In this document: positions 1-64,000 of the stretch, piece after piece
Layout: every line of letters begins with the position of its first letter
Numbering within the stretch: position 1 is the first letter of the stretch
Source: Thalassotalea sp. PP2-459
GTDB taxonomy: Bacteria; Pseudomonadota; Gammaproteobacteria; Enterobacterales; Alteromonadaceae
Direction of reading: 5' to 3'
DNA: 64,000 bases
Assembly (NCBI RefSeq): GCF_001913705.1
Contig: NZ_MKQD01000085.1
Location: 62,001 to 126,000, forward strand
Made by a program: the position numbers and the translations under genes
The notes under the pieces: model-generated
The model's input: only the letters and a program-made list of their open reading frames with translations
Databases searched by the model: none
What the model was told of the DNA's origin: nothing

Positions 1-588
1 AACAGAACCTGGTTGGTTAATAATATCGAAAGGGTTTGAATATTTTACCAATTCTCTAAACAGCTGTTCAGGCGTAAAATGCAAATCTTCGAGTGAACTA
101 CCATAGCCATTATAATTTATATAAATACCGAAACGCTTTAATTGGTCACGTTCATTGGTTGAAAGGTTAAGTTCATCTGACAACGCTTGTGCAGCCTCTA
201 GCATATTATCACCGTAAGCAGCGGTAATCGCCCACAATGGAAATTGCTGATTCAAATACTGATTAACAATTAACGCCGTACAAGTATTTGCGTCAGTATC
301 GATATGCGCAGATAAGTTATCGGATGTTGGAATTGAGCTAGGACGATGATGATCAGCATAAAAAACGGTTACATTGTTTGCTAGCAATTCATTCAGAGCT
401 TCAATGTTTTTTTCCATCGAAATATCTAAAGCCGTTACTGAATGAGCTTTTGCAACATCAACATGTTTTAACAAACTAATATCGCGTTTAACACCTGTGA
501 TTAAGGTACTTTCTTTAGGATTGGCTAAACGTAGTTGTACTAATGAAATAATACCATCGGCATCGCCATTAAAAATATCGTAATGCAT
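1..588 (-). CDS. DHH-family phosphoesterase (C-terminus beyond window edge)
   Basis: The frame is open from an ATG at 588 to the window edge, giving the first 196 residues. Motifs of the DHH superfamily are visible: NGDADG at residues 7-12, an Asp in ALDIS at about 55, and the signature ADHHRP at 78-83. These residues bind the metals in DHH phosphodiesterases. The exact substrate (oligoribonucleotide, cyclic dinucleotide or pAp) cannot be told from this part. The start codon shares one base with the cysC stop (TAATG), so it is probably translationally coupled to cysC. A phosphoesterase acting on PAP-like nucleotides would fit sulfate activation, but that is inference. Only the family assignment is firm. 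Confidence 0.8.
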   Translation of the reverse strand, partial: MHYDIFNGDADGIISLVQLRLANPKESTLITGVKRDISLLKHVDVAKAHSVTALDISMEKNIEALNELLANNVTVFYADHHRPSSIPTSDNLSAHIDTDANTCTALIVNQYLNQQFPLWAITAAYGDNMLEAAQALSDELNLSTNERDQLKRFGIYINYNGYGSSLEDLHFTPEQLFRELVKYSNPFDIINQPGSV

Positions 589-1196
589 TATGAACCTGTT
601 GAAATATAATGGTTGTCTTCTAAAAATTGTACAACTTGTTGGGCACATTCAACGATTGTCAATTCTGCCGTTTTAATATGTATTTCTGGTGCCGAAGGGA
701 TATCATAATCAGAATCAATACCGGTAAAGTCTTTTATTTCTCCGGCACGGGCTTTTTTATACAAGCCTTTTGGATCACGTTGCTCACAGACACTAATCGG
801 CGTATCAATATACACTTCTAAGAACTCACCCGTTGCTAGTTTTTCACGTGCCATTTTTCTGTCTGACGCAAAAGGTGAAATAAACGCAGTAGAGACAATT
901 AGCCCCGCATCAACAAACAATTTTGATACTTCACTAATCCGGCGAATATTTTCGATACGATCTTCATCACTAAACGATAAATCACCATTCAAGCCATGTC
1001 GTACATTATCACCATCAAGCAAATACGTATGACATTGACGTTCAAAAAGCAACGCATCCACTGCATTTGCAACCGTAGATTTTCCTGACCCGCTTAAACC
1101 GGTATACCATAATAAACAAGGACGTTGTTTTTTAATATTAGCCCGTTGTACCTTATTAATTTGTTGTTGATGCCAAACGGTATTTTCAGTTTTCAT
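588..1196 (-). CDS. cysC: adenylylsulfate (APS) kinase CysC
   Basis: CysC phosphorylates adenosine 5'-phosphosulfate to PAPS with ATP, the second activation step of assimilatory sulfate reduction, in the cytoplasm. The 202-residue protein has the P-loop GLSGSGKST at 33-41, the following DGDNVRHGLN segment that binds APS, and the conserved FISPF and RDPKGLYKKAR stretches. Its length matches bacterial single-domain CysC of about 200 residues. It lies 16 bases after the SLC13 permease and ends overlapping the DHH gene by one base, so it belongs to the cysD-cysN-permease-cysC operon. No truncation is seen. Confidence 0.96.
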   Translation of the reverse strand: MKTENTVWHQQQINKVQRANIKKQRPCLLWYTGLSGSGKSTVANAVDALLFERQCHTYLLDGDNVRHGLNGDLSFSDEDRIENIRRISEVSKLFVDAGLIVSTAFISPFASDRKMAREKLATGEFLEVYIDTPISVCEQRDPKGLYKKARAGEIKDFTGIDSDYDIPSAPEIHIKTAELTIVECAQQVVQFLEDNHYISTGS

Positions 1197-1212
1197 TTAG
1201 AGGTATCTCACG

Positions 1213-2940
1213 TTAAAAAGGAAAGAAAGTAGGTAACAAAGTTAACACGACAATCGAATAAGCCAATGAAACCGGCACGCCAAATTTCACCACATCAAGC
1301 AACTTATAATTACCCGCATTGTAAACCATAACATTGGTTTGGTAGCCAAAGGGACTAATGAAGCTACCACTTGCGGCAAAAGCAACAGCTAATACGAAGG
1401 GTAATGGACTAACTCCTAAACCTAATGCAATATTATACGCAATAGGAAAAATAAGCGCAGCTGCGGCACTGTTTGTCACTAGCTCTGTAATTAGTAGTGT
1501 AACCACAAAAATCACAATCAACGTGATATAAGCGCTTTGCCCAGCAAGTAAATGCTCAATATAATTTGCTAATAATAACGCCACACCACTTGATTCAAGT
1601 GCTTTAGCTAAAGTAAGCGCCCCTAACACTATCATCCAAATTTCCAGTGGAAAGCGTCGTTTTATTTCATTCACCGTTAAGCAACCCGTAAAAACCAACA
1701 ACGCGATATAAAACATCAATACTTTTAATAAAGATACTTCTGTTAGTACTGACGCCATAACCGCAGCGATAAAACCAAAAACGGTTAACGAATCACGCCA
1801 ACCAGAAAGCATATTATCGGGTTGGTGCCCCGATAAGATGTAAAAGTTCTTACTTAAGTTAGTACGTGTACTAAAGTCATTCCCCACGGCTAATACAAGA
1901 AAGTCGCCAGGTTGAATAATCAATGATCCTAATTTACCTGAAAGCGCCGCACCTTCACGACGAACGGCCACTACAGCAGCATCAAATCTGGCACGAAAGC
2001 CCGCTCTTTTTAACGTTTTACCAACCACGGCTGAATCAGGTTTAATTAACACTTCAGTCAAATTATCTCTGAGTAAACCATCTTGCTCGGCAAATAACGT
2101 TAAGCCATCAAATTGCTGTAACACCTTAACTTTCGACACATCGCCAGTAAAAATAAGTTTATCACCGCGTAATATAACTTCATCAGGTGCCACCGGAGAT
2201 ATCAGCCTGCCATTACGAATCACTTCGACTAAAAATAATGTATCTAAACTTCGTAAACCATTTTCTTCAACGGTTTGACCTATCATTTTAGAGTCGTTAC
2301 TAACACGTGCTTCTAGTAAATAATCTGGGTTTTTAAGTTGTTCAACTTCCATATCAGGCAAAGAGTGCTGTCTTAATAAAATTAAGGCTAAACAAATGAT
2401 TAACGCAACGATACCTATCGGGGTAAAATCAAAAAAGCCAAGGCCGTCACTCCCCTGCTCAATCAGCATGGTATTAACGATTAAATTTGTTGAGGTACCA
2501 ACTAAGGTAAGCGTACCACCTAAAATTGCTGCAAATGATAACGGTAGTAAAAGTTTCCCAGGGTTAATCACACGATTAGTTTTAATGGTAGAAATAAGTG
2601 CAGCAACAACGGCAGTGTTATTCATAAACGCAGATGCAATTGCAGTATAGACAAGGGTTTTTACTGTAGAGATAAACGGCTTACCGTTGATCATCACAGC
2701 TGAAAGGCGGCGTAGAATACTGGTGCGTTCAAAAGAAAATGACGCCAACACCAATAATATTAACGTCACTAAACCTGGGTTTACGGCATTGGCTAATACA
2801 TCATCTGTTTCAACAAAAGAAAAACCTAAACATGTGATCATTGCCAAGGCAAAAACACGCTCAGGCACGCGCTGATACTTTATCAGCCCAGCAAAGGTTA
2901 AACAGAAAAGAGCAATCAATGCCCATTGTGATGCTACCAT
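1213..2940 (-). CDS. SLC13-family permease with TrkA-C domains (probable sulfate transporter)
   Basis: This 575-residue membrane protein has N-terminal hydrophobic helices (about 1-190), two soluble TrkA-C/RCK-C modules (roughly 205-280 and 290-355), and a second hydrophobic half to the C-terminus. That is the layout of the SLC13/DASS group with a regulatory insert. The conserved SNT-type segments are GTSTNLIVN in the first half and TELVTNSAAAALIFP in the second. Members of this architecture next to cys genes are assigned as sodium-coupled sulfate uptake systems. Its place between cysN and cysC in the sulfate-activation operon supports sulfate as substrate. The specific substrate is inferred from context. 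Confidence 0.88.
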   Translation of the reverse strand: MVASQWALIALFCLTFAGLIKYQRVPERVFALAMITCLGFSFVETDDVLANAVNPGLVTLILLVLASFSFERTSILRRLSAVMINGKPFISTVKTLVYTAIASAFMNNTAVVAALISTIKTNRVINPGKLLLPLSFAAILGGTLTLVGTSTNLIVNTMLIEQGSDGLGFFDFTPIGIVALIICLALILLRQHSLPDMEVEQLKNPDYLLEARVSNDSKMIGQTVEENGLRSLDTLFLVEVIRNGRLISPVAPDEVILRGDKLIFTGDVSKVKVLQQFDGLTLFAEQDGLLRDNLTEVLIKPDSAVVGKTLKRAGFRARFDAAVVAVRREGAALSGKLGSLIIQPGDFLVLAVGNDFSTRTNLSKNFYILSGHQPDNMLSGWRDSLTVFGFIAAVMASVLTEVSLLKVLMFYIALLVFTGCLTVNEIKRRFPLEIWMIVLGALTLAKALESSGVALLLANYIEHLLAGQSAYITLIVIFVVTLLITELVTNSAAAALIFPIAYNIALGLGVSPLPFVLAVAFAASGSFISPFGYQTNVMVYNAGNYKLLDVVKFGVPVSLAYSIVVLTLLPTFFPF

Positions 2941-2984
2941 TTAATGTTTGTCCTTTAGCAGCAAATGATATGAAATATTTATCA

Positions 2985-3027
2985 GCTGCTTAACATATAT
3001 GCAAGTGAAGTCTATGCGTTAAGCAAC
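2985..3027 (-). other. inverted repeat between cysN and the permease gene
   Basis: Two 15-base arms (2985-2999 and 3013-3027) are complementary at 12 of 15 positions, with a perfect core TGCTTAAC/GTTAAGCA and a 13-base loop. It lies in the 112-base gap after cysN. There is no T-run on the minus strand after it, so it is not a typical intrinsic terminator. It may be an mRNA stabilising or processing hairpin. Confidence 0.45.
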
Positions 3028-3052
3028 TAATATCAATAAAAGTAATTAGGCG

Positions 3053-4465
3053 TTACTTTAGGAGTTTAGCAATATCACGGGCACCCCAATGTGGGAAATG
3101 CTTACGTACTAAGGCGTTAAACTCCTTTTCAAATTCACTAAATTGATGATCATCTGTTGATTCTGCAGCCCCAGTGATCATACCTGCGCCTACGGTGATA
3201 TTACTTAATCGATCAATGATAATGAATGCACCTGTAGCACGGTTTTCAAGGTATGGGTCAAAATGCAACGACTCAGCCACAGAGAAGCTAACCGAACCAA
3301 TTTCATTTAGCGTTAGTTGACTGACTGGGGTAGTTTCCATGGTATTTACATTAATTTTATGTACGATGTTAGACACATGACCTGTGGTGAGCTTGCTGCC
3401 ATGTTTAATGTAATATTCACGGCCCGTTTCAAGTTCGTCTTCATGCATCCAAACAACAGAAGCATTAAATTCTTTCGAGGTTAAAGGAACCGCGCCTTTA
3501 CGAACGATCATTTCACCACGGCTGATATCAATTTCGTCTTCTAGGGTCAACGTAACCGCTTCCCCTTTATCGGCCCGTTCTAGATCTCCATCAAAAGTAA
3601 CAATTGATTTAATACGAGATTGTTTTCCTGATGGCAATGCAACGATTTCATCACCAACCCTAATGTGACCTGAACCAACAGTACCTGAAAAGCCCCTGAA
3701 ATTTAAATTAGGACGGTTTACATATTGCACTTGGAATCTGAACTCAGTACAGGTGTCGTTATTTTCAACATTAACGGTATTTAAAAGCTTCATTAATGTA
3801 GCACCTGGGTACCACGACATATGCTCGCTTTCTTCAACAACATTATCGCCACGTAACGCTGAAATAGGCACAAAGCGAACATCAGTGAAAGCGAGTTGAT
3901 CGGCAAACTCGCGATATTCTTTTTTAATCTCTTGATAACGGTCTTGGCTATAGTCAACCAAGTCCATTTTGTTCACAGCAATTAACACGTGTTTAATACC
4001 GAGCAATGAACAAATAAAAGAATGTCGACGTGTTTGAACCTGTACACCATGACGTGCATCAATCAAAATAATCGCTAAATCACAGGTAGACGCACCAGTT
4101 GCCATGTTACGCGTATATTGTTCATGACCTGGGGTATCAGCAATGATAAATTTACGCTTATCGGTTGAAAAATAACGATAGGCAACATCAATGGTAATGC
4201 CTTGCTCACGTTCAGATTGTAAACCATCCACCAGTAAAGCCAAATCTACCGCTTCACCAGTTGTGCCTGATTTTTTGCTGTCTTTTTCAATCGCCGCAAG
4301 TTGGTCTTCAAAAATCATTTTTGAATCATGAAGCAAACGGCCAATTAGCGTACTTTTTCCGTCATCAACACTACCACAAGTTAAAAAGCGCAGTAGTTCT
4401 TTATTTTCGTGTTGCTTTAAATAAGCTTGAATATCTTGTTCAATTAATTCTGATTGGTGACTCAT
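3053..4465 (-). CDS. cysN: sulfate adenylyltransferase subunit 1 (GTPase) CysN
   Basis: CysN is the GTPase subunit of ATP sulfurylase. GTP hydrolysis drives formation of APS from ATP and sulfate by the CysD subunit. The 470-residue protein shows translation-factor-like GTPase motifs: P-loop GSVDDGKST at 31-39, DTPGHEQ at 110-116 and NKMD at 165-168. EF-Tu-like beta-barrel domains follow. No APS kinase domain is fused to the C-terminus, which agrees with the separate cysC gene. It starts 55 bases after cysD on the same strand, so co-transcription is likely. Confidence 0.97.
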
Positions 4466-4520
4466 CGTTCAGCCCTTAGAAATAGTTAACAGTTAAAATG
4501 AAAGTTAGGTTAAAAAATAG

Positions 4521-5423
4521 TTAGAAATAACCTTCCATTTTCTTTTTCTCCATAGAACCCGCTGAATCATGGTCAATCACACGACCTTGACGTTCAGAGG
4601 TTTTTGTTAACAACATTTCTTGAATAATTTCCGGCAAATTTGCCGCTTCTGATTCAACTGCACCAGTTAATGGGTAACAGCCAAGTGTTCTAAAACGAAC
4701 ACTTTTCATTTGTATTTCTTCGCCTTCTTCTAGAGGCATGCGCTCATCATCTACCATGATTAACGTACCGTCGCGTTCCACAACAGGTCGTTTTGCCGAT
4801 AAATACAACGGCACAATGTCAATACTTTCTAAATAGATATATTGCCAAATATCAAGTTCGGTCCAATTTGATAAAGGAAACACTCGAATGCTCTCACCTT
4901 TATCTACTTTACCGTTGTAGACATTCCAAAGCTCAGGGCGTTGACTTTTTGGGTCCCAGCGATGATTTTTATCACGGAACGAATACACACGTTCTTTCGC
5001 GCGCGATTTTTCTTCATCGCGACGTGCACCACCAAATGCGGCATCAAAGCCATATTTATCAAGCGCTTGTTTTAACCCTTGCGTTTTCATAATATCAGTG
5101 TGTTTTGCACTGCCATGGACAAAAGGATTGATATCCATCGCGATACCATCAGGATTTTGATGTACTAACAATTCAAATCCATAATCTTTCGCCATGCGAT
5201 CGCGAAAGGCTATCATTTCTTTAAACTTCCATGTGGTATCAACATGCAATAACGGGAATGGTATTTTCCCGGGTGCGAACGCTTTTCTCGCTAAATGTAA
5301 TAAAACGGCGGAATCTTTACCTACAGAATAAAGCATCACTGGTTTGTCAAATTCAGCGGCAACTTCACGAATAATGTGGATAGACTCTGCTTCAAGCTTT
5401 TTTAAATGCGTTTGAATCGTCAT
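4521..5423 (-). CDS. cysD: sulfate adenylyltransferase subunit 2 CysD
   Basis: CysD is the catalytic subunit of ATP sulfurylase, an ATP pyrophosphatase of the PAPS-reductase fold. The 300-residue protein has the PP-loop variant SVGKDS at 33-38 and the conserved [16 protein letters not shown] segment in the middle. Length equals the usual 300-302 residues of the family. It is the first gene of the cys operon. The 161-base gap upstream, after galU, should hold the promoter and any CysB site, though I could not identify a CysB site with confidence. Confidence 0.97.
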
Positions 5424-5533
5424 TTAACTAATATTCCCTAGCAATTTTAATGACGATAGTTTACTGGATAGCCTTTAAGATATCCATATAAGAAAAAGAT
5501 TTGTTAGATGATTTAGGAATAAACAAGGGGAGA

Positions 5534-5573
5534 AGTTATGCATTCACTCCATTAAATTTAAAAATGCATAACT
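5534..5573. promoter_or_regulatory. perfect 11-bp inverted repeat in the galU-cysD gap
   Basis: AGTTATGCATT at 5534-5544 is exactly repeated in inverse at 5563-5573, with an 18-base spacer. Each arm itself contains the palindrome ATGCAT. It lies 11 bases after the galU stop and 110 bases before cysD. It could be a dimer-binding operator for the cys operon or a weak galU 3' hairpin. The AT-rich stem and missing T-run make a normal intrinsic terminator unlikely. Confidence 0.4.
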
Positions 5574-5584
5574 AAACAATCAAT

Positions 5585-6481
5585 TTACTTTATAAGTTGA
5601 TGTAAGTATTCAGTGAATTCATCACCTATCTGCTGATGTCGCAAACCATATTCCACCATCGCTTTCATATAACCCATTTTAGAGCCGCAATCATGAGATT
5701 TCCCTGTCATATGAAAGGCTTCAACCGTTTCTAATTTCATCAAACTTGCGATTGCATCGGTAAGTTGAATTTCATCACCAGCGCCCGGTGGTGTAAATTC
5801 TAATAATTGCCAAATGGGTTCTGACAATACATAGCGGCCAACAACGGCTAAATTAGACGGTGCCTCCTCAATCGCTGGTTTTTCAACAACGGCTGTCATC
5901 ACCGCTGAACCACCTTCATGTAAAACTTCTCCGCCACAATCAACCACCCCATAATGTTGTACTTTTTCTTGTGGTACCGGCTCAACTAAAATTTGGCTAT
6001 GGCCCGTTTCATTAAAACGCGCTAACATCGCCGCTAAGTTTTCGGTTTTTAAATTCGCAGTTGCGTCATCCAAAATAACATCTGGTAACACGACAACGAA
6101 AGGGTTATCACCCACCAAAGGTTTAGCTTTTAAAACCGCATGTCCTAAGCCTTTTGCTTCGCCTTGACGCACATGCATGATGGTAACCCCTTTTGGACAA
6201 ATAGCTTGAATTTCATCAAGAAGTTGACGTTTTACTCGATTTTCAAGTGTCGTTTCTAATTCAAACGATTTATCAAAATGGTTCTCTATCGAATTTTTAG
6301 AAGAGTGAGTCACTAAGACAATTTCTTTAATACCTGCATCAATACATTCATTAACAATATATTGAATAAGCGGTTTATCTACAATTGGTAGCATTTCCTT
6401 TGGAATTGCCTTAGTTGCCGGAAGCATACGTGTCCCTAAGCCTGCAACAGGAATGACCGCTTTTGTAATTTTCTTATCCAT
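5585..6481 (-). CDS. galU: UTP-glucose-1-phosphate uridylyltransferase GalU
   Basis: GalU makes UDP-glucose from UTP and glucose 1-phosphate in the cytoplasm. UDP-glucose feeds Ugd (encoded at about 11.3-12.4 kb) and the polysaccharide locus here. The 298-residue protein has the nucleotidyltransferase signature [19 protein letters not shown] at the N-terminus, the DKPLIQYIV segment, and the [10 protein letters not shown] metal/nucleotide motif near residue 130. Length matches bacterial GalU. It is transcribed divergently from the peptide transporter. An 11-bp inverted repeat lies just downstream. Confidence 0.97.
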
Positions 6482-6935
6482 ACCGCCCTCGGAAAAATAG
6501 CACTGTAATATTTAATATAAGTGAATACAGTTAAATAATTTCATCAAAGTAGTATTAAAACAAATTATTAGCTTATTAACACCTGAATATAATTAACTTA
6601 CACGTGAATTTATTCATGTTTCAGTTTTTAAATGCTTTAAATTCGTTCATTTAAATTAAGTAAATAAAAAATAATATATTGTATATTCGGATTCAGAATA
6701 TCTCCGCTAAACCCTTGGTTTTTAAAGTTACAAACAGAAACTAACCTGTAAACCTTTCAACGCAATATTCAATCCGCTTAGCTGAATTACTTGCGCTTCG
6801 AGTTCATCAAAGGTATAAATGCCGCTGATTAACGATAAATTGCGCCTGTTGAATCCATTTATCAATCTTATCTAAATAAACAAGAATAATAATAATGCTC
6901 AATACTAGGTGCGCACCTTAGGAAGGAAAATTTAT
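6482..6935. other. 454-base divergent intergenic region
   Basis: This gap separates galU (minus) from the peptide transporter (plus), so promoters for both should be here. It holds an 18-base near-palindrome at 6602-6619 (8-base arms, 2-base spacer, one mismatch) and a possible frameshifted gene remnant at 6728-6898. The Shine-Dalgarno AGGAAGG at 6920-6926 serves the transporter start at 6936. No RNA gene is recognisable. Confidence 0.6.
6728..6898 (-). pseudogene. possible frameshifted remnant of a small gene
   Basis: On the minus strand one frame reads IDKWIQQAQFIVNQ before a stop. The neighbouring frame then continues with GIYTFDELEAQVIQLSGLN and about a dozen more residues before TAA at 6730-6728. 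The two halves read like one continuous protein broken by a single-base frameshift near 6812. No start codon with a Shine-Dalgarno is evident, so the 5' end is also lost or divergent. I do not recognise the parent family. It could instead be chance coding-like sequence. Confidence 0.35.
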
Positions 6936-8471
6936 ATGACAACGCAAAGCGCTAAGACTTTTTTCGGGCAACCTGAAGGTCTTCAAACACTGTTCTTTAC
7001 TGAAATGTGGGAACGCATGAGTTACTACGGTATGCGAATGCTGCTAGTACTGTTTATGACCGCAACCTTACAAGAAAATGGCTTAGGTTTAACGGTTGCT
7101 TCTGCCGCTGCCATTTATGGTTTATATACCGGTAGTGTCTATTTCATGGGGTTACCTGGAGGTTGGATTTCAGACAGACTCCTAGGTGGTCAAAAGGCCG
7201 TATGGTATGGCGGTATTATCATCATGTGTGGCCACATTATTTTGGCCTTCCCTAGTGATAAAACCTTTTTCATCGGTTTAATTGTGGTTATTTTAGGTAC
7301 AGGCCTATTGAAACCAAATATTGGCGCTATGGTTGGCCAACTTTACTCAGATGAAGATAAACGCCGTGATTCTGGTTATGCCATTTATTACATGGGCATC
7401 AATATGGGCTCTGTTTTAGGCTACACCATTTGTGGTTACCTAATGGAAGATCAAGAAAACTTTGGCTGGCATTGGGCATTTGGTGCAGCAGCTGTGGGTA
7501 TGGCAGTGGGTTTAATACAATACCGCCGTACACTTAATAAATTACACGGTGTGGGTGCAGCGCCCGCAGCGCCTTTAACACCTAAAGGTAGACAAATAAG
7601 CTGGGCAGTCATTGGTGCTTTCTTAATTATGCTTGCAACCGTAACTGCTGCTGCCATAACGGGTGCTATCATTATTGAGCCGGTCGCTGTGGCACAATAT
7701 GTTGCGATCAGCTTTAGTGTGATGTTCGTACTTTACTATGCATCAATTTTCAAGTTCGGTAATTTAACCAAAAATGAAATGAAACGCTTAGGTGCTCTGT
7801 TACTAGTGTGTATTGCTTCTGCATGTTTTTGGTCAGGTTTTGAGCAAGCAGGCTCTTCAATGAACTTATTTGCTCGCGATTACACAGATAGAATTGTTGG
7901 CAGTTTCGAAGTCCCTACCGGTTGGTTCCAATCGTTAAACGCCATGTTTATCGTATTATTGTCGCCATTTTTTGCGGCGCTGTGGATCAACTTAGGTAAG
8001 CGTTTTGTTAGTCCTGCCTATGGTATTAAGTGTGCTATCGGCTTAATGATCATGGCAAGTGGCTTTATTGTGATGTTCTTTGCAGCACAATATGCAGCAT
8101 CAGGTATGAAAGTAGCGCCTTATTGGTTAGTGGCTACTTACTTCTTACATACAGTAGGTGAATTATGCTTAAGCCCTGTAGCATTAAGTGCCATTAGTAA
8201 ATTGTCACCGCGTCGCTTTGCTGGCCAAATGATGGGTGTATTCGTGTTAACCTACTCTATCGGTAATATTATTTCTGGTTTATTAGCGGGTAACTTTGAT
8301 CCAAACCGTATTGATCAATTACCAAACTTATACATTCAAATCAGTTTATTTAGTATCGGTATCGGTATCGTGATTTTATTACTAAGCATTAAATCACGTG
8401 TTTGGGAAAACTCAGCTGACGAAGCAGACTCTACCGCACCAACACCAGGTAAAGCTGCAGAAACTATTTAA
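6936..8471 (+). CDS. POT/PTR2-family proton-dependent oligopeptide transporter
   Basis: This 511-residue inner-membrane protein has about 12-14 hydrophobic helices and the POT signatures: FFTEMWERMSYYGMR near the N-terminus, GGWISDRLLGG in the loop after helix 2, and YYMGINMGS in helix 5. These transporters bring in di- and tripeptides with protons, as DtpA does in E. coli. The ATG at 6936 is chosen because AGGAAGG sits nine bases upstream; an in-frame GTG at 6909 lies before it. A strong intrinsic terminator follows the stop. The exact peptide range is not predictable. Confidence 0.93.
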   Translation: MTTQSAKTFFGQPEGLQTLFFTEMWERMSYYGMRMLLVLFMTATLQENGLGLTVASAAAIYGLYTGSVYFMGLPGGWISDRLLGGQKAVWYGGIIIMCGHIILAFPSDKTFFIGLIVVILGTGLLKPNIGAMVGQLYSDEDKRRDSGYAIYYMGINMGSVLGYTICGYLMEDQENFGWHWAFGAAAVGMAVGLIQYRRTLNKLHGVGAAPAAPLTPKGRQISWAVIGAFLIMLATVTAAAITGAIIIEPVAVAQYVAISFSVMFVLYYASIFKFGNLTKNEMKRLGALLLVCIASACFWSGFEQAGSSMNLFARDYTDRIVGSFEVPTGWFQSLNAMFIVLLSPFFAALWINLGKRFVSPAYGIKCAIGLMIMASGFIVMFFAAQYAASGMKVAPYWLVATYFLHTVGELCLSPVALSAISKLSPRRFAGQMMGVFVLTYSIGNIISGLLAGNFDPNRIDQLPNLYIQISLFSIGIGIVILLLSIKSRVWENSADEADSTAPTPGKAAETI

Positions 8472-8486
8472 TAATAGCAACATGTT

Positions 8487-8512
8487 AGCGGTGGTGTTAG
8501 CCACCGCTTTTT
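8487..8512 (+). terminator. intrinsic terminator of the peptide transporter gene
   Basis: An 8-bp GC-rich perfect stem AGCGGTGG/CCACCGCT (8487-8494 and 8501-8508) with a 6-base loop is followed by a T-run to 8512. It starts 16 bases after the transporter stop. It sits right before the fau ATG, which argues against any earlier fau start. Confidence 0.88.
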
Positions 8513-8514
8513 AT

Positions 8515-9102
8515 ATGACATTATTTAACTCTCGCCAAGCAATACGTCAACAGATAAGACGCACCCGTCAGATGTTATCTTCAGAGTCGCAAACTGAAGC
8601 CTCTTTATCATTAGTTAACCAACTAAAGCACATTGCTATAATCGCAAAGGCCAAATCTGTAGCTATTTATCATACAAATGACGGTGAACTTAACACTACC
8701 CCTTTTATACATTGGTGCTGGCAACAAAACATACAAACTTATCTTCCTGTGCTTCATCCTTTTAACAAAGGGCAGCTGCTATTTTTACACTACTGTGCAT
8801 CGACAGCAATGACCCAAAATAAGTACGGCATTCTAGAACCCCAATTAGATGTTAGACATGTTTGTCCGGTACGTAAGCTTGATATCATTTTTACCCCTCT
8901 AGTGGCATTTGATGAAACAGGTGCCCGTTTAGGTATGGGGGGCGGTTATTACGATCGAACGCTAGCAAATTTAGTTACTACCCCCCCCGTTATTATGGGA
9001 TTAGCACATGACTGCCAAAAAATTTCCGCTATTCCAATAGAAACATGGGATGTGCCACTGCCACATATTGTTACTCCCTCTAAACATTATCAATTTAATT
9101 AA
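8515..9102 (+). CDS. fau: 5-formyltetrahydrofolate cyclo-ligase
   Basis: This enzyme converts 5-formyltetrahydrofolate to 5,10-methenyltetrahydrofolate with ATP, recycling a folate storage and inhibitor form. The 195-residue protein carries the family hallmark [12 protein letters not shown] near residue 140, LVAFDETG just before it, and a WDVPLP segment near the C-terminus. The frame stays open upstream to 8398, but that would overlap the transporter and pass through its terminator, so the ATG at 8515 is preferred. Its own Shine-Dalgarno is not evident. In many gammaproteobacteria fau follows 6S RNA (ssrS); here there is no room for it. rpiA follows after 65 bases. Confidence 0.92.
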
Positions 9103-9130
9103 AATCTCATAACACCGAGCAAAAATTGGC

Positions 9131-9139
9131 TGTTATAAT
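9131..9139 (+). promoter_or_regulatory. extended -10 promoter for rpiA
   Basis: TGTTATAAT matches the extended -10 consensus TGnTATAAT exactly. Transcription would start near 9146, 22 bases before the chosen rpiA ATG at 9168. No good -35 element is seen at the usual spacing, as is common for extended -10 promoters. Confidence 0.6.
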
Positions 9140-9167
9140 GCATAAAAAGCAACTCGGATATACAACG

Positions 9168-9824
9168 ATGACACAAGACGAAATGAAAAAAGCTGCGGCT
9201 ATAAAAGCCGTGGAATTTGTTGAAGATGATGCCATAGTCGGCGTAGGAACAGGCTCAACCGTCAACCACTTTATTGATGCCCTCGCGAGTAAGAAACATG
9301 ACATTACCGGTGCAGTGTCTAGCTCAGAAGAGTCAACTAAACGCTTGAAAGCGTTAGGGATCGAAGTATTTGATCTTAACAGTGTTAGCGAAATTAGTGT
9401 CTATATCGACGGTGCAGACGAAATTACAGAACATATGCATATGATCAAAGGCGGTGGCGCAGCATTAACGCGAGAAAAAATTGTGGCTGCCGTCGCTAAA
9501 ACGTTCATATGTATATGTGATGAGAGTAAACAAGTACCTGTACTGGGCAAGTTTCCGCTACCTGTAGAAGTTATTCCAATGGCACGTAGTTATGTTGCAA
9601 GAGAGTTAGTGAAATTAGGCGGCGATCCTGTTTATCGTCAAGGCGTGGTAACTGATAACTCAAATGTCATTCTTGATGTGCATAACTTAGACATTATTGA
9701 TCCTAAACGCTTAGAGTCTGATATTAATGCGATTGTAGGCGTTGTTACCAATGGTTTATTTGCTCACCGCGGCGCTGATATACTCATATTAGGGACACCA
9801 GAAGGTGCAAAGGTGGTAAAATAA
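9168..9824 (+). CDS. rpiA: ribose-5-phosphate isomerase A
   Basis: RpiA interconverts ribose 5-phosphate and ribulose 5-phosphate in the pentose phosphate pathway. The 218-residue protein (E. coli has 219) shows VGVGTGSTV near residue 25, the DGADEI motif near 80 with catalytic acidic residues, and [12 protein letters not shown] just after. The frame extends upstream to 9126, but that start would precede the predicted promoter, and the family N-terminus [11 protein letters not shown] begins at 9168. serA follows 93 bases downstream on the same strand, the same neighbour as in many gammaproteobacteria. Confidence 0.96.
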
Positions 9825-9917
9825 CACTTTAGAGTTTTAACACTATATGATACGGTTGATTAAATTTTGGGTATCTAGCCATCTATACATCAACAATATT
9901 AACTACGGTTTTAGCAT

Positions 9918-11147
9918 ATGAGCAATAATTCGTTAGCAAAAGAAAAAATTAAGATTTTACTGCTGGAAGGTGTACATCAAAGTGCATTAGAAGAGTTAAA
10001 GTCTAAAGGTTATACCAACATTGAGTATTTAAAAACGTCTTTATCTGAAGAACAACTTATCGAGAAGATTGCTGACGTTCACTTTATCGGCATTCGTTCG
10101 CGCACGATGCTCAATGAAAAAGTATTAAGTCACGCCAAAAAATTAGTCGCGATTGGTTGTTTTTGCATTGGTACCAATCAAGTCGATGTGCGTGCCGCAA
10201 AAGTAAAAGGGGTGCCAGTATTTAATGCACCTTTTTCAAATACCCGCTCTGTTGCTGAACTTGTATTAGGTGAATTATTGCTTTTATTACGCGGTATCCC
10301 CGAAAAAAGTGCACAAGCTCATCGTGGAGTATGGAATAAATCAGCCGCTGGTTCTGTAGAGGCAAGAGGTAAAACCTTTGGTATCATCGGTTACGGCCAT
10401 ATCGGTATGCAAGTAGGCATTTTAGCTGAAACCGTTGGCATGAAAGTAAAGTTTTATGACATTGAAACAAAATTACCTCTTGGCAATGCTGAGCAATCAC
10501 CAAGCCTAACGGCTCTTTTGCAAGAAGCTGACGTAGTAAGTTTACATGTACCAGAAACAGCACAAACGCAAAATATGATGGGTGCTGCTGAGTTTGATGT
10601 GATGAAAAACGGGGCTATCTTTATCAATGCTTCGCGTGGAACAGTAGTTGATATTGATGCCTTATGTGAAGCATTAACCAATAAGAAAGTTGCCGGTGCT
10701 GCAATTGATGTATTTCCTGTAGAGCCTAAAGGTAATGACGAAGAATTTGTTTCGCCACTACGTGCTTTCGATAATGTTATTTTAACGCCTCATATTGGCG
10801 GTAGCACAAAAGAAGCGCAAGAAAACATTGGTTTAGAGGTGGCGAGTAAGCTGGCTAAGTACTCAGATAATGGTTCAACGCTTTCAGCAGTCAACTTCCC
10901 GGAAGTATCACTGCCTGAACACGTTGGTACCAGTCGCTTATTACATATTCATAAAAACCAGCCAGGTATATTGACAAAAATTAACCAAGCATTTGCTGAA
11001 CATAACATTAATATTGCCGCGCAGTATCTACAAACAGATGACCAAAACGGTTATGTTGTTATTGATATAGAAACAGAAAACAGTGAAACGGCCTTGCGTG
11101 AATTAAAGCTGATTGAAGGTACGATTAAAGCACGTATTCTGCATTAA
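9918..11147 (+). CDS. serA: D-3-phosphoglycerate dehydrogenase SerA (ACT-domain type)
   Basis: SerA oxidises 3-phosphoglycerate with NAD+, the first committed step of serine synthesis. The 409-residue protein matches the E. coli-type length (410). It has the Rossmann motif GYGHIGMQVG near 155, the catalytic Arg in NASRGTVVD, Glu in VEPKG, and His in LTPHIGGST. A C-terminal ACT domain begins at about 335, where serine would bind and inhibit. serA and rpiA are likely transcribed together. A bidirectional terminator follows. Confidence 0.97.
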   Translation: MSNNSLAKEKIKILLLEGVHQSALEELKSKGYTNIEYLKTSLSEEQLIEKIADVHFIGIRSRTMLNEKVLSHAKKLVAIGCFCIGTNQVDVRAAKVKGVPVFNAPFSNTRSVAELVLGELLLLLRGIPEKSAQAHRGVWNKSAAGSVEARGKTFGIIGYGHIGMQVGILAETVGMKVKFYDIETKLPLGNAEQSPSLTALLQEADVVSLHVPETAQTQNMMGAAEFDVMKNGAIFINASRGTVVDIDALCEALTNKKVAGAAIDVFPVEPKGNDEEFVSPLRAFDNVILTPHIGGSTKEAQENIGLEVASKLAKYSDNGSTLSAVNFPEVSLPEHVGTSRLLHIHKNQPGILTKINQAFAEHNINIAAQYLQTDDQNGYVVIDIETENSETALRELKLIEGTIKARILH

Positions 11148-11197
11148 TTTGAGCAGTAATACTTTTCATGAGAACACTGTATTAAAAGATTAAAAGC

Positions 11198-11228
11198 AAA
11201 AAACGGAGCTAATCGCTCCGTTTTTTTA
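11198..11228. terminator. bidirectional intrinsic terminator between serA and ugd
   Basis: A stem ACGGAGC/GCTCCGT (11203-11209 and 11215-11221) with a 5-base loop is flanked by an A-run on the left and a T-run on the right. It can therefore end serA transcripts on the plus strand and ugd transcripts on the minus strand. Confidence 0.88.
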
Positions 11229-11257
11229 TTGCTGATTTAACGCTAAGTAATTGTCAC

Positions 11258-12424
11258 TTAATCTTTACCAAATAAATCTCTGGTATAAACTTTCTCAATA
11301 ACATCGCTCAGTTCATCATCCATACGATTAGACACAATAACATCTGACATCGCTTTAAATTCAGCTAAATCAGTGATCACTCGTGAATTATAAAAGGTAT
11401 CATCAGCTAATTCCGGCTCAAAAATAACCACTTCAACACCTTTCGCCTTTATGCGCTTCATAATGCCTTGTATAGACGAAGCACGAAAGTTATCGGAGCC
11501 AGACTTCATAATTAAACGGTAAACACCAACAATCGTCGGAGATTTCTTTAAAATTGATTCTGCTACAAAGTCTTTACGAGTCACATTCGCTTCAACAATC
11601 GCATTAATCATATTATTTGGCACATCCTGGTAATTTGCCAATAATTGCTTGGTATCTTTTGGTAAACAATACCCCCCATAACCGAACGATGGGTTGTTAT
11701 AATGATCACCAATACGCGGATCTAACCCTACACCTTCAATAATTGAACGCGTGTCTAAGTCATGCGTTTCTGCGTAAGTATCTAATTCATTGAAGTAAGC
11801 AACCCGCATCGCCAAATAGGTATTAGCAAAAAGTTTTATCGCTTCAGCTTCTGTTGCTCTTGTAAATAGTGTAGGAACGTCTTCTTTTTTAGCGCCTTGC
11901 TGCAATAATTTGGCAAAGGTTTTAGCGCCTGTAGTTTCAGCACCTACGATAATTCTTGAAGGGTATAAATTATCGTACAACGCTTTTCCTTCCCTAAGAA
12001 ATTCAGGAGAGAAAATAATATTATCTGTTTGGTATTTATCTTTTAATCGTCTTGTGAAACCAACAGGAACCGTTGATTTAATAACAACAGTAGCCTCTGC
12101 ATTTATTGCCATAACTTCTTTAATAACCGATTCTACAGAACTCGTATCAAAATAGTTTGTTTCAGGGTCATAATTCGTCGGTGTAGCAATAATGATAATT
12201 TCTGCATCAGTGTATGCTAATGTCTTATCTAGCGTTGCGGTGAATGACAAAGGCTCTTGCGAAAGAAACATTTCAATTTCTTTATCACGAATCGGGGATT
12301 GTTTATTATTTAACTGTATCACCCTCTCTTCAATAACATCTAACGCAATGACTTCATTATGTTGTGCTAACAAGATGCCGTTTGATAGCCCTACATAACC
12401 TGTACCTACTACAGTAATCTTCAT
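11258..12424 (-). CDS. ugd: UDP-glucose 6-dehydrogenase
   Basis: Ugd oxidises UDP-glucose twice with NAD+ to UDP-glucuronate, an acidic precursor for exopolysaccharide. The 388-residue protein has GTGYVG at 7-12 for NAD binding, STVPVGFT near 117, and the catalytic-cysteine motif GGYCLPKD with Cys253. Length fits the short Ugd class (about 388). It lies 25 bases downstream of pgpA, so it may be read through from the ribH-nusB-thiL-pgpA genes. Its product would suit the polysaccharide operon at 15.3-25.8 kb. Confidence 0.95.
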
Positions 12425-12449
12425 TTACAATACCTATCTCTCAATAAAA

Positions 12450-12929
12450 CTAAAACATAAAATACATACAAATAAATGCAGCAAAGCCTGCAACAATATC
12501 GTCTATCATAATACCAAAGCCACCATGACAATGTTTATCTAACAATGAAATCGGCCATGGCTTTATGATATCAAACAAACGAAACAGCAAAAAACCAACA
12601 ATAATTGACTTCCACGAAACGGGAATTAAAGCCATGGTAATCAAATAGCCGACTATTTCATCCCATACAATTGCTGGGTGATCATGCACTTTTGCGGCTT
12701 TAGCAGCATGAGAACAAATATAAATACCCAATAACGCCATCACGGCGACTACCGCTAAATATGTCACCATAGGTAACGGCGCTAATAATAAGAACACAGG
12801 AATAGCCGCTAAGGTACCAAAAGTTCCCGGTGCTTTAGGAATTAAACCGCTTCCAAAGCCTAGCGCTAAAAATTGCACAGGATCAGACAACGTGAATTTT
12901 GATTTAATCTCTTTCGGTTGGTTATTCAT
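12450..12929 (-). CDS. pgpA: phosphatidylglycerophosphatase A
   Basis: PgpA removes phosphate from phosphatidylglycerophosphate to form phosphatidylglycerol at the inner membrane. The 159-residue protein shows the family motifs PKAPGTFGTLAA near the N-terminus, WDEIVGY in the middle and IDDIVAG near the C-terminus, with several hydrophobic helices. The ATG at 12929 is preferred over a TTG at 12944, and it overlaps the thiL stop by eight bases. thiL-pgpA overlap is the common arrangement in gammaproteobacteria. Confidence 0.93.
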   Translation of the reverse strand: MNNQPKEIKSKFTLSDPVQFLALGFGSGLIPKAPGTFGTLAAIPVFLLLAPLPMVTYLAVVAVMALLGIYICSHAAKAAKVHDHPAIVWDEIVGYLITMALIPVSWKSIIVGFLLFRLFDIIKPWPISLLDKHCHGGFGIMIDDIVAGFAAFICMYFMF

Positions 12930-13887
12930 TGGCAAAATGCTCAAAACCCTTCAGGTTTAGCTGCGCTGGCTTATTATTCAAGGTAGTAGTAATTTTAAGA
13001 TTACCATTTAATTGACCAATGCACGTTACTTTTGTCCCCATATCAGCAAGCGTTGTTTCCATACCAACCTTGTTATCTTCTGAGACAGTCATAAGAAGTT
13101 CGTAGTCATCTCCGCCTGACAATGCCAACTCCATCGCTTGTTCAGCACCAATCGATGCAATAAGTTCACTAGATAACGGTAAATCTTCTAACACAATATT
13201 TGCGCCGACATTCGAAGCTTTGCATATATGTGATAAATCAGCCAATAACCCATCCGAAATATCTATCGCAGCTGATGCATATTCTCTTATCGCTTTACCC
13301 GCTAACACTCTAGGTTTAGGTTCATTTAAACGATTCATAGCATGTACGAGTACGTCACCCCGTAAGGTAATGTCGCCGTAGTAGTGTTTTAACGCTAACG
13401 CTGAGTCACCTAGTTCACCAGTTACATATATCCAATCACCCGCTTTAGCGCCACTACGGGTAATTTGCTTATTCGGAGGAACAGTGCCTTGTGCTGTGAT
13501 CGTAATACTTAATGGTCCTTGTGTTGTATCGCCACCAATAAGTTGCACATTGTAAAATTCGCATAAGGCAAACATGCCTTCACAGAAGTCACTGATCCAA
13601 TCCTCATCAACTACTGGCAAGCTAATCGCGATAGAAATCCAAGTAGGTTCAGCTCCCATAGCAGCAAGATCAGATAAATTAACGGCAACGGCTTTATGGC
13701 CAATGGCTTTTGCTGGCGTATTTTTAGGAAAATGAACACCATCAATTAAGGTATCTGTCGTAATGGCAATATTTTGCTTTTCAGCTGGAGCGATAACAGC
13801 ACAGTCATCCCCTATACCTACTACGACATCACGTCGATTAACCAACTGTTCGGTAAAATACGTTTTGATCAGCTCAAACTCTTTCAT
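12922..13887 (-). CDS. thiL: thiamine-monophosphate kinase
   Basis: ThiL phosphorylates thiamine monophosphate to thiamine diphosphate, the active cofactor, in the cytoplasm. The 321-residue protein has the PurM/AIR-synthase-like fold signatures: GIGDDCAVI near residue 24, TTDTLIDGVHF near 43, and the Gly-rich LSGGDDYELL near the C-terminus. Length is normal for ThiL. Its start lies 69 bases after nusB, and the gap contains an intrinsic-terminator-like hairpin, so its expression may depend on read-through. Confidence 0.95.
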   Translation of the reverse strand: MKEFELIKTYFTEQLVNRRDVVVGIGDDCAVIAPAEKQNIAITTDTLIDGVHFPKNTPAKAIGHKAVAVNLSDLAAMGAEPTWISIAISLPVVDEDWISDFCEGMFALCEFYNVQLIGGDTTQGPLSITITAQGTVPPNKQITRSGAKAGDWIYVTGELGDSALALKHYYGDITLRGDVLVHAMNRLNEPKPRVLAGKAIREYASAAIDISDGLLADLSHICKASNVGANIVLEDLPLSSELIASIGAEQAMELALSGGDDYELLMTVSEDNKVGMETTLADMGTKVTCIGQLNGNLKITTTLNNKPAQLNLKGFEHFANE

Positions 13888-13900
13888 AATAAGTATCCAT

Positions 13901-13933
13901 AAAAAACAAAAGGCGCCTAAAATAAAGCGCCTT
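13901..13933 (-). terminator. intrinsic terminator-like hairpin between nusB and thiL
   Basis: On the minus strand a 7-bp stem AAGGCGC/GCGCCTT (arms 13927-13933 and 13910-13916) with a 10-base loop is followed by TTGTTTTTT. It lies inside the ribH-nusB-thiL-pgpA gene string, 14 bases before the thiL start. It could set the nusB/thiL ratio. Confidence 0.75.
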
Positions 13934-13956
13934 ATGTGTTTATCTGTCGCCGTTAA

Positions 13957-14373
13957 TTATTGTTCTGGACGAATCACCTTAACAGCTTTATCTAATACAC
14001 CATTTACAAATTTGTGACTATCATCAGCAGCAAATACTTTCGCTAGTTCAATTGCTTCATTAATCACAACACGATACGGCACATCCGCACAATCGCTCAG
14101 TTCATAAACAGCAACTCTTAATATTGCTTTTTCAATATGATCTACATCATCTAAATCACGATCTAAATACGGTGTAATAGCTAAATCAATCGAATTTGTT
14201 TGACTTGTAACACCACGAAATAGTTTTTGAAAATATTCAATTTCAAAACGACGCTTGGCATTTTCAGTAAGAAAATGTACTTCAACGTCTGTCACTGAGT
14301 TTTCACTCATTTGCCATGAATAAACTGCTTGAACGGCTAGTTCTCGCGCTTTTCTTCTGGGAGATGGTTTCAC
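13957..14373 (-). CDS. nusB: transcription antitermination factor NusB
   Basis: NusB joins NusE (ribosomal protein S10) on boxA RNA to form the antitermination complex on rRNA operons. The 138-residue protein begins with the typical basic KPSPRRKARELAVQAVYSWQ helix and ends with a conserved helix, KFVNGVLDKAVK. Length is normal. The start is GTG, with AGGA seven bases upstream. It follows ribH by 30 bases, the standard order. Confidence 0.95.
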   Translation of the reverse strand: MKPSPRRKARELAVQAVYSWQMSENSVTDVEVHFLTENAKRRFEIEYFQKLFRGVTSQTNSIDLAITPYLDRDLDDVDHIEKAILRVAVYELSDCADVPYRVVINEAIELAKVFAADDSHKFVNGVLDKAVKVIRPEQ

Positions 14374-14403
14374 AAAAATATCCTGTATTAAATTCTAGCT
14401 TGA

Positions 14404-14868
14404 TTATAGCTTAGCAAGTACATTAACCATTTCTAATGCACCAAGAGCCGCTTCACCACCCTTGTTACCGGCTTTTGTACCAGCGCGTTCAATGGCTTGT
14501 TCGATTGAGTCTGTTGTGATCACACCAAACGATACCGGAATTTCAGACTCTAAACACACTTGTGCTAAGCCTTTATTACATTCACCAGCAACGAAATCAA
14601 AATGCGGTGTACCACCACGAATCACCGCACCAATGGCGATTATTGCATCGTATTTACCTTGCTTTGCCGCTTTTTTAGCAACTAACGGTAACTCATATGC
14701 TCCAGGGACCTTAATCACTGTAATATCTTGTTCTGCAACATCACCATGACGTTTAAGCGTATCAATAGCCCCTTCTAATAAGCTATCAACAATAAAATGG
14801 TTGAATCTAGATACTACAATTGCAAACTTTTTACCTGTTGCAACAAAGCCACCTTCAATAACGTTCAT
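14404..14868 (-). CDS. ribH: 6,7-dimethyl-8-ribityllumazine synthase
   Basis: RibH condenses the ribityl-amino-uracil and the four-carbon phosphate to lumazine, the last precursor of riboflavin. The 154-residue protein shows [25 protein letters not shown] (with the catalytic His) and [14 protein letters not shown] at the C-terminus. The frame continues upstream to 14913, but the family N-terminus MNVIEGG starts at 14868, with AAAGAG upstream. No ribD, ribE or ribB lies upstream, so this is a split of the usual rib-nusB cluster. Confidence 0.95.
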
Positions 14869-15013
14869 GGAAAAATTACTCTTTAGATGTAAAAATTGTC
14901 GCGATTCTAGCAAAAAATGAAAGAATTAGGTACTAGTTTATAACCATTAATAGTAAACAAGAGCATAAAAAGAATTCAAATTAAGCGATGTTATAAAATA
15001 ATATTTACGGTAA

Positions 15014-15046
15014 AATAATCAATAATCAATAATCAATAATCAATAA
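15014..15046 (+). repeat. tandem heptanucleotide repeat (AATAATC, 4.7 copies)
   Basis: Four exact copies of AATAATC run from 15014 to 15041, followed by a partial fifth copy AATAA. The array ends five bases before the ATG of the small membrane-protein gene at 15052 and occupies the place of its Shine-Dalgarno sequence. A TATAAA at about 14992 could be a -10 box. A 7-base unit in this position could change expression by slipped-strand gain or loss. Confidence 0.9.
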
Positions 15047-15051
15047 ATATT

Positions 15052-15342
15052 ATGGCTATCTACTTTTCTTCGAAAGACATTCCCGAACTTGAAAGCTACT
15101 CAATAAAAGAAAGGCAACTAAAGCTAGAGGAAGCTCAAAAAAAGTTCACTGCACCTGAAAAGTTAATATTAAATATTTTAAAATTATTGATGCTTATTCC
15201 TCCTTTTTTTTATTTCGCACAACAAGAATGGCAATACTTCGTTATTAGTTTTTTGTTCACTTTACTAATTTTTTTCTTTATTTTTACCCCTGTAAAGCTT
15301 TCATTTTCAAGAACTAAGATAAATAATCGAAATAAAAAATAA
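15052..15342 (+). CDS. small two-helix membrane protein of unknown function
   Basis: The 96-residue product starts with a polar, amphipathic stretch (MAIYFSSKDIPELESYS). A basic/acidic helix follows, then two hydrophobic segments at about 45-60 and 64-84, and a very basic tail. It resembles uncharacterised short membrane proteins of Alteromonadales (possibly the DUF6170 type, from memory only). No Shine-Dalgarno is visible, because a heptanucleotide repeat fills that position. It is convergent with the polysaccharide operon, five bases away. Function is unknown. Confidence 0.7.
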   Translation: MAIYFSSKDIPELESYSIKERQLKLEEAQKKFTAPEKLILNILKLLMLIPPFFYFAQQEWQYFVISFLFTLLIFFFIFTPVKLSFSRTKINNRNKK

Positions 15343-15347
15343 TGTAG

Positions 15348-15794
15348 TTATATTTGAAACAAAGCTTTAATATCCTCAATGCCTGAAAATTGTACCTTTT
15401 GATATTTTTTAATCGAATAATCTTTCACTTTTGTAATGCACTGCTGAAGTTTTATTAACTGATAACAAACTACAGCATAGTTTTTTGACTCAATATATTT
15501 AGCCAACTCTAGCTGATGTTTATCTTTACGGAATGTATTTGGAACCAACACTAATTTTTTGTTAAGTTCGAGTAAATTATAGGTTGATCCCGCTCCAGCA
15601 TGTGTAATTATAATATCAGCCCACTGATACCAGTATTGAATATCATTAGTATAGCTAAAGCTTTCATTAAACCTAGTAAGGTCACCACTAACAGACTGAA
15701 TAACAAAATTATCAGCCGTCTGATTTTGAAGTTTATTAACCTCCGCCAATAACTCAGGAAAAGGAGTCGTTCCTAATGTAACGAAAATATTCAT
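15348..15794 (-). CDS. PssE/Alg13-like glycosyltransferase subunit
   Basis: This 148-residue protein begins MNIFVTLGTTPFPELL and has the glycosyltransferase-28 C-terminal signature HAGAGSTYNLLEL and VPNTFRKDKHQ, which bind the sugar nucleotide. In PssD/PssE (Cps14F/14G, Alg14/Alg13) pairs this subunit is catalytic and the partner anchors it to the membrane. The start overlaps the stop of the PssD-like gene (ATGA). It is the last gene of the polysaccharide operon. The acceptor and the transferred sugar are unknown. Confidence 0.85.
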   Translation of the reverse strand: MNIFVTLGTTPFPELLAEVNKLQNQTADNFVIQSVSGDLTRFNESFSYTNDIQYWYQWADIIITHAGAGSTYNLLELNKKLVLVPNTFRKDKHQLELAKYIESKNYAVVCYQLIKLQQCITKVKDYSIKKYQKVQFSGIEDIKALFQI

Positions 15795-16288
15795 AATCTT
15801 CCCTTATAAGCTGCATTTTTATAAACACGTAATAAACTTTTATTTTGTACAAAAAACATATCGCTAATTAAATATAGTATCTTACCTGTGTATGATTTTT
15901 GATAAAAGCGAGACCAACTTTCAAACCCAATAACTTTAACTTTCATTAATTTAAATAATAATGCGGGTAATATCGACACGCCTGGTCCTGTAGCAACATA
16001 GCCCACAACGTTGTATTTTCTATTAATGAGGATCACATCTCGAATTTGGTAGAAAAAAAGCTTAGGTATATTAGAGAGTGTTCTCCAAGAGGAATACTTA
16101 TCTCTAGCTTCTGGATACAAAAATGAACTTTGTATTTTAATACTTGTATTTAGTTCATGCTCTGAGTCTGTAAACACTATGAGTTTGATGTCATCAGGAA
16201 TAGATGCCGACAATAGCGTTAACAGTCGTTTCATCTGTTCTTGATGACCGCCTTTTCCGTAACTAACACATATAACTTTATGCTTCAA
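15791..16288 (-). CDS. PssD/Alg14-like glycosyltransferase anchor subunit
   Basis: The product (about 165 residues from TTG at 16288) has the Alg14 signature VSYGKGGHQEQMKRLL at the N-terminus, a hydrophobic stretch, and a GYVATGPGVSILPALLF segment. It would recruit the PssE-like subunit to the inner membrane. A TTG start is preferred because AAAGG lies about seven bases before it; the frame stays open to an ATG at 16327. The gene overlaps the PssE-like gene by four bases. Confidence 0.8.
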   Translation of the reverse strand: MKHKVICVSYGKGGHQEQMKRLLTLLSASIPDDIKLIVFTDSEHELNTSIKIQSSFLYPEARDKYSSWRTLSNIPKLFFYQIRDVILINRKYNVVGYVATGPGVSILPALLFKLMKVKVIGFESWSRFYQKSYTGKILYLISDMFFVQNKSLLRVYKNAAYKGRL

Positions 16289-16388
16289 TGTAATGCCTTT
16301 TAGATAAAAACCGTATGATGGACACAACCACCTTAATATTTCGAAAAATTAATAACCTTTCTAATTCAAGTCAGATATGAATAAAAAG

Positions 16389-17597
16389 TTATTTAGCTTT
16401 AACCAATTGGTTGTCTCTAAACTCCTTCGCAGCTAACATGCCTAAAAGCAACCAAAAATAATAAAAAAAGGAAACTGAAAAATATACAGGACCAGCCAAC
16501 ATCGCAATCACTTGAGCGATAAAAGCAAAAAAAAGACCAAAAGCTAATGACTCACCTTCCCTTGCCATTTTATATACTGGCCTTAATAACTTAAAATGAA
16601 AGTATATGAAAAAAATAAAAAGTACAGGTCCTAATTCAACCCAAAATTGAAGCCAATCAGAATGTGCAACAAACCCAACTCCAGACTCCGTTTTTAACGC
16701 ATTCATATTGCCTACTTGTCCGAAGCCAGCTCCTTGCCAAAAGAAACGTGCGAGCCAATCATCAAACAGTAACTTCCAGTGAAGCACGCGCCATTGCAAA
16801 GAAGATTCAAGTTTCTGTCCTTCCTCAACTTCTACATCTATTCCTGCAACAAACGCTTCAATAATGCGATCACCAATTGGTGTATATAAAGCAAGGCCGA
16901 TAGAAACAGGAACAAATAAAGCGAGAAAAACACTAATCGTCAAAAACTTGCGATTTGACCCTAAAAAAGCATAAACAGCAACTGCTCCGAATAAAGCAAT
17001 CACGTTCTTAAGTGTGCCACTAAAAAATATCATACACAGGGACATAAACATAATTGTCAGCAACGCAAATCTGTTCTGCTTTTCTAGAAAACCTCTAGCT
17101 CCATAAAATACCGCAGAAAATAAAGCTAAATTAGCTAACACATTTACTTTCCCCGCAATACCGGTAGGACGCAGTACTCCATGTATATCATCACCTATCC
17201 CGAGAAAATACCCTGATATTCCTGCTAATAAATGCCATAAAACACTACTAGTGATTATAAATAACGAGACCTTTAATTTACCATATAACGCTAGTATAAA
17301 ACCTAATACAAAAAAGCCTCCCATCAAGAAGACTTTAAGCATTGCAGAGATGCTACTACCAAGTGGCATATTGTTAAAATATGCGATCACAACCGAAAAA
17401 GACAAAGTAATAGTAATTGCAATATAGTACTTAAAGCTCGACGTTTTACTTACTAGCGACAAAGCCTTTTTATTGATCAAAATAAAAATCAAAATAAGTG
17501 AAAGTAACAATACAGGGACACCTAGACGAAGCACTTGATTATCTATAGAGATAGTCATAACTCGCAGGTACCAAAAGAAGAAAATAAGCAAACTCAT
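16389..17597 (-). CDS. wzy: O-antigen ligase/polymerase-like protein (Wzy-type)
   Basis: This 402-residue protein is almost wholly hydrophobic, with about 10-11 membrane helices and a periplasmic loop around residues 245-300. That loop carries GQKLESSLQWRVLHWKLL and a GAGFGQVGNM segment, the usual Wzy_C region. Such proteins polymerise lipid-linked repeat units in the periplasm. The sequence is typically variable, so the call rests on topology, the loop and the presence of Wzx and Wzz in the operon. A WaaL-type ligase is the alternative. Confidence 0.8.
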   Translation of the reverse strand: MSLLIFFFWYLRVMTISIDNQVLRLGVPVLLLSLILIFILINKKALSLVSKTSSFKYYIAITITLSFSVVIAYFNNMPLGSSISAMLKVFLMGGFFVLGFILALYGKLKVSLFIITSSVLWHLLAGISGYFLGIGDDIHGVLRPTGIAGKVNVLANLALFSAVFYGARGFLEKQNRFALLTIMFMSLCMIFFSGTLKNVIALFGAVAVYAFLGSNRKFLTISVFLALFVPVSIGLALYTPIGDRIIEAFVAGIDVEVEEGQKLESSLQWRVLHWKLLFDDWLARFFWQGAGFGQVGNMNALKTESGVGFVAHSDWLQFWVELGPVLFIFFIYFHFKLLRPVYKMAREGESLAFGLFFAFIAQVIAMLAGPVYFSVSFFYYFWLLLGMLAAKEFRDNQLVKAK

Positions 17598-17607
17598 ATG
17601 GTTTAAT

Positions 17608-18567
17608 TCATGCGCTTAACAAGTGTTTATAAACTTTATGTAACTGTTGACAAATATGATTATTTGTCAATTCATATTGTTTAGTGCTTTTTCCTTCCTC
17701 TACTGTTTTTGTCTGTGATGACAATATTAGGCATATAAATTCGGCGAGTTCTTGCTCATTATTGCTTATAAAGCAGTTATTTCTGTTTTCAATTAAATAA
17801 GGTACATCGCCAACCTTTGTTGATACTACAGGAAGACCAGCAAAAATGGCTTCTTTAACAACCTGAGGTGATCCTTCGTAATCAGATGTCATTAATAAAC
17901 AAACACTATTAGTAAACAAGTTTGCGACTTCTTCCCTAGAAAGTGACTCCATAATCGCTATCGTTAATTTCTTCCCTATACGACATTCCACTCTGTCTAT
18001 GATTCGTTTAAATTTTGGGAAGTTTTTTTCAACCCTTTGGGGCGACGAGGGAAATACTATCGTATCGGTTCGTTTATCATTAGCCCTATTCACAAAATGT
18101 ATAAACTGTGATGTAACACCGCAAGGTAAGTAGTGTGCATTATTGTTATAATTTGAAATTCTATCAAAAATTTGCTTACTAACACCAATAACGGCATCAG
18201 CACAAATTAATGCTAATTTGGAAACCAATAAACTTAACCGATTATTACCTAATATATCTGAACCGTGAAAGGTAACAATAATTTTAATTTTTTTGTATCT
18301 AACATATGGCATTATAAAAAACAAAGGTAAAAAGCTTAAACCAAAATGTACATGAATAAATTGAGGCTTCGCAGAAATGCACCGCTTTAATAATCGATAA
18401 CTTGACAATAAGTATCGACGAAGCAAACCACCATTGGTTAATTGCAACACGCTAATCTGTGCATTCGGAAAACACTCTTTATAAGAGTCTATTTGTTCTT
18501 TTACAAAAATTCCCCAATAAGGATTAGTTTTTGTAGGGAACATATTTGTCAATATCAAAACTCTCAC
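17608..18567 (-). CDS. GT4-family glycosyltransferase
   Basis: The product is about 319 residues. It has the GT-B fold of family 4: an N-terminal Rossmann part with FHGSDILGNN and a C-terminal part with the EGSPQVVKEAIFAGLPVVSTKVGDV nucleotide-sugar region (EX7E motif). It acts at the cytoplasmic membrane face on the growing repeat unit. A GTG at 18567 is preferred because it makes a GTGA overlap with the upstream glycosyltransferase stop; the frame extends to 18609. Sugar specificity is not predictable. Confidence 0.86.
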   Translation of the reverse strand: MRVLILTNMFPTKTNPYWGIFVKEQIDSYKECFPNAQISVLQLTNGGLLRRYLLSSYRLLKRCISAKPQFIHVHFGLSFLPLFFIMPYVRYKKIKIIVTFHGSDILGNNRLSLLVSKLALICADAVIGVSKQIFDRISNYNNNAHYLPCGVTSQFIHFVNRANDKRTDTIVFPSSPQRVEKNFPKFKRIIDRVECRIGKKLTIAIMESLSREEVANLFTNSVCLLMTSDYEGSPQVVKEAIFAGLPVVSTKVGDVPYLIENRNNCFISNNEQELAEFICLILSSQTKTVEEGKSTKQYELTNNHICQQLHKVYKHLLSA

Positions 18568-19436
18568 TTCGAAACCAGCCGATACTTTAAGCATAAAGCT
18601 TTCAACCAAAATTTTATCATTGGTAAATTAAATAACTTAATTAACTGCCAAAACGAAGGGAATTGTCCACCAATGATTGCCATTCGAATTTTTGCATTTT
18701 TTTTCTGGTAGCTAGACAGTTTTGACCAATGCTTGTTATAAAACTTTTTACAGCCTTTGTAACGATTACTTGAAGTAGATATTCTAGGTCGTTTTTCATC
18801 TATATCAGCGTAGTATGTTTCCACATCTATTTTCAAAGCATCACCAAATTTATCTACAATTCTGACCCACATATCATAATCTTGCCAAGCGGGTAATGAT
18901 TCATCGAAACCGCCAAGAATTTTAAAACGAGATGTCTCAGTGAACACTTGATTACCAACTAAATTTTCATCTAACAAAAAAGACAAGTTAATACTCTGCT
19001 TTTGAAGTGCATCGTTAGGTAATGGTTGATACACACAATCAAATTGACTTAAATCTACTTCAATATTTTTTGTGGTCACTAAAGAAAAAGACTCATCGTA
19101 ATATTCGACAAGTTTTTCAACTCTAGAGGGGTGAAATATATCGTCGTCATCTAGCCCAGTGCAAAAATATCCGCTTGCATTGTTGATGCAAACATTTCGA
19201 GCAGCACAGGCTCCTTGAGGCGTGTTATGCTTAAAATATTTAATAGAGCTATATTGTTCAATTAATCGTCGTACAACTTCTTCAGTATCATCGCAAGAGC
19301 CATCATCACATATTAATATTTCAATGTTTTGATACGTTTGATTGAGTACTGATTCTACTGCCCTCACCAATAAAGCTGAGCGATTATGTGTTGGTATATA
19401 AATCGATACTAATGGATTTCCTGTTTTAATTCCCAT
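18564..19436 (-). CDS. GT2-family glycosyltransferase
   Basis: This 290-residue GT-A enzyme has VSIYIPTHNRSALLVRAV at the N-terminus, CDDGSCDDT for UDP-sugar binding, and the metal-binding GLDDDDIFHPSR near residue 95. The usual C-terminal segment WQDYDMWVRI follows, where the catalytic base lies. It adds one sugar of the repeat unit. It overlaps the pyruvyltransferase gene by 11 bases at its start and the GT4 gene by four bases at its end, so it is translationally tied to both. Confidence 0.88.
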   Translation of the reverse strand: MGIKTGNPLVSIYIPTHNRSALLVRAVESVLNQTYQNIEILICDDGSCDDTEEVVRRLIEQYSSIKYFKHNTPQGACAARNVCINNASGYFCTGLDDDDIFHPSRVEKLVEYYDESFSLVTTKNIEVDLSQFDCVYQPLPNDALQKQSINLSFLLDENLVGNQVFTETSRFKILGGFDESLPAWQDYDMWVRIVDKFGDALKIDVETYYADIDEKRPRISTSSNRYKGCKKFYNKHWSKLSSYQKKNAKIRMAIIGGQFPSFWQLIKLFNLPMIKFWLKALCLKYRLVSK

Positions 19437-20580
19437 TATTTATGACTCTTTGTACCTCGTGCCACATTTCATCAGTCTTTGACTTATAATGTTTACTTCG
19501 TTCATTTAAAACATCAACAACATCTTGGTTATCGCAAAGGCATTTTTTCATTAATCCCTTCATTTGTTCAGGTTGGAAATTTGAAGATATTAAAAATTCA
19601 GGTACACCATACTCACTAAAGAGTTGCTCATACTTATGGCTCCAACTAGTACCAATACAAGGAACACTTTGTGAAAGCGCACTTACACAGCCATGAAACC
19701 TAGAACAAATGATCAACTTTGCACCGCCAATTAAGCCCTTAACCTTAATTGGATCAGGCTCTGAAATCACTTCTAAAGGCATGTCCAGCTTATTATTAAT
19801 TTGTCGACAAATGTCTAAATCATCAACACCCTCATGATTAAGGATGTAAGGCTTAAAACCAAGGTTAATCGCATGTTCTGCTGCTAAAACAAAAAAATTA
19901 ATATATGAAGAAGCCCATTGTTTATTTGGGTTACGTTTATTAACCATATTATTATTCGGAATTAAGCATACTTGGAAATTTTCACGATCGTAGTATTCAG
20001 GTATTGCTCCAACTAATGCATTTGTGAAATCTGGATAGACTGAAATATTTGGTAGTTCTCCCGTTAAGCGAGTCAAGTGCGCATAAGATGTTTCTTCTCT
20101 AGAACATACTAAACTGGCTTTATTCATCGAGCTTTTAATCAACTGCTGATTTTTAGCTTGGGTAAATGGACCAAAAGCTTGAGGTAAAAAAACATATTTC
20201 TTATTATGCTTATGCATACGTGATGCCTCAGCTAACGCATGCTCCAACATAACAGTATTCCACTGATCGCCATAAGCAAAACCGGAGGCATCAAAAATAA
20301 TGTCTATATCTGCTTCTGTAATAATTCCCCATTTTTTTAAAGCTTTACGAATAAACGGAGGCAATACATATGTAAGTCTATTAAAATCAAAAGGGTACTT
20401 TCTAAGAGATAGCTTTTGCCATGCGCCATATTTTGCTCTATCCATATAAGAGGAATTCACATTGGGTGCTAGAGCTATTTCTGCATCAGGCCAAAGCTCC
20501 ATAATCTTCTGATGAATAGCGCAAAGCATCAATTCAGCCCCTTTATTGACGAATTGCACACCTTTAATTTCAATAATCAT
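19426..20580 (-). CDS. polysaccharide pyruvyltransferase family protein
   Basis: The 384-residue protein matches the CsaB/WcaK/AmsJ family: IEIKGVQFVNKGAELMLCAI at the N-terminus and the SRFHGCVSALSQSVPCIG segment with a conserved HG dyad near residue 295. Family members put pyruvate ketals on polysaccharide sugars from phosphoenolpyruvate, which adds negative charge. Pyruvylated cell-wall sugars anchor S-layer proteins in Gram-positive bacteria. Whether that applies here, beside an S-layer-like gene, is speculation. It overlaps its upstream neighbour by four bases. Confidence 0.85.
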   Translation of the reverse strand: MIIEIKGVQFVNKGAELMLCAIHQKIMELWPDAEIALAPNVNSSYMDRAKYGAWQKLSLRKYPFDFNRLTYVLPPFIRKALKKWGIITEADIDIIFDASGFAYGDQWNTVMLEHALAEASRMHKHNKKYVFLPQAFGPFTQAKNQQLIKSSMNKASLVCSREETSYAHLTRLTGELPNISVYPDFTNALVGAIPEYYDRENFQVCLIPNNNMVNKRNPNKQWASSYINFFVLAAEHAINLGFKPYILNHEGVDDLDICRQINNKLDMPLEVISEPDPIKVKGLIGGAKLIICSRFHGCVSALSQSVPCIGTSWSHKYEQLFSEYGVPEFLISSNFQPEQMKGLMKKCLCDNQDVVDVLNERSKHYKSKTDEMWHEVQRVINNGN

Positions 20581-21641
20581 AATTTAACTTCTTTTAGTAA
20601 CTGTTCTGGTAATTTTTTTTGCGAAAAAGGAATTTTACCATCTGGTTCAGCATAGCCAAAAGCTAAAAGCATAATAGGCCGTTGATGGGCTTTTAAATCT
20701 AGCTTTTGACTCATCTTTGCTTCCCTAAATTCAATATCTGGCCAATTAATTGGACAAGTACTTATCCCCAATGACTCGAATCCCAACATTAATTGCATAG
20801 CAGCTAAAGAACCATCAATGTAAATAACATGTTTATCACGTTCAGCTGGATATGCGGATAAATCACCAACAATAACAAACAAATTTTGTATGTTTTCTGC
20901 AAAACCAGCTGTTCCCATAGCTAGTTTTGCTATATGTATTGCATCAACATCCTTTAATAAATAGAATTGATATGGCTGCCTATTACATGCGCTAGGGGCC
21001 AACGAAGCCATTTCTAATGCTTTGTTTATAAGCTCTTTCGCAACAGGTTTATCCTCAAACCATCTAACAGATCTTCGTCTTATAAATAACTGCTTTAATT
21101 GCTCAGGATCACATGATAGCTCAGGTCTTGAGACTTCATCGTAAGGAATAAACTGGCGATTCAATGAGAAAGACGGGCGACATTGCTCAAAAGCCGCTTT
21201 TAATTGTTGTGTGTGTTCTGATAATTTAATAACACTAAAGTATTTCAATAGAACATCAGACGCCCATTGTAACTCTTCATCGCATAATGTACCTGCTTTT
21301 ACGCATTCAATATAACAATCAACTGTTTCATCTATATACGCTAGAGCAAAAACCTCTCTTCGAGGTTTCATTATCAAGCCTTTTTCTAATCGGTGAGTAT
21401 TACGTCTTAATAAAACACTACTTTTCCCAATTTTGTAAAGTGATTTGCCATAAGCTACCCGGCCTTTTAAGACAGCCTGTTGCTCACGAGAAAATTGCCT
21501 GCTAAATAATAAATAGTAAATTGAACTTAATATGCGATGACTTGCAAAAAATGGAATGATTGCTTGATCAACACTATTATTTATAGCCCTTATATTTTTA
21601 ACAAATTTGGGTGGTACTATTTTTTTTAAAAATTTCTTCAT
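20577..21641 (-). CDS. nitroreductase-family protein with N-terminal extension
   Basis: The C-terminal half (about 183-340) is a nitroreductase/FMN oxidoreductase fold with the phosphate-binding RRRSVR at 188-193, LAPSACNRQP near 215-223 and a Gly-rich LAFGYAEPDG near the end. The first 180 residues are an unusual helical extension with NTHRLEKGLIMKPRREVF. Nitroreductase-like genes of this long type are known beside pyruvyltransferase genes in polysaccharide clusters, but their substrate is unknown to me. The gene overlaps the pyruvyltransferase start by four bases, pointing to a joint task. Confidence 0.8.
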   Translation of the reverse strand: MKKFLKKIVPPKFVKNIRAINNSVDQAIIPFFASHRILSSIYYLLFSRQFSREQQAVLKGRVAYGKSLYKIGKSSVLLRRNTHRLEKGLIMKPRREVFALAYIDETVDCYIECVKAGTLCDEELQWASDVLLKYFSVIKLSEHTQQLKAAFEQCRPSFSLNRQFIPYDEVSRPELSCDPEQLKQLFIRRRSVRWFEDKPVAKELINKALEMASLAPSACNRQPYQFYLLKDVDAIHIAKLAMGTAGFAENIQNLFVIVGDLSAYPAERDKHVIYIDGSLAAMQLMLGFESLGISTCPINWPDIEFREAKMSQKLDLKAHQRPIMLLAFGYAEPDGKIPFSQKKLPEQLLKEVKL

Positions 21642-21737
21642 TACACTATTATCTAACTCATTTATTTATGTCATATTTAGAAAAATTATTGCTTAAGTTA
21701 GCAATTTTAGTGCTACATCATTAATTTTATTGCTTAA

Positions 21738-22649
21738 CTATTTCGAAAAAGAAAAGTGCCGAACAAGTACAAGCATCACGATAAATACACCAGAAGCAAG
21801 TGTTCCTCCAATACAAATTAACGCGCGTTTAGGTGAGGACTTATCTTCTGGGTAGCTTGCAGGATCAACTGTTTTAAATACATACTCTTTTCGTACTTCC
21901 GTTAGTAGTAAAGTTTTCATTTGTTCTTCTATTAACTGATAAAAAGTTTCTTTCATCACTTTACTGTTCGTCTTTTGAGCAACATTCTCTAAATATTTAA
22001 TACTGCTTTTTGCTTCCATTAAATCTTGCTCGCGGATCTCTTCATTAACATCCTCGACTAACCATTCCAACCATTGTTGGGCAATATCTGGTTTGAGAAA
22101 CTCAAGTGAAATATTAACTACTCCGGATTTATTGTCACTTTCAACGGTTAGGATATTTTCAAATGCTAGATAAACATCTTCAGCAGAAGGTATTAGAGGT
22201 TTAGGATAAAAAACTTCTCTAACCCATTTATTTGCTTTTTCATCATACAGCTTATTATTAATTACTAGATTTTTGTCATCGTCTAGTCCATCTGCTGCAA
22301 TCAGCGGTACCAATATATTATGCTTTGTTACAAACTCGTTTAAAAAAGCACGAGATTTCAATAATTCTTTAGCTAATGAAACTTTCTCATCATTCCCTCC
22401 ACCTAAACTAACACCCGCCAAGCCTGCTAACCCCCCTAAATTTCCAGCAAGAGAAGATAGATCTTTTTGGGCATTATTATTAGACATTAATTTCACATGA
22501 GACGTATATTTATTAGGTAAACTTAACGCATATACGACAGAAAACACGGCGAATATACTGACAAAACCTAAAATTAAAAATTTATGTTTAAATAACACAT
22601 AAACAATGCTTGTAAGTGAGATTTCTTCTAATTCATTTTTAGTTTTCAT
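21738..22649 (-). CDS. wzz: Wzz-type polysaccharide chain-length regulator
   Basis: The 303-residue protein has a cytoplasmic N-terminus, a first membrane helix at about 24-45, a long periplasmic part, and a second helix at about 277-298 preceded by a Pro-rich SYPEDKSSPKRA segment. That is the Wzz/PCP architecture. A Gly/Leu-rich stretch GNLGGLAGLAGVSLGGG follows the first helix. There is no fused tyrosine kinase. It would set polymer length together with Wzy. A 221-base gap upstream separates it from the asparagine-synthase-like gene and may hold a promoter. Confidence 0.88.
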   Translation of the reverse strand: MKTKNELEEISLTSIVYVLFKHKFLILGFVSIFAVFSVVYALSLPNKYTSHVKLMSNNNAQKDLSSLAGNLGGLAGLAGVSLGGGNDEKVSLAKELLKSRAFLNEFVTKHNILVPLIAADGLDDDKNLVINNKLYDEKANKWVREVFYPKPLIPSAEDVYLAFENILTVESDNKSGVVNISLEFLKPDIAQQWLEWLVEDVNEEIREQDLMEAKSSIKYLENVAQKTNSKVMKETFYQLIEEQMKTLLLTEVRKEYVFKTVDPASYPEDKSSPKRALICIGGTLASGVFIVMLVLVRHFSFSK

Positions 22650-22870
22650 TTATTCATTTCAACTCTGATGATAAATATTGAAAAACGTGAGGAGTAAATC
22701 AAAGCAGTTTATGATTTTTAAAACTTTACTTATACAAAAGTACAGAGTAAAACAACCACATTCACGCAAATTTAAAATTGTTAGCAGCACTTTATTAACC
22801 AGCGAATTTTAACGTATCGTTACCAAAACAGCTAGATTGTTTTAATTTAAAAGCTTAACTACTCCTATAT

Positions 22871-24481
22871 TCACTGGCCCTTTTGAACTAACTGTTTTTT
22901 TTGTTTCATGACTAATTTATAAGCTAAATAACCAAATAAGCTACCTTTTGCATGAGGGTATTTAATTTTTCTTAATGCCCATCGATAAAATGGTACTAAT
23001 GCGTACAAGTCATTTTCATCGGTAAAATAATCAAATACCGACCTAATTTTTTTTACAGGAGAAGAGTAATGATCGTTCACATTTCCATACCTTAACCTAT
23101 CGCCTGAAATATCGTTATATTTATCTTCAACAAATTTTTTCCATAAGCTTGAATTCAAACGATATTCCAGCGGTACTTTTTGCCAAAAGAAAATTATGTT
23201 TTCATTCCACAAAGGCATCCACCAATCTACTTTAAAAAAATCGTAATACCTGTTTGAATTTATAATAAATTTGGCTTGGCGTTCATAAAACTCCCAGGCT
23301 TCAAACAAGGAGACTGCAAGCAGACTATCTTCTTGTCCTTCAGAAATTCTCCTCAGCTGATCAGTCAATTTAATATTAAGATCATCACGATTTTCATGTT
23401 TCACTTTATTTTTATAATGTTTTGCTATAATTGCATCCACTATGCGCTCAATATTAGTTGACGCCTTAAGATTAATAAGTTGATGTGGTATATGCCCACC
23501 TGAAACAAAATCTCCAGTATGTCCTGGGACAATTAATGCGTTACGATGAATAATTTTCTGATGCAATAAAGCTTTTAACGCTGGATATACTTGAATATTA
23601 GGTACAGAAATATAATTACTAATGAATGACAGATATTGTTCAAACTCGTCACTTTTTTGCACAACTTTCCATCGTTTTTTATCATACTCAATTAAGTGCC
23701 ATTCAAAGCCAAGTTTTTCCGCTACTTGTTTACTGATCAAAACCTCTTTACTATTTTTTTTACCGAACGTAAATGTCAGCACATTAGGATAACCAGATTG
23801 TTTCAAATATACGGCAATTGCCCTAGAATCATAACCACCACTTAATGGCACTACCACTTGCCGACCTCCCGCATAATCAATGAGTTGATTAATTGCAGCT
23901 TTCATGGCGTCATCTAGTTGCATACAAAGCTTTTCATCAGCCACATGCTTATTACCATTCATCGGTATAAATTTGTAATACGCAACTTGTTCAAATCCGT
24001 AACACTTTGAAGTTAACATGTGTCCAGCTCGTACCTGATATACGTCTTCTATAAGCGTATTTTCACCTGTTACATAGCCAGCTTGTTGAAACTCTTGTTC
24101 TGATAAAGGTATCAAGCTCTGTTTATTCGTTTTGCGAGCCAAGTAAATTGCAGAGTCAGAAACATGCATTTTTTTGTTTTCGTCAAATGCATAAAGCAAT
24201 GGTTTACTTCTTGTTTTATCACTTGCTAAAACAAATACATCAGAGTCGTTAATAATAAACGAAAAAAATCCTGACAGCTCTAAAATAAATTGCTTAAGTG
24301 TTCCTGCTGAAACAGCCTCTCTCGTTAAGTTATAAAGAGAAACAGCAGACAATTTTTGTTCATCTAAGTAAGCACAACCTATATAGTAAAACCTACTTTC
24401 TATCTTTTCTGCCTCACCAAATAACCCTTTAATATTGATAGACACATGATGAGGGCGGAGTGTTTTACAACTATGAATCAT
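22871..24481 (-). CDS. asparagine synthase-like amidotransferase with degenerate glutaminase domain
   Basis: The product (536 residues from ATG 24481) has a C-terminal synthetase domain with the ATP-pyrophosphatase loop PLSGGYDSRA at about 212-221. The N-terminal half keeps the Ntn-like fold segments (ELSGFFSFI, SDKTRSKPLLY) but lacks the Cys at position 2 that class II glutaminases need. It may use ammonia or transfer another group. Relatives in polysaccharide clusters amidate uronic acids, which would fit ugd at 11.3-12.4 kb; this is inference. The frame extends to 24523; the ATG at 24481 overlaps wzx by 11 bases. Confidence 0.78.
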   Translation of the reverse strand: MIHSCKTLRPHHVSINIKGLFGEAEKIESRFYYIGCAYLDEQKLSAVSLYNLTREAVSAGTLKQFILELSGFFSFIINDSDVFVLASDKTRSKPLLYAFDENKKMHVSDSAIYLARKTNKQSLIPLSEQEFQQAGYVTGENTLIEDVYQVRAGHMLTSKCYGFEQVAYYKFIPMNGNKHVADEKLCMQLDDAMKAAINQLIDYAGGRQVVVPLSGGYDSRAIAVYLKQSGYPNVLTFTFGKKNSKEVLISKQVAEKLGFEWHLIEYDKKRWKVVQKSDEFEQYLSFISNYISVPNIQVYPALKALLHQKIIHRNALIVPGHTGDFVSGGHIPHQLINLKASTNIERIVDAIIAKHYKNKVKHENRDDLNIKLTDQLRRISEGQEDSLLAVSLFEAWEFYERQAKFIINSNRYYDFFKVDWWMPLWNENIIFFWQKVPLEYRLNSSLWKKFVEDKYNDISGDRLRYGNVNDHYSSPVKKIRSVFDYFTDENDLYALVPFYRWALRKIKYPHAKGSLFGYLAYKLVMKQKKQLVQKGQ

Positions 24482-25760
24482 AATTAATTGCCCTATTATT
24501 CGAGTTTTTGTTTTTTTGTTCACATGAAATATAGGCTAATGCGATAATCACTAAGTTATGTATAACGCTAGCTAATACAAACAATTTCAGAGCAAGCCAT
24601 TCATCATTTCCGTAATGGCCACCTAATATTAACATTGCAATACGTACCGGCATTGAAATGATATTTATCAATAACGATTGCTTCTGCTTTTTTAGAACAA
24701 TGAGCAATTTCAAACTGGGCGCATTAATTAAAATAAAATAAGTCCATAGTGATAACCACTGCGCGTAAACACCAGCTTCAAACCATTTTTCACCAAAGAC
24801 CAAAGAGAATAGTGCCGGGCCAAAAAACCAAATAATACCTAACGGCAAAAGAGCAACGACAGACAGGTAAAAAGTTGTGTGAACAAAATATTTTTTCGCT
24901 TGAGCAAACTGTTGTAGGTTAACTTGCTTCGAAAAACGTCCATAACATACATCACCTACAGCTTTGCCTATCAACGTTATAGGTATCGCTAAAATGGTTC
25001 TGCTAAACGTATAAAAACCTGCTGAAACAGGGCCAAATAAAGCTGCTAGTATCACTACAGGGGCACTTTGTGATAGTGCATTAAGTAATGCTTGAGGTGA
25101 CTGAAACAAAGGAAAGTTACGATACCTAGCTAACAGTTGTCTATAGTCGTTATTTGGAAGATTTTCTGTTTCATTTTTTATCGCGTTCTTAACAGGTAAA
25201 CCAAGTAATAGCGCATTAATCAAAGGGTTAACAATAGCAATCACAATTAACGTAATTGCATACGGTATAAAAAAGCCAACGCCTAGTTTTAATAAGTTAA
25301 TTATTAAAGCATGAAGTATGCTAATTTTTGCCCTTAGTTTAAATAAAGATAATTTAATCGACCAATTTTCACTGAGCTGAAGCATCGCACCAAACAGCAC
25401 AACAGCAGGCACCCAATATAAATACATACCATCGCCTTGGGCGTTTAATACGTTAACTAGCCACGGCTTGTTTAACACAATAAATAAGGTAAATATTAAA
25501 CATGCTAACAGAGCAATACAGGTTGAAAGCTTTGACAGCGCTTTAGCTTCATTATTTGACTTAGTAAGCACGACTGCTATGGGTAATGTTAATGCAGCTA
25601 TTGGCATTAATATTGTTGATAACGCGACAAATACCCCCAAGTGACCGAATGCCTCTGGTGTAAAAATGCGAGTGAGTAAAGGTGTGAACGCTAAAGTAAT
25701 AATTTGTGCGCCAGCTGTACCTGTTACTACAGCTAAAATAGCAGAGAGATCTTTACGCAC
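24471..25760 (-). CDS. wzx: Wzx-type oligosaccharide flippase
   Basis: The 429-residue protein has about 12 hydrophobic helices, starting LAVVTGTAGAQIITLAFTPLLTR, the usual opening of the polysaccharide-transporter (MOP/PST) family. FGPVSAGFYTFSRTIL lies near residue 250. It would flip undecaprenyl-linked repeat units across the inner membrane. The start codon is GTG with AAAGGAAAA just upstream. It is the first gene of the minus-strand polysaccharide operon that ends at 15348. Confidence 0.88.
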   Translation of the reverse strand: MRKDLSAILAVVTGTAGAQIITLAFTPLLTRIFTPEAFGHLGVFVALSTILMPIAALTLPIAVVLTKSNNEAKALSKLSTCIALLACLIFTLFIVLNKPWLVNVLNAQGDGMYLYWVPAVVLFGAMLQLSENWSIKLSLFKLRAKISILHALIINLLKLGVGFFIPYAITLIVIAIVNPLINALLLGLPVKNAIKNETENLPNNDYRQLLARYRNFPLFQSPQALLNALSQSAPVVILAALFGPVSAGFYTFSRTILAIPITLIGKAVGDVCYGRFSKQVNLQQFAQAKKYFVHTTFYLSVVALLPLGIIWFFGPALFSLVFGEKWFEAGVYAQWLSLWTYFILINAPSLKLLIVLKKQKQSLLINIISMPVRIAMLILGGHYGNDEWLALKLFVLASVIHNLVIIALAYISCEQKNKNSNNRAINYDS

Positions 25761-25992
25761 GGTTTTCCTTTAACGTGGTGAATTTGCATCTGATTTAAAA
25801 ACGAGGCTATTAAACCATAAAACCGCTATTAATTCGAGCATTGAAAACGTTAAGAATTGTTACTTCGCCTAGTTATTCACCTTGTTACCAACTATTTGGT
25901 TGCTTATTGATTACGTAAATTAAAAGAAACACAGGTAAAAGTAATCTCTTGTTTGTTCCGAGTAAAACCTTTTCAATATATGTGCATAGTCG

Positions 25993-26017
25993 TTTTTACT
26001 GTTTACCACAGTAAAAA
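25993..26017. other. 9-bp hairpin downstream of the S-layer-like gene terminator
   Basis: Arms TTTTTACTG (25993-26001) and CAGTAAAAA (26009-26017) are perfect inverse repeats with a 7-base loop. It lies six bases beyond the T-run of the main terminator. It may be a back-up terminator or a regulatory dyad upstream of the polysaccharide operon. Confidence 0.5.
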
Positions 26018-26022
26018 ATCAG

Positions 26023-26053
26023 TAAAAAAAAAACGACCCGAAGGTCGTTTTTT
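26023..26053 (-). terminator. strong UUCG-tetraloop terminator of the S-layer-like gene
   Basis: On the minus strand a stem AAAAAACGACC/GGTCGTTTTTT closes on a TTCG loop with a C-G closing pair, the very stable UUCG tetraloop. A continuous run of about ten T follows. It begins 28 bases after the gene's stop codon. This should separate the abundant surface-protein transcript from the polysaccharide operon. Confidence 0.92.
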
Positions 26054-26080
26054 AAACACGTTAATAATCTAATATGTAGA

Positions 26081-27754
26081 TTAGTTACAAGTGATTGTAC
26101 CGTTACCACCAGCGATAGTGCCAGTACAGCTAGCTTTCTCACCTTCGTATGCATCACTTAATAGTGCCATGCGGCCACCAGAAGCTAGGTTACTGTAACC
26201 AGAGATCTTGATGTCAGCATCAGGAGCTGTTGTAGAGAATGTAACGCTTAATGATGTACCTTCAGTTAGCATTAATGCATCATAAACTTCAGCTTCACTA
26301 ATTTTAGTTAATGATTCTGCTTCAGCTTTACCTACTAAAGTACCGCTGTAAGCAACACCTTCACGCGTAAATGCCGTGATTAACACATCACCTGTTTGAT
26401 CGCCTGAGTTAGCAAGCTCAAAGTTAGTGGTAACGTGGTCATAACCGATTGGCGCGTAAGGGAAGGTAATTTCAGAACCGTTTAAGTCCCAAATAAATGC
26501 ATTTGCACCAGCTGAAGAGCTACCTAATAAATAAAATGCATTAGTATCCGCTTCTGTTGGTGTAATCATCATAGATGCTTTAACAGTACGAGTTGCAAGG
26601 TTAGTGTCACCGTCAACAGTAATCGCAACTGTAGCATCAGAGATACCCACACCTTCAACCATGTTATCAGCATCGAATACGGCTGTATCATTCGTACCAA
26701 CAATATCAGTTTCAGTGTAATCTGCTTGTTCAACACCAGTAAAGTTACCAGTTAATTCCATCGCAAATTCTGCAGTTGTATGATCAATACCTAAATCAAT
26801 TGTGCCGTCAACTGTAATGTCAAATACAAAGTCAGTAGTTACGTCATCACCGATAGCATCAGAGAAGAATAAACGATCTTGTTCAACATCAATGGTATCA
26901 GTTACAGCTGTTGCAGTTAATGCAAACTGGTTTTCTGTTGTTACCAATGTTTTAGCTTCAGCAACAGGTGCGGCTAAAACTGTACCTGTATCATCTTTTG
27001 CTTCAGGTAAACCAACAGTTAAATCGCCTGCACCAATTGTAGCTTTAGTAAACTTAGTAACTACGTTTGCAGCATGGTCACCATCAGTATCATTAAACAC
27101 TAAAACAGCGTCAGCAGCAGTAGCTGTTGTTAATTTAAATAACACCCACTCATAATCGCCATTAGCATCTTCACCGAAATCTACTAAGTCAGCAACAGCC
27201 GCACCTACATCACCAATAACAATTTCATTTGCAGCTGCTACAGCAGCTTTCGCGTCGCCTGCAACACCAGGAGCGATTGTTAGAGCATTGATTGCCGCAA
27301 TAGCAGCTGTTGCGTTAGTTGCGGTTGTAGTTGCATTAATAACTTCAATTGCTGCAGCTTTAGCGGCTGCTAATTCCACATCTAATTCGGCTTGCGTGTT
27401 ACCAGTAGCATTAGCTACTGCAGCAACTGCATTGTCAATATCTGTTTGAACTGCTGCATCTAAAGGGTCTGCAACTGTATTGTCAATTACTTGTAATTTT
27501 AAACCAGTATCCGATGCAATTGCACCACCAGCAAAATCAAACTTCAATGTATTGTTAACACCTAGTGCTATACCAGCACGGTACTGAATACCAATAGTCC
27601 CTGCTTCTAAATCTCCTGAAAGAGCTGAACCAGTGTAAGCACCTAAGTATTCGTTACCTACTTTATAAGCGGTACCTGATACAGAGATACTACCAGCAGT
27701 TGCCGAAGCAGCCGTTGCAGCAAGTGTTGCCGCTAACAATGTTTTTTTGAACAT
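26081..27754 (-). CDS. secreted acidic S-layer-like surface protein
   Basis: The 557-residue product starts with a clear Sec signal peptide, MFKKTLLAATLAATAASATAG. The mature part is rich in Ala, Thr, Val, Asp and Gly, poor in Lys/Arg and strongly acidic. Residues about 95-185 form an Ala-rich, probably helical insert, and the rest looks beta-rich. The only two cysteines are in the last 17 residues (SCTG and TCN), positioned to form a small C-terminal loop. From memory it resembles the S-layer protein Slr4 described in marine Pseudoalteromonas; no alignment was made. A good Shine-Dalgarno (AAGGA, 6-base spacing) and a strong terminator suggest high expression. The T2SS genes directly upstream could serve its export. 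A porin-like or biofilm matrix protein is the alternative. Confidence 0.72.
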   Translation of the reverse strand: MFKKTLLAATLAATAASATAGSISVSGTAYKVGNEYLGAYTGSALSGDLEAGTIGIQYRAGIALGVNNTLKFDFAGGAIASDTGLKLQVIDNTVADPLDAAVQTDIDNAVAAVANATGNTQAELDVELAAAKAAAIEVINATTTATNATAAIAAINALTIAPGVAGDAKAAVAAANEIVIGDVGAAVADLVDFGEDANGDYEWVLFKLTTATAADAVLVFNDTDGDHAANVVTKFTKATIGAGDLTVGLPEAKDDTGTVLAAPVAEAKTLVTTENQFALTATAVTDTIDVEQDRLFFSDAIGDDVTTDFVFDITVDGTIDLGIDHTTAEFAMELTGNFTGVEQADYTETDIVGTNDTAVFDADNMVEGVGISDATVAITVDGDTNLATRTVKASMMITPTEADTNAFYLLGSSSAGANAFIWDLNGSEITFPYAPIGYDHVTTNFELANSGDQTGDVLITAFTREGVAYSGTLVGKAEAESLTKISEAEVYDALMLTEGTSLSVTFSTTAPDADIKISGYSNLASGGRMALLSDAYEGEKASCTGTIAGGNGTITCN

Positions 27755-27787
27755 TTTAAATCCTTATTTTTCATGAAAATGAATTTT

Positions 27788-27827
27788 ATTATAACTTTAG
27801 TTATTATTTAGCTAAGTAATAACTAAA
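27788..27827 (-). promoter_or_regulatory. -10 box and 11-bp dyad upstream of the S-layer-like gene
   Basis: On the minus strand TATAAT lies at 27793-27788, which would place the transcript start near 27781 and give a leader of about 27 bases. A perfect 11-bp inverted repeat, TTTAGTTATTA / TAATAACTAAA (27796-27806 and 27817-27827, 10-base loop), covers the -35 and spacer region. A 12-bp palindrome TTTTCATGAAAA at 27768-27779 lies at the predicted start. This looks like an operator arrangement, or leader hairpins if transcription begins further upstream. Confidence 0.55.
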
Positions 27828-28111
27828 TAAAAGTCATTATTTAACGTTAAAAGACTTTAACATGTTAGTGGAAGTACCGCTAAAATGCCAAATCTTGAAA
27901 CAATTTATCTCAACTAAACCAAAGGTGTCAACACCTAATTTCGTAATTAATTCAGTGTCTTTTATTTAACCAATGCCAATTTGATTATTAATTCGTCGAA
28001 TTATCAATAATTGCCGTGCGACAAAATAAAAGGCTATGATAACACATTAGACACCCAACTTAGTAACCTATTGTTTTTTAAGAACAATATAAAAACAAAC
28101 TCATACCAAAA

Positions 28112-28136
28112 TTAAAAGGCATGTAAATTAACATGC
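28112..28136 (-). terminator. probable terminator of the gspL-M-C-D genes
   Basis: On the minus strand GCATGT/ACATGC forms a 6-bp stem (131-136 and 119-124 of 28xxx) with a 6-base loop, followed by CTTTTAATTTT. It lies 60 bases after the gspD stop. The stem is short, so the call is moderate. Confidence 0.55.
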
Positions 28137-28195
28137 AAACACCTATAAACTCGCGAAAATGCTGGCATTGCTCAGCTCTGTAAGCAAATAATAAA

Positions 28196-30256
28196 TTAAA
28201 AAGTTAAATATTCTAAATTTTGCTTAAATGAGTCAGTAATTTCTTGCCATTGATCAGTACGGTCTATTACTTTTGGCGTGATCAACATAATTAACTCGGT
28301 ACGGTTAGTGTTTTCACCGTTTGATTTAAATAAGTGCCCAACCAACGGGATATCCCCTAATAAAGGTATTTTTTTATCGCCTTGGTTGGTGTTTTCACTA
28401 ATTAAGCCACCTAAAATGATAGTTTGACCGCTTTGTGCAACAACTTCTGTTTTTAAACCTCGCTCGAAAATATTCGGGTTACCACTTGCACCTGAAGAGT
28501 CAGGCACTTCATTAGAAATAGTTTGGCTAATTTCCATGATCACAATACCACGGGCATTAATTGAAGGGGTTACAGTTACATCAACCCCTGTTTTGCGATA
28601 TTCAGAACTGGTAGTTTGTCTGTCGCCACTGATAGGGTCTTCGGTGGTTTCACCAACTACTGAAATATCTGAACCCACATTAATATTAGCCGAGACACCA
28701 TCACGCACTAATAAACTGGGGTTTGATAGCACTTTGATTAGATCATTCGTTTCAATAAAATTCGCTTTTATACTGCCATCTGCGCCGTTTAGCGCTAAAC
28801 TAAAACCGCCAATCCCCGTTACACCAAAGGCATCTTTTGTTCCCATGCTAAGCTCACCTTGGGTAAATGCCCACTCAACACCATGTTTAAACTCATCACT
28901 TAAATTTACTTCCGCAATGGTAATATCTAGCATTACTTGACGTGGTAATACATCTAGTTTTTTAATGAGCGGTAACAGTGCTTGGTATTTATTACCCGAG
29001 GTATAAAAAATAATCGCGTTTGAACGTTCATCAACCACTAAGGTCATGTCATCTGAACTTACGCCGGTTAAACGCGTATTCGAGGGTGCGTTACCCGTAG
29101 AGCTTTTACTAGCAGTATTGCTTTTTGAGTTCGCTCGAGCTGTTCCACCTAATAAAGCAGATAAACTTTCACCTAAATCTGCGGCACGGGCATATTGTGG
29201 ATGATACATAAAGTATTGTTTAGTGACACTTTGCAAAGGCTTATCAATTAACTTCGCCCAATAACGCACACGATCGAGTAACGATTTATCAGCAGCAAAT
29301 ACAGCAATAGAACCAATTTGTGCAATGGGAACCATGACTAAGTTTTTACTGCCAGCATTATTTGTAGCGATAGGAATGCCTTCATTCTCTAACAACGTGG
29401 TAATTTGCGTAGTAAACTCTTCACTGGTGATGTAAGTGAGGTTTATTAAACCAATATTTTTACCACGGTTTGACGGTGCATCAAGTAAATGAATAAACTC
29501 AAGCGATCTGAGAATTTCTTCGCGTTTACCTTGCAAGAACAAGGCACTTTGATCCGCATCTGTTGATATTTGCACACCTACTAGTTGTCTTAACGCTTTC
29601 TCAATACTTATTTTAACACCATATTTTAACGGAATAATTTGTAGAATATCTTGCCCTGTTTGTGGCACATCTTCTAACTCTCTACCAACTGCCGTGACTA
29701 CATTTTTAGCACGTTTATTAAGTTTAGGTTTATTAATAAAGTACAAGCCATCATTAAAGTTAATGCTAACCTCATGTTCCATTAACAATTCACTTGTTAA
29801 CTGCATTAAACGACGAGGGCTAATTTTTTCTTGTATGTTTAGGGTTATTTTTTCTTTTGAAGGCTCTACGCTTTTATCAATTATATAATTAATGCTGAGT
29901 AATTCACCAAGTGCGTAATGCAAAAACTCATTTAATGGCATTTCATTGACCGAAAGGCTAAGTGATGGCTCTGGTGAAAACGACGCAGACAGCTTTTCAG
30001 CTTTGCGTAGGTTAACTTGCTGACGTGGTAAGGGTTCTAGGTTTTTAATCTGAGCTAAGTCGGTATGCAGAAGATCTTGCTCTTCTGGAATAGTATCATC
30101 AGTTGTTACCACAACTATATCTTCTTCACCATTCAAGTAAGACTGAGGGACTTTAAACCCCGAGCTTTTCTCTGGTTGAGTCTCTTGTGTTGAGCTACAA
30201 CCAAACATAGCAAATACACAAAATAATATTGTAAGGTGTTTTTTTGTTTTGTTCAT
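28196..30256 (-). CDS. gspD: type II secretion secretin GspD, lipoprotein type
   Basis: GspD forms the outer-membrane channel of the T2SS. The 686-residue protein has an N0 domain at about 95-180, repeated N-domains (IIPLKYG, INLTYITSEEF) to about 420, and a C-terminal secretin domain (about 430-670) with VDVTVTPSINARGIVIMEI and the signature SGQTIILGGLI. The signal peptide ends in AMFGC with Cys20 followed by SS, which looks like a lipobox. Classical GspD is not a lipoprotein, but liposecretins such as HxcQ of Pseudomonas pilot themselves. It also ends soon after the secretin domain, with no long pilotin-binding S-domain. It is the last gene of the cluster. Confidence 0.9.
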   Translation of the reverse strand: MNKTKKHLTILFCVFAMFGCSSTQETQPEKSSGFKVPQSYLNGEEDIVVVTTDDTIPEEQDLLHTDLAQIKNLEPLPRQQVNLRKAEKLSASFSPEPSLSLSVNEMPLNEFLHYALGELLSINYIIDKSVEPSKEKITLNIQEKISPRRLMQLTSELLMEHEVSINFNDGLYFINKPKLNKRAKNVVTAVGRELEDVPQTGQDILQIIPLKYGVKISIEKALRQLVGVQISTDADQSALFLQGKREEILRSLEFIHLLDAPSNRGKNIGLINLTYITSEEFTTQITTLLENEGIPIATNNAGSKNLVMVPIAQIGSIAVFAADKSLLDRVRYWAKLIDKPLQSVTKQYFMYHPQYARAADLGESLSALLGGTARANSKSNTASKSSTGNAPSNTRLTGVSSDDMTLVVDERSNAIIFYTSGNKYQALLPLIKKLDVLPRQVMLDITIAEVNLSDEFKHGVEWAFTQGELSMGTKDAFGVTGIGGFSLALNGADGSIKANFIETNDLIKVLSNPSLLVRDGVSANINVGSDISVVGETTEDPISGDRQTTSSEYRKTGVDVTVTPSINARGIVIMEISQTISNEVPDSSGASGNPNIFERGLKTEVVAQSGQTIILGGLISENTNQGDKKIPLLGDIPLVGHLFKSNGENTNRTELIMLITPKVIDRTDQWQEITDSFKQNLEYLTF

Positions 30257-30283
30257 AGTTATTTTACTTAATGTAACCTATTG

Positions 30284-30847
30284 CTAGCTGCTTGTATTAT
30301 ACAAGTGAAGATTTATCACATTGCTGTAACCAGTTAATATCAGTTTATTAGGCAATATGTTTGTTACGGCATAACCGTTTAATGTATCTGTTAAGGTGAC
30401 TCTGCGAAGCTCACGTTTATTTGTTGTTAAGTTTTCTTGGGCAACAACAGCGAAACGACCATCTTGCTCAAACGTTCCAACTAACATTAATCGCATATTT
30501 TTAGCATATAGCTCTTTTAAATCACCTTTTTGGGCTAACATTTCTGCTTCAGATAAACCTTGCTGTTTTTCTACTTTAGTTTTTGCCGTTGATTCGTATC
30601 GCTTTAGCTTTTCAGAAATTTGTTTAAATTCTACTTCATTCAATGCAAGAAGTCCGGTTGATGATAGTTGCTCTTGAGACCATTCATTACTAACTTGCGC
30701 AGTACCATCATTAAAACGAGTAACGAAATCAAAAAATATTAAGAATAAGATGATTCCCCAAACAACAACTAACTCTCGTTTAGTAAATTTTTTTAACCCG
30801 TGTACTTCGTTCTCGGTCGTTGTCACTTTTTTAAAGTTCAACATCAT
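30284..30847 (-). CDS. gspC: GspC-like inner-membrane T2SS protein without PDZ domain
   Basis: The 187-residue protein has one membrane helix at about 27-45 and a periplasmic C-terminal part. That part reads LMLVGTFEQDGRFAVVA, then NGYAVTNILPNKLILTGYSN, the pattern of the GspC homology region (HR) that binds the N0 domain of GspD. A PDZ or coiled-coil domain, usual in GspC of about 270-300 residues, is absent. It sits just before gspD and overlaps gspM by four bases. Sequence divergence leaves some doubt; PilP is the alternative. Confidence 0.7.
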   Translation of the reverse strand: MMLNFKKVTTTENEVHGLKKFTKRELVVVWGIILFLIFFDFVTRFNDGTAQVSNEWSQEQLSSTGLLALNEVEFKQISEKLKRYESTAKTKVEKQQGLSEAEMLAQKGDLKELYAKNMRLMLVGTFEQDGRFAVVAQENLTTNKRELRRVTLTDTLNGYAVTNILPNKLILTGYSNVINLHLYNTSS

Positions 30848-31401
30848 TTAGCTTCCAGGTTCGTCGAAAGGTTATAAGCTGAAAAAACAAGACTACCTGA
30901 AGCCTCGCCAAGAGAGTTTTCTTTCATTCTTCGGATATATATCGTCCATTCTACAATGTTAAAAAAGGTCGCTTGATCTGATAGATCCATATGCAATAGT
31001 GCTATATCGTTTGTATCACCTTCAAAAAAAATTTTAGCGCGTAATTCTTTGATATCACCTTCAAGTTCATTGGGCCACGTGAAGTTTTTTATTTTTACCT
31101 TGTGTTGACTAAACTTTTTTTCTACTTGTTGCTGCAAGGATAATTTCATCTCATTTGTAGAACTAAAACTGTGATAAAGCGTTTTTGTTCGCTCATTTAT
31201 TTTTTCTACACCTGTTAGCGAAACTGCTAGTGTTTCCTTACGTGCTATTACATTTTCAGCTTTATTTAACCTCATTGCCTTTGCATTTATGTCGTCAATA
31301 TTTTCTTGTTGCCAATCAAAAACAGGTACAACTATAAATCGAATTGCCGCGAGCAAAGCAACAACTAATAACAAGTTTTTACGATTTCTTAGTGTGCTCA
31401 T
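30844..31401 (-). CDS. gspM: GspM-like T2SS protein
   Basis: The 185-residue protein has one N-terminal membrane helix (about 9-27), a helical coiled-coil stretch (NAKAMRLNKAENVIARKET) and a ferredoxin-like C-terminal part. This is the GspM/PilO layout. It would form the inner-membrane platform with the GspL-like protein encoded next to it. The ATG at 31401 shares one base with the gspL stop (TGATG) and is preferred to an upstream TTG. The call rests on layout and position. Confidence 0.72.
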   Translation of the reverse strand: MSTLRNRKNLLLVVALLAAIRFIVVPVFDWQQENIDDINAKAMRLNKAENVIARKETLAVSLTGVEKINERTKTLYHSFSSTNEMKLSLQQQVEKKFSQHKVKIKNFTWPNELEGDIKELRAKIFFEGDTNDIALLHMDLSDQATFFNIVEWTIYIRRMKENSLGEASGSLVFSAYNLSTNLEAK

Positions 31402-32651
31402 CAATTACTCCTTACTTCAGGGAGTGCTTGTTTAGATGCAGGTTCTACACGACTACTTTTTACTAATTCATTAGTGTTGAGCGTAAAGCTAATACTGAAT
31501 TCTTCACGTCCCCTACTTTTACGTACAGGCTTTGAAAAGCTTGGTTGCATTAAATAAGGATTTTTAGTTAATTTTGACAATATATCGGTAGCTCTTTGAC
31601 CTTCATTAGCCCACCCTTGGATAGTCACTGTTTCATTTTTATATAAAATCGCTTTTAATTGAGCACCTGAAGCAATAACGTCTAAAGCTATATGCCAAAT
31701 ATTCCAATGAGGATTTTGATTTTGTAAAGGTGCTTGTAACTGCTTATGCTGACTTACTGCTGTTTGGTACGCTTTTTGAAGTGACAAGGATTCATTCACC
31801 TGCTCGGCTTTGTTTGTTAAAGCGTAATCCAAGTGTGCATTTCGCAAGACAAGCCAACCACTTGTAAGTAATAAATAACCGCTGAAGAGGGTAACTGCAA
31901 TTATGCCTGCTTCTTTCCACGGGTAATCTTGCCAGTTGATTTTCTCTGACTTTACCACAAACCCTTGAAGCGACGTAATACCTTGCCTTAATAATCCTTC
32001 ATATAATAAAGCAACAAAATCGGATTGCTCTTCTGTGCTTAAACACTGTTCTTGTTCAGTTACTAGTGGAGCACCTGAAGCCAATGCAAACAACTCTACT
32101 GAAGGTGTATTGGCAGACTGAATACCAGATACGATACCTTGGCCGGTTTTAGAGATAAACAAAGTATTTGATAAGGTTTTTATGCAAGCAATCGATACTT
32201 TATCATCAAGTGCATTAGCTAACAAAAACGATTCCGGAATAATTAACCAAGGTTTTTCCTTTATTGAATCAAATATTTTCGGTTCTACAACCCAAAGCGT
32301 AACTCTATGGCTATGTTCATTTATTCGTTCTATAAATTTTAGTGTTGTACCTGAAAAAGGTGCATTGTCGTCGTCATATTCTAATGCTTTTAATAATTCG
32401 CGTTTATTGGCAATCGGATAGACCTTAGAAACTTCGAAATAATGCTCGCGACCTAAAATTAACCAAGTAGCTTTAGCGATCTTTTCTTTGGGTTGTTTAA
32501 TTAAAGAAACACCCTCTTTTTTGTCACTCTTTATCGCGTAAAATTCATTCGATAAATATCCACCACGATCCGCTAACTTTTCTTTGATGAATGCTAGTAT
32601 ACGTGATTTTTGCTGAGTATTTTTTGATGCTTGATTATTAGCTTGTTGCAA
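31401..32651 (-). CDS. gspL: GspL-like T2SS protein
   Basis: The 416-residue protein has a large cytoplasmic N-terminal part (about 1-245, actin-like in GspL), one membrane helix near 247-268, and a periplasmic part with a ferredoxin-like segment (LKAILYKNETVTIQGWANEG). GspL recruits the GspE ATPase to the membrane. The start is TTG at 32651; no ATG lies near it. A 215-base gap with a probable promoter separates it from gspK, so L-M-C-D may be a second transcript. Confidence 0.75.
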   Translation of the reverse strand: MQQANNQASKNTQQKSRILAFIKEKLADRGGYLSNEFYAIKSDKKEGVSLIKQPKEKIAKATWLILGREHYFEVSKVYPIANKRELLKALEYDDDNAPFSGTTLKFIERINEHSHRVTLWVVEPKIFDSIKEKPWLIIPESFLLANALDDKVSIACIKTLSNTLFISKTGQGIVSGIQSANTPSVELFALASGAPLVTEQEQCLSTEEQSDFVALLYEGLLRQGITSLQGFVVKSEKINWQDYPWKEAGIIAVTLFSGYLLLTSGWLVLRNAHLDYALTNKAEQVNESLSLQKAYQTAVSQHKQLQAPLQNQNPHWNIWHIALDVIASGAQLKAILYKNETVTIQGWANEGQRATDILSKLTKNPYLMQPSFSKPVRKSRGREEFSISFTLNTNELVKSSRVEPASKQALPEVRSN

Positions 32652-32689
32652 TTTACTTTCTTAATGATCGCCGAATTAACGGGGGTAAA

Positions 32690-32695
32690 ATTATA
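32690..32695 (-). promoter_or_regulatory. candidate promoter of gspL-M-C-D
   Basis: On the minus strand TATAAT is preceded at 16-base spacing by TTCCAA as a weak -35. It lies about 39 bases upstream of the gspL start, in the only sizeable gap inside the T2SS gene string. Confidence 0.4.
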
Positions 32696-32866
32696 CACGA
32701 CAATAGTTATATTGGAAGTAGCTATTACCTTAACGAATGGGAGTATCCTACCTCAGTACTAACACACCATACAATGTATTCTGATCTTTTATGTCCAAAA
32801 TAGCCATTATTTTAGTAAAAGAGTATTTCAATCATTGCCTTTATGATAAAAACAAATCATCTAGAT

Positions 32867-33781
32867 TTAATAACGAGCAAAAATCATTAAAGGTTCGTTG
32901 GCAAATGGTTCGAATTTAAACTCTATTGTTTCTTGTAACACCACATCATTCACACTTGCTTGTATACTCAAGGTTAAGTGGTTAGCCGGAAAAAAAGATA
33001 AATATGTCTCATCATATTGATTATTCAATATCCCATTAATTTCCTCCTTAGTCAAAACTCGGTTTTGTCGTTCAGCAATTATTTGTTCAGCTACATCTAA
33101 TGGAAATAGGAGCTTTAATAAATGGTTTGGGGCATTTTGAATATTAAGTCCCGCTAATGGATACAATGTACTCATTGACTTTATAGACTCTAAAGCCACT
33201 TGATGACTTTCAAAAAACAAATCAATCTCTTGTGACAATTGTATCGGAAAATTTCGATATTCAAAGCCATTTTCAAGCATTGTTGGCTCTTGTTCACCAA
33301 CAATCCAAGCATCTGTATCTTTGTCTTGCCAATCACCAAAACGCCCTTGAAATTCTTTTATCTGCTGGTCTTGTAGGCCTAAATTCTCTAATGCTACGCG
33401 CCAGAATGGCCATTTTATGAACTGTAATGGTAATAACCCTGCATTATCTTGAATACGTACTTTTATGACAATGCTTTCATCGTTTATTAATACAAAAGGT
33501 TGCCCATACACATTCCAAGGTTCACTGTTTGGATAAAGCTGTTCAAGGTGCTCATCGTTTTGTTGTGTCAATAACAAGTACAACATTTTACTTTGTGTGC
33601 TTTTTATCAAGTTGCTTGCTTGAATTCGGTTTTCAAGGGCTGTAGCGGTAGCAATTTGCTCTCTTGCTGTATACGTAAAACTCAACGCTAATAAACTGAT
33701 AATCATGCTAATTAACAAGACTTGTACTAATGCAATACCCGACTGTCTTGTATAGGATGTAGAGTTAATCTTGATTGACAT
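32867..33781 (-). CDS. gspK: T2SS minor pseudopilin GspK
   Basis: The 304-residue protein starts with a prepilin leader, cleaved after the Gly in RQSGIALVQVLLISMI. It lacks the usual Glu at position 5 of the mature protein (Gln here), as is typical of GspK, the pseudopilus tip. It is the largest pseudopilin, with a SAM-like helical insert (NAPNHLLKLLFPLDVAEQI). With GspI and GspJ it starts pseudopilus assembly. It overlaps gspJ by 17 bases. Confidence 0.88.
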   Translation of the reverse strand: MSIKINSTSYTRQSGIALVQVLLISMIISLLALSFTYTAREQIATATALENRIQASNLIKSTQSKMLYLLLTQQNDEHLEQLYPNSEPWNVYGQPFVLINDESIVIKVRIQDNAGLLPLQFIKWPFWRVALENLGLQDQQIKEFQGRFGDWQDKDTDAWIVGEQEPTMLENGFEYRNFPIQLSQEIDLFFESHQVALESIKSMSTLYPLAGLNIQNAPNHLLKLLFPLDVAEQIIAERQNRVLTKEEINGILNNQYDETYLSFFPANHLTLSIQASVNDVVLQETIEFKFEPFANEPLMIFARY

Positions 33782-34454
33782 AGTTTGATAATACTGCTGG
33801 GATTGGCCGATTCAAACGGGATTGTATCGAATACTGTTTACCTTCAACGGTAAAAGTTACACTTACCTGTTCTGGAAAAACAAGTTTTTCTAAACTATTA
33901 TAATCGCTAAGCCACTCCTTTTGCGGAGGTTGCATACTTGTTAGGTCAGGTGTCCAATTTTTATTTTCTAAAGAGGACCAACCGAAATAGAGAAACTCTG
34001 CATTTTTTACCCTATCAAATAAAACAACTGAATGCTCAAACTCTAATTGTTGTGTTACCTGTACTAACATTTGTTGATTCATTGGTGACTCTTGATAGAT
34101 CAGGCGAAAGGTAAAATCATCATTTTGTTCGAATTTCAATCTAACCACTGCCGCGAAATCTGGCTTAAACATCGATCTTAATGTTACTGCAACAAAACCA
34201 TTTCTATTACCTTCAAAATAATATTTAGCACTTTGTTTATTATCGGTGACAACATAGCCCGTAATACTCTGCAAGGACTCCTGTACAAGTAGTAAATTTT
34301 TTGTAGTAGCTAAGGTTTGATTAAAATGCCCAAGACGACCATTCCATCTGTCACTAAATAACGAATATGCATTAGTTGCAATGAGCATTACCATGGAAAG
34401 TAACGTCATTGATACTAGCATCTCAATTAAGGTGAAACCTTTACTCCCCTTCAC
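33765..34454 (-). CDS. gspJ: T2SS minor pseudopilin GspJ
   Basis: The product (229 residues) has the class III prepilin signature KGFTLIEMLVSMTLLSM, with cleavage before Phe and Glu at mature position 5, and a beta-rich C-terminal part. Length fits GspJ (about 200-230). The GTG at 34454 makes a GTGA overlap with the gspI stop and is preferred to a TTG one codon earlier. Prepilin peptidase is not encoded in this window. Confidence 0.87.
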   Translation of the reverse strand: MKGSKGFTLIEMLVSMTLLSMVMLIATNAYSLFSDRWNGRLGHFNQTLATTKNLLLVQESLQSITGYVVTDNKQSAKYYFEGNRNGFVAVTLRSMFKPDFAAVVRLKFEQNDDFTFRLIYQESPMNQQMLVQVTQQLEFEHSVVLFDRVKNAEFLYFGWSSLENKNWTPDLTSMQPPQKEWLSDYNSLEKLVFPEQVSVTFTVEGKQYSIQSRLNRPIPAVLSNYVNQD

Positions 34455-34885
34455 CAACTTACCTCATTGAATTGATATACCCTGCTCGCTTTATCAATAG
34501 ACAGTTGAAGCTCTACATTCCATAATACAAACTGATTAATAGACTTTTCTAGCTCCCCGCTTGCCAAACTCACTCGCTCAGGTGGCGCACTAACGAAAGC
34601 TGGCTTAGCTACCCAAGAAAACGTTACACGCCCCCATTCACCTTGTTCTTCCATTATTTCTTGTTGACCTGACGTTTGAATTTTAGCTTTGATACTCTCA
34701 CTTATTGTTTCAACAGCTGCTGAAAACAATAAGGTTCGTTCTGCTTTACCACTTGATAATATCGCACCTCTATATACTAAGGTAATAGAGGCAATGACTA
34801 AAAATAAAATAAATGAAGCAACTAAGACCTCAATTAACGTAAAACCGCGCGATTTATTGTAGCGTTTACCGTTGTTTAATCTCAT
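34451..34885 (-). CDS. gspI: T2SS minor pseudopilin GspI
   Basis: The 144-residue protein has the leader and N-terminal helix SRGFTLIEVLVASFILF of a pseudopilin with Glu5. Its size and position between GspH and GspJ identify it as GspI, which nucleates the tip complex with GspJ and GspK. It abuts the gspH stop directly (TAGATG). Confidence 0.85.
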   Translation of the reverse strand: MRLNNGKRYNKSRGFTLIEVLVASFILFLVIASITLVYRGAILSSGKAERTLLFSAAVETISESIKAKIQTSGQQEIMEEQGEWGRVTFSWVAKPAFVSAPPERVSLASGELEKSINQFVLWNVELQLSIDKASRVYQFNEVSW

Positions 34886-35359
34886 CTATTGCTCCAACAA
34901 AGCAATTAAATCTAACTGTCTAGTTTTATTGCCCTGCCGAAACTGAAGTACTGTAATATCTACCATACCATTTTTGTTAAAAAACAAGACAGAATCATCA
35001 AAAGATAAAAATTCAAAGTGTTGCTCTAACAGTTGAAAGCTTGTCGCTTGGTTTTGTTCGTTGAAAATATCATTTGTTGCCACTTTGGAAATGATAACTT
35101 GATGCTTGTTAAGTTCAACTTTAATCGTTGCACCATTTGAGAATGCTTTAATACTGGCTTTTCTTAATAAGTTGCAAAATGATAAATATTCACTTTGAGC
35201 ACTAGCTTTATCCACAGTATTAATCGCTAATGGTGCAACAATTGACATCATTGTCATCATAATAGAGATAACAACTAATAACTCTATTAATGTTACTCCT
35301 CTAACAGAGCGATACTTACGCTTACATAAACAAACATGTTTTTGCGAACGTAAAAACAT
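34886..35359 (-). CDS. gspH: T2SS minor pseudopilin GspH
   Basis: The 157-residue protein has an unusually long, basic leader with three Cys/Arg-rich stretches before the cleavage site RG-VTLIELLVVISIM. Glu5 is present. The C-terminal domain is beta-rich. The order F-H-I-J-K supports GspH. The role is a minor pseudopilus subunit linking the tip to GspG. Confidence 0.82.
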   Translation of the reverse strand: MFLRSQKHVCLCKRKYRSVRGVTLIELLVVISIMMTMMSIVAPLAINTVDKASAQSEYLSFCNLLRKASIKAFSNGATIKVELNKHQVIISKVATNDIFNEQNQATSFQLLEQHFEFLSFDDSVLFFNKNGMVDITVLQFRQGNKTRQLDLIALLEQ

Positions 35360-35360
35360 T

Positions 35361-36566
35361 TTAAAATCCTAGTTCGTTGACCGAGATAATACTTAATAGC
35401 ATGGTCACAACAACACTACCAACTATACCGCCCATTGTAAGGATTAATAAAGGCTCTAAGGTAGATGTCATTTTATCAGTCCAACTTTCAAACTCTGCCC
35501 TTGAACGAGAGGCTATTTCATTAAATACGGGTGACAATTTTCCACTTTCTTCACCTACTTCTAGTAAAGACAGAAAAAATTCAGGGTAAATAGGGCTTCG
35601 GCCAAGAGAAGCAGTTAACCCCTCCCCTTTCTTAATTTGTTCTTTGGCAGCTATTAGGCCCTGTCGAATAAAACGGTTTTTTACACTTCCCGCTGATAGT
35701 TCTAACGCTTTATCAATTGAAATGCCCGCATCAATCATCATAGATAATGCCGCATTAAACCTTATACGTTCTACAACGAGCAACGCTCCTTTAATTAAAG
35801 GCGTTTTTATTAATACTTCATCAAGCCTTCGCTTAGTATTTGGATTTTTAAACGCAGCCATTAGCCCTATAATAGCAGCTGCAATCGCGAGAAAAAGAAA
35901 CCATTGATACTGCTGCATCCAAGCACTTACATCTAATAAAACTTTTGTGTAAATAGGTAACTCTGGCAACCCATCAAACAACCCGCTCATTTGAGGTACA
36001 ATGTAATTAAATATAAATAAAATACATAATATACAAACACTTAAAATAACCAAGGGATAGGTAAGGGATTGTATAATCTTTCGCTTAAGATTTGCTTTAA
36101 ACTTTAGATCTATGGCGAGCTTTTCAAAAACATTAGATAAATCACCACTAGCTTCTCCTAACCGCACTAAATTAATGTAAAGGAGATCAAAAACATCAGG
36201 ATGTTCTGCCATGGCATCTGACAGCATATTTCCACGTTTCACTGCTGTATATAACTCTTTAAGTAGTTTTTCAGAAGCACCTTTCGCTTTATTACGTTGC
36301 AAAATATATAAGCTTTTGTCTATTTTTACGCCATTTTTTAATAATATAGACAGCTCAGATGTAATAAATTCTAACTCGTCTAGGCTAACCGTTTTACTTT
36401 CAAATAAACTAATTGAAGACTTATTTTCACCCTGTTCTTTTAAAGAAATGATAATAAGTTTTTGTTCAACTAATTCTTTTTTAGCAAGCTCAAATGTATT
36501 TGCATCAAGAATACCTTCAACTTTAGCACCATGAACATCGTACGCTTGATAAAGAAATTGAGCCAT
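35361..36566 (-). CDS. gspF: T2SS inner-membrane platform protein GspF
   Basis: GspF is the polytopic platform protein that turns GspE ATPase movement into pseudopilus growth. The product (401 residues) has two T2SSF repeats, a first domain at about 65-190 with GEASGDLSNVFEKLA, a second with GEESGKLSPVFNEIA, and three membrane helices. Length matches GspF/PilC. The ATG at 36566 shares a base with the gspE stop (TAATG); the frame opens earlier at a TTG (36575). Confidence 0.93.
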   Translation of the reverse strand: MAQFLYQAYDVHGAKVEGILDANTFELAKKELVEQKLIIISLKEQGENKSSISLFESKTVSLDELEFITSELSILLKNGVKIDKSLYILQRNKAKGASEKLLKELYTAVKRGNMLSDAMAEHPDVFDLLYINLVRLGEASGDLSNVFEKLAIDLKFKANLKRKIIQSLTYPLVILSVCILCILFIFNYIVPQMSGLFDGLPELPIYTKVLLDVSAWMQQYQWFLFLAIAAAIIGLMAAFKNPNTKRRLDEVLIKTPLIKGALLVVERIRFNAALSMMIDAGISIDKALELSAGSVKNRFIRQGLIAAKEQIKKGEGLTASLGRSPIYPEFFLSLLEVGEESGKLSPVFNEIASRSRAEFESWTDKMTSTLEPLLILTMGGIVGSVVVTMLLSIISVNELGF

Positions 36567-38224
36567 TAACCACAAACCCTAATAATTTCATCCACTGTAG
36601 TAAGACCTTTCATTGCTTTTACTAAACCGTCTTCAAGTAAAGTACGTCCGCCGATACTTTTATTATGTGCTTTCGCTTCAGCGATGAACCTTTCATTTTT
36701 AGGTAAACTTGTAATTTCTTGGTCTGAGCGTAAATATTCAATAACAGCCATTCGGCCCTTGTAGCCGCTATTATTACAGTGCTCACAACCTTGAGGTTGA
36801 CATAAAGTGATTTCTGTCAGATTGTTTTTATTAGCGAGTTCTTCCAATTGATATTTGTTAATTAACTCCTTCTGTTCAGGGTGCGGAATAGTGCAGTGTT
36901 GACAAACTTTACGTGCCAATCTTTGCGCGATAATAGATACTAACGCCGCATTCAACAAAAATTCTTCTACACCTAAATCAAGTAAACGCGTGTATGCACT
37001 GGGCGCATCATTTGTATGAACTGTACTAAAAACTAAATGACCGGTAAGTGCAGACTGCATTGCTATTCGTGCAGTTTCCTTATCTCGAATTTCACCTATC
37101 ATTATAATGTCAGGATCTTGCCTAACAATACTGCGTAAACCAGCGCTAAAATCAAAACCAATATCAGGCTTAACTTGTACTTGGTTAACTCCTTCTAATT
37201 GATATTCTACTGGATCTTCTAAGGTAATTATTTTCACATCATCATCGTTAAGTTCATTCAAGAACGTATACAAAGTCGTGGTTTTACCACTACCTGTTGG
37301 CCCCGTAAGTAAAATAACACCTGCAGTATGTTTTAAGTCGTCTTTTATTTTTGTTTCGATATCCTCGGAGAGCCCTAAAACATCCATTTCATATTGAACT
37401 GCGTCTTTTCTTAAAAAACGCATAACCATACTTTCACCATCATTTAAAGGTAATGAAGATACTCGAATATCTAACGCTATATTTGAAATCTTCATTTCAA
37501 TTTTGCCATCTTGTGGTCTGCGCTTTTCGGCAATATCCATATCAGCTAATATCTTAAGTCGTGAAATGACAGCAAGTTGAAGCCGTAATGGTAAGGTTTC
37601 TATCTCTTGTAAAACCCCATCAACGCGAAATCTGACTCTATATCTACCTCTTTGCGGCTCAAGATGCATATCTGAAGCACCTTGTTTAAGTGCTCTTGCA
37701 ATAAGTGAGTTTAATAAGTTAACCGTTGGGGCTTCACTAGCTAGTTCTCTTAACTTATCTTCTTCAACATCTGATAATAATTGCGTATCATTTCCAGCAT
37801 TCACTTGCTGTTCAATATGATTAATTTGAAATTTCTGAAAAACATCGTCAGTTGTAATAACGCTTGAGTATTTAACATGTAAACTCTGTAAATACTGAAT
37901 AACTTCCCAATTTAAAGGAGATACGGTAACAAAAGTATAATGCTTGCCGTTTTGTTTATATGGATACCAACCTCGGTCTGTTAAAAACTTTACATTTAAG
38001 TCGGCTCCAATAGGAGGTTCTAATGTTTCAAACTCATCTAAGGTTAAAATAGGTAACTGCAATAGACGACTATAAAAAGAGGGTAGGTTATCTTCAGAAA
38101 AGCTTCCCATATTAATAAGTAAACGCTCTAAAGCGCCACCAAACTTGGATTGATATGCTTTTGCTTTTTCAATATCATCTAAGGCAACATCAAATTCCTG
38201 AAGGGTTTGCTCCATATTCAGCAT
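36566..38224 (-). CDS. gspE: T2SS ATPase GspE
   Basis: GspE is the cytoplasmic hexameric ATPase of the T2SS. The 552-residue protein has an N-terminal GspE/MshEN-like domain (about 1-150), Walker A GPTGSGKT at 308-315, the Walker B region IIMIGEIRD at 373-381, and a C-terminal zinc module with two CxxC pairs (CQHC and CEHC). It overlaps gspG by one base at its start and gspF by one at its end. PilB-like and MshE-like ATPases share this layout; the neighbours decide for GspE. Confidence 0.92.
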   Translation of the reverse strand: MLNMEQTLQEFDVALDDIEKAKAYQSKFGGALERLLINMGSFSEDNLPSFYSRLLQLPILTLDEFETLEPPIGADLNVKFLTDRGWYPYKQNGKHYTFVTVSPLNWEVIQYLQSLHVKYSSVITTDDVFQKFQINHIEQQVNAGNDTQLLSDVEEDKLRELASEAPTVNLLNSLIARALKQGASDMHLEPQRGRYRVRFRVDGVLQEIETLPLRLQLAVISRLKILADMDIAEKRRPQDGKIEMKISNIALDIRVSSLPLNDGESMVMRFLRKDAVQYEMDVLGLSEDIETKIKDDLKHTAGVILLTGPTGSGKTTTLYTFLNELNDDDVKIITLEDPVEYQLEGVNQVQVKPDIGFDFSAGLRSIVRQDPDIIMIGEIRDKETARIAMQSALTGHLVFSTVHTNDAPSAYTRLLDLGVEEFLLNAALVSIIAQRLARKVCQHCTIPHPEQKELINKYQLEELANKNNLTEITLCQPQGCEHCNNSGYKGRMAVIEYLRSDQEITSLPKNERFIAEAKAHNKSIGGRTLLEDGLVKAMKGLTTVDEIIRVCG

Positions 38225-38619
38225 TATTGATGCACCAAATCTTCATCTTCATCTTTACCGCCTAAAACACCGTCCTTCCCATAACTCATTAAGACGTAGT
38301 CTTCCCCATTAGGGCCAGGTGACTTGTATTGATAAGCGTTACCCCATGGGTCACTAGGTACATCTTTAGGTATGTATGGACCATCCCAATTAGGCTTTTC
38401 TGATACTCGTAATTCGGATAATGCAGTCGGATAGTCGCCAATATCTAATCGATAAGTATCTAAAGAAGTTTGTAACATTTGCATTTGGGCTAATGCTGTT
38501 TTTTGTTTAGAAGAACCAACTTTCGAAAACATTTTTGGTGCTACTAAAGACATAAGTAACCCTAAAATAACGATAACAATAAGTAGTTCAATTAAAGTAA
38601 ATCCTCGATTTTTGTACAT
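38224..38619 (-). CDS. gspG: T2SS major pseudopilin GspG
   Basis: The 131-residue protein has the prepilin signature NRGFTLIELLIVIVILGLL, Glu5, and the GspG C-terminal features WDGPYIPKDVPSDPWGNAY and SYGKDGVLGGKDEDEDL, including the calcium-binding loop. It is the main pseudopilus subunit. It is the first gene of the cluster, unlike the canonical C-D-E-F-G order. The 145-base gap upstream probably holds the promoter. Confidence 0.95.
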   Translation of the reverse strand: MYKNRGFTLIELLIVIVILGLLMSLVAPKMFSKVGSSKQKTALAQMQMLQTSLDTYRLDIGDYPTALSELRVSEKPNWDGPYIPKDVPSDPWGNAYQYKSPGPNGEDYVLMSYGKDGVLGGKDEDEDLVHQ

Positions 38620-38764
38620 ACAAATAAAACACAGTTAGTCAAATTAATGCAGCAAATATTACCAAGATAAAACAAATGAGTCATTAAAAGTTTACAGGGA
38701 ATATGTAAGAAAAAATACTTGAAAAAAATCTATTAACACATACTTTAATTGAAGCACAACTGAA

Positions 38765-39826
38765 CTATCTATTTTTATTAATATGCTTTATGAATCGCCA
38801 AGCATGCTGCATTGCATAAGAATAAATACAAAATAACAATAAAAAAGCACTTAACATGAGTGGTTCAGAAATGCTGAAAATTTCGCCCATAATACCAATA
38901 CTAGAGCAAAAGACTGCAAGTGTACTTATCACCCATAATGCTTGACGAGATGTTAAACCTAATCTCATACATATGTGATGTAAGTGTCCATTATCAGCTT
39001 GAAAAGGAGAAACGCCTTTACGCATTCTTCGTATCATAATTGCAAACATATCCATCAAAGGAATTGCAATCACCCACAATGCTGTTACAGGTCTAAATGA
39101 TGCTTCGCCGTATACTGTATTTTGCGTTTTCAATGTTAACAACCAAATAACCGTTAAGCCCATAAACATACTACCTGCATCGCCCATAAAAATCTTTTTA
39201 CCACGTGGATTTCGAGTACTCACATTATAAAAAAGATAAGGAATTATCGCGACAACAAGAATTAACGGTAATAGTACATCGGCAGAATTATCATTTAATG
39301 TGGTTAATAAAGTTATTGAAAGTATTGAAATAATACTCATTGAGCCTGCAAGACCATCGATACCGTCAATCATATTAAAGGCATTAATAGCAGCAACACA
39401 GGCAAGCATGGTAAATATCATGCCGTATGAACCTACATTTACGTTGCCAAACGAAAAAATATTGCCAAAGTCGTATATATAAATACCTGCACCAAAAACC
39501 ATTAATGAGGCTACAATACCTTGAAAGATCATACGAGGTGCTACACTTAGATCATAGATATCATCCATCGTGCCAATAAATACGAGTAACGCTGAGGAAA
39601 TAAAATATAAGTTAATAATTTGATTTTGTTCAACAAAAAACGTTGAAGCTATTAACACCCCAGTATAAATTGAAATACCGCCAATAAGGGGGATAGCGCC
39701 GTCATGCTTTTTACGCTCATTTGGTAGATCAACTAAACCAATATGTGGCGCTAAGGGAAGTAACACTTTAATTGTAGAAATAGAAACACAGAAAGCGACA
39801 AGTAAAGCACTTAAAATAAGAAGCAT
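38765..39826 (-). CDS. WecA-like undecaprenyl-phosphate glycosyl-1-phosphate transferase
   Basis: The 353-residue protein has about 11 membrane helices and the polyprenol-phosphate N-acetylhexosamine-1-phosphate transferase motifs: GTMDDIYDL (Asp pair), NAFNMIDGIDGLAG, FMGDAGSMFMG, and HLHHI in the last cytoplasmic loop. It would start repeat-unit synthesis by loading a HexNAc-1-phosphate onto undecaprenyl phosphate. It is separated from the other polysaccharide genes by the T2SS cluster, but it is the only initiating transferase seen in the window. Confidence 0.9.
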   Translation of the reverse strand: MLLILSALLVAFCVSISTIKVLLPLAPHIGLVDLPNERKKHDGAIPLIGGISIYTGVLIASTFFVEQNQIINLYFISSALLVFIGTMDDIYDLSVAPRMIFQGIVASLMVFGAGIYIYDFGNIFSFGNVNVGSYGMIFTMLACVAAINAFNMIDGIDGLAGSMSIISILSITLLTTLNDNSADVLLPLILVVAIIPYLFYNVSTRNPRGKKIFMGDAGSMFMGLTVIWLLTLKTQNTVYGEASFRPVTALWVIAIPLMDMFAIMIRRMRKGVSPFQADNGHLHHICMRLGLTSRQALWVISTLAVFCSSIGIMGEIFSISEPLMLSAFLLLFCIYSYAMQHAWRFIKHINKNR

Positions 39827-39967
39827 TCAATAAACCTTGGTATTTAAAAAAATACACGAGCCAGTAAGCATAAAAAATTTCGCTAATTATAGTAGGCTAG
39901 CTAGTTAGAATCTAGGGTAAACAGCAAATATTTTACAAACAACCACGTCAATTCATCAAATGTGAAT

Positions 39968-40001
39968 ACGGCGAGTTATAACTGAAGCATTATCTCGCCG
40001 T
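39968..40001 (-). other. 8-bp GC-rich hairpin after the SLBB exporter gene
   Basis: Arms ACGGCGAG (39968-39975) and CTCGCCGT (39994-40001) are perfect inverse repeats, with an inner 4-bp stem in the 18-base loop. It lies 13 bases after the exporter stop. There is no T-run on the minus strand, so it may be a Rho-dependent end or a stabilising 3' hairpin rather than an intrinsic terminator. Confidence 0.5.
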
Positions 40002-40014
40002 TTAACACTATTGT

Positions 40015-42762
40015 CTACAAATTAGAAATTGCTGCAACTGCTACCGCTGCTTGATAGATAATTTGTGTAGCTACCTGCCATAACGTTAAATCTTCCATAT
40101 AATATGAATCTAACGGTACAACAACGGTATCACCCGGTTGTAACTCCTGTGTATCCGAAGCGAACCAGCTGTCACCACTTGGAATATGCACTTGGCCATT
40201 GGCTTTGATAACATAAACACGATCTTCATCTGCTTGCTTTTTCATTCCACCACTTAAACCAATATAATCAAAAGCATCTAAATGGGTTTGATAAATATGT
40301 GAAGACGTCACTTGAACCTGCCCTACCACATTAACAGAGTTTTGTTTGGTTGGAATATACAGCATATCGCCGTCTTCAAGTATCACGTCTGTTTGCTCGT
40401 TTGCCACGATTAATGGGATATCAATCACTAAACGACCAATGGGTTTTACACTAGTTAAATCAGCTAATAGTTGGCTTGTTTGTTCGTAATCAAACGAACT
40501 GTTGCCATCTCGATCAGAGAGATTCTTAGAAGCAATTTCCATACGTAAGCTTTCTGACACCTTAACAAGGTTTTTCAGCTCTAACTCTTTAATGGTTTCT
40601 CGCGTAAATAATGAACCTTCAAGATAGGCAAAATCAGTAAAACCACCCACACGCTTGATTAATTGCCCCAGTGTTTCTCCCCTGCGAATGGTGTATTTAC
40701 CAGGGAACATAAACTCACCTTTGAGTTCAACAGTGTGGTTTTCTTGCCAAGCAGGTATATGATGAATATTTAATCTGTCTTTGCTTTGTAATTGTTTATT
40801 CTGGCTGCTCTCCCCTGCGAGTGCACTGGCAAGGTCAATTTTAAATGCTTGCTTTACCGCTAAACCGTTTTCTATATCATTTCTAGTCATTTCAGCATTT
40901 GCTAAATATGCAGATTCTTGAAGGCCACCGGCGGCTTTGACTAAGTCATCAACACGACCATTTTTTGCTAGTGGATAAACCCCTGGAAACTTAACAGCAC
41001 CATCAACCTCAACGAGTTGTAACGGTTCACCAGAGGCAGCTTGACGCTTTAATTGCTCTATAACGGGTGCTAGCAAACGCTTACGTGAGAAAAAGTTAAG
41101 TTCTCGTAATTCTGGCTCTTCTTCTTCAGCACCTGTTAATTCCTCAATAGACTTATACGTTTGTTTTAACGTTTCTTCCGCTTTGTTGACTTCTTCTGTT
41201 AAATTTAACGCATTTTGTGAGTTTTCATTTTCGTAATATTGCCAGAATAGCTTGTCTTCATGTCTTTTCTCTGCATTTTCTTTTTCTAACAGTAAGAGCT
41301 CATCTTTCGTGAAAGCTAAACTTTCTAAACTATCAATTTCAGTTGAAATAACCTCTTGATTAGAAAATATTAACACTCTGTCGCGAGCCTGCAGCACTAA
41401 ATTATCTTCTGAGTTTTTGTCACTTACTGCATTAAATAAACTAAATTGTAATATGTCTATATTGCGACCAATGTCTTTTTCGCGGATCACTAAACCGTAA
41501 GTTAAGTCAGCATCACTGGCAACATACGCATGAATGTTCGGAATTAAATCGGCTATGCGTTGCCCTTCGTGCCATTGATATTTTCCTGGTCTAGTAACTG
41601 CACCAATAAAGGTGACAGAATTTTCATATTGCGAAGATGTTTTCGTTACTTTTACTACATCACCGTCTTTAGCTTTTTCTGAAAGTGCTGTAGATGAATT
41701 GAAATCAACCGTCTTTACAGTTCTAAGGTTATTATCATTAAACCCTTCAACAATCGTTGAAGAGGGGTATGCAGAAGGCAACATACCGCCAGCCATTTTA
41801 ATGACATCTTGAAATTTCTCACCTTCTTTTAATTCGTAAATAGCAGGTCTTTTCACTTCACCGTCGACAGTCACTCTATCTCCAACAGAGGAAATAAACA
41901 CTACGTCTCCAGATTTTAAAATAATATCGTGACTAGAATCACCTTTGATAAGTAAGTCATATAAATCTAAGTTTGCGACGAGTTTTCCACCGCGCTTAAT
42001 TTGAATATCACGTAACGAGCCTACCTCACTAATACCACCTGCTGCGATAATAGCGTGTGTGGCACTTGATAACGAATTTAACACGTATTGACCCGGTCTA
42101 TAGGCATCGCCTAGAACAAACACACGAATTGAGCGTAAGTCAGACAAAGTAACGATAACGTTAACGCCTAATACTTTGTTTTTAATTTCATTCGCTAAAT
42201 ACTGTTTTGCTTCAATAAAGGTCATACCGGTAACATTAAATGCACCCAGTTGTGGAACAACGACATCACCTTCTCTTGAAACCTCAATTTCAAAATCATT
42301 ACTTTCTTTGCCAAACATTTGAATTTTTAGCGTATCACCCGGACCAACTAAATAGTTCTCCGGAATAGCAATATCCATAGAAGGCGCAAAGGTAAAAGGT
42401 TCATTGGCAAACACGTCATAACCAAAAGGTTTTGGCTTACCGTCATCATCTTCTTCTTTTTCTAGTTCTGCTTCTTGATCAAAAATAGGGTTACCAAATT
42501 CATCGTATTTAGTCCCTCGAGGAAAAAGTTGCGGTAATGCTTCTTCTTTTTGCTCTGTTTTCTTGTTATTGCTACCTGAAAGCTGAGCTCGTATTGCGTT
42601 ATAATCAACTCCCATGCTTTGCGCTAATGATTTTTGCTGAGCTGGTGGTAATCGCTTAAATTGTTCGAGCTGCTGTGGGGAAATATTCGAAGGTATTTGC
42701 GCCGAAATTGCATTGCCAACAAATAGATATATAAACAAAAATACAGTGATTATTTTTTTCAT
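40015..42762 (-). CDS. large six-SLBB polysaccharide export protein (Wza/OtnA-like)
   Basis: The product (915 residues from ATG 42762) has a signal peptide without a lipobox Cys, a Poly_export domain (about 130-210, PENYLVGPGDTLKIQMFG), and six SLBB-type segments near residues 215, 297, 385, 585, 678 and 812. Each has a pattern like VxVxGxVxxPGxY. A charged helical stretch (480-550) splits them. The last 23 residues (LWQVATQIIYQAAVAVAA) form an amphipathic helix like the outer-membrane helix of Wza. It would be the outer-membrane export channel. Its length is well over Wza (about 380). The frame opens earlier at a TTG. Confidence 0.88.
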   Translation of the reverse strand: MKKIITVFLFIYLFVGNAISAQIPSNISPQQLEQFKRLPPAQQKSLAQSMGVDYNAIRAQLSGSNNKKTEQKEEALPQLFPRGTKYDEFGNPIFDQEAELEKEEDDDGKPKPFGYDVFANEPFTFAPSMDIAIPENYLVGPGDTLKIQMFGKESNDFEIEVSREGDVVVPQLGAFNVTGMTFIEAKQYLANEIKNKVLGVNVIVTLSDLRSIRVFVLGDAYRPGQYVLNSLSSATHAIIAAGGISEVGSLRDIQIKRGGKLVANLDLYDLLIKGDSSHDIILKSGDVVFISSVGDRVTVDGEVKRPAIYELKEGEKFQDVIKMAGGMLPSAYPSSTIVEGFNDNNLRTVKTVDFNSSTALSEKAKDGDVVKVTKTSSQYENSVTFIGAVTRPGKYQWHEGQRIADLIPNIHAYVASDADLTYGLVIREKDIGRNIDILQFSLFNAVSDKNSEDNLVLQARDRVLIFSNQEVISTEIDSLESLAFTKDELLLLEKENAEKRHEDKLFWQYYENENSQNALNLTEEVNKAEETLKQTYKSIEELTGAEEEEPELRELNFFSRKRLLAPVIEQLKRQAASGEPLQLVEVDGAVKFPGVYPLAKNGRVDDLVKAAGGLQESAYLANAEMTRNDIENGLAVKQAFKIDLASALAGESSQNKQLQSKDRLNIHHIPAWQENHTVELKGEFMFPGKYTIRRGETLGQLIKRVGGFTDFAYLEGSLFTRETIKELELKNLVKVSESLRMEIASKNLSDRDGNSSFDYEQTSQLLADLTSVKPIGRLVIDIPLIVANEQTDVILEDGDMLYIPTKQNSVNVVGQVQVTSSHIYQTHLDAFDYIGLSGGMKKQADEDRVYVIKANGQVHIPSGDSWFASDTQELQPGDTVVVPLDSYYMEDLTLWQVATQIIYQAAVAVAAISNL

Positions 42763-42796
42763 TGATAAAACCAAGTTAAACCTAAATTATTGTTAT

Positions 42797-43573
42797 TTAC
42801 TCTTCGCCGCCGTCGAGTTCGTCCATAAATGCTTCAAAGTCTGCATCGTCTTCACTCTCTTCAATGGGAGGATTACCATCATAAACTTTAAATTTCATAT
42901 TTTGAAAGTACGCATTTTTGACAAATTGATAAGTATCTGTCGAATTTTCTAGCATTTGTTCTTGATCTTTTAATTGCGCACGCTGTTCTAACGCGATAAT
43001 ACCAACTCTGACTAAGTTTGGCCAAAAGTCAATCACCGCCATTGGCCAGTAGTAACGATCTACATAATCGCCTACTTCATCACGAACAGAACTAGGCCCC
43101 ATTGCAGGAAGCATTAAAAAAGGGCCATCACCTACACCATAACTACCAAGCACTTCGCCAAACTCTTCATGTTTTCTGCCCCAACCGAAGTCGCTAGCAG
43201 GGTCAAAGAAACCAAACAATCCAATAGTTGAGTTTAATATAAAGCGCCCTGTGCTTTTAGCTGCGTCACTAAACTTACCTTGTAATAAGTTGTTGATTAC
43301 CGCCGAAGGTTCGTTCAAGTTCAGTGCCATGTTATAAACACCTGAACGAAAGTCTTTATTTACGTTATCGACATATGCTTCAGATGCAGGCTTTAACACA
43401 TATTTATCTGCGTACTCCCAATTAAACGTCCAGATGGGGCGGTTGATCGTTTCAAGTGGGTCTTTAGGATCACCTGCGGCTTCATGGTGCGCTGGTGTAG
43501 AAGAACAACCGACTAGCCAAACAGCAGTAAGCGCGATAAATAAGTTTTTTAGATGTATTAGCGACCGTGACAA
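42797..43573 (-). CDS. mlaA: phospholipid-binding lipoprotein MlaA (VacJ)
   Basis: MlaA removes mislocalised phospholipids from the outer leaflet of the outer membrane and passes them to the Mla pathway. The 258-residue protein has a lipobox VGC with Cys23, then DPLETINRPIWTFN and FGFFDPASDFGW, the family core. The C-terminus is very acidic. The start is TTG at 43573, supported by AAGGAAAGAG a few bases upstream. No other mla gene is in the window. Confidence 0.93.
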   Translation of the reverse strand: MSRSLIHLKNLFIALTAVWLVGCSSTPAHHEAAGDPKDPLETINRPIWTFNWEYADKYVLKPASEAYVDNVNKDFRSGVYNMALNLNEPSAVINNLLQGKFSDAAKSTGRFILNSTIGLFGFFDPASDFGWGRKHEEFGEVLGSYGVGDGPFLMLPAMGPSSVRDEVGDYVDRYYWPMAVIDFWPNLVRVGIIALEQRAQLKDQEQMLENSTDTYQFVKNAYFQNMKFKVYDGNPPIEESEDDADFEAFMDELDGGEE

Positions 43574-43703
43574 CGTACTCTTTCCTTAAGAAAATCTAAG
43601 CTGAAAAAATTCCGAGCAAAGTTTACCACGAGCAATCGCTGTGACATAGTCTTTAACAGTTGAATTTAACAAGAAAAGTTTATAAAAAATGTAAGAAAAT
43701 AGT

Positions 43704-44174
43704 TTAACTAGATGACTTACTGCTCCGCTTATGCATTGCAATTAGCATCTCAGCCTCTATTCTAGGCAATTGGCATTCGACCATTAACTCATTGACATCG
43801 GCGCCTAATTTAACCATTTTTTGCGCGCGGGAGTATAACTTGTCTTCAGGTTGTTGATGCTGAAATTCAGCTAATTCTGCTTGTAATGTAGCGATTGATT
43901 CTTTCAATGCATTCGTTCGGTGGGTTAATTGACCACTTACTTGTTCTTGTTCTACTTGCCAATCAGCTGCTGTAGACAATTTATCGTTAACGGCCTTTGC
44001 AGTGTTCATTAGCTCTTGTTGTAAATCAGTAACAAGTATTTCTAAACCTGAAAGTTGAGTAGTTAAGTACGCTGTTTTTTTTGAAAGGTTCATTATTTTA
44101 ACAAAACAAATAATGTTCAGTATCAGCAAGCACGCGATAACTGCATATTCAATATAGTTGAGTAGCTCATTCAT
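43704..44174 (-). CDS. DUF2802 membrane-anchored coiled-coil protein
   Basis: The 156-residue product has one N-terminal membrane helix (about 8-28), a coiled-coil stretch of about 70 residues, and the conserved DUF2802 C-terminus SRAQKMVKLGADVNELMVECQLPRIEAEMLIAMH. The family is regularly found after cheW at the end of polar flagellar operons, where its role is unclear. The ATG at 44174 is chosen because the longer frame would start at a GTG within a hairpin. Confidence 0.82.
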   Translation of the reverse strand: MNELLNYIEYAVIACLLILNIICFVKIMNLSKKTAYLTTQLSGLEILVTDLQQELMNTAKAVNDKLSTAADWQVEQEQVSGQLTHRTNALKESIATLQAELAEFQHQQPEDKLYSRAQKMVKLGADVNELMVECQLPRIEAEMLIAMHKRSSKSSS

Positions 44175-44184
44175 AATGTTTATG

Positions 44185-44210
44185 GTATTTGCCACTTCGG
44201 TGGCAAATAC
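44185..44210 (-). other. 11-bp perfect hairpin between cheW and the DUF2802 gene
   Basis: GTATTTGCCAC at 44185-44195 is exactly repeated in inverse at 44200-44210, with a 4-base loop. The 3' arm touches the cheW stop codon. The T-run needed for an intrinsic terminator is missing. It probably protects or processes the mRNA, or dampens read-through into the DUF2802 gene. Confidence 0.7.
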
Positions 44211-44705
44211 TTAGAATTGCTTCAATTCATCCCACTCGTCGTCAGTTAGTAACTTATTTAAATCAACTAAAATAAGTAATTCACCGTCTCGGTTTGATAC
44301 GCCTTGAATAAATTTAGCACTTTCTTCGTTGCCCACATTGGGCGCAATATCAATTTCAGACGCTTTTAAATAAACCACTTCAGCAACACTGTCGACTAAA
44401 ATACCTATCACTTGCTTTTCAGATTCAATAATGACAATTCTTGTATTATCCGTGACTTCGGATGATGGCAAACCGAATCGTGAGCGGGTATCAATGACAG
44501 TAACTACGTTACCACGTAAATTGATAATGCCTAGTACATAAACCGGTGCGCCAGGTACAGGTGCTATTTCACTATAACGTAACACTTCTTGAACTTGCAT
44601 TACATTAATGCCGTAAGTTTCGCTATCTAATTTAAACGTGACCCACTGAAGCACTTCATCATTCGTGTCTACATTATCACTTGCACTGCGTCTTTCATCA
44701 GACAT
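44211..44705 (-). CDS. cheW: chemotaxis adaptor CheW
   Basis: CheW links chemoreceptors to the CheA kinase in polar arrays. The 164-residue protein is a single CheW domain: VLQWVTFKLDSETYGINV, VPGAPVYVLGIINLRGNVVTVIDTR and a C-terminal LILVDLNKLLT. The first 20 residues form a polar tail. It follows parP by 88 bases in the usual Vibrio/Shewanella-type order. Confidence 0.95.
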   Translation of the reverse strand: MSDERRSASDNVDTNDEVLQWVTFKLDSETYGINVMQVQEVLRYSEIAPVPGAPVYVLGIINLRGNVVTVIDTRSRFGLPSSEVTDNTRIVIIESEKQVIGILVDSVAEVVYLKASEIDIAPNVGNEESAKFIQGVSNRDGELLILVDLNKLLTDDEWDELKQF

Positions 44706-44793
44706 ACCGCTCGCCTCTTTCGCGTTAATTCTTCAAAAATCTATTATAAAGATAGATTTACCTTGTTAATACATCAAATTAATTCTTACGTTA

Positions 44794-45600
44794 TTAAGCA
44801 TTTTGATGAATATTCGCACCATCATTTAACATCATGATTAGTGCATCTACATCAATTAATGCACACATACGTTCTTTTATCAAACCCGCTAGCCATGGAC
44901 GCTTCGTTGAACCTGTTAACCATTTAACGTCATCTTGCTCTAAGGTTACCGTATCAATTAGGTTTTCAGCCAACAAACCCCACTGACTATTATTTAACAT
45001 TATAACATACTGATAGTTCAATGAATTAATAAGGTTCTCGTTACATTTTTCCGGCATTATCCATTGAGCAGTGTCAACAACATTAATTTTTTCGTCCCTA
45101 TGTAGCATAACACCTTTAAACCAAGCAGGTTTACCCATTAAACTATTGGTTTTATCTACGTTGTGAATGCCACCTAATTCAATAAGAGGTACAGCAACAA
45201 TAAGCCCTGCTACATCGAAAAACATCGCTTGAAAAGCTCCCTTACGATAATCTTTATCAGCTTTAACAATAAATTCAGCTTTACTTTTACGTGTCGTAAT
45301 TGCTTCTGGTTCTTCAGTAGTCGTTGGTACTTTGATTTGTGGTTCAGCTGTTTTCTCTTTTGCTTTTATCTCGGGCTTAGCTGTTATCTCAGGGGGTTTA
45401 TTTAACGATTTTGCCGACGTTATAACATCAAGTTGTTTTTCATCAACATTGTGCGTCACACTTGCTTGCTGTAATAATTCATTTAATTGTTGTTTTTGTT
45501 CTAATACAGGTTCAACTGAGTCTTCAGTTAATAACTCAGACAGATAGTTTTGCATTAAACCTTTGCTTGCACTTAACGAGCCTTTATCTTTTGCAGCCAT
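44794..45600 (-). CDS. parP: ParP-like CheW-domain polar array protein
   Basis: The 268-residue protein has a long, low-complexity N-terminal half (Lys/Glu/Thr/Pro-rich, about 40-110) and a C-terminal CheW-like domain (about 125-260, FDVAGLIVAVPLIELGGI). In Vibrio, ParP uses such an AIF domain to hold CheA in polar arrays and binds ParC through its other part. It overlaps the parC-like stop by one base (TAATG), which strengthens the assignment. Confidence 0.88.
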   Translation of the reverse strand: MAAKDKGSLSASKGLMQNYLSELLTEDSVEPVLEQKQQLNELLQQASVTHNVDEKQLDVITSAKSLNKPPEITAKPEIKAKEKTAEPQIKVPTTTEEPEAITTRKSKAEFIVKADKDYRKGAFQAMFFDVAGLIVAVPLIELGGIHNVDKTNSLMGKPAWFKGVMLHRDEKINVVDTAQWIMPEKCNENLINSLNYQYVIMLNNSQWGLLAENLIDTVTLEQDDVKWLTGSTKRPWLAGLIKERMCALIDVDALIMMLNDGANIHQNA

Positions 45601-46382
45601 TAATGACGCTCCTGAATGCTTTCAAGAGACAAAAGATAATCTAACAAGTTTTTATAGGCTGTTACCCCTCGCGTTGAGGCTTGAAAATCAGAGGGAACTT
45701 TTTGTGCTTCACTAGCATTTCTAAAGTTTGTGTCTATAGGGATAACTCCTTGCCAAACGGTGTTACCATAGACTTCTTGCAGCTTTCTATATGCTAAAAG
45801 CGATGCTTTAGTTCGCTTATCAAACATGGTTGGCACTATTGTATAAGTAAAAGGTTCTTGTTGTTCACCTTGCATAATATCAAGTGTTTTCATCATCCGA
45901 TCTAACCCTTTCAACGCTAGGAACTCAGTTTGTACTGGCACAATAATGCGATCTGCAGCAGCAAGAGCATTAACCATTAATACCCCTAATACAGGTGGGC
46001 AATCCATCAATACTACGTCATATTCGTCTTGAAGCTGGGCAATAGCCTTTTTTAACACTAACCCCATACCGCCTTTTGCACCTAATGCTCTATCTAACGT
46101 AGCTAATCCCATAGTCGCGGGTAATATATCGATGTTTTTATATTGTGTGGGACACAGGCTTTGCATGATCTGCTCTTTGGTAGACACTTGTGTAAACAGG
46201 TCATATACGCTTAACTCAAGATCTTCAGATTCGATACCAAAATAATAACTCAAAGATGCATGTGGATCAGTATCAACAAGTAAAACGCGTTTACCTTGCT
46301 CGGCTAATAAACCGCCAATCGAAATCGTTGTGGTTGTTTTACCCACACCACCCTTTTGATTTGCAACTGTCCAAACTAACAA
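45600..46382 (-). CDS. parC: ParA-family ATPase ParC (polar chemotaxis localisation)
   Basis: The 260-residue ATPase has the deviant Walker A KGGVGKTTT near residue 10, LLVDTDPHASLSYYFG, and VLMDCPPVLG. In Vibrio and Pseudomonas the ParC/ParP pair places chemotaxis arrays at the cell pole. The gene lies between cheB and the parP-like gene, as in those species. The start is TTG at 46382 with AGGTGAT upstream. It is not a chromosome-partition ParA, because no parB or parS is nearby. Confidence 0.9.
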   Translation of the reverse strand: MLVWTVANQKGGVGKTTTTISIGGLLAEQGKRVLLVDTDPHASLSYYFGIESEDLELSVYDLFTQVSTKEQIMQSLCPTQYKNIDILPATMGLATLDRALGAKGGMGLVLKKAIAQLQDEYDVVLMDCPPVLGVLMVNALAAADRIIVPVQTEFLALKGLDRMMKTLDIMQGEQQEPFTYTIVPTMFDKRTKASLLAYRKLQEVYGNTVWQGVIPIDTNFRNASEAQKVPSDFQASTRGVTAYKNLLDYLLSLESIQERH

Positions 46383-46408
46383 GTTATCACCTATATAGCA
46401 TTGTGGTG

Positions 46409-47521
46409 CTATCCGTACTGTATTTCTTTCAAAATAGCGTTAGGAAATTCAAGTAAAGGTATATCTGCTGTTGATATACCAGCCTTAGCAACGGCTTGGG
46501 GCATGCCATAAACAACGCAACTTTCTTCATCTTGTGCCCAGATAGTCGCTCCTTTTGCTTTAAGCATTCTTGAACCTTCTCGGCCATCAGATCCCATACC
46601 AGTAAGAATAACCCCGAGCACAGAGCCTGAAAATATTTTAGCCGCTGAGCCAAAACTCACATCAACACTTGGTTTAAAAGCAATTCTATCAGTATCATCA
46701 ACCACTACTTTTAGCTTAGCATGATTTTCTTTACCTTCAATTAGCATCTGTGTACCGCCTGGTGCTAGGTAAGCTACACCTGGTTTTAACACATCACCAT
46801 TTTCTGCCTCACGCACACTTATTTTACATAAACTGTCTAAACGCATGGCAAAAGCTTTAGTGAAGGCCGCTGGCATATGTTGTACCATTATAATTGGCAG
46901 AGGAAAATTTTGTGGGAGTTGTGTCAATATTTTTTGTAAAGCGACCGGCCCACCTGTTGATGTACCGATTGCTAAAAGCTTATAGGATTTCCCAGATGGG
47001 CGAATACTACCAATAGGTCGCTTAACTTGTGTATTTAACGTACTATTACTGACAGGTACTGTACTTGGTTTAGTAATGGAAGGTCTATTAAATGGCCTAG
47101 CACTTACTCGCCGAGAACCCAGCCTTTTTCGGGCTATTTCTAATACTCGACTACGTAATATACTACCAGCATCACTATTTGCGTTCGCAATTTCATTGAA
47201 TTTTTTCGGCAGAAAATCAAGCGCACCTGCATCAAGTGCATCAAGCGTTGCCTTAGCTCCTTGATGCGTTAAAGATGAGAACATTAAAATAGGAATCGGT
47301 GAATTTGCCATTATTTGCTTAACAGCTTCTATACCGTTAAGTAATGGCATTTCTATGTCCATGGTAATGACATCAGGCTTTAAAGACTTTGCTTTTTCTA
47401 CTGCTTCAATCCCATTAACAGCAACGTCTATAACCGTTAAGTTCTTATCACTATTAATAATGTCAGTGACCCGACGTCTAAAAAAACTCGAATCATCAAC
47501 AACCAGAACTTTATAGGCCAT
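46409..47521 (-). CDS. cheB: chemotaxis response regulator protein-glutamate methylesterase CheB
   Basis: CheB removes methyl groups from chemoreceptor glutamates, and its activity rises on phosphorylation by CheA. The 370-residue protein has a receiver domain ([10 protein letters not shown], phospho-acceptor Asp in [12 protein letters not shown] near 56), a linker at about 135-180, and the esterase domain. The catalytic residues lie in [10 protein letters not shown] (Ser), VQHMP (His) and [10 protein letters not shown] (Asp). It follows cheA by 32 bases. No cheR gene is in this window. Confidence 0.96.
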
Positions 47522-47553
47522 TTAATATCTCTTTTGCGTATTGTTATCGTTAA

Positions 47554-49653
47554 TTATGAACGCAATTTTTTATTTACCGCGGATTTTTTCGCATAAAATT
47601 TTAACATGCTTGGTACATCAATAATTAATGCTATACCACCGTCACTTGTTATTGTTGCGCCTGCCATACCAGGAGTGCCGTGTAATAAACGGTCAAGCGG
47701 TTTAATTACGACTTCTTCCTGCCCGATCAAACTGTCTACCACAAAGCCAATTTGTTGAGCACCTAATTGAACAATGACAACATGCCCTTTATCTCTCGGT
47801 TTTTCTTTGAAATCTCTCACTAGCCATTGATCAAGATAAAATAGCGGGATCGCTTTTTCTCGAACAATGATGGTTAGTTGACCATCAACGACATTAGTAT
47901 TCGTCAAGTCTAAATGGAAAATCTCATTAACGGCGGCAAGAGGTAGCGCGAACGTTTGTTCACCAACGACCACCATTAATGTAGGTAAAATAGCTAATGT
48001 AAGAGGGACTTTAATCTCAAGTACCGTACCAACACCTAATTCAGAATCTATATTTACTGTACCGTTTAATTGGGTGATTTTCGTTTTGACAACGTCCATA
48101 CCAACGCCACGGCCCGACACTTCTGAAATCTCTGTTTTTGTTGAAAAACCAGGGGCAAAAATAAGATTAAAAGCGTCAGAATCAGACATTCTTGCTGCGG
48201 CATCAGCATCTAAAACGCCGCGCTCAATGGCGATTTCTTTTAATTTTTCAGCGTTCATCCCTGCACCATCATCTCTAATGGTCAGGAGTATATGATCACC
48301 TTCTTGTGAGGCTGATAAAATAACCGTACCTTCACGCGGTTTACCGTTTTCTTCTCGAGTACTTGGTGTTTCAATACCATGGTCAACCGAATTACGTACT
48401 AAATGCACCAAAGGATCGGCTAATGCTTCGACAAGGTTCTTATCGAGATCGGTCTCTTCACCCTCTAATATTAACTTAATTTCTTTATTTAAACTTCTGG
48501 CAAGATCGCGTACTACACGTGGGAAACGACCAAAAACTTTCTTAATAGGTTGCATGCGAGTTTTCATCACTGCACCTTGTAAGTCAGTAGTTACCGCGTC
48601 TAAATTAGATACCGCTTTAGTCAGTTCTTCGTCTTCCTTTGTCATGCCTAAACTTGTCAGTCTATTACGCACTAAGACTAACTCACCAACCATGTTCATA
48701 ATTTGATCAAGACGCTGGGTATCAACACGAACGGTTGTTTCACCTTGCGGAGCATTTTGTTTATCCGCAGGTTTTTTCGCCGGTGCTTTAGCAACGGGCT
48801 TAGCCGCTGCAGTTGGTTGTTCAGCTGGCTTGGGTGCTGTTGCTTGAACAGGCTTAGGTTGAGCAACCTCTTCAGGTGCTTGGTTGCTGCTTGTTTGAGG
48901 TGCTTTACCTTTACCGTGCAATTCATCAAGAAGACTTTCAAAATCGTCATCGTTGATTTCATCGTTGTTTCCAGATTCAGGTTTTGCACCAACACCTGGT
49001 GCAAAAGCACCTTGACCATGAAGCTCATCTAATAAGTTTTCAAATTCATCGTCAGTTATTTCATTGCTAGAACTTGCCGAGCTAGCAGAAGGGGCAGTAC
49101 TTTGTGCAGGTGGCGCACTGGATGAGCCTCCCCCATGTAATTCATCTAATAAGCGTTCAAACTCATCTTCAGACATTTCGTCTGATGAAGCATCATTGCT
49201 TGATGTGTCTGTTGATACGACCTGTGTTGGCATTTCAGGTGTTGCCGCAACTGGTTCTGCGCCTTCGGGAGAGCTTAGACGATGTAATTCTGCTAATAAT
49301 GCTGGGTCGGCAGGAATCAGTTCTTCACGGGCTTGCACCAAGGCAAACATATCATTAATCGTATCTAACCCTTGCAGAATAACATCCATAAGTTCAGGTG
49401 TTACACTTCGTTGACCATTACGCAAAATATCAAAGATATTCTCAGCGCCATGACACACATCTACAAGTTCAGTTAATGATAAGAAACCCGCACCGCCTTT
49501 CACCGTGTGAAAGCCACGAAAAATAGCGTTTAATAGATCTGCGTTATCTGGATCATTTTCTAGTTCAACAAGTTGCTCAGATAAGCTTTCAAGTATTTCA
49601 CCTGCTTCGATTAGAAAATCTTGAAGAATTTCTTCATCTGCTTCGTATGACAT
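47554..49653 (-). CDS. cheA: chemotaxis histidine kinase CheA with triplicated linker motif
   Basis: CheA phosphorylates CheY and CheB in response to receptors. Domains in the 699 residues: P1 Hpt with His49 in HTVKGG; a long linker (about 130-305); P3 dimerisation (RLDQIMNMVGELVLVRN); the P4 ATPase with HLVRNSVDHGIE and GRGVGMDVV; and the P5 CheW-like domain. No P2 domain is seen. The linker has three copies of a 12-residue motif of type DEFExLLDELHG at 163-174, 202-213 and 236-247, a region that in Vibrio binds ParP. The Ala/Pro/Lys-rich stretch at 265-305 is low complexity. Confidence 0.96.
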   Translation of the reverse strand: MSYEADEEILQDFLIEAGEILESLSEQLVELENDPDNADLLNAIFRGFHTVKGGAGFLSLTELVDVCHGAENIFDILRNGQRSVTPELMDVILQGLDTINDMFALVQAREELIPADPALLAELHRLSSPEGAEPVAATPEMPTQVVSTDTSSNDASSDEMSEDEFERLLDELHGGGSSSAPPAQSTAPSASSASSSNEITDDEFENLLDELHGQGAFAPGVGAKPESGNNDEINDDDFESLLDELHGKGKAPQTSSNQAPEEVAQPKPVQATAPKPAEQPTAAAKPVAKAPAKKPADKQNAPQGETTVRVDTQRLDQIMNMVGELVLVRNRLTSLGMTKEDEELTKAVSNLDAVTTDLQGAVMKTRMQPIKKVFGRFPRVVRDLARSLNKEIKLILEGEETDLDKNLVEALADPLVHLVRNSVDHGIETPSTREENGKPREGTVILSASQEGDHILLTIRDDGAGMNAEKLKEIAIERGVLDADAAARMSDSDAFNLIFAPGFSTKTEISEVSGRGVGMDVVKTKITQLNGTVNIDSELGVGTVLEIKVPLTLAILPTLMVVVGEQTFALPLAAVNEIFHLDLTNTNVVDGQLTIIVREKAIPLFYLDQWLVRDFKEKPRDKGHVVIVQLGAQQIGFVVDSLIGQEEVVIKPLDRLLHGTPGMAGATITSDGGIALIIDVPSMLKFYAKKSAVNKKLRS

Positions 49654-49666
49654 CCAGCAACTCCTA

Positions 49667-50410
49667 TTAGAATCCTAAACTTGATAAAAGATCATCAACA
49701 TCGTCTTGATCAGCAACTACGTCATCTCGATTATCTTTATTAACAATTGGGCCTTCAACGAGGTTTTCGCCAACCGATGGCTTACCCGTGCCCTGCATAC
49801 TTTCACTTGTGACACCAAAAGCCGTCAACATATTAATTAAACTATCTTCTACTTCTCTAACCAGATCAATCACTTTTCGAATCACTTGTCCGGTTAAGTC
49901 TTGGAAATCTTGCGCCATTAATACATCAGTCATTAAACCATGCATACGCTCAGTTTCACGTTCTGAAGTTTTCAGTAACACGTCAATATCATGACATAAA
50001 GATTTAAACTCACCGACATCTAAATTATTATGCATCAGTTTATTCCACAGCGGTTTAACTGTGCTAATTTGGTGTTGAATGGTATTAACAACAGGAAAGA
50101 TAGATTCAACTGCATCCATCGTTTTGTTGGCTGCATCTTCTGTACGACTGATCACATAATTTAATCGTTCTTTTGCATCAGGAATATCTGCTGTCGCTAA
50201 ATCATTCAATCGCGAATCTAACTGAAAATTCATTAATGAGTCATGAAGTTGACGGGTTAACTTACCAATCTCGGCAAATAACTCGGAATTAATCGGGTTT
50301 TGAATTTCGGCAATTAATTCATCTGCTTTATCTTGTTGATCGGTTTCTAAATATTCAACCAACATTTTTGCCTGTTCCAATGAAACATGGACACCGTTAT
50401 TTATACTCAT
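49667..50410 (-). CDS. cheZ: CheY phosphatase CheZ
   Basis: CheZ speeds dephosphorylation of CheY-P. The 247-residue protein has a long helical hairpin with the conserved DVLMAQDFQDLTGQVIRKV, which includes the catalytic Gln (in DLTGQV). The C-terminal CheY-binding tail is DVDDLLSSLGF. It lies between cheY and cheA, the standard order. The start is an ATG at 50410. Confidence 0.96.
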   Translation of the reverse strand: MSINNGVHVSLEQAKMLVEYLETDQQDKADELIAEIQNPINSELFAEIGKLTRQLHDSLMNFQLDSRLNDLATADIPDAKERLNYVISRTEDAANKTMDAVESIFPVVNTIQHQISTVKPLWNKLMHNNLDVGEFKSLCHDIDVLLKTSERETERMHGLMTDVLMAQDFQDLTGQVIRKVIDLVREVEDSLINMLTAFGVTSESMQGTGKPSVGENLVEGPIVNKDNRDDVVADQDDVDDLLSSLGF

Positions 50411-50437
50411 GCAACGTCCTTACGTGGCAACTCGTTA

Positions 50438-50821
50438 TTATCCTAAACGCTCAAAAATTTTATCAAGCTTAGTTTTTAACGTTGCTGCAGTAAAAGGCTT
50501 CACAATATAACCGTTAACACCCGCTTGCGCAGCCATCACGATTTGTTCTTTCTTCGCTTCAGCTGTTACCATTAAAACAGGTATATGCGACAAACTTGCA
50601 TCTGCTCGTATCGCTTTGAGTAAATCGATACCTTGCATCCCTGGCATATTCCAATCAGTAACGACAAAATCAAAATCACCTTCTTTAAGCATAGGTAAAG
50701 CTGTACTGCCGTCATCTGCTTCTTGAATATTAGTGAACCCTAAATCACGTAGTAAGTTTTTTACGATGCGTCTCATTGTTGAAAAGTCGTCAACAACAAG
50801 TACTTTCATATTTTTATCCAA
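50438..50821 (-). CDS. cheY: chemotaxis response regulator CheY
   Basis: CheY-P binds the flagellar switch protein FliM and changes rotation. The 127-residue single receiver domain has the acidic pair D11-D12, the phospho-acceptor D56 in [10 protein letters not shown]86 and K108. The start is a TTG with a strong GGAGG five bases upstream, while an ATG follows four codons later. An N-terminal MDKNMK-type start is usual in Shewanella-like CheY. It follows fliA by 47 bases. Confidence 0.96.
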
Positions 50822-50868
50822 GGCACCCTCCAGGGACTTAATTCTAAATGCTTATAAATATATTGTAC

Positions 50869-51588
50869 TTAACTTTGCCAAGATTGCATACGGGCTTTTA
50901 ATCGATGTAATGCTTGGCTATGAATCTGGCTAACTCTCGACTCACTAACATCGAGCACTTGACCAATTTCGCGTAAATTCAATTCTTCGTCGTAATACAG
51001 AGACAGTACTAAAGCTTCTCGCTCTGGTAAAGTAGTAATGCACTCTGCCAATGACTTTTTAAACACTACATGTTCTATATTTTGATATGGATCAGTATTG
51101 TTTTTATCTTCAAAGCTTGAAACAGCATCTTCATTGACACCTAAATCTTCAATACCGATGATTTTGCCGCCATTTACTTCGTTAAGAATATGATGGTACT
51201 CATTCAGCGAAATATCAAGTTTTTCAGCCACTTCAATATCAGAAACATCTCTGCCTAGCTCTGCTTCCAAGTTTTTTATGGCTTCGCTGACCATTCTGCT
51301 GTTTTTATGTACTGATCTGGGGGTCCAATCACCACGACGTATCTCATCGAGCATTGCGCCACGAATACGTATACCCGCGAAGGTTTCAAAGCTAGCCCCT
51401 TTGGTGTTATCAAAGTTATTTGCCGCTTCCAATAGACCAATCATGCCCGATTGAATAAGATCATCAACTATCACACTAGCAGGCAGACGAGCGAGTAGAT
51501 GATAAGCGATACGCTTTACTAAACTGCTATGCTGCTCGAGCAATGCCGTTTTATCAATTTGCGAACCGTATGCACTGGCTTTACCCAA
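50869..51588 (-). CDS. fliA: flagellar sigma factor FliA (sigma-28)
   Basis: FliA directs RNA polymerase to late flagellar and chemotaxis genes. The 239-residue protein has region 2 (LLARLPASVIVDDLIQSGMIGLLEA, then GIRIRGAMLDEIR), region 3 and region 4 with a helix-turn-helix (LNLREIGQVLDVSESRVSQ). The start is TTG at 51588 with AAGGTAAG upstream. It lies between flhG and cheY, the order in Vibrio and Shewanella polar systems. No flgM is in the window. Confidence 0.96.
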   Translation of the reverse strand: MGKASAYGSQIDKTALLEQHSSLVKRIAYHLLARLPASVIVDDLIQSGMIGLLEAANNFDNTKGASFETFAGIRIRGAMLDEIRRGDWTPRSVHKNSRMVSEAIKNLEAELGRDVSDIEVAEKLDISLNEYHHILNEVNGGKIIGIEDLGVNEDAVSSFEDKNNTDPYQNIEHVVFKKSLAECITTLPEREALVLSLYYDEELNLREIGQVLDVSESRVSQIHSQALHRLKARMQSWQS

Positions 51589-51605
51589 AATTGCTTACCT
51601 TCGAA

Positions 51606-52448
51606 TTAGTTTTCAATTAACTGTTCAATAAAAAACTCTAAGTGCCCCGAAGCATGGTTTGGCACTGGCCACTTAGTTATTTTTTGAGCTAACGCTCTAA
51701 ATGCTCTGGCTGCTGGAGAATCAGGAAAAGCTTCTACAATAGCTTGTTGCTTCCTAACTGCATTACGAATGTTTTCATCAAAAGGAATGACACCGACTAA
51801 CTCAAGCGCAACATCTAAAAAACGCTCAGAAACTTTTGAAAGCTTACCAAATAACTGCTGCCCTTCTTTCGGACTTCTTACCATATTAGCAACGACTTTA
51901 AACTTAAATACTTCATGGTCACGGCTGAGTAATTTCATTAACGCATAACAGTCGGTGATTGAGGTTGGCTCATCACAAACAACCAATAACACGTCTTGAG
52001 CCGCGCGAGCAAAACTCAATACCATATCTGAAATACCTGCTGCGGTATCAACTATGAGCACATCAAATTGCGTTTGCATATCGCTAAAAGCACGAATTAA
52101 TCCAGCATGTTCAGATGGCGTAAGATCAACCATTGACTGAGTACCAGAAGTTGCGGGAATGATTTTAATTCCTGCAGGGCCTTCAATAATAATATCGTCG
52201 AGTTCACACTCGCCTGACATAACATGTGATAAATTACGTTTTACACGTAAACCAAGCATTACATCAACATTGGCTAAGCCTAAATCAGCATCGAGTACTA
52301 GTACTCTTTTTCCAAGTTGAGCTAAGGCAATAGACGTATTAAGCGAGACATTGGTTTTACCCACTCCCCCTTTACCACCAGAAACTGCTATGACTTTAAT
52401 TTGATTTTGCTGTTGCATTTTTCTTAAGCCACTTGCCTGATCAATCAT
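51606..52448 (-). CDS. flhG: flagellar number regulator FlhG (FleN, MinD-like ATPase)
   Basis: FlhG limits polar flagella number by stimulating the FlhF GTPase and by acting on FlrA/FleQ-type regulators. The 280-residue protein carries the N-terminal activation motif DQASGLR at 3-9, the deviant Walker A GGKGGVGKT at 24-32, and LVLDADLGLANVD. It follows flhF by 32 bases. The pair points to a single or few polar flagella. Confidence 0.95.
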   Translation of the reverse strand: MIDQASGLRKMQQQNQIKVIAVSGGKGGVGKTNVSLNTSIALAQLGKRVLVLDADLGLANVDVMLGLRVKRNLSHVMSGECELDDIIIEGPAGIKIIPATSGTQSMVDLTPSEHAGLIRAFSDMQTQFDVLIVDTAAGISDMVLSFARAAQDVLLVVCDEPTSITDCYALMKLLSRDHEVFKFKVVANMVRSPKEGQQLFGKLSKVSERFLDVALELVGVIPFDENIRNAVRKQQAIVEAFPDSPAARAFRALAQKITKWPVPNHASGHLEFFIEQLIEN

Positions 52449-52480
52449 TTACATCACTCTAATTAAACATCAAAAATAAT

Positions 52481-53989
52481 TTACATGCCAACTGCCATAG
52501 AAGCAGAGGTAGGGCGCCACGAGTTGTGACCATTCAATTTTGTTGCAAGCCTATCTGCAAGCGTAACTAACTTTTCAGCATTTGCAACTTTAATATCTTC
52601 TGGAACTCTTTGTCCATCAGTAAGATACCCTATTGCGAGGCCATTTTGTATAGATGTTGCAATTATTTCACCAACGCTCAAACTTTCATCTAGCTTTGTA
52701 TAAATACACCCCGCCAACGGTACTTTTTTGAAGCGTTCAACGTTTTCTTGCATAACACGCTGTTGGGTATTGGCTGACAATACTAAGTAATTTCGAATTC
52801 TAACACGAGAATTCGCAATCAGGGTAGTAAGGTGATCGTTTAATCTCATATCACGCTGCCCCATACCTGCGGTATCAATGAGCACTAATTTTTTATCTGA
52901 GAACTGTTGTAATAGCGTATCAAGTGCCGCGCCATCTTTGGCAAGCTTAACCTGACAACCAATGATGCGTCCATAAGTAGTTAGTTGTTCGAAGCCTGCA
53001 ATTCGGTAACTGTCTGTAGAAATCATGGCGACTTTATCGGCACCATGAATTTGAGCAAAACGGGCAGCTAATTTTGCGACGGTCGTTGTTTTCCCTACAC
53101 CCGTTGGCCCTACTAGCGATACCACACCACCACGGTGAATAATTTCATTATTTGTTGTATGTAATTGACTCGCTAACAATTGCTTAGCTTGTAGCCATGA
53201 ATCTTCCTCATTTTCAACATTGGGTAAATAGCTTGCGATCTGGTCAGCAACATTTTCAGTAATCCCCATTGCCATTAAACGGTCAACCAATAGGGCTTTA
53301 GCAGGGTTTTTTTGTGCCATATCTTGCCACATCAAACCGGAAATTTGATGCTCAAGTAATTGACGAATAGAAGACATTTCACGGCGCATTGCTTCAATTT
53401 CACGGTTTTGCTGTGGCGTATTATCTCTCGTTTGATGATGTGATTCTGTCATTGACGCTTGCTCACTCTGATGAGCATTGTTTGGTGTTTCAGTTGATAA
53501 AGCTTCAGGAGTCGACTGAGAGGCGTGTTGTTTATCTGTTGGTGCTTGGTGTGCCCCTTGCTCTAAACGATCAGTAAAGTTTTTTAGCTGTTGCTCAATA
53601 TCTAATGCATGTTGCTGTTGGTGTGCAGTAGATGTTTGAATCGGCGTTGCTTTACTTTTAGGGGTATTTTGTTGGCGCTGTAATAATGCAGCAAGGCTAT
53701 CAGCTGGTGGCTGTGCTTCATCAGTACTAGATTGCACGTTTGACGCCGCTTCATTAGTATTTTGTGGCTGACGTCCGATAGACACCACATCTTGAGAAAT
53801 TTCTCGCGCAACGTGCTCTGATGGCTGTGCTGAAGGTGTTGTTTGTTGGCTATAATCTACCGCCGCCATTAATTCAACACCTTCTGGAATCTTCTTATTC
53901 GACATGATTACTGCTTCTGCACCAAGCTCTAGCTTGATTTGTTCAAGTGCTGTTCTCATATCTTTTGCAACAAAACGTCTTATTTTCAC
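52481..53989 (-). CDS. flhF: flagellar placement SRP-like GTPase FlhF
   Basis: FlhF marks the cell pole for flagellar assembly. The 502-residue protein has an N-terminal B-domain (basic start MKIRRFVAKDMRTALEQIK) and a long Gln/Thr-rich, disordered stretch (about 50-195). The NG GTPase domain follows, with P-loop GPTGVGKT at 294-301, the DTAGMGQRD motif and TKLDE. The start is GTG with AAGGGG five bases upstream. The gene is downstream of flhA. Confidence 0.95.
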   Translation of the reverse strand: MKIRRFVAKDMRTALEQIKLELGAEAVIMSNKKIPEGVELMAAVDYSQQTTPSAQPSEHVAREISQDVVSIGRQPQNTNEAASNVQSSTDEAQPPADSLAALLQRQQNTPKSKATPIQTSTAHQQQHALDIEQQLKNFTDRLEQGAHQAPTDKQHASQSTPEALSTETPNNAHQSEQASMTESHHQTRDNTPQQNREIEAMRREMSSIRQLLEHQISGLMWQDMAQKNPAKALLVDRLMAMGITENVADQIASYLPNVENEEDSWLQAKQLLASQLHTTNNEIIHRGGVVSLVGPTGVGKTTTVAKLAARFAQIHGADKVAMISTDSYRIAGFEQLTTYGRIIGCQVKLAKDGAALDTLLQQFSDKKLVLIDTAGMGQRDMRLNDHLTTLIANSRVRIRNYLVLSANTQQRVMQENVERFKKVPLAGCIYTKLDESLSVGEIIATSIQNGLAIGYLTDGQRVPEDIKVANAEKLVTLADRLATKLNGHNSWRPTSASMAVGM

Positions 53990-54074
53990 GTTGACCCCTT
54001 ACCGAACACATCGCGGCGTTATCTTTGTTAAATCAGTTACTGCATCAACATTTCTCAGTGTTTAACGATAATGA

Positions 54075-56177
54075 TTACTGACCAATTGAGCTGATAATTT
54101 TAATTTGCTTATCATCAGGTACTTCTTGGTAAGAAATTACTCTTAAACCTGGAATGGTGTATTTAACAAACTTAGCCAGTACCGTTCGTAACATACCTGA
54201 TGTCAGCAATATTGGCGTATCACCTGCCATTTCTTGTTGCTGAGCACCTTCTGTTAACGACACTTGTAACCTTTCGGCTAAGCCAGGTTCTATACCTGCA
54301 CCATCGTCTCCTGCCATTTGCATTGACTGGTGCAACATTTGTTCCAACTCTGGTGACAAAGTTATGACGGGGATCTCGTGTGCTGATCCGACAAGATCTT
54401 GAATAATAAATTTACGTAACGTAATACGCACCGCAGCGGTTAAAATATCGGTATCTTGACTCTTCGGACCATATTCAACCAGTGTTTGTACAATACTACG
54501 CATATCACGCACAGCAACGCCTTCATTCATTAGGTTTTGCAACACTTTAACAACCGCGCCAAGTGTTAATACTTCTGGAATTAAGCCTTCAACAAGTTTC
54601 GGATAACTTTTCCCAAGGATATCGAGTAAATTCTGAACTTCTTCATGACCTAAAAGCTGTGATGCATTGTTGGTCAACACTTGGCTAAGGTGCGTTGCAA
54701 GCACCGTAGCAGCATCAACAACGGTATAACCTAAAGATTGAGCTTGTTCCCGCTGAGCTTGTGTGATCCACACAGCATCTAAGCCGAATGCAGGATCTTT
54801 AGTATGCACTCCGTCAAGTTTGCCATAAACTTGACCTGGATTTATCGCTAAATCATGATCATGACGAATTTCTGCTTGGCCAACCGTCACTCCCATTAAC
54901 GATATTTGGTATGTATTAGGATCTAAGTCTAAATTATCACGAATATGTACTGCTGGGACTAAGAAGCCAAACTCTTGTGACAGCTTTTTCCTAACCCCTT
55001 TAATACGGTTAAGCAGTTCACCACCTTGGCTTTTATCAACTAGGGGGATCAAACGGTAACCAATTTCTAACCCCACAATATCAACGTGACTCACATCATC
55101 CCAATCTAAATCTTTCACTTCTTGCTGATGCTGAGCGGTCTCTACTTCTGCAATTTCTTTCGCTTTTGCATCATCAACTGCTTTGGCCTTTTTGATTTTA
55201 CTTGATAAAAAAGCACTGCCGGCAATTAACACCGCAAAGGTTAAAAAAGCAAAATGAGGCATACCAGGCACAATCCCCATAATAAACATGACAGAAGCTG
55301 CAATATACAGTGACTTTTGTTGCCCTAACTGTGTGCTCATTTGCGAGCCCATGTCTTGGCTAGTGTTTTGTCGTGTTACCACTATCGCAGTTGCTACTGA
55401 TAATAATAAGCCAGGAATTTGAGCAACTAAGCCATCACCAATGGTTAACAAGGTATACACTTCTACCGCGTTGTCAAAAGTAAGGTCATGCTGCACCATA
55501 CCAATCACTAAACCACCAATGATATTGATAAATAAAATAAGAATGCCGGCTATTGCGTCACCTTTTACAAACTTACTAGCACCGTCCATAGAACCATAAA
55601 AATCAGCTTCACTAGTCACTTCAGTGCGGCGCTCTCTCGCTTCGTCTGCATTAATAAAACCCGCATTTAAGTCGGCATCAATAGCCATTTGCTTTCCGGG
55701 CATGGCATCTAAAGTAAACCGAGCTGTTACCTCTGATATTCTGCCTGCACCTTTCGTGACTACGATAAAGTTAATGATGATTAAAATTAGAAACACCACT
55801 AAACCGACAGCATAGTTACCACCGATAACCACTGAACCAAATGCTTCAATCACCTTACCGGCGGCATCAGGGCCTTCATGACCTTCGAGTAAAACAACAC
55901 GAGTACTGGCAACGTTTAACGCTAATCGCAAAATTGTCGCGATCAGTAACACTGAAGGAAAGGAACCAAATTCAAGGGGTTTGAGGGTATAAACCGTAAT
56001 TAAAAGCACCACAAGTGCTAAGGCAATGTTGAACGAGAATAGTACATCGAGCAACATGGCAGGCATGGGTAATATCACCATACCGAGTATCGCTATTACA
56101 AGAAGCGGCGTGCCCGCTCCTGCAAAAACACTAAACTTTTTCTGTTTTAATTGATTGAAATGTGCTGCTAATTGCAT
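54075..56177 (-). CDS. flhA: flagellar export gate protein FlhA
   Basis: FlhA is the inner-membrane export gate of the flagellar type III apparatus. The 700-residue protein has eight hydrophobic helices in the first 330 residues, with the conserved FHIPEP-type loop region (TKGAGRISEVTARFTLDAMPGKQMAID). A large cytoplasmic C-terminal domain follows, which docks chaperone-substrate pairs. Length is typical (about 690-700). A 122-base gap separates it from flhB. Confidence 0.97.
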   Translation of the reverse strand: MQLAAHFNQLKQKKFSVFAGAGTPLLVIAILGMVILPMPAMLLDVLFSFNIALALVVLLITVYTLKPLEFGSFPSVLLIATILRLALNVASTRVVLLEGHEGPDAAGKVIEAFGSVVIGGNYAVGLVVFLILIIINFIVVTKGAGRISEVTARFTLDAMPGKQMAIDADLNAGFINADEARERRTEVTSEADFYGSMDGASKFVKGDAIAGILILFINIIGGLVIGMVQHDLTFDNAVEVYTLLTIGDGLVAQIPGLLLSVATAIVVTRQNTSQDMGSQMSTQLGQQKSLYIAASVMFIMGIVPGMPHFAFLTFAVLIAGSAFLSSKIKKAKAVDDAKAKEIAEVETAQHQQEVKDLDWDDVSHVDIVGLEIGYRLIPLVDKSQGGELLNRIKGVRKKLSQEFGFLVPAVHIRDNLDLDPNTYQISLMGVTVGQAEIRHDHDLAINPGQVYGKLDGVHTKDPAFGLDAVWITQAQREQAQSLGYTVVDAATVLATHLSQVLTNNASQLLGHEEVQNLLDILGKSYPKLVEGLIPEVLTLGAVVKVLQNLMNEGVAVRDMRSIVQTLVEYGPKSQDTDILTAAVRITLRKFIIQDLVGSAHEIPVITLSPELEQMLHQSMQMAGDDGAGIEPGLAERLQVSLTEGAQQQEMAGDTPILLTSGMLRTVLAKFVKYTIPGLRVISYQEVPDDKQIKIISSIGQ

Positions 56178-56299
56178 TTAATCATCACGATAGTTTTTTG
56201 ACGCATATCGGGAATTTGCAAATTTTAGACCAATTCACCAGAATTTATATAAGCAATTGACTATTTTGCGGAAACCAGAAAAATTCAGCCTTAGGCATA

Positions 56300-57430
56300 T
56301 TAATACTTGTAGTCATCAGGTATAGGTAAGTTTTTTGCTAATGGTACTGGTCGACTTGCTTTTCCCTTTTTAAATTCTGCAAGTTGATAAACAAAGGCAA
56401 GTACTTGAGCAACAGCTGCGTATAACTCTTCTGGTATTTCTTCATTAACATCTGCCGTATAATAGAGTGAGCGTGCAAGTGCAGGTGATGTTAAAATTTC
56501 CACGCCATGCTCTTTTGCTATCGTACGAATATGAATTGCCATTTCATCAATACCTTTGGCGATCACACGCGGAGCACCACCTGATTCAGTGTCATATTTT
56601 ATCGCTATTGAATAATGAGTGGGGTTAGTGATCACGACATCAGACTCAGGTACTTCCGCCATTTGTCTGCGTTGGGAGATTTCATACTGTGTTCTTCTAA
56701 TTCGACCTTTATTTTCCGGACTCCCTTCAGAATTTTTCAATTCATCTTTCACTTCTTGCTTGGTCATCTTAAGTTGGCGAATATGATCCCATTTTTGATA
56801 AGGCGCATCGACCGCAACAATAATAATGAGCGATAAACTTAACGCTAAAAACATCCACAGTAATAATTCAACCGCATGTGCAAAATTTAACGGAATTGCC
56901 TCAATACTGAGTGATAATATTTGATCAAATAAGGTAACAAGTAATAAATATGCACAGAAAAATACGACAAAAAATTTTAACAACGACTTAATGAGTTCAA
57001 CCCAAGCTTTAACACCAAACATGCGCTTAAAACCAGCAATCGGGGATAATTTACTCGCTTTGGGTGCCATTGCTTCAACCGAAAAATTTAAACCACCGAG
57101 AATGATATTACCGACGAACGCGGCAACCATGATGATAAAAAACATCCAACCTATCGGTACCGCTAGCGAGTAAAGCGCATCGCTAATGATATTGAACAGT
57201 TTATTGATATCCATCACTTCTTCACGGGTTAAATTAAATAACCGTTTCATAATTAAAGATAGACTGCTGACCAGTGAACTGCCTGTCATCATCAACGCAA
57301 TAGCACTACCCACTAACACGAACATAGTACCTAAATCTTTAGATCGAGCAATTTGACCTTTTTTTCTTGCCTCAGAGAGCTTTTTCCCTGTGGGTTCTTC
57401 TGTTTTTTCACCTGAATCAGACTCAGCCAT
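56300..57430 (-). CDS. flhB: flagellar export switch protein FlhB
   Basis: FlhB changes export specificity from rod/hook to filament proteins after self-cleavage. The 376-residue protein has four membrane helices (about 35-205) and the autocleavage motif NPTH at 269-272, within DVVITNPTHYSIAI. Length matches the family. The start lies four bases after the fliR stop, so both are in one operon (fliK to flhF). Confidence 0.97.
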   Translation of the reverse strand: MAESDSGEKTEEPTGKKLSEARKKGQIARSKDLGTMFVLVGSAIALMMTGSSLVSSLSLIMKRLFNLTREEVMDINKLFNIISDALYSLAVPIGWMFFIIMVAAFVGNIILGGLNFSVEAMAPKASKLSPIAGFKRMFGVKAWVELIKSLLKFFVVFFCAYLLLVTLFDQILSLSIEAIPLNFAHAVELLLWMFLALSLSLIIIVAVDAPYQKWDHIRQLKMTKQEVKDELKNSEGSPENKGRIRRTQYEISQRRQMAEVPESDVVITNPTHYSIAIKYDTESGGAPRVIAKGIDEMAIHIRTIAKEHGVEILTSPALARSLYYTADVNEEIPEELYAAVAQVLAFVYQLAEFKKGKASRPVPLAKNLPIPDDYKY

Positions 57431-57434
57431 GACA

Positions 57435-58214
57435 TTAACTCGCGCAGTCGATTAAATGACACGTTAAATCTAATGCTCGTTGCCATTGTAATTCAAAATG
57501 TAGCATAAAGTTTTCCATGGTCAGCCACATGATCAATAACCCAGAGCACATGGTGATTGGGAAACCTATAGCAAAAATATTTAACTGTGGTGCTGCTCGG
57601 GTCATGATGCCGAAAGAGAAGTTAATTAATAACATGGCGGTAAGTGGAGCCATCGCGAGTGATAGAGCGGTTGCAAACATCCATGCCCCCCATTCCACTA
57701 AGTCGCGAAACTTCGTTGATGAGAACTCTTCTAGCGGTATCGGCAGCGTTGAAAAACTTGCGGTGACAAACTGTAAATAGGCTAAGTGCCCATCCATCGC
57801 CCAAAAAAGTAAGGTAGATAAAATAAGAAAGAACTGACCAACTGCCGGCACATTCATACCACTAGCAGGATCAACTAGCGAAGCAAAACCAAGACCTGTT
57901 TGCATCGCAATTATTTGGCCAGCCATGGTAAAGGTGTTAACCACTAAATTTGTCACTAATCCCATCATTGCGCCGATGATGGTTTGTTGTGCTACCAATA
58001 GCACCATCTGAAAAGAGAATAATGATTCAATGCTAACCGGAGGTATAGCTGGCATGATGGCAAAAGTAATTGCTATAGAAAGAAAAAGTTTAACTTTCAT
58101 CGGAACTGCTCGTGCGCCCAATGCAATCATCGACATAATTAACGCTGAAACGCGGGAAAAGGGCAGAATAAAATCTGCCATATATTGGTTAATAACCGTT
58201 TCAGAGAATTCCAT
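57435..58214 (-). CDS. fliR: flagellar export protein FliR
   Basis: FliR is part of the FliPQR export gate core. The 259-residue protein has about six hydrophobic helices, with AMQTGLGFASLVDPASGMNVP in the middle, a conserved family segment. It lies between fliQ and flhB in the standard order, with 12 bases between it and fliQ. Confidence 0.96.
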   Translation of the reverse strand: MEFSETVINQYMADFILPFSRVSALIMSMIALGARAVPMKVKLFLSIAITFAIMPAIPPVSIESLFSFQMVLLVAQQTIIGAMMGLVTNLVVNTFTMAGQIIAMQTGLGFASLVDPASGMNVPAVGQFFLILSTLLFWAMDGHLAYLQFVTASFSTLPIPLEEFSSTKFRDLVEWGAWMFATALSLAMAPLTAMLLINFSFGIMTRAAPQLNIFAIGFPITMCSGLLIMWLTMENFMLHFELQWQRALDLTCHLIDCAS

Positions 58215-58226
58215 AGTAACTAACCG

Positions 58227-58496
58227 TTACGCGATCACAGACGGTATAGATGTCACTAACCTAATGGTGTAATCCATTAACTTTTGTACCAACCAATGAC
58301 CACCAACAATTAATGCCAGCAATGTCACAATTAGACGAGGCAAAAAGCTTAACGTTTGCTCATTGATAGAGGTTGCTGCTTGAAAAACCGCAACGATTAA
58401 GCCCACAATTAAACTTGGCACTATAACAGCACTAACAAGAACAATAACAAGAAACAAGGCGTCTCTTAGTATATCAACAAAGATTTCAGGACTCAT
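58227..58496 (-). CDS. fliQ: flagellar export protein FliQ
   Basis: FliQ is a small two-helix subunit of the FliPQR gate. The 89-residue protein starts [17 protein letters not shown] and holds QAATSINEQTLSFLPRL, the conserved core. It overlaps the fliP stop by one base (TAATG), pointing to coupled translation. Confidence 0.96.
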   Translation of the reverse strand: MSPEIFVDILRDALFLVIVLVSAVIVPSLIVGLIVAVFQAATSINEQTLSFLPRLIVTLLALIVGGHWLVQKLMDYTIRLVTSIPSVIA

Positions 58497-59287
58497 TACG
58501 GGACCCCCATACCATAGCTACTTGCGATTGTGCCAATCACTAAATTCCAACCATCAACGAGTACGAACAGCATAAGTTTAAAAGGCAATGAAACAATCAT
58601 TGGTGATAACATCATCATACCCATTGCCATTAAAATACTAGCTACTACTAGGTCAATGATCAAAAAAGGAATGAATAACATAAAGCCAATTTGAAAAGCT
58701 GTTTTCAACTCGCTAATGATGAATGAAGGAATAATCACCGTCATCGGCAAGTCTGTTGGCTTATCCACTTGAGTAATACCGGCCATTTGCGCAAGAGTAT
58801 CTAAATCTTTTATCCGTGTTTGTTCAAGCATAAAGGCACGAATAGGCACTTTAGCGCTATCTATCGCTTCAATTGAGGTTTTTTGTTCTGCAAGATAAGG
58901 CTGAATTGCCGTTTCATTTATTTGATTGTATACCGGTGTCATAATGAAAAGCGTCATAAACAGGGTTAAACCAATGATCACCTGATTCGACGGTGTTTGC
59001 TGCAAACCAAACGCTTGACGCAAAATGGCCATAACAACAACGATACGGGTAAACGACGTCATCATAATAACTGCAGCAGGAATAAAGCTTAATGCAGTCA
59101 TAAAAATCAGTATTTGCAAAGTAACTGAGTACTCTTGACTTCCGTCGGGATTCGTTGACAACTTAATCGCAGGTAAAGACAGATCTTGCTCTGCAAAAAC
59201 ATGACCACTCAACATCATTCCGAGACACAACACCAGCAGCCATAACAAGCGAAAATTTGTGTGCTTACCCGATGTTAACTTGCTCAT
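58496..59287 (-). CDS. fliP: flagellar export protein FliP
   Basis: FliP forms most of the export gate ring. The 263-residue protein has a signal-like first helix (cleaved in E. coli), then [38 protein letters not shown], and a C-terminal [10 protein letters not shown]. Length fits. It starts two bases after the fliO stop. Confidence 0.96.
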
Positions 59288-59288
59288 A

Positions 59289-59735
59289 CTATTCTCGATT
59301 ATTGTTGATTTTTTGATTGATAAACTTTGCTAAAGGGTTATTAATTGCCCCTGTGATTGGGCTATTTTCAGGAAGTGGCGTTTCCAAGGTTTTAATTAAT
59401 GTAACTTGTTGGTGACACACGCCTAACAATAGCTGCTCATCACCGACTTGTATCACCATTAACTTTTCTTTACTTCCTAAAGGTAAGCTGGCGATGACTT
59501 TCATACCAGAAGATACTTTATTGATCATAGTAAACTTTTTCAAGACAAACGCACTGACAACTATTAATGCGAGTACTAACAATAGTGCTAATATCATACT
59601 CGCAGCGTCCATATTTACGTTTGCATGTTTACCCACTTCAACGTTGTTTTCCTGTGCAAGGCTGATCACAGGAAAAAGTAAAACCAGCAAACTACCAATA
59701 TTGCGTAATGTAAAGTATCGTGATATTTTGTGCAT
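59289..59735 (-). CDS. fliO: flagellar protein FliO
   Basis: FliO helps assemble the FliP ring. The 148-residue protein has an N-terminal hydrophobic stretch, a second helix at about 45-65 ([21 protein letters not shown]), and a cytoplasmic part with [26 protein letters not shown], the conserved FliO core. Its start overlaps the fliN stop by one base. Confidence 0.92.
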
Positions 59736-60145
59736 TATTTAAGCTTTTTAATGCGTTCAACCTGACTGATCACATCAGTTAAACGAATACCGAATTTATC
59801 ATTCACAACTACCACTTCACCATGCGCAATCAGTGTACCATTGACCAACACATCTAACGCTTCACCGGCAACACGATCAAGCTCAACAACAGAACCCTGA
59901 TTAAGTTGTAATAAGTTACGAATACTAATTTGGCTTCGGCCTACTTCCATAGAGATTGTCACTGGAATATCTAGTATTGTATCGAGCTTACGCTTTTCTT
60001 CACCTGTGATCGGAGCATCTTCTTGTAGTTCATCGAATTCTACCGCTTCTGCATTTTCTTCATCGGTTTCAGCTTCAGCTTGTTCATCCATCGCCTCATC
60101 CCACATGCTCAGATCTTCGTTTTCGTTCTCGTTTTCATCACTCAT
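59735..60145 (-). CDS. fliN: flagellar motor switch protein FliN
   Basis: FliN is the C-ring subunit below FliM. The 136-residue protein has an acidic, Glu-rich N-terminal half and a SpoA/FliN C-terminal domain: ILDIPVTISMEVGRSQISIR, LNQGSVVELDRVAGEALDVLVNG and IRLTDVIS. Length and order (fliM-fliN-fliO) are standard. Confidence 0.96.
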   Translation of the reverse strand: MSDENENENEDLSMWDEAMDEQAEAETDEENAEAVEFDELQEDAPITGEEKRKLDTILDIPVTISMEVGRSQISIRNLLQLNQGSVVELDRVAGEALDVLVNGTLIAHGEVVVVNDKFGIRLTDVISQVERIKKLK

Positions 60146-60160
60146 ATTCAGCCTCTGTTC

Positions 60161-61228
60161 TTAATAATCTAAATCATCTTCAAGTAAGTGTAACTCTGCG
60201 TCACTGTCTAAACGTTTACCGCCTTTAGTTAAAATGGTTAATTCATTCTTCACAGACTCTGGACGCTTAATTTTCTCTTGAATTTGCAGTGCAATGTTTT
60301 CACGACGCTTGCCTAGTTTCGCTCTAAACGTTGGTAACTCTTCAATCAATACGGTTATATGTTCTGGCATTTCAATCGGGATAATATCGCCTGTCTCTAA
60401 TTCCATAATTCTTGATAAGGGAATATCAACCTCTAAGAACTTGGTTGATAAGGCAACCGGAACATCCATGATTTCATCACGTAACGCCTTTGACCAACGC
60501 ATATCAGTGTCTTCTTTGTCACTTTGCACACCAGCGTCTAACAATTCTCGAATAGGCTCTAACATCGAGTACGGCAAGGCAACATGAAAATCACCACCAC
60601 CGCCATCTAGTTCAATGTGAAATGAGCTAATAACCACCACTTCAGTAGGGCTAACAATATTCGCCATAGAAGGGTTTACTTCAGAATCTAGGTATTCAAA
60701 AGATACATCCATGACTGGCGACCACGCTTCTTTGTAATCTTCAAAGATAAGCTTGAGTAGCATTTGAATAATACGTCGCTCAGTTGGAGTAAATTCTCGG
60801 CCTTCAATTTTGGCATGGTAACGACCATCACCACCAAAAAAGTTATCCACTAAGATAAACACTAAACGGGCTTCCATGGTGATAAGTCCAGTACCTTTTA
60901 ACGGTCTAAAACGCACCATATTCAAGCTAGTAGGTACAAACAAGGTATGTACGTACTCACCAAACTTGATCATTTGAATTCCATTAATAGACACTTCTGC
61001 CGTGCGGCGCATCATATTGAATAGGCTTATCCGCATATGCCGAGCAAAACGCTCATTAACCATTTCGAGCGTTGGCATACGACCACGCACAATACGATCT
61101 TGCGACGAGAAGTCATAGTCGCTGGTGCCTTCTCGTTCAGGAACGTCTTCAGCAACCTCGTCTTCTTCAACGTCGTCTACGCCATGAAGTAGCGCATCGA
61201 TTTCGTCTTGTGAAAGTAAATCACTCAC
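60161..61228 (-). CDS. fliM: flagellar motor switch protein FliM
   Basis: FliM binds CheY-P and sets the direction of rotation. The 355-residue protein starts with the CheY-binding motif LSQDEIDALLHG (about 4-15). The middle CheC-like domain contains the GGDGR-type stretch (VDNFFGGDGRYH), and a C-terminal SpoA domain follows. The start is GTG at 61228. It lies between fliL and fliN. Confidence 0.96.
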   Translation of the reverse strand: MSDLLSQDEIDALLHGVDDVEEDEVAEDVPEREGTSDYDFSSQDRIVRGRMPTLEMVNERFARHMRISLFNMMRRTAEVSINGIQMIKFGEYVHTLFVPTSLNMVRFRPLKGTGLITMEARLVFILVDNFFGGDGRYHAKIEGREFTPTERRIIQMLLKLIFEDYKEAWSPVMDVSFEYLDSEVNPSMANIVSPTEVVVISSFHIELDGGGGDFHVALPYSMLEPIRELLDAGVQSDKEDTDMRWSKALRDEIMDVPVALSTKFLEVDIPLSRIMELETGDIIPIEMPEHITVLIEELPTFRAKLGKRRENIALQIQEKIKRPESVKNELTILTKGGKRLDSDAELHLLEDDLDY

Positions 61229-61254
61229 GGTGGTATCTCTTTAAAGTTGTGTCA

Positions 61255-61806
61255 TTATTGCATCACAAAGCCAGTAAATAATACTTGCTCTATTACTTTT
61301 TGCTCTTCTATGTCCATCATTATTTTATGTACTTCAGATAATGCCTGCTGCTTTAATGATGTTTTACCTGCACTAGTTGCAAGATCATCAGCATTTGATT
61401 GAGTAAATACTGCTAATAAAGTACTTTCAATCAACGGAATATGTTTTTTCGCGGCTTCCTCGTTATCAGAGCCCCGAACCAACAACTGCACTCTTATTTC
61501 TACAAAACGGTCACGGTTAGCACCAGGAATATTAAAACGAAAAGGTCTTGGCATCGGTACATATAATGCGGTACCTAAACTAGCACTTGCCGCAGGTTGA
61601 GCGCTACCTTCAGTGATCGCTTCTCCTTCGACGCCTGAATCTAATGCTGCATCTAGTTGCTCTTGTGTTGGGCCATCATCGCCCCCCATAAAGAAAAAAG
61701 CGGCGCCACCACCAACAGCCAGTATAACCACAGCTGCAATAATAATAATTAACTTCTTTTTTTTACCAGAACTATCAAGTTCTAATGCTTTTTCTTCTTC
61801 AGCCAT
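61255..61806 (-). CDS. fliL: flagellar basal body-associated protein FliL
   Basis: FliL is an inner-membrane protein next to the stator units. The 183-residue protein has a basic stretch KKKK before one membrane helix (about 18-42), then an acidic spacer and the FliL domain ending QVLFTGFVMQ. It is the first gene after fliK, with a 79-base gap. Confidence 0.94.
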   Translation of the reverse strand: MAEEEKALELDSSGKKKKLIIIIAAVVILAVGGGAAFFFMGGDDGPTQEQLDAALDSGVEGEAITEGSAQPAASASLGTALYVPMPRPFRFNIPGANRDRFVEIRVQLLVRGSDNEEAAKKHIPLIESTLLAVFTQSNADDLATSAGKTSLKQQALSEVHKIMMDIEEQKVIEQVLFTGFVMQ

Positions 61807-61885
61807 AAATAGCCCCTATTGATAAAACTTATATATATCAGCAACTATATCTTCGATTACAGAATGCGCAACTGCTTTTATACAA

Positions 61886-63823
61886 TTAAGCGTAGTAATC
61901 CACACCAGTTGACGAAGCTTTATACAAATTTACCTCTGGAGCCGCTAATTGTTCATGAGCAGAATTATTTTCCCCTTGATTTTCGCCCTGTGCTAGTTCA
62001 CCGCCAGCTTCGCCACCATCATTACTTTTTTGATCGCGCTGTTCAATATTTGCATCACCGACATCAACACCTGATTGTTCAAGCATTTCTTTTAATCTAC
62101 CCATGTGTTGCTCTAATGCATCTTTTGCTTGCGGGTTTTGTACAACAAAGTTAACGGCCGCTTGTTCATTTTGCATATTAATTTTAACTTGCATGCTACC
62201 CAGTTCTGGCGGATCTAACCGAATTTCGAGCTGTCGCAATTTTTGATTGATCATCACCATCACTTTCTCTTTAACCTCGATACTAAAATCTTTGCGATTT
62301 ATCGCAATGGTTTCTTGAGCGATGATCTGAGTTGAGCGTGTTGCTTGTACCGAAACACTCTCAGCAGTCGTCTTAGCATGTATCGCTTGCGCAGCTTGTT
62401 CTTGCTCTTGTGTTAACGCAGTAGTAGGTCTTGCTGGCTCTGAAAAAACGGTTTGACGCTCTGTTTTCAGGTCGACAATAGCCTGCTTCTCTGTATCAAC
62501 TGGCGTATTAACTTTCATGTCAAATGACTGCTTTTGAGCATTTTGCTCAGCGTTATTTTGTTGTTCACTATCGCCAGCTGATGAACTATTGGTTTTAGCA
62601 TCAACATTGACAACATTAGCTGTTGCTTGATTTATGATACGGGTGTTGTTTTCTTTGCTATCTGCTTTGTGAGTATTATCTATGTTTATTGGCGTTACTG
62701 AAAATGGTGTTTCTGCACGTTGCTTTTCAGCAATTGCAGCATCAACTTCATCAGCTTTATTAACATTCAACTCTGGATTAACAGAAGAGGTAGAAATTAC
62801 TGGTTCAACTGTTTTTTTAGTATCATTGCCTGCATTATCACTCACCGTTGCAAGTGATTTATCTGCAACTATTGTGTTTTCTGCGGCTTGCTTAATTTCT
62901 TGTTGAGTTAATTTCGAAGCCGATTTTTCAACATCATCAGCAGATGCCAGCTTATCATCAACACCAGTAATCGTCTTTATACTATTTTCCTGCTCAACAG
63001 AAGTAGCCGCCTTTACACGGTTTAATTGATCAGATGATGCCAAAGTCTGTAACACTTTTTCATTTCCACTCACTTTTTTCACGTCAGTGGTAATTTCTTT
63101 GTTTGATTCGCTACTTTCAGAAACGGTGATTGCTTGAGCCTCTTGGTTCTTATTAGATTGAGTTTTTGTATCTCGCCCCGCTAATATTGCTTGAATTTCA
63201 GTGGCAAGCTTTTGCTCTTTTTGTGACAACTCTACTTTTTCAACCGGCGCTTTTTCAGACTGTGCAATTTGTTGCTGAACATTAATTTGCTTAGCCATTT
63301 CCAACGCTGCTTGTCTTGATTGTTCATGTTTTTGACTATGTTCAGTAGAGGTGATTTCAGAAGCATTAATAAAGTCTAATAACTTGATCGCAATTTCAGC
63401 ACGAGTATTTTCAACAGGTGCATCGACATATTCAGTTGACTGCTTATCATGTGCTTTTGTACTCTGCTCTGACGTTACTTCTTCAGCTGTATTGTTGCTA
63501 CCTTCATCAACGGCATCAGCTTGAATATCTTCATTTTTTGCTTTTTCTTCTGTCGCTTGATTGCTAACATCTGTAGCATTCTCTGAGGGTTGTGAACGAG
63601 ATGCGGCATGTTTGTCAGTCGCAACTTGTGACTGTTGTTCACTTGCGTTTTCTTGCCGCTTTTTGCCGTTAGTGACGACGGACTTATCCGCCATGTAATC
63701 TGAAAAGTTACTGGATTTACTTCTGTCTGCACCCGTATTTTTTTGTGTATCGATGCTTGACAATATTCCTTTATTTTCAACACCTTGATTTACATCTACG
63801 GGTAGTACGTTTACTTGTCTCAT
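61886..63823 (-). CDS. fliK: flagellar hook-length control protein FliK
   Basis: FliK measures hook length and triggers the FlhB switch. The 645-residue protein has a long disordered N-terminal part rich in Gln, Ser, Glu and Thr (about 1-500), and the Flg_hook C-terminal domain with LDPPELGSMQVKINMQNEQ (about 530-620) and LKEMLEQSGVDVGDANI. It is rather longer than E. coli FliK (405). It is upstream of fliL in the standard operon order. Confidence 0.92.
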   Translation of the reverse strand: MRQVNVLPVDVNQGVENKGILSSIDTQKNTGADRSKSSNFSDYMADKSVVTNGKKRQENASEQQSQVATDKHAASRSQPSENATDVSNQATEEKAKNEDIQADAVDEGSNNTAEEVTSEQSTKAHDKQSTEYVDAPVENTRAEIAIKLLDFINASEITSTEHSQKHEQSRQAALEMAKQINVQQQIAQSEKAPVEKVELSQKEQKLATEIQAILAGRDTKTQSNKNQEAQAITVSESSESNKEITTDVKKVSGNEKVLQTLASSDQLNRVKAATSVEQENSIKTITGVDDKLASADDVEKSASKLTQQEIKQAAENTIVADKSLATVSDNAGNDTKKTVEPVISTSSVNPELNVNKADEVDAAIAEKQRAETPFSVTPINIDNTHKADSKENNTRIINQATANVVNVDAKTNSSSAGDSEQQNNAEQNAQKQSFDMKVNTPVDTEKQAIVDLKTERQTVFSEPARPTTALTQEQEQAAQAIHAKTTAESVSVQATRSTQIIAQETIAINRKDFSIEVKEKVMVMINQKLRQLEIRLDPPELGSMQVKINMQNEQAAVNFVVQNPQAKDALEQHMGRLKEMLEQSGVDVGDANIEQRDQKSNDGGEAGGELAQGENQGENNSAHEQLAAPEVNLYKASSTGVDYYA

Positions 63824-63905
63824 CGTAAAAAACCTTCACTGAACAATTAGATAATATTTTCTTGCTTTACGCATTAACGCATCATTAATAAATATTATGC
63901 AATTT

Positions 63906-64000
63906 CTATTCCATTAAATAGTTTCGCACTAATTTTAGGGTATAAATATCATTCTTCATGGGTTCAGGATTGTGGATTACGGCGTCGAAAATATTGTTGA
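63906..64000 (-). CDS. possible 3' end of the gene upstream of fliK
   Basis: On the minus strand a frame enters at the window edge and runs 30 codons (NNIFDAVIHNPEPMKNDIYT and on) to TAG at 63908-63906. Its codon choice looks like the neighbouring genes. fliJ would be expected here, but the tail does not resemble FliJ to me. The rest of the region 63824-63905 has no recognisable element. The chance of a spurious frame is real. Confidence 0.3.
   Translation of the reverse strand, partial: NNIFDAVIHNPEPMKNDIYTLKLVRNYLME

Follow-up and report, generated by a model that had tools for sequence, protein, structure and literature searches.

We found that one class of type II secretion system (T2SS), recognised by its GspD secretin, is coupled nearly exclusively with slr4, the gene for an S-layer protein; this is a new result, and the arrangement of T2SS genes and slr4 is not chance. 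One such locus lies in the window, by which we mean the whole 64,000-nucleotide stretch of Thalassotalea sp. PP2-459 DNA that was analysed. We consider it likely to be an Slr4-type S-layer locus at which an sps-like T2SS exports Slr4, and at which slr4 has its own promoter and a structured leader. With the survey, what had been a suggestion in print becomes a measured and near-exclusive coupling, and the notion of one T2SS for one substrate becomes directly testable in a marine laboratory strain.

Open reading frames and profile matches give eleven T2SS genes on the minus strand in the order G-E-F-H-I-J-K / L-M-C-D, with slr4 downstream; the original prediction had proposed this order and these coordinates, and both held. 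Polysaccharide genes lie on either side.

38765..42774, minus strand: polysaccharide genes of the upstream side, a WecA-type glycosyl-1-phosphate transferase and an SLBB/Wza-type export protein (Pfam)
38224..38619, minus strand: gspG, major pseudopilin, first T2SS gene (PF08334, 101 bits; TIGR01710, 134.9 bits, above the cut-off of 88.85)
36566..38224, minus strand: gspE, assembly ATPase (TIGR02533, 514 bits, below the equivalog cut-off of 630)
35361..36575, minus strand: gspF, inner membrane platform (TIGR02120, 309 bits, below the cut-off of 424)
34886..35359, minus strand: gspH, minor pseudopilin (PF07963 N-methylation motif; H from position)
34451..34885, minus strand: gspI, minor pseudopilin (PF07963 N-methylation motif; I from position)
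33765..34457, minus strand: gspJ, minor pseudopilin (PF07963 N-methylation motif; J from position)
32867..33781, minus strand: gspK (NF037980, 50.5 bits, below the cut-off of 130)
31401..32651, minus strand: gspL, its C-terminal part PilN-like (PF05137, 32.6 bits, cut-off 22.8)
30844..31404, minus strand: gspM, XpsM-like (NF040576, 36.5 bits, below the cut-off of 60)
30284..30847, minus strand: gspC-like inner membrane protein (position and conservation across related loci)
28196..30256, minus strand: gspD, secretin with lipoprotein-type N-terminus, defining the Slr4-linked GspD class (PF00263, 149 bits)
26081..27754, minus strand: slr4, Slr4-family S-layer protein of 557 aa (PF19526, 106.6 bits, cut-off 25, E 2.1e-30)
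17608..25760, minus strand: polysaccharide genes of the downstream side, a Wzx-type flippase, an Asn-synthase-like protein, Wzz, a nitroreductase-like protein, a PS pyruvyl transferase and two glycosyltransferases (Pfam)

A gap of 215 nt separates gspK from gspL. The best-matching models for GspD, GspE and GspF are T2SS models, at scores below the equivalog cut-offs. The names H, I, J and C are largely positional, since the first three show the N-methylation motif and profile searches with the gspC-like gene gave no meaningful family match. With D, E, F, K and M scoring under the equivalog cut-offs and H, I, J and C assigned mostly from position, the component set is complete: secretin, ATPase, platform, both kinds of pseudopilin, L, M and C. 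Genes for prepilin peptidase (GspO) and GspN are absent from the locus among the open reading frames listed, as had been predicted; this carries little weight because one genomic prepilin peptidase can serve several systems, and a single Peptidase_A24 gene is available elsewhere in the genome (contig C37). The same genome holds a second T2SS of canonical layout (contig C16, locus L033), whose C, L, M and N were read from order; that it might export Slr4 we counted against the reading given above.

The gene directly after the T2SS had been called S-layer-like, and the locus had been guessed to be a homologous but diverged relative of known Slr4 loci. A search against Slr4 confirmed both: residues 172–528 match PF19526 profile positions 14–370. 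The N-terminus, judged by eye, is of Sec type. Window Slr4 is 19–25% identical to the 11 other proteins of our Slr4 alignment (A2), in which it shows an additional Ala-rich helical stretch at about residues 94–175 and a two-Cys C-terminal tail; slr4 of Rheinheimera texasensis (L030, L128) is broken into two open reading frames and was excluded from this alignment and from A6. An AlphaFold2 model (pLDDT 74.9, pTM 0.59) weakly suggests tandem beta-sandwich domains, whereas the Slr4 of Pseudoalteromonas tunicata D2 was threaded on RsaA (PMC7821379). When the sequences of solved structures were searched with the Slr4 alignment, no convincing relative emerged (best E 1.3e-4, N-terminal part). VIA-align Z scores were middling (best 8.9, rmsd 11.8) and Foldseek TM-scores low, so fold homology is not claimed.

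Xps-type T2SSs have the order E-F-G-H-I-J-K-L-M-N-D. The window shares the order of most of these genes, and its gspM matches the XpsM model below cut-off; it differs in having gspG foremost and an S-layer gene attached. In P. tunicata D2, Ali et al. (2020) placed slr4 directly 3′ of the T2S cluster and put forward the idea of a dedicated system (PMC7821379). The two loci share an Slr4-family gene after a T2S cluster (G, E, F, K, D and others), a Sec signal peptide and retention in relatives (PMC7821379), while the helical insert and two-Cys tail are extra features of the window protein, seen against the 11 other proteins of A2. Aeromonas hydrophila AH-1 carries spsE-F-G-H-I-J-K-L-M-orf2-D-vapA within an O-antigen cluster, so that a near-identical T2SS order is again followed by an S-layer gene amid genes for surface polysaccharide (PMC4413209). 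There the S-layer protein is VapA, and gspG stands third rather than first; the likeness is one of gene order (PMC4413209). With the sps order so close, the window order is therefore not an oddity, and we counted this published precedent for an S-layer T2SS embedded in O-antigen genes in favour of the joint reading (PMC4413209). In Paracidovorax citrulli, the S-layer gene npdA adjoins the 12-gene gsp cluster gsp1, as slr4 adjoins its cluster, the S-layer protein differing by name (PMC10765051). A T2SS dedicated to the S-layer, which the original prediction had held plausible, was borne out as to coupling, but the link of Slr4 with a T2SS and the idea of a dedicated system were already published (PMC7821379; PMC11094555), and export is read from position.

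The neighbourhood survey that the prediction had called for upheld the coupling. Among loci selected by GspD alone (80, the best of 91 found), four stop at a contig end and 76 have a downstream gene; in 71 of these 76, slr4 comes next on the same strand, at a median gap of 308 nt. Window-class GspD (matches of at least 503 bits; the next genome scores 282) occurs in 13 of 295 genomes of the order, and all 13 also have PF19526, which is found in one further genome. The order set and the named loci have species in common, and their counts should not be taken as independent. Adjacency and co-occurrence alike were thus found for the window as a member of an Slr4-type class of dedicated S-layer T2SS. 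Adjacency of gspD and slr4 is missing at L127, L162, L166 and in Aliagarivorans, which we counted against our reading. The counts of 71 in 76 loci and 13 in 13 genomes tell against a general exporter that adjoins slr4 by chance, with Slr4 leaving through the canonical T2SS or by another route, which we hold to be improbable. The presence of the canonical system in the genome speaks for it, as does the frequent lack of an S-layer-like neighbour among distant relatives of the window T2SS; yet even at L162, where no Slr4 was detected, the slot is occupied by another acidic protein (639 aa) with an export-type N-terminus. Position suggests instead that the adjoining T2SS exports Slr4. The protein would cross the inner membrane via Sec, be carried to the surface by the T2SS of sps-like layout, via the GspD of that system, and may assemble there on polysaccharide made by the surrounding cluster.

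The interval between gspD and slr4 holds several candidate signals, and a further one follows slr4:

28119..28136, minus strand: terminator-like hairpin 3′ of gspD (consensus match)
27902..27931, minus strand: promoter-like site of slr4, TTGACA-18-TAAATT (consensus match and conservation across loci)
27797..27826, minus strand: predicted stem-loop of the slr4 leader, 10-bp stem, ending 18 nt 5′ of the dyad
27769..27778, minus strand: dyad element TTTCATGAAA of the slr4 leader
27761..27765, minus strand: Shine-Dalgarno-like AAGGA (from sequence)
26028..26053, minus strand: terminator-like hairpin 3′ of slr4, 11 bp with a loop of 4 and a T run

Within the window alone, promoter-like matches are no more frequent than chance would give (8 against 8.2 expected), so the slr4 promoter-like site rests on its conservation across loci. 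Of 68 loci, 39 have an exact TTGACA 80–170 nt 5′ of the leader dyad, against 32 of 680 control windows located within and 3′ of slr4, and the reversed hexamer is at the same place in 2 of 68. Terminator-like sites in the region, on both strands, number 6 against 1.6 expected. From these signals slr4 looks to be transcribed separately from the T2SS genes, which puts the assumed single operon in question. The published reading does suggest a T2SS-slr4 operon (PMC7821379), with slr4 as its last gene; the shared strand, the median gap of 308 nt and the presence of a terminator-like site between gspD and slr4 in only 16 of 67 loci agree with it. We nonetheless give this reading little credence, in view of the conserved TTGACA, the terminator-like hairpin 3′ of gspD in the window, and the amounts of Slr4 and of T2SS parts required, which would differ greatly. 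The T2SS genes and slr4 would then be neighbours on probably separate transcripts, slr4 appearing to have its own strong promoter, structured leader and terminator.

In relatives the leader is laid out as a covarying stem-loop, then the dyad UUUCAUGAAA, then a Shine-Dalgarno-like site (68 of 68 leaders, loosely defined). The dyad is exact in 67 of the 71 T2SS-adjacent slr4 genes, a count that includes L142, whose reading frame start proved late. Across 1.64 Mb, TTTCATGAAA occurs 72 times against 5.2 expected, and 68 of these precede slr4. In the source genome the pattern TTTCATGAAA-N1-9-GGA occurs once, at the slr4 leader; read backwards it occurs six times, so the single true match is not by itself enrichment, and this stricter pattern was set after slr4 leaders had been seen. 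The looser TTTCATGAAA-N1-6-GGAG matched 53 times, in 48 of the 295 genomes, with eight of the matches at slr4 and the remainder resembling background. Alignment A4 was drawn only from leaders with the exact 10-mer, so its ten invariant columns are so by construction; this does not apply to the flanks and the stem-loop. All 66 distinct leaders have GC, AU or UA as the base pair that flanks the dyad, with at least five changes on the GspD tree, and the second pair outward fails in 28 of the 66.

Over 45 nt 5′ of the dyad the mean folding z is −2.46 (58 of 68 leaders, similar ones dropped). Controls gave −0.14 at 145–95 nt before and +0.13 at 14–59 nt after, but not all were flat (−1.40 at 95–45 before, −0.95 at 40–85 after). 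In 12 of the 68 leaders, picked because they could be aligned, both partners vary at 9 of 11 stem pairs. Pairing holds in 93.5% of stem-loop cells, and for both helices in 95.3% against 31–47% when slid, the stem-loop (A5) having been drawn by hand from those same sequences. Covariation thus shows a stem-loop kept by compensatory changes in these 12 relatives, as expected of a structured leader. Alignment A6 comprises 52 rows out of a larger set. A 12-row covariance model (R1), applied to 59 sources outside its training rows, gave 61 matches at E ≤ 1, of which 60 are at an slr4 leader and one is elsewhere (L034); of the 60, the coding strand has 36 and the opposite strand 24, a split that a dyad would give.

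The window leader is a poor example: it keeps the dyad, its own stem-loop is displaced farther upstream than in most relatives, and it lacks covariation support. As a whole (27755–27900) it folds well (z −3.66, 0 of 200 shuffles as good). Directly 5′ of the dyad no significant stem-loop was found (0.43 of 30 shuffles did equally well), the 62-nt element is no more stably folded than its shuffled versions (z 0.04), R1 matches neither the window nor the source genome, and the minimum free energy fold pairs UUCAU with AUGAA instead of forming the CAUG loop.

The dyad might act at the DNA level, as the operator of a dimeric regulator, the nearby stem-loop being a separate feature. The 10-mer is a perfect dyad, and two of the four inexact cases (L116 and L131) have TTTCTAGAAA, with symmetry kept and the centre changed. 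We think this rather unlikely, since a conserved RNA stem-loop lies on one side of the dyad and a Shine-Dalgarno-like site on the other, at short spacing, the pair that flanks the dyad shows compensated changes, and the Aliagarivorans form, TTTCATGGAA, is a G-U wobble as RNA. For a structured mRNA leader, the most likely job would be to give a stable or efficiently translated message for a very abundant protein. A more specific proposal, possible rather than probable, is that slr4 mRNA carries a cis-acting element in which a stem-loop conserved in shape precedes an invariant UUUCAUGAAA hairpin at the ribosome-binding site; this hairpin would be recognised by a trans-acting factor that tunes Slr4 synthesis to export or assembly capacity, coordinating T2SS and slr4 post-transcriptionally and not through a shared operon. 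The leader is apparently new: no description emerged from the titles listed by literature searches for the 10-mer and for S-layer leaders, from Rfam or from the main text of Ali et al., where the words promoter, untranslated, leader and transcript are absent (PMC7821379). Rfam 15 gave no match at gathering score in the slr4 leaders of six loci, and two matches for window positions 27700–28250, both below gathering score and on the opposite strand. The conserved leader offers a handle on the making and export of a dominant surface protein.

The T2SS lineage extends further, with matches to window GspD of 193–282 bits in 20 genomes of the order (G013 to G095). Class-wide, 38 of 274 genomes have a match at E ≤ 1e-90; many of the 20 loci viewed there have no acidic neighbour with an export-type N-terminus, so we do not extend the idea of dedication to surface proteins to the entire lineage. 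Several genomes of the wider lineage carry a different acidic protein of 459–594 aa, with an export-type N-terminus, beside gspD or gspK; such neighbours include DUF7507 and SpaA-repeat types. Genome G230 has an Slr4-like one.

The window has 11 type II secretion system (T2SS) genes on its minus strand, in the order G-E-F-H-I-J-K and, after a 215-nt gap, L-M-C-D, and 441 nt separate gspD from a gene for a 557-aa protein. The original prediction took this product to be S-layer-like and possibly a diverged Slr4; it does match the Slr4 S-layer family profile (PF19526; 106.6 bits, cut-off 25), and its N-terminus reads by eye as the Sec-substrate type. The cluster is a diverged T2SS: GspD, E and F have T2SS models as best matches at scores below the equivalog cut-offs, the T2SS models for K and M also score under cut-off, C matches none of the protein family profiles, and the naming of H, I, J and C relies mainly on position; GspG lies above the curated cut-off of its T2SS model, and L matches PilN. 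The genome has one prepilin peptidase gene (contig C37) and another T2SS, canonical in its layout (contig C16, locus L033).

The Slr4 protein (26081-27754, minus strand) has an Ala-rich helical insert at about residues 94-175, missing from the 11 others in our Slr4 alignment and probably also present in the protein of locus L087 (565 aa, 75% identical); its C-terminal tail holds two cysteines. An AlphaFold2 model of moderate confidence predicts tandem beta-sandwich-like domains, unlike the RsaA-like fold suggested in print.

The pairing of S-layer gene and T2SS is in the main already known. The slr4 gene of P. tunicata is described as immediately downstream of a T2S cluster, an arrangement common to related genomes, and a dedicated system for Slr4 was raised as a possibility (Ali et al., 2020, PMC7821379); the AnnoView paper restates the link (PMC11094555), and the NpdA paper gives S-layer genes adjoining secretion genes as a pattern (PMC10765051). 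The S-layer T2SS of Aeromonas hydrophila AH-1, spsE-F-G-H-I-J-K-L-M-orf2-D, is reported with vapA within the O-antigen cluster (PMC4413209), so the gene order in the window is no oddity: nearly the same order, and the polysaccharide setting, recur there. By Pfam matches, one flank of the window cluster has WecA-type and SLBB export genes, and the opposite flank has genes for a flippase, Wzz, pyruvyl transferase and glycosyltransferases. Of the 75 related loci holding both E and D, 41 also have a WecA- or SLBB-like gene; in 14 of 69 the product of the gene following slr4 belongs by match to a polysaccharide flippase family.

Related loci were found by scanning named genomes with a GspD alignment, retaining the best 80 of 91 relatives; selection was thus by GspD and not by Slr4. 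The neighborhood survey proposed earlier bore out the association: in 71 of these best 80 of 91 the next gene on the same strand is slr4, four loci stop at a contig end, and another gene follows in five. Among these five are L115 and L160, from Aliagarivorans; in L160, and in L111 (another contig of the L115 genome, one of the four stopping at a contig end), slr4 lies beyond the far end of the T2SS cluster, in divergent orientation. At L162 the slot after gspD is taken by another protein, acidic and with an N-terminus of export type; at L127 and L166 it holds neither slr4 nor such a substitute. Across 295 genomes of the order GspD scores split in two, with 13 genomes scoring at least 503 bits and the next one 282; all 13 carry PF19526, as does only one further genome (G230), where a more distant GspD lies directly upstream of the Slr4-like gene. 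This measured exclusiveness adds interest to an otherwise known kind of locus. The closest GspD among named genomes is that of Thalassotalea sp. 1_MG-2023 (93%), whose Slr4 is 75% identical to ours. That strain aside, slr4 is far more variable than gspD, with 19-25% identity between the window Slr4 and the 11 others aligned, and 38-48% for GspD in its alignment.

The slr4 gene is probably transcribed separately from the T2SS genes. Consensus matches in the window are:

after gspD: terminator-like hairpin
before slr4: promoter-like TTGACA-18-TAAATT
after slr4: strong terminator-like hairpin

Within the window itself, promoter-like sites are no more frequent than chance predicts (8, with 8.2 expected), so the promoter argument rests on conservation across loci. 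Exact TTGACA lies 80-170 nt upstream of a leader dyad, the 10-mer TTTCATGAAA, in 39 of 68 slr4 leaders versus 32 of 680 control windows of the same length located in and after slr4; read backwards, it occurs in that stretch in 2 of 68. A terminator-like site lies between gspD and slr4 in only 16 of 67 loci.

The 80 loci (1.64 Mb) contain 72 copies of the dyad (5.2 expected), 68 of them just upstream of slr4 (67 apart from the window, plus L142). It is exact at 67 of the 71 T2SS-adjacent slr4 genes, and exact leaders span at least 22 named genera. L116 and L131 have TTTCTAGAAA in its place, Aliagarivorans has TTTCATGGAA, L126 and L134 have diverged forms, and additional tandem slr4 copies mostly lack it. 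Ten of the 12 other GspD-class genomes in the order set hold it, their species partly the same as those of the named loci. In the genome of the window (4.08 Mb) TTTCATGAAA-N1-9-GGA occurs once, at slr4, and the pattern read backwards six times. The 295 genomes hold TTTCATGAAA-N1-6-GGAG 53 times, 8 at slr4, and the post hoc form TTTCATGAAA(TT or CTN)GGAG nine times, including, by our reading of the match lists, the same eight.

In relatives the leader behaves as RNA, by folding and covariation. The 45 nt upstream of the dyad have a mean folding z of -2.46 (58 non-redundant leaders), against -0.14 at 145-95 nt before it and +0.13 at 14-59 nt after; not all comparison stretches are flat (-0.95 at 40-85 nt after, -1.40 at 95-45 nt before), and the -1.40 may point to further structure upstream. 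In the 12 relatives, out of 68, that could be aligned, both partners have changed in 9 of 11 stem pairs, pairing holds in 93.5% of the cells of the stem-loop, and both helices are paired at 95.3% versus 31-47% with slid partners. In 66 distinct leaders the dyad-flanking pair is GC in 35, AU in 29, UA in 2 and never unpaired, and it has changed five times or more over the GspD tree; the second pair outward fails in 28. A Shine-Dalgarno-like site, loosely defined, follows the dyad in all 68 leaders. The window leader is an outlier, its dyad intact and its stem-loop ending 18 nt upstream. On its own the short element lacks stability (z 0.04), and only the leader at its full 146 nt outdoes its shuffles in folding (z -3.66). 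Neither the window nor its genome has a match to a covariance model of 12 leaders. Rfam gives no family at gathering score in the leaders of six loci, and no match up to E 1 on the window leader's coding strand. The structured leader is apparently undescribed, and adds interest beyond the known pairing.

S-layer messages elsewhere are known for stable, structured leaders. We infer that bulk Slr4 synthesis would start from slr4's own promoter, and that the stem-loop and the dyad, close to the ribosome-binding site, may protect the message or favor its translation. Slr4 would be exported by Sec and then the adjacent T2SS, assembling outside the cell on surface polysaccharide.

At least three Slr4-family genes lie near the T2SS in Ferrimonas aestuarii and several Pseudidiomarina. 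These loci are:

L100, 12808-17280
L123, 12280-19678
L124, 12101-16693
L135, 12227-21830
L140, 12294-19389

At such loci the exact dyad mostly precedes the first copy only (in L100 the third also); several genes per locus could be a multi-component or switchable coat. Rheinheimera texasensis has its slr4 in two separate ORFs (L030 3864-5410, L128 12074-13620), either a broken gene or a sequence error. In more distant T2SS loci, gspK is followed by a different protein that is acidic and has an N-terminus of export type (L069 18297, L070 1065, L075 18036; also L072 and L076), and in three of these five leaders the palindrome AACTATAGTT lies upstream of the ribosome-binding site. Acidic proteins with DUF7507 domains or SpaA repeats fill the slot after gspD in L074 (DUF7507 match just under cut-off), L078, L081 and L082, and by eye similar ones in L079, L084 and L085. 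Two MAGs with alphaproteobacterial names, Robiginitomaculum (L141) and Planktomarina (L089), hold the same T2SS class, through either transfer or misbinning.
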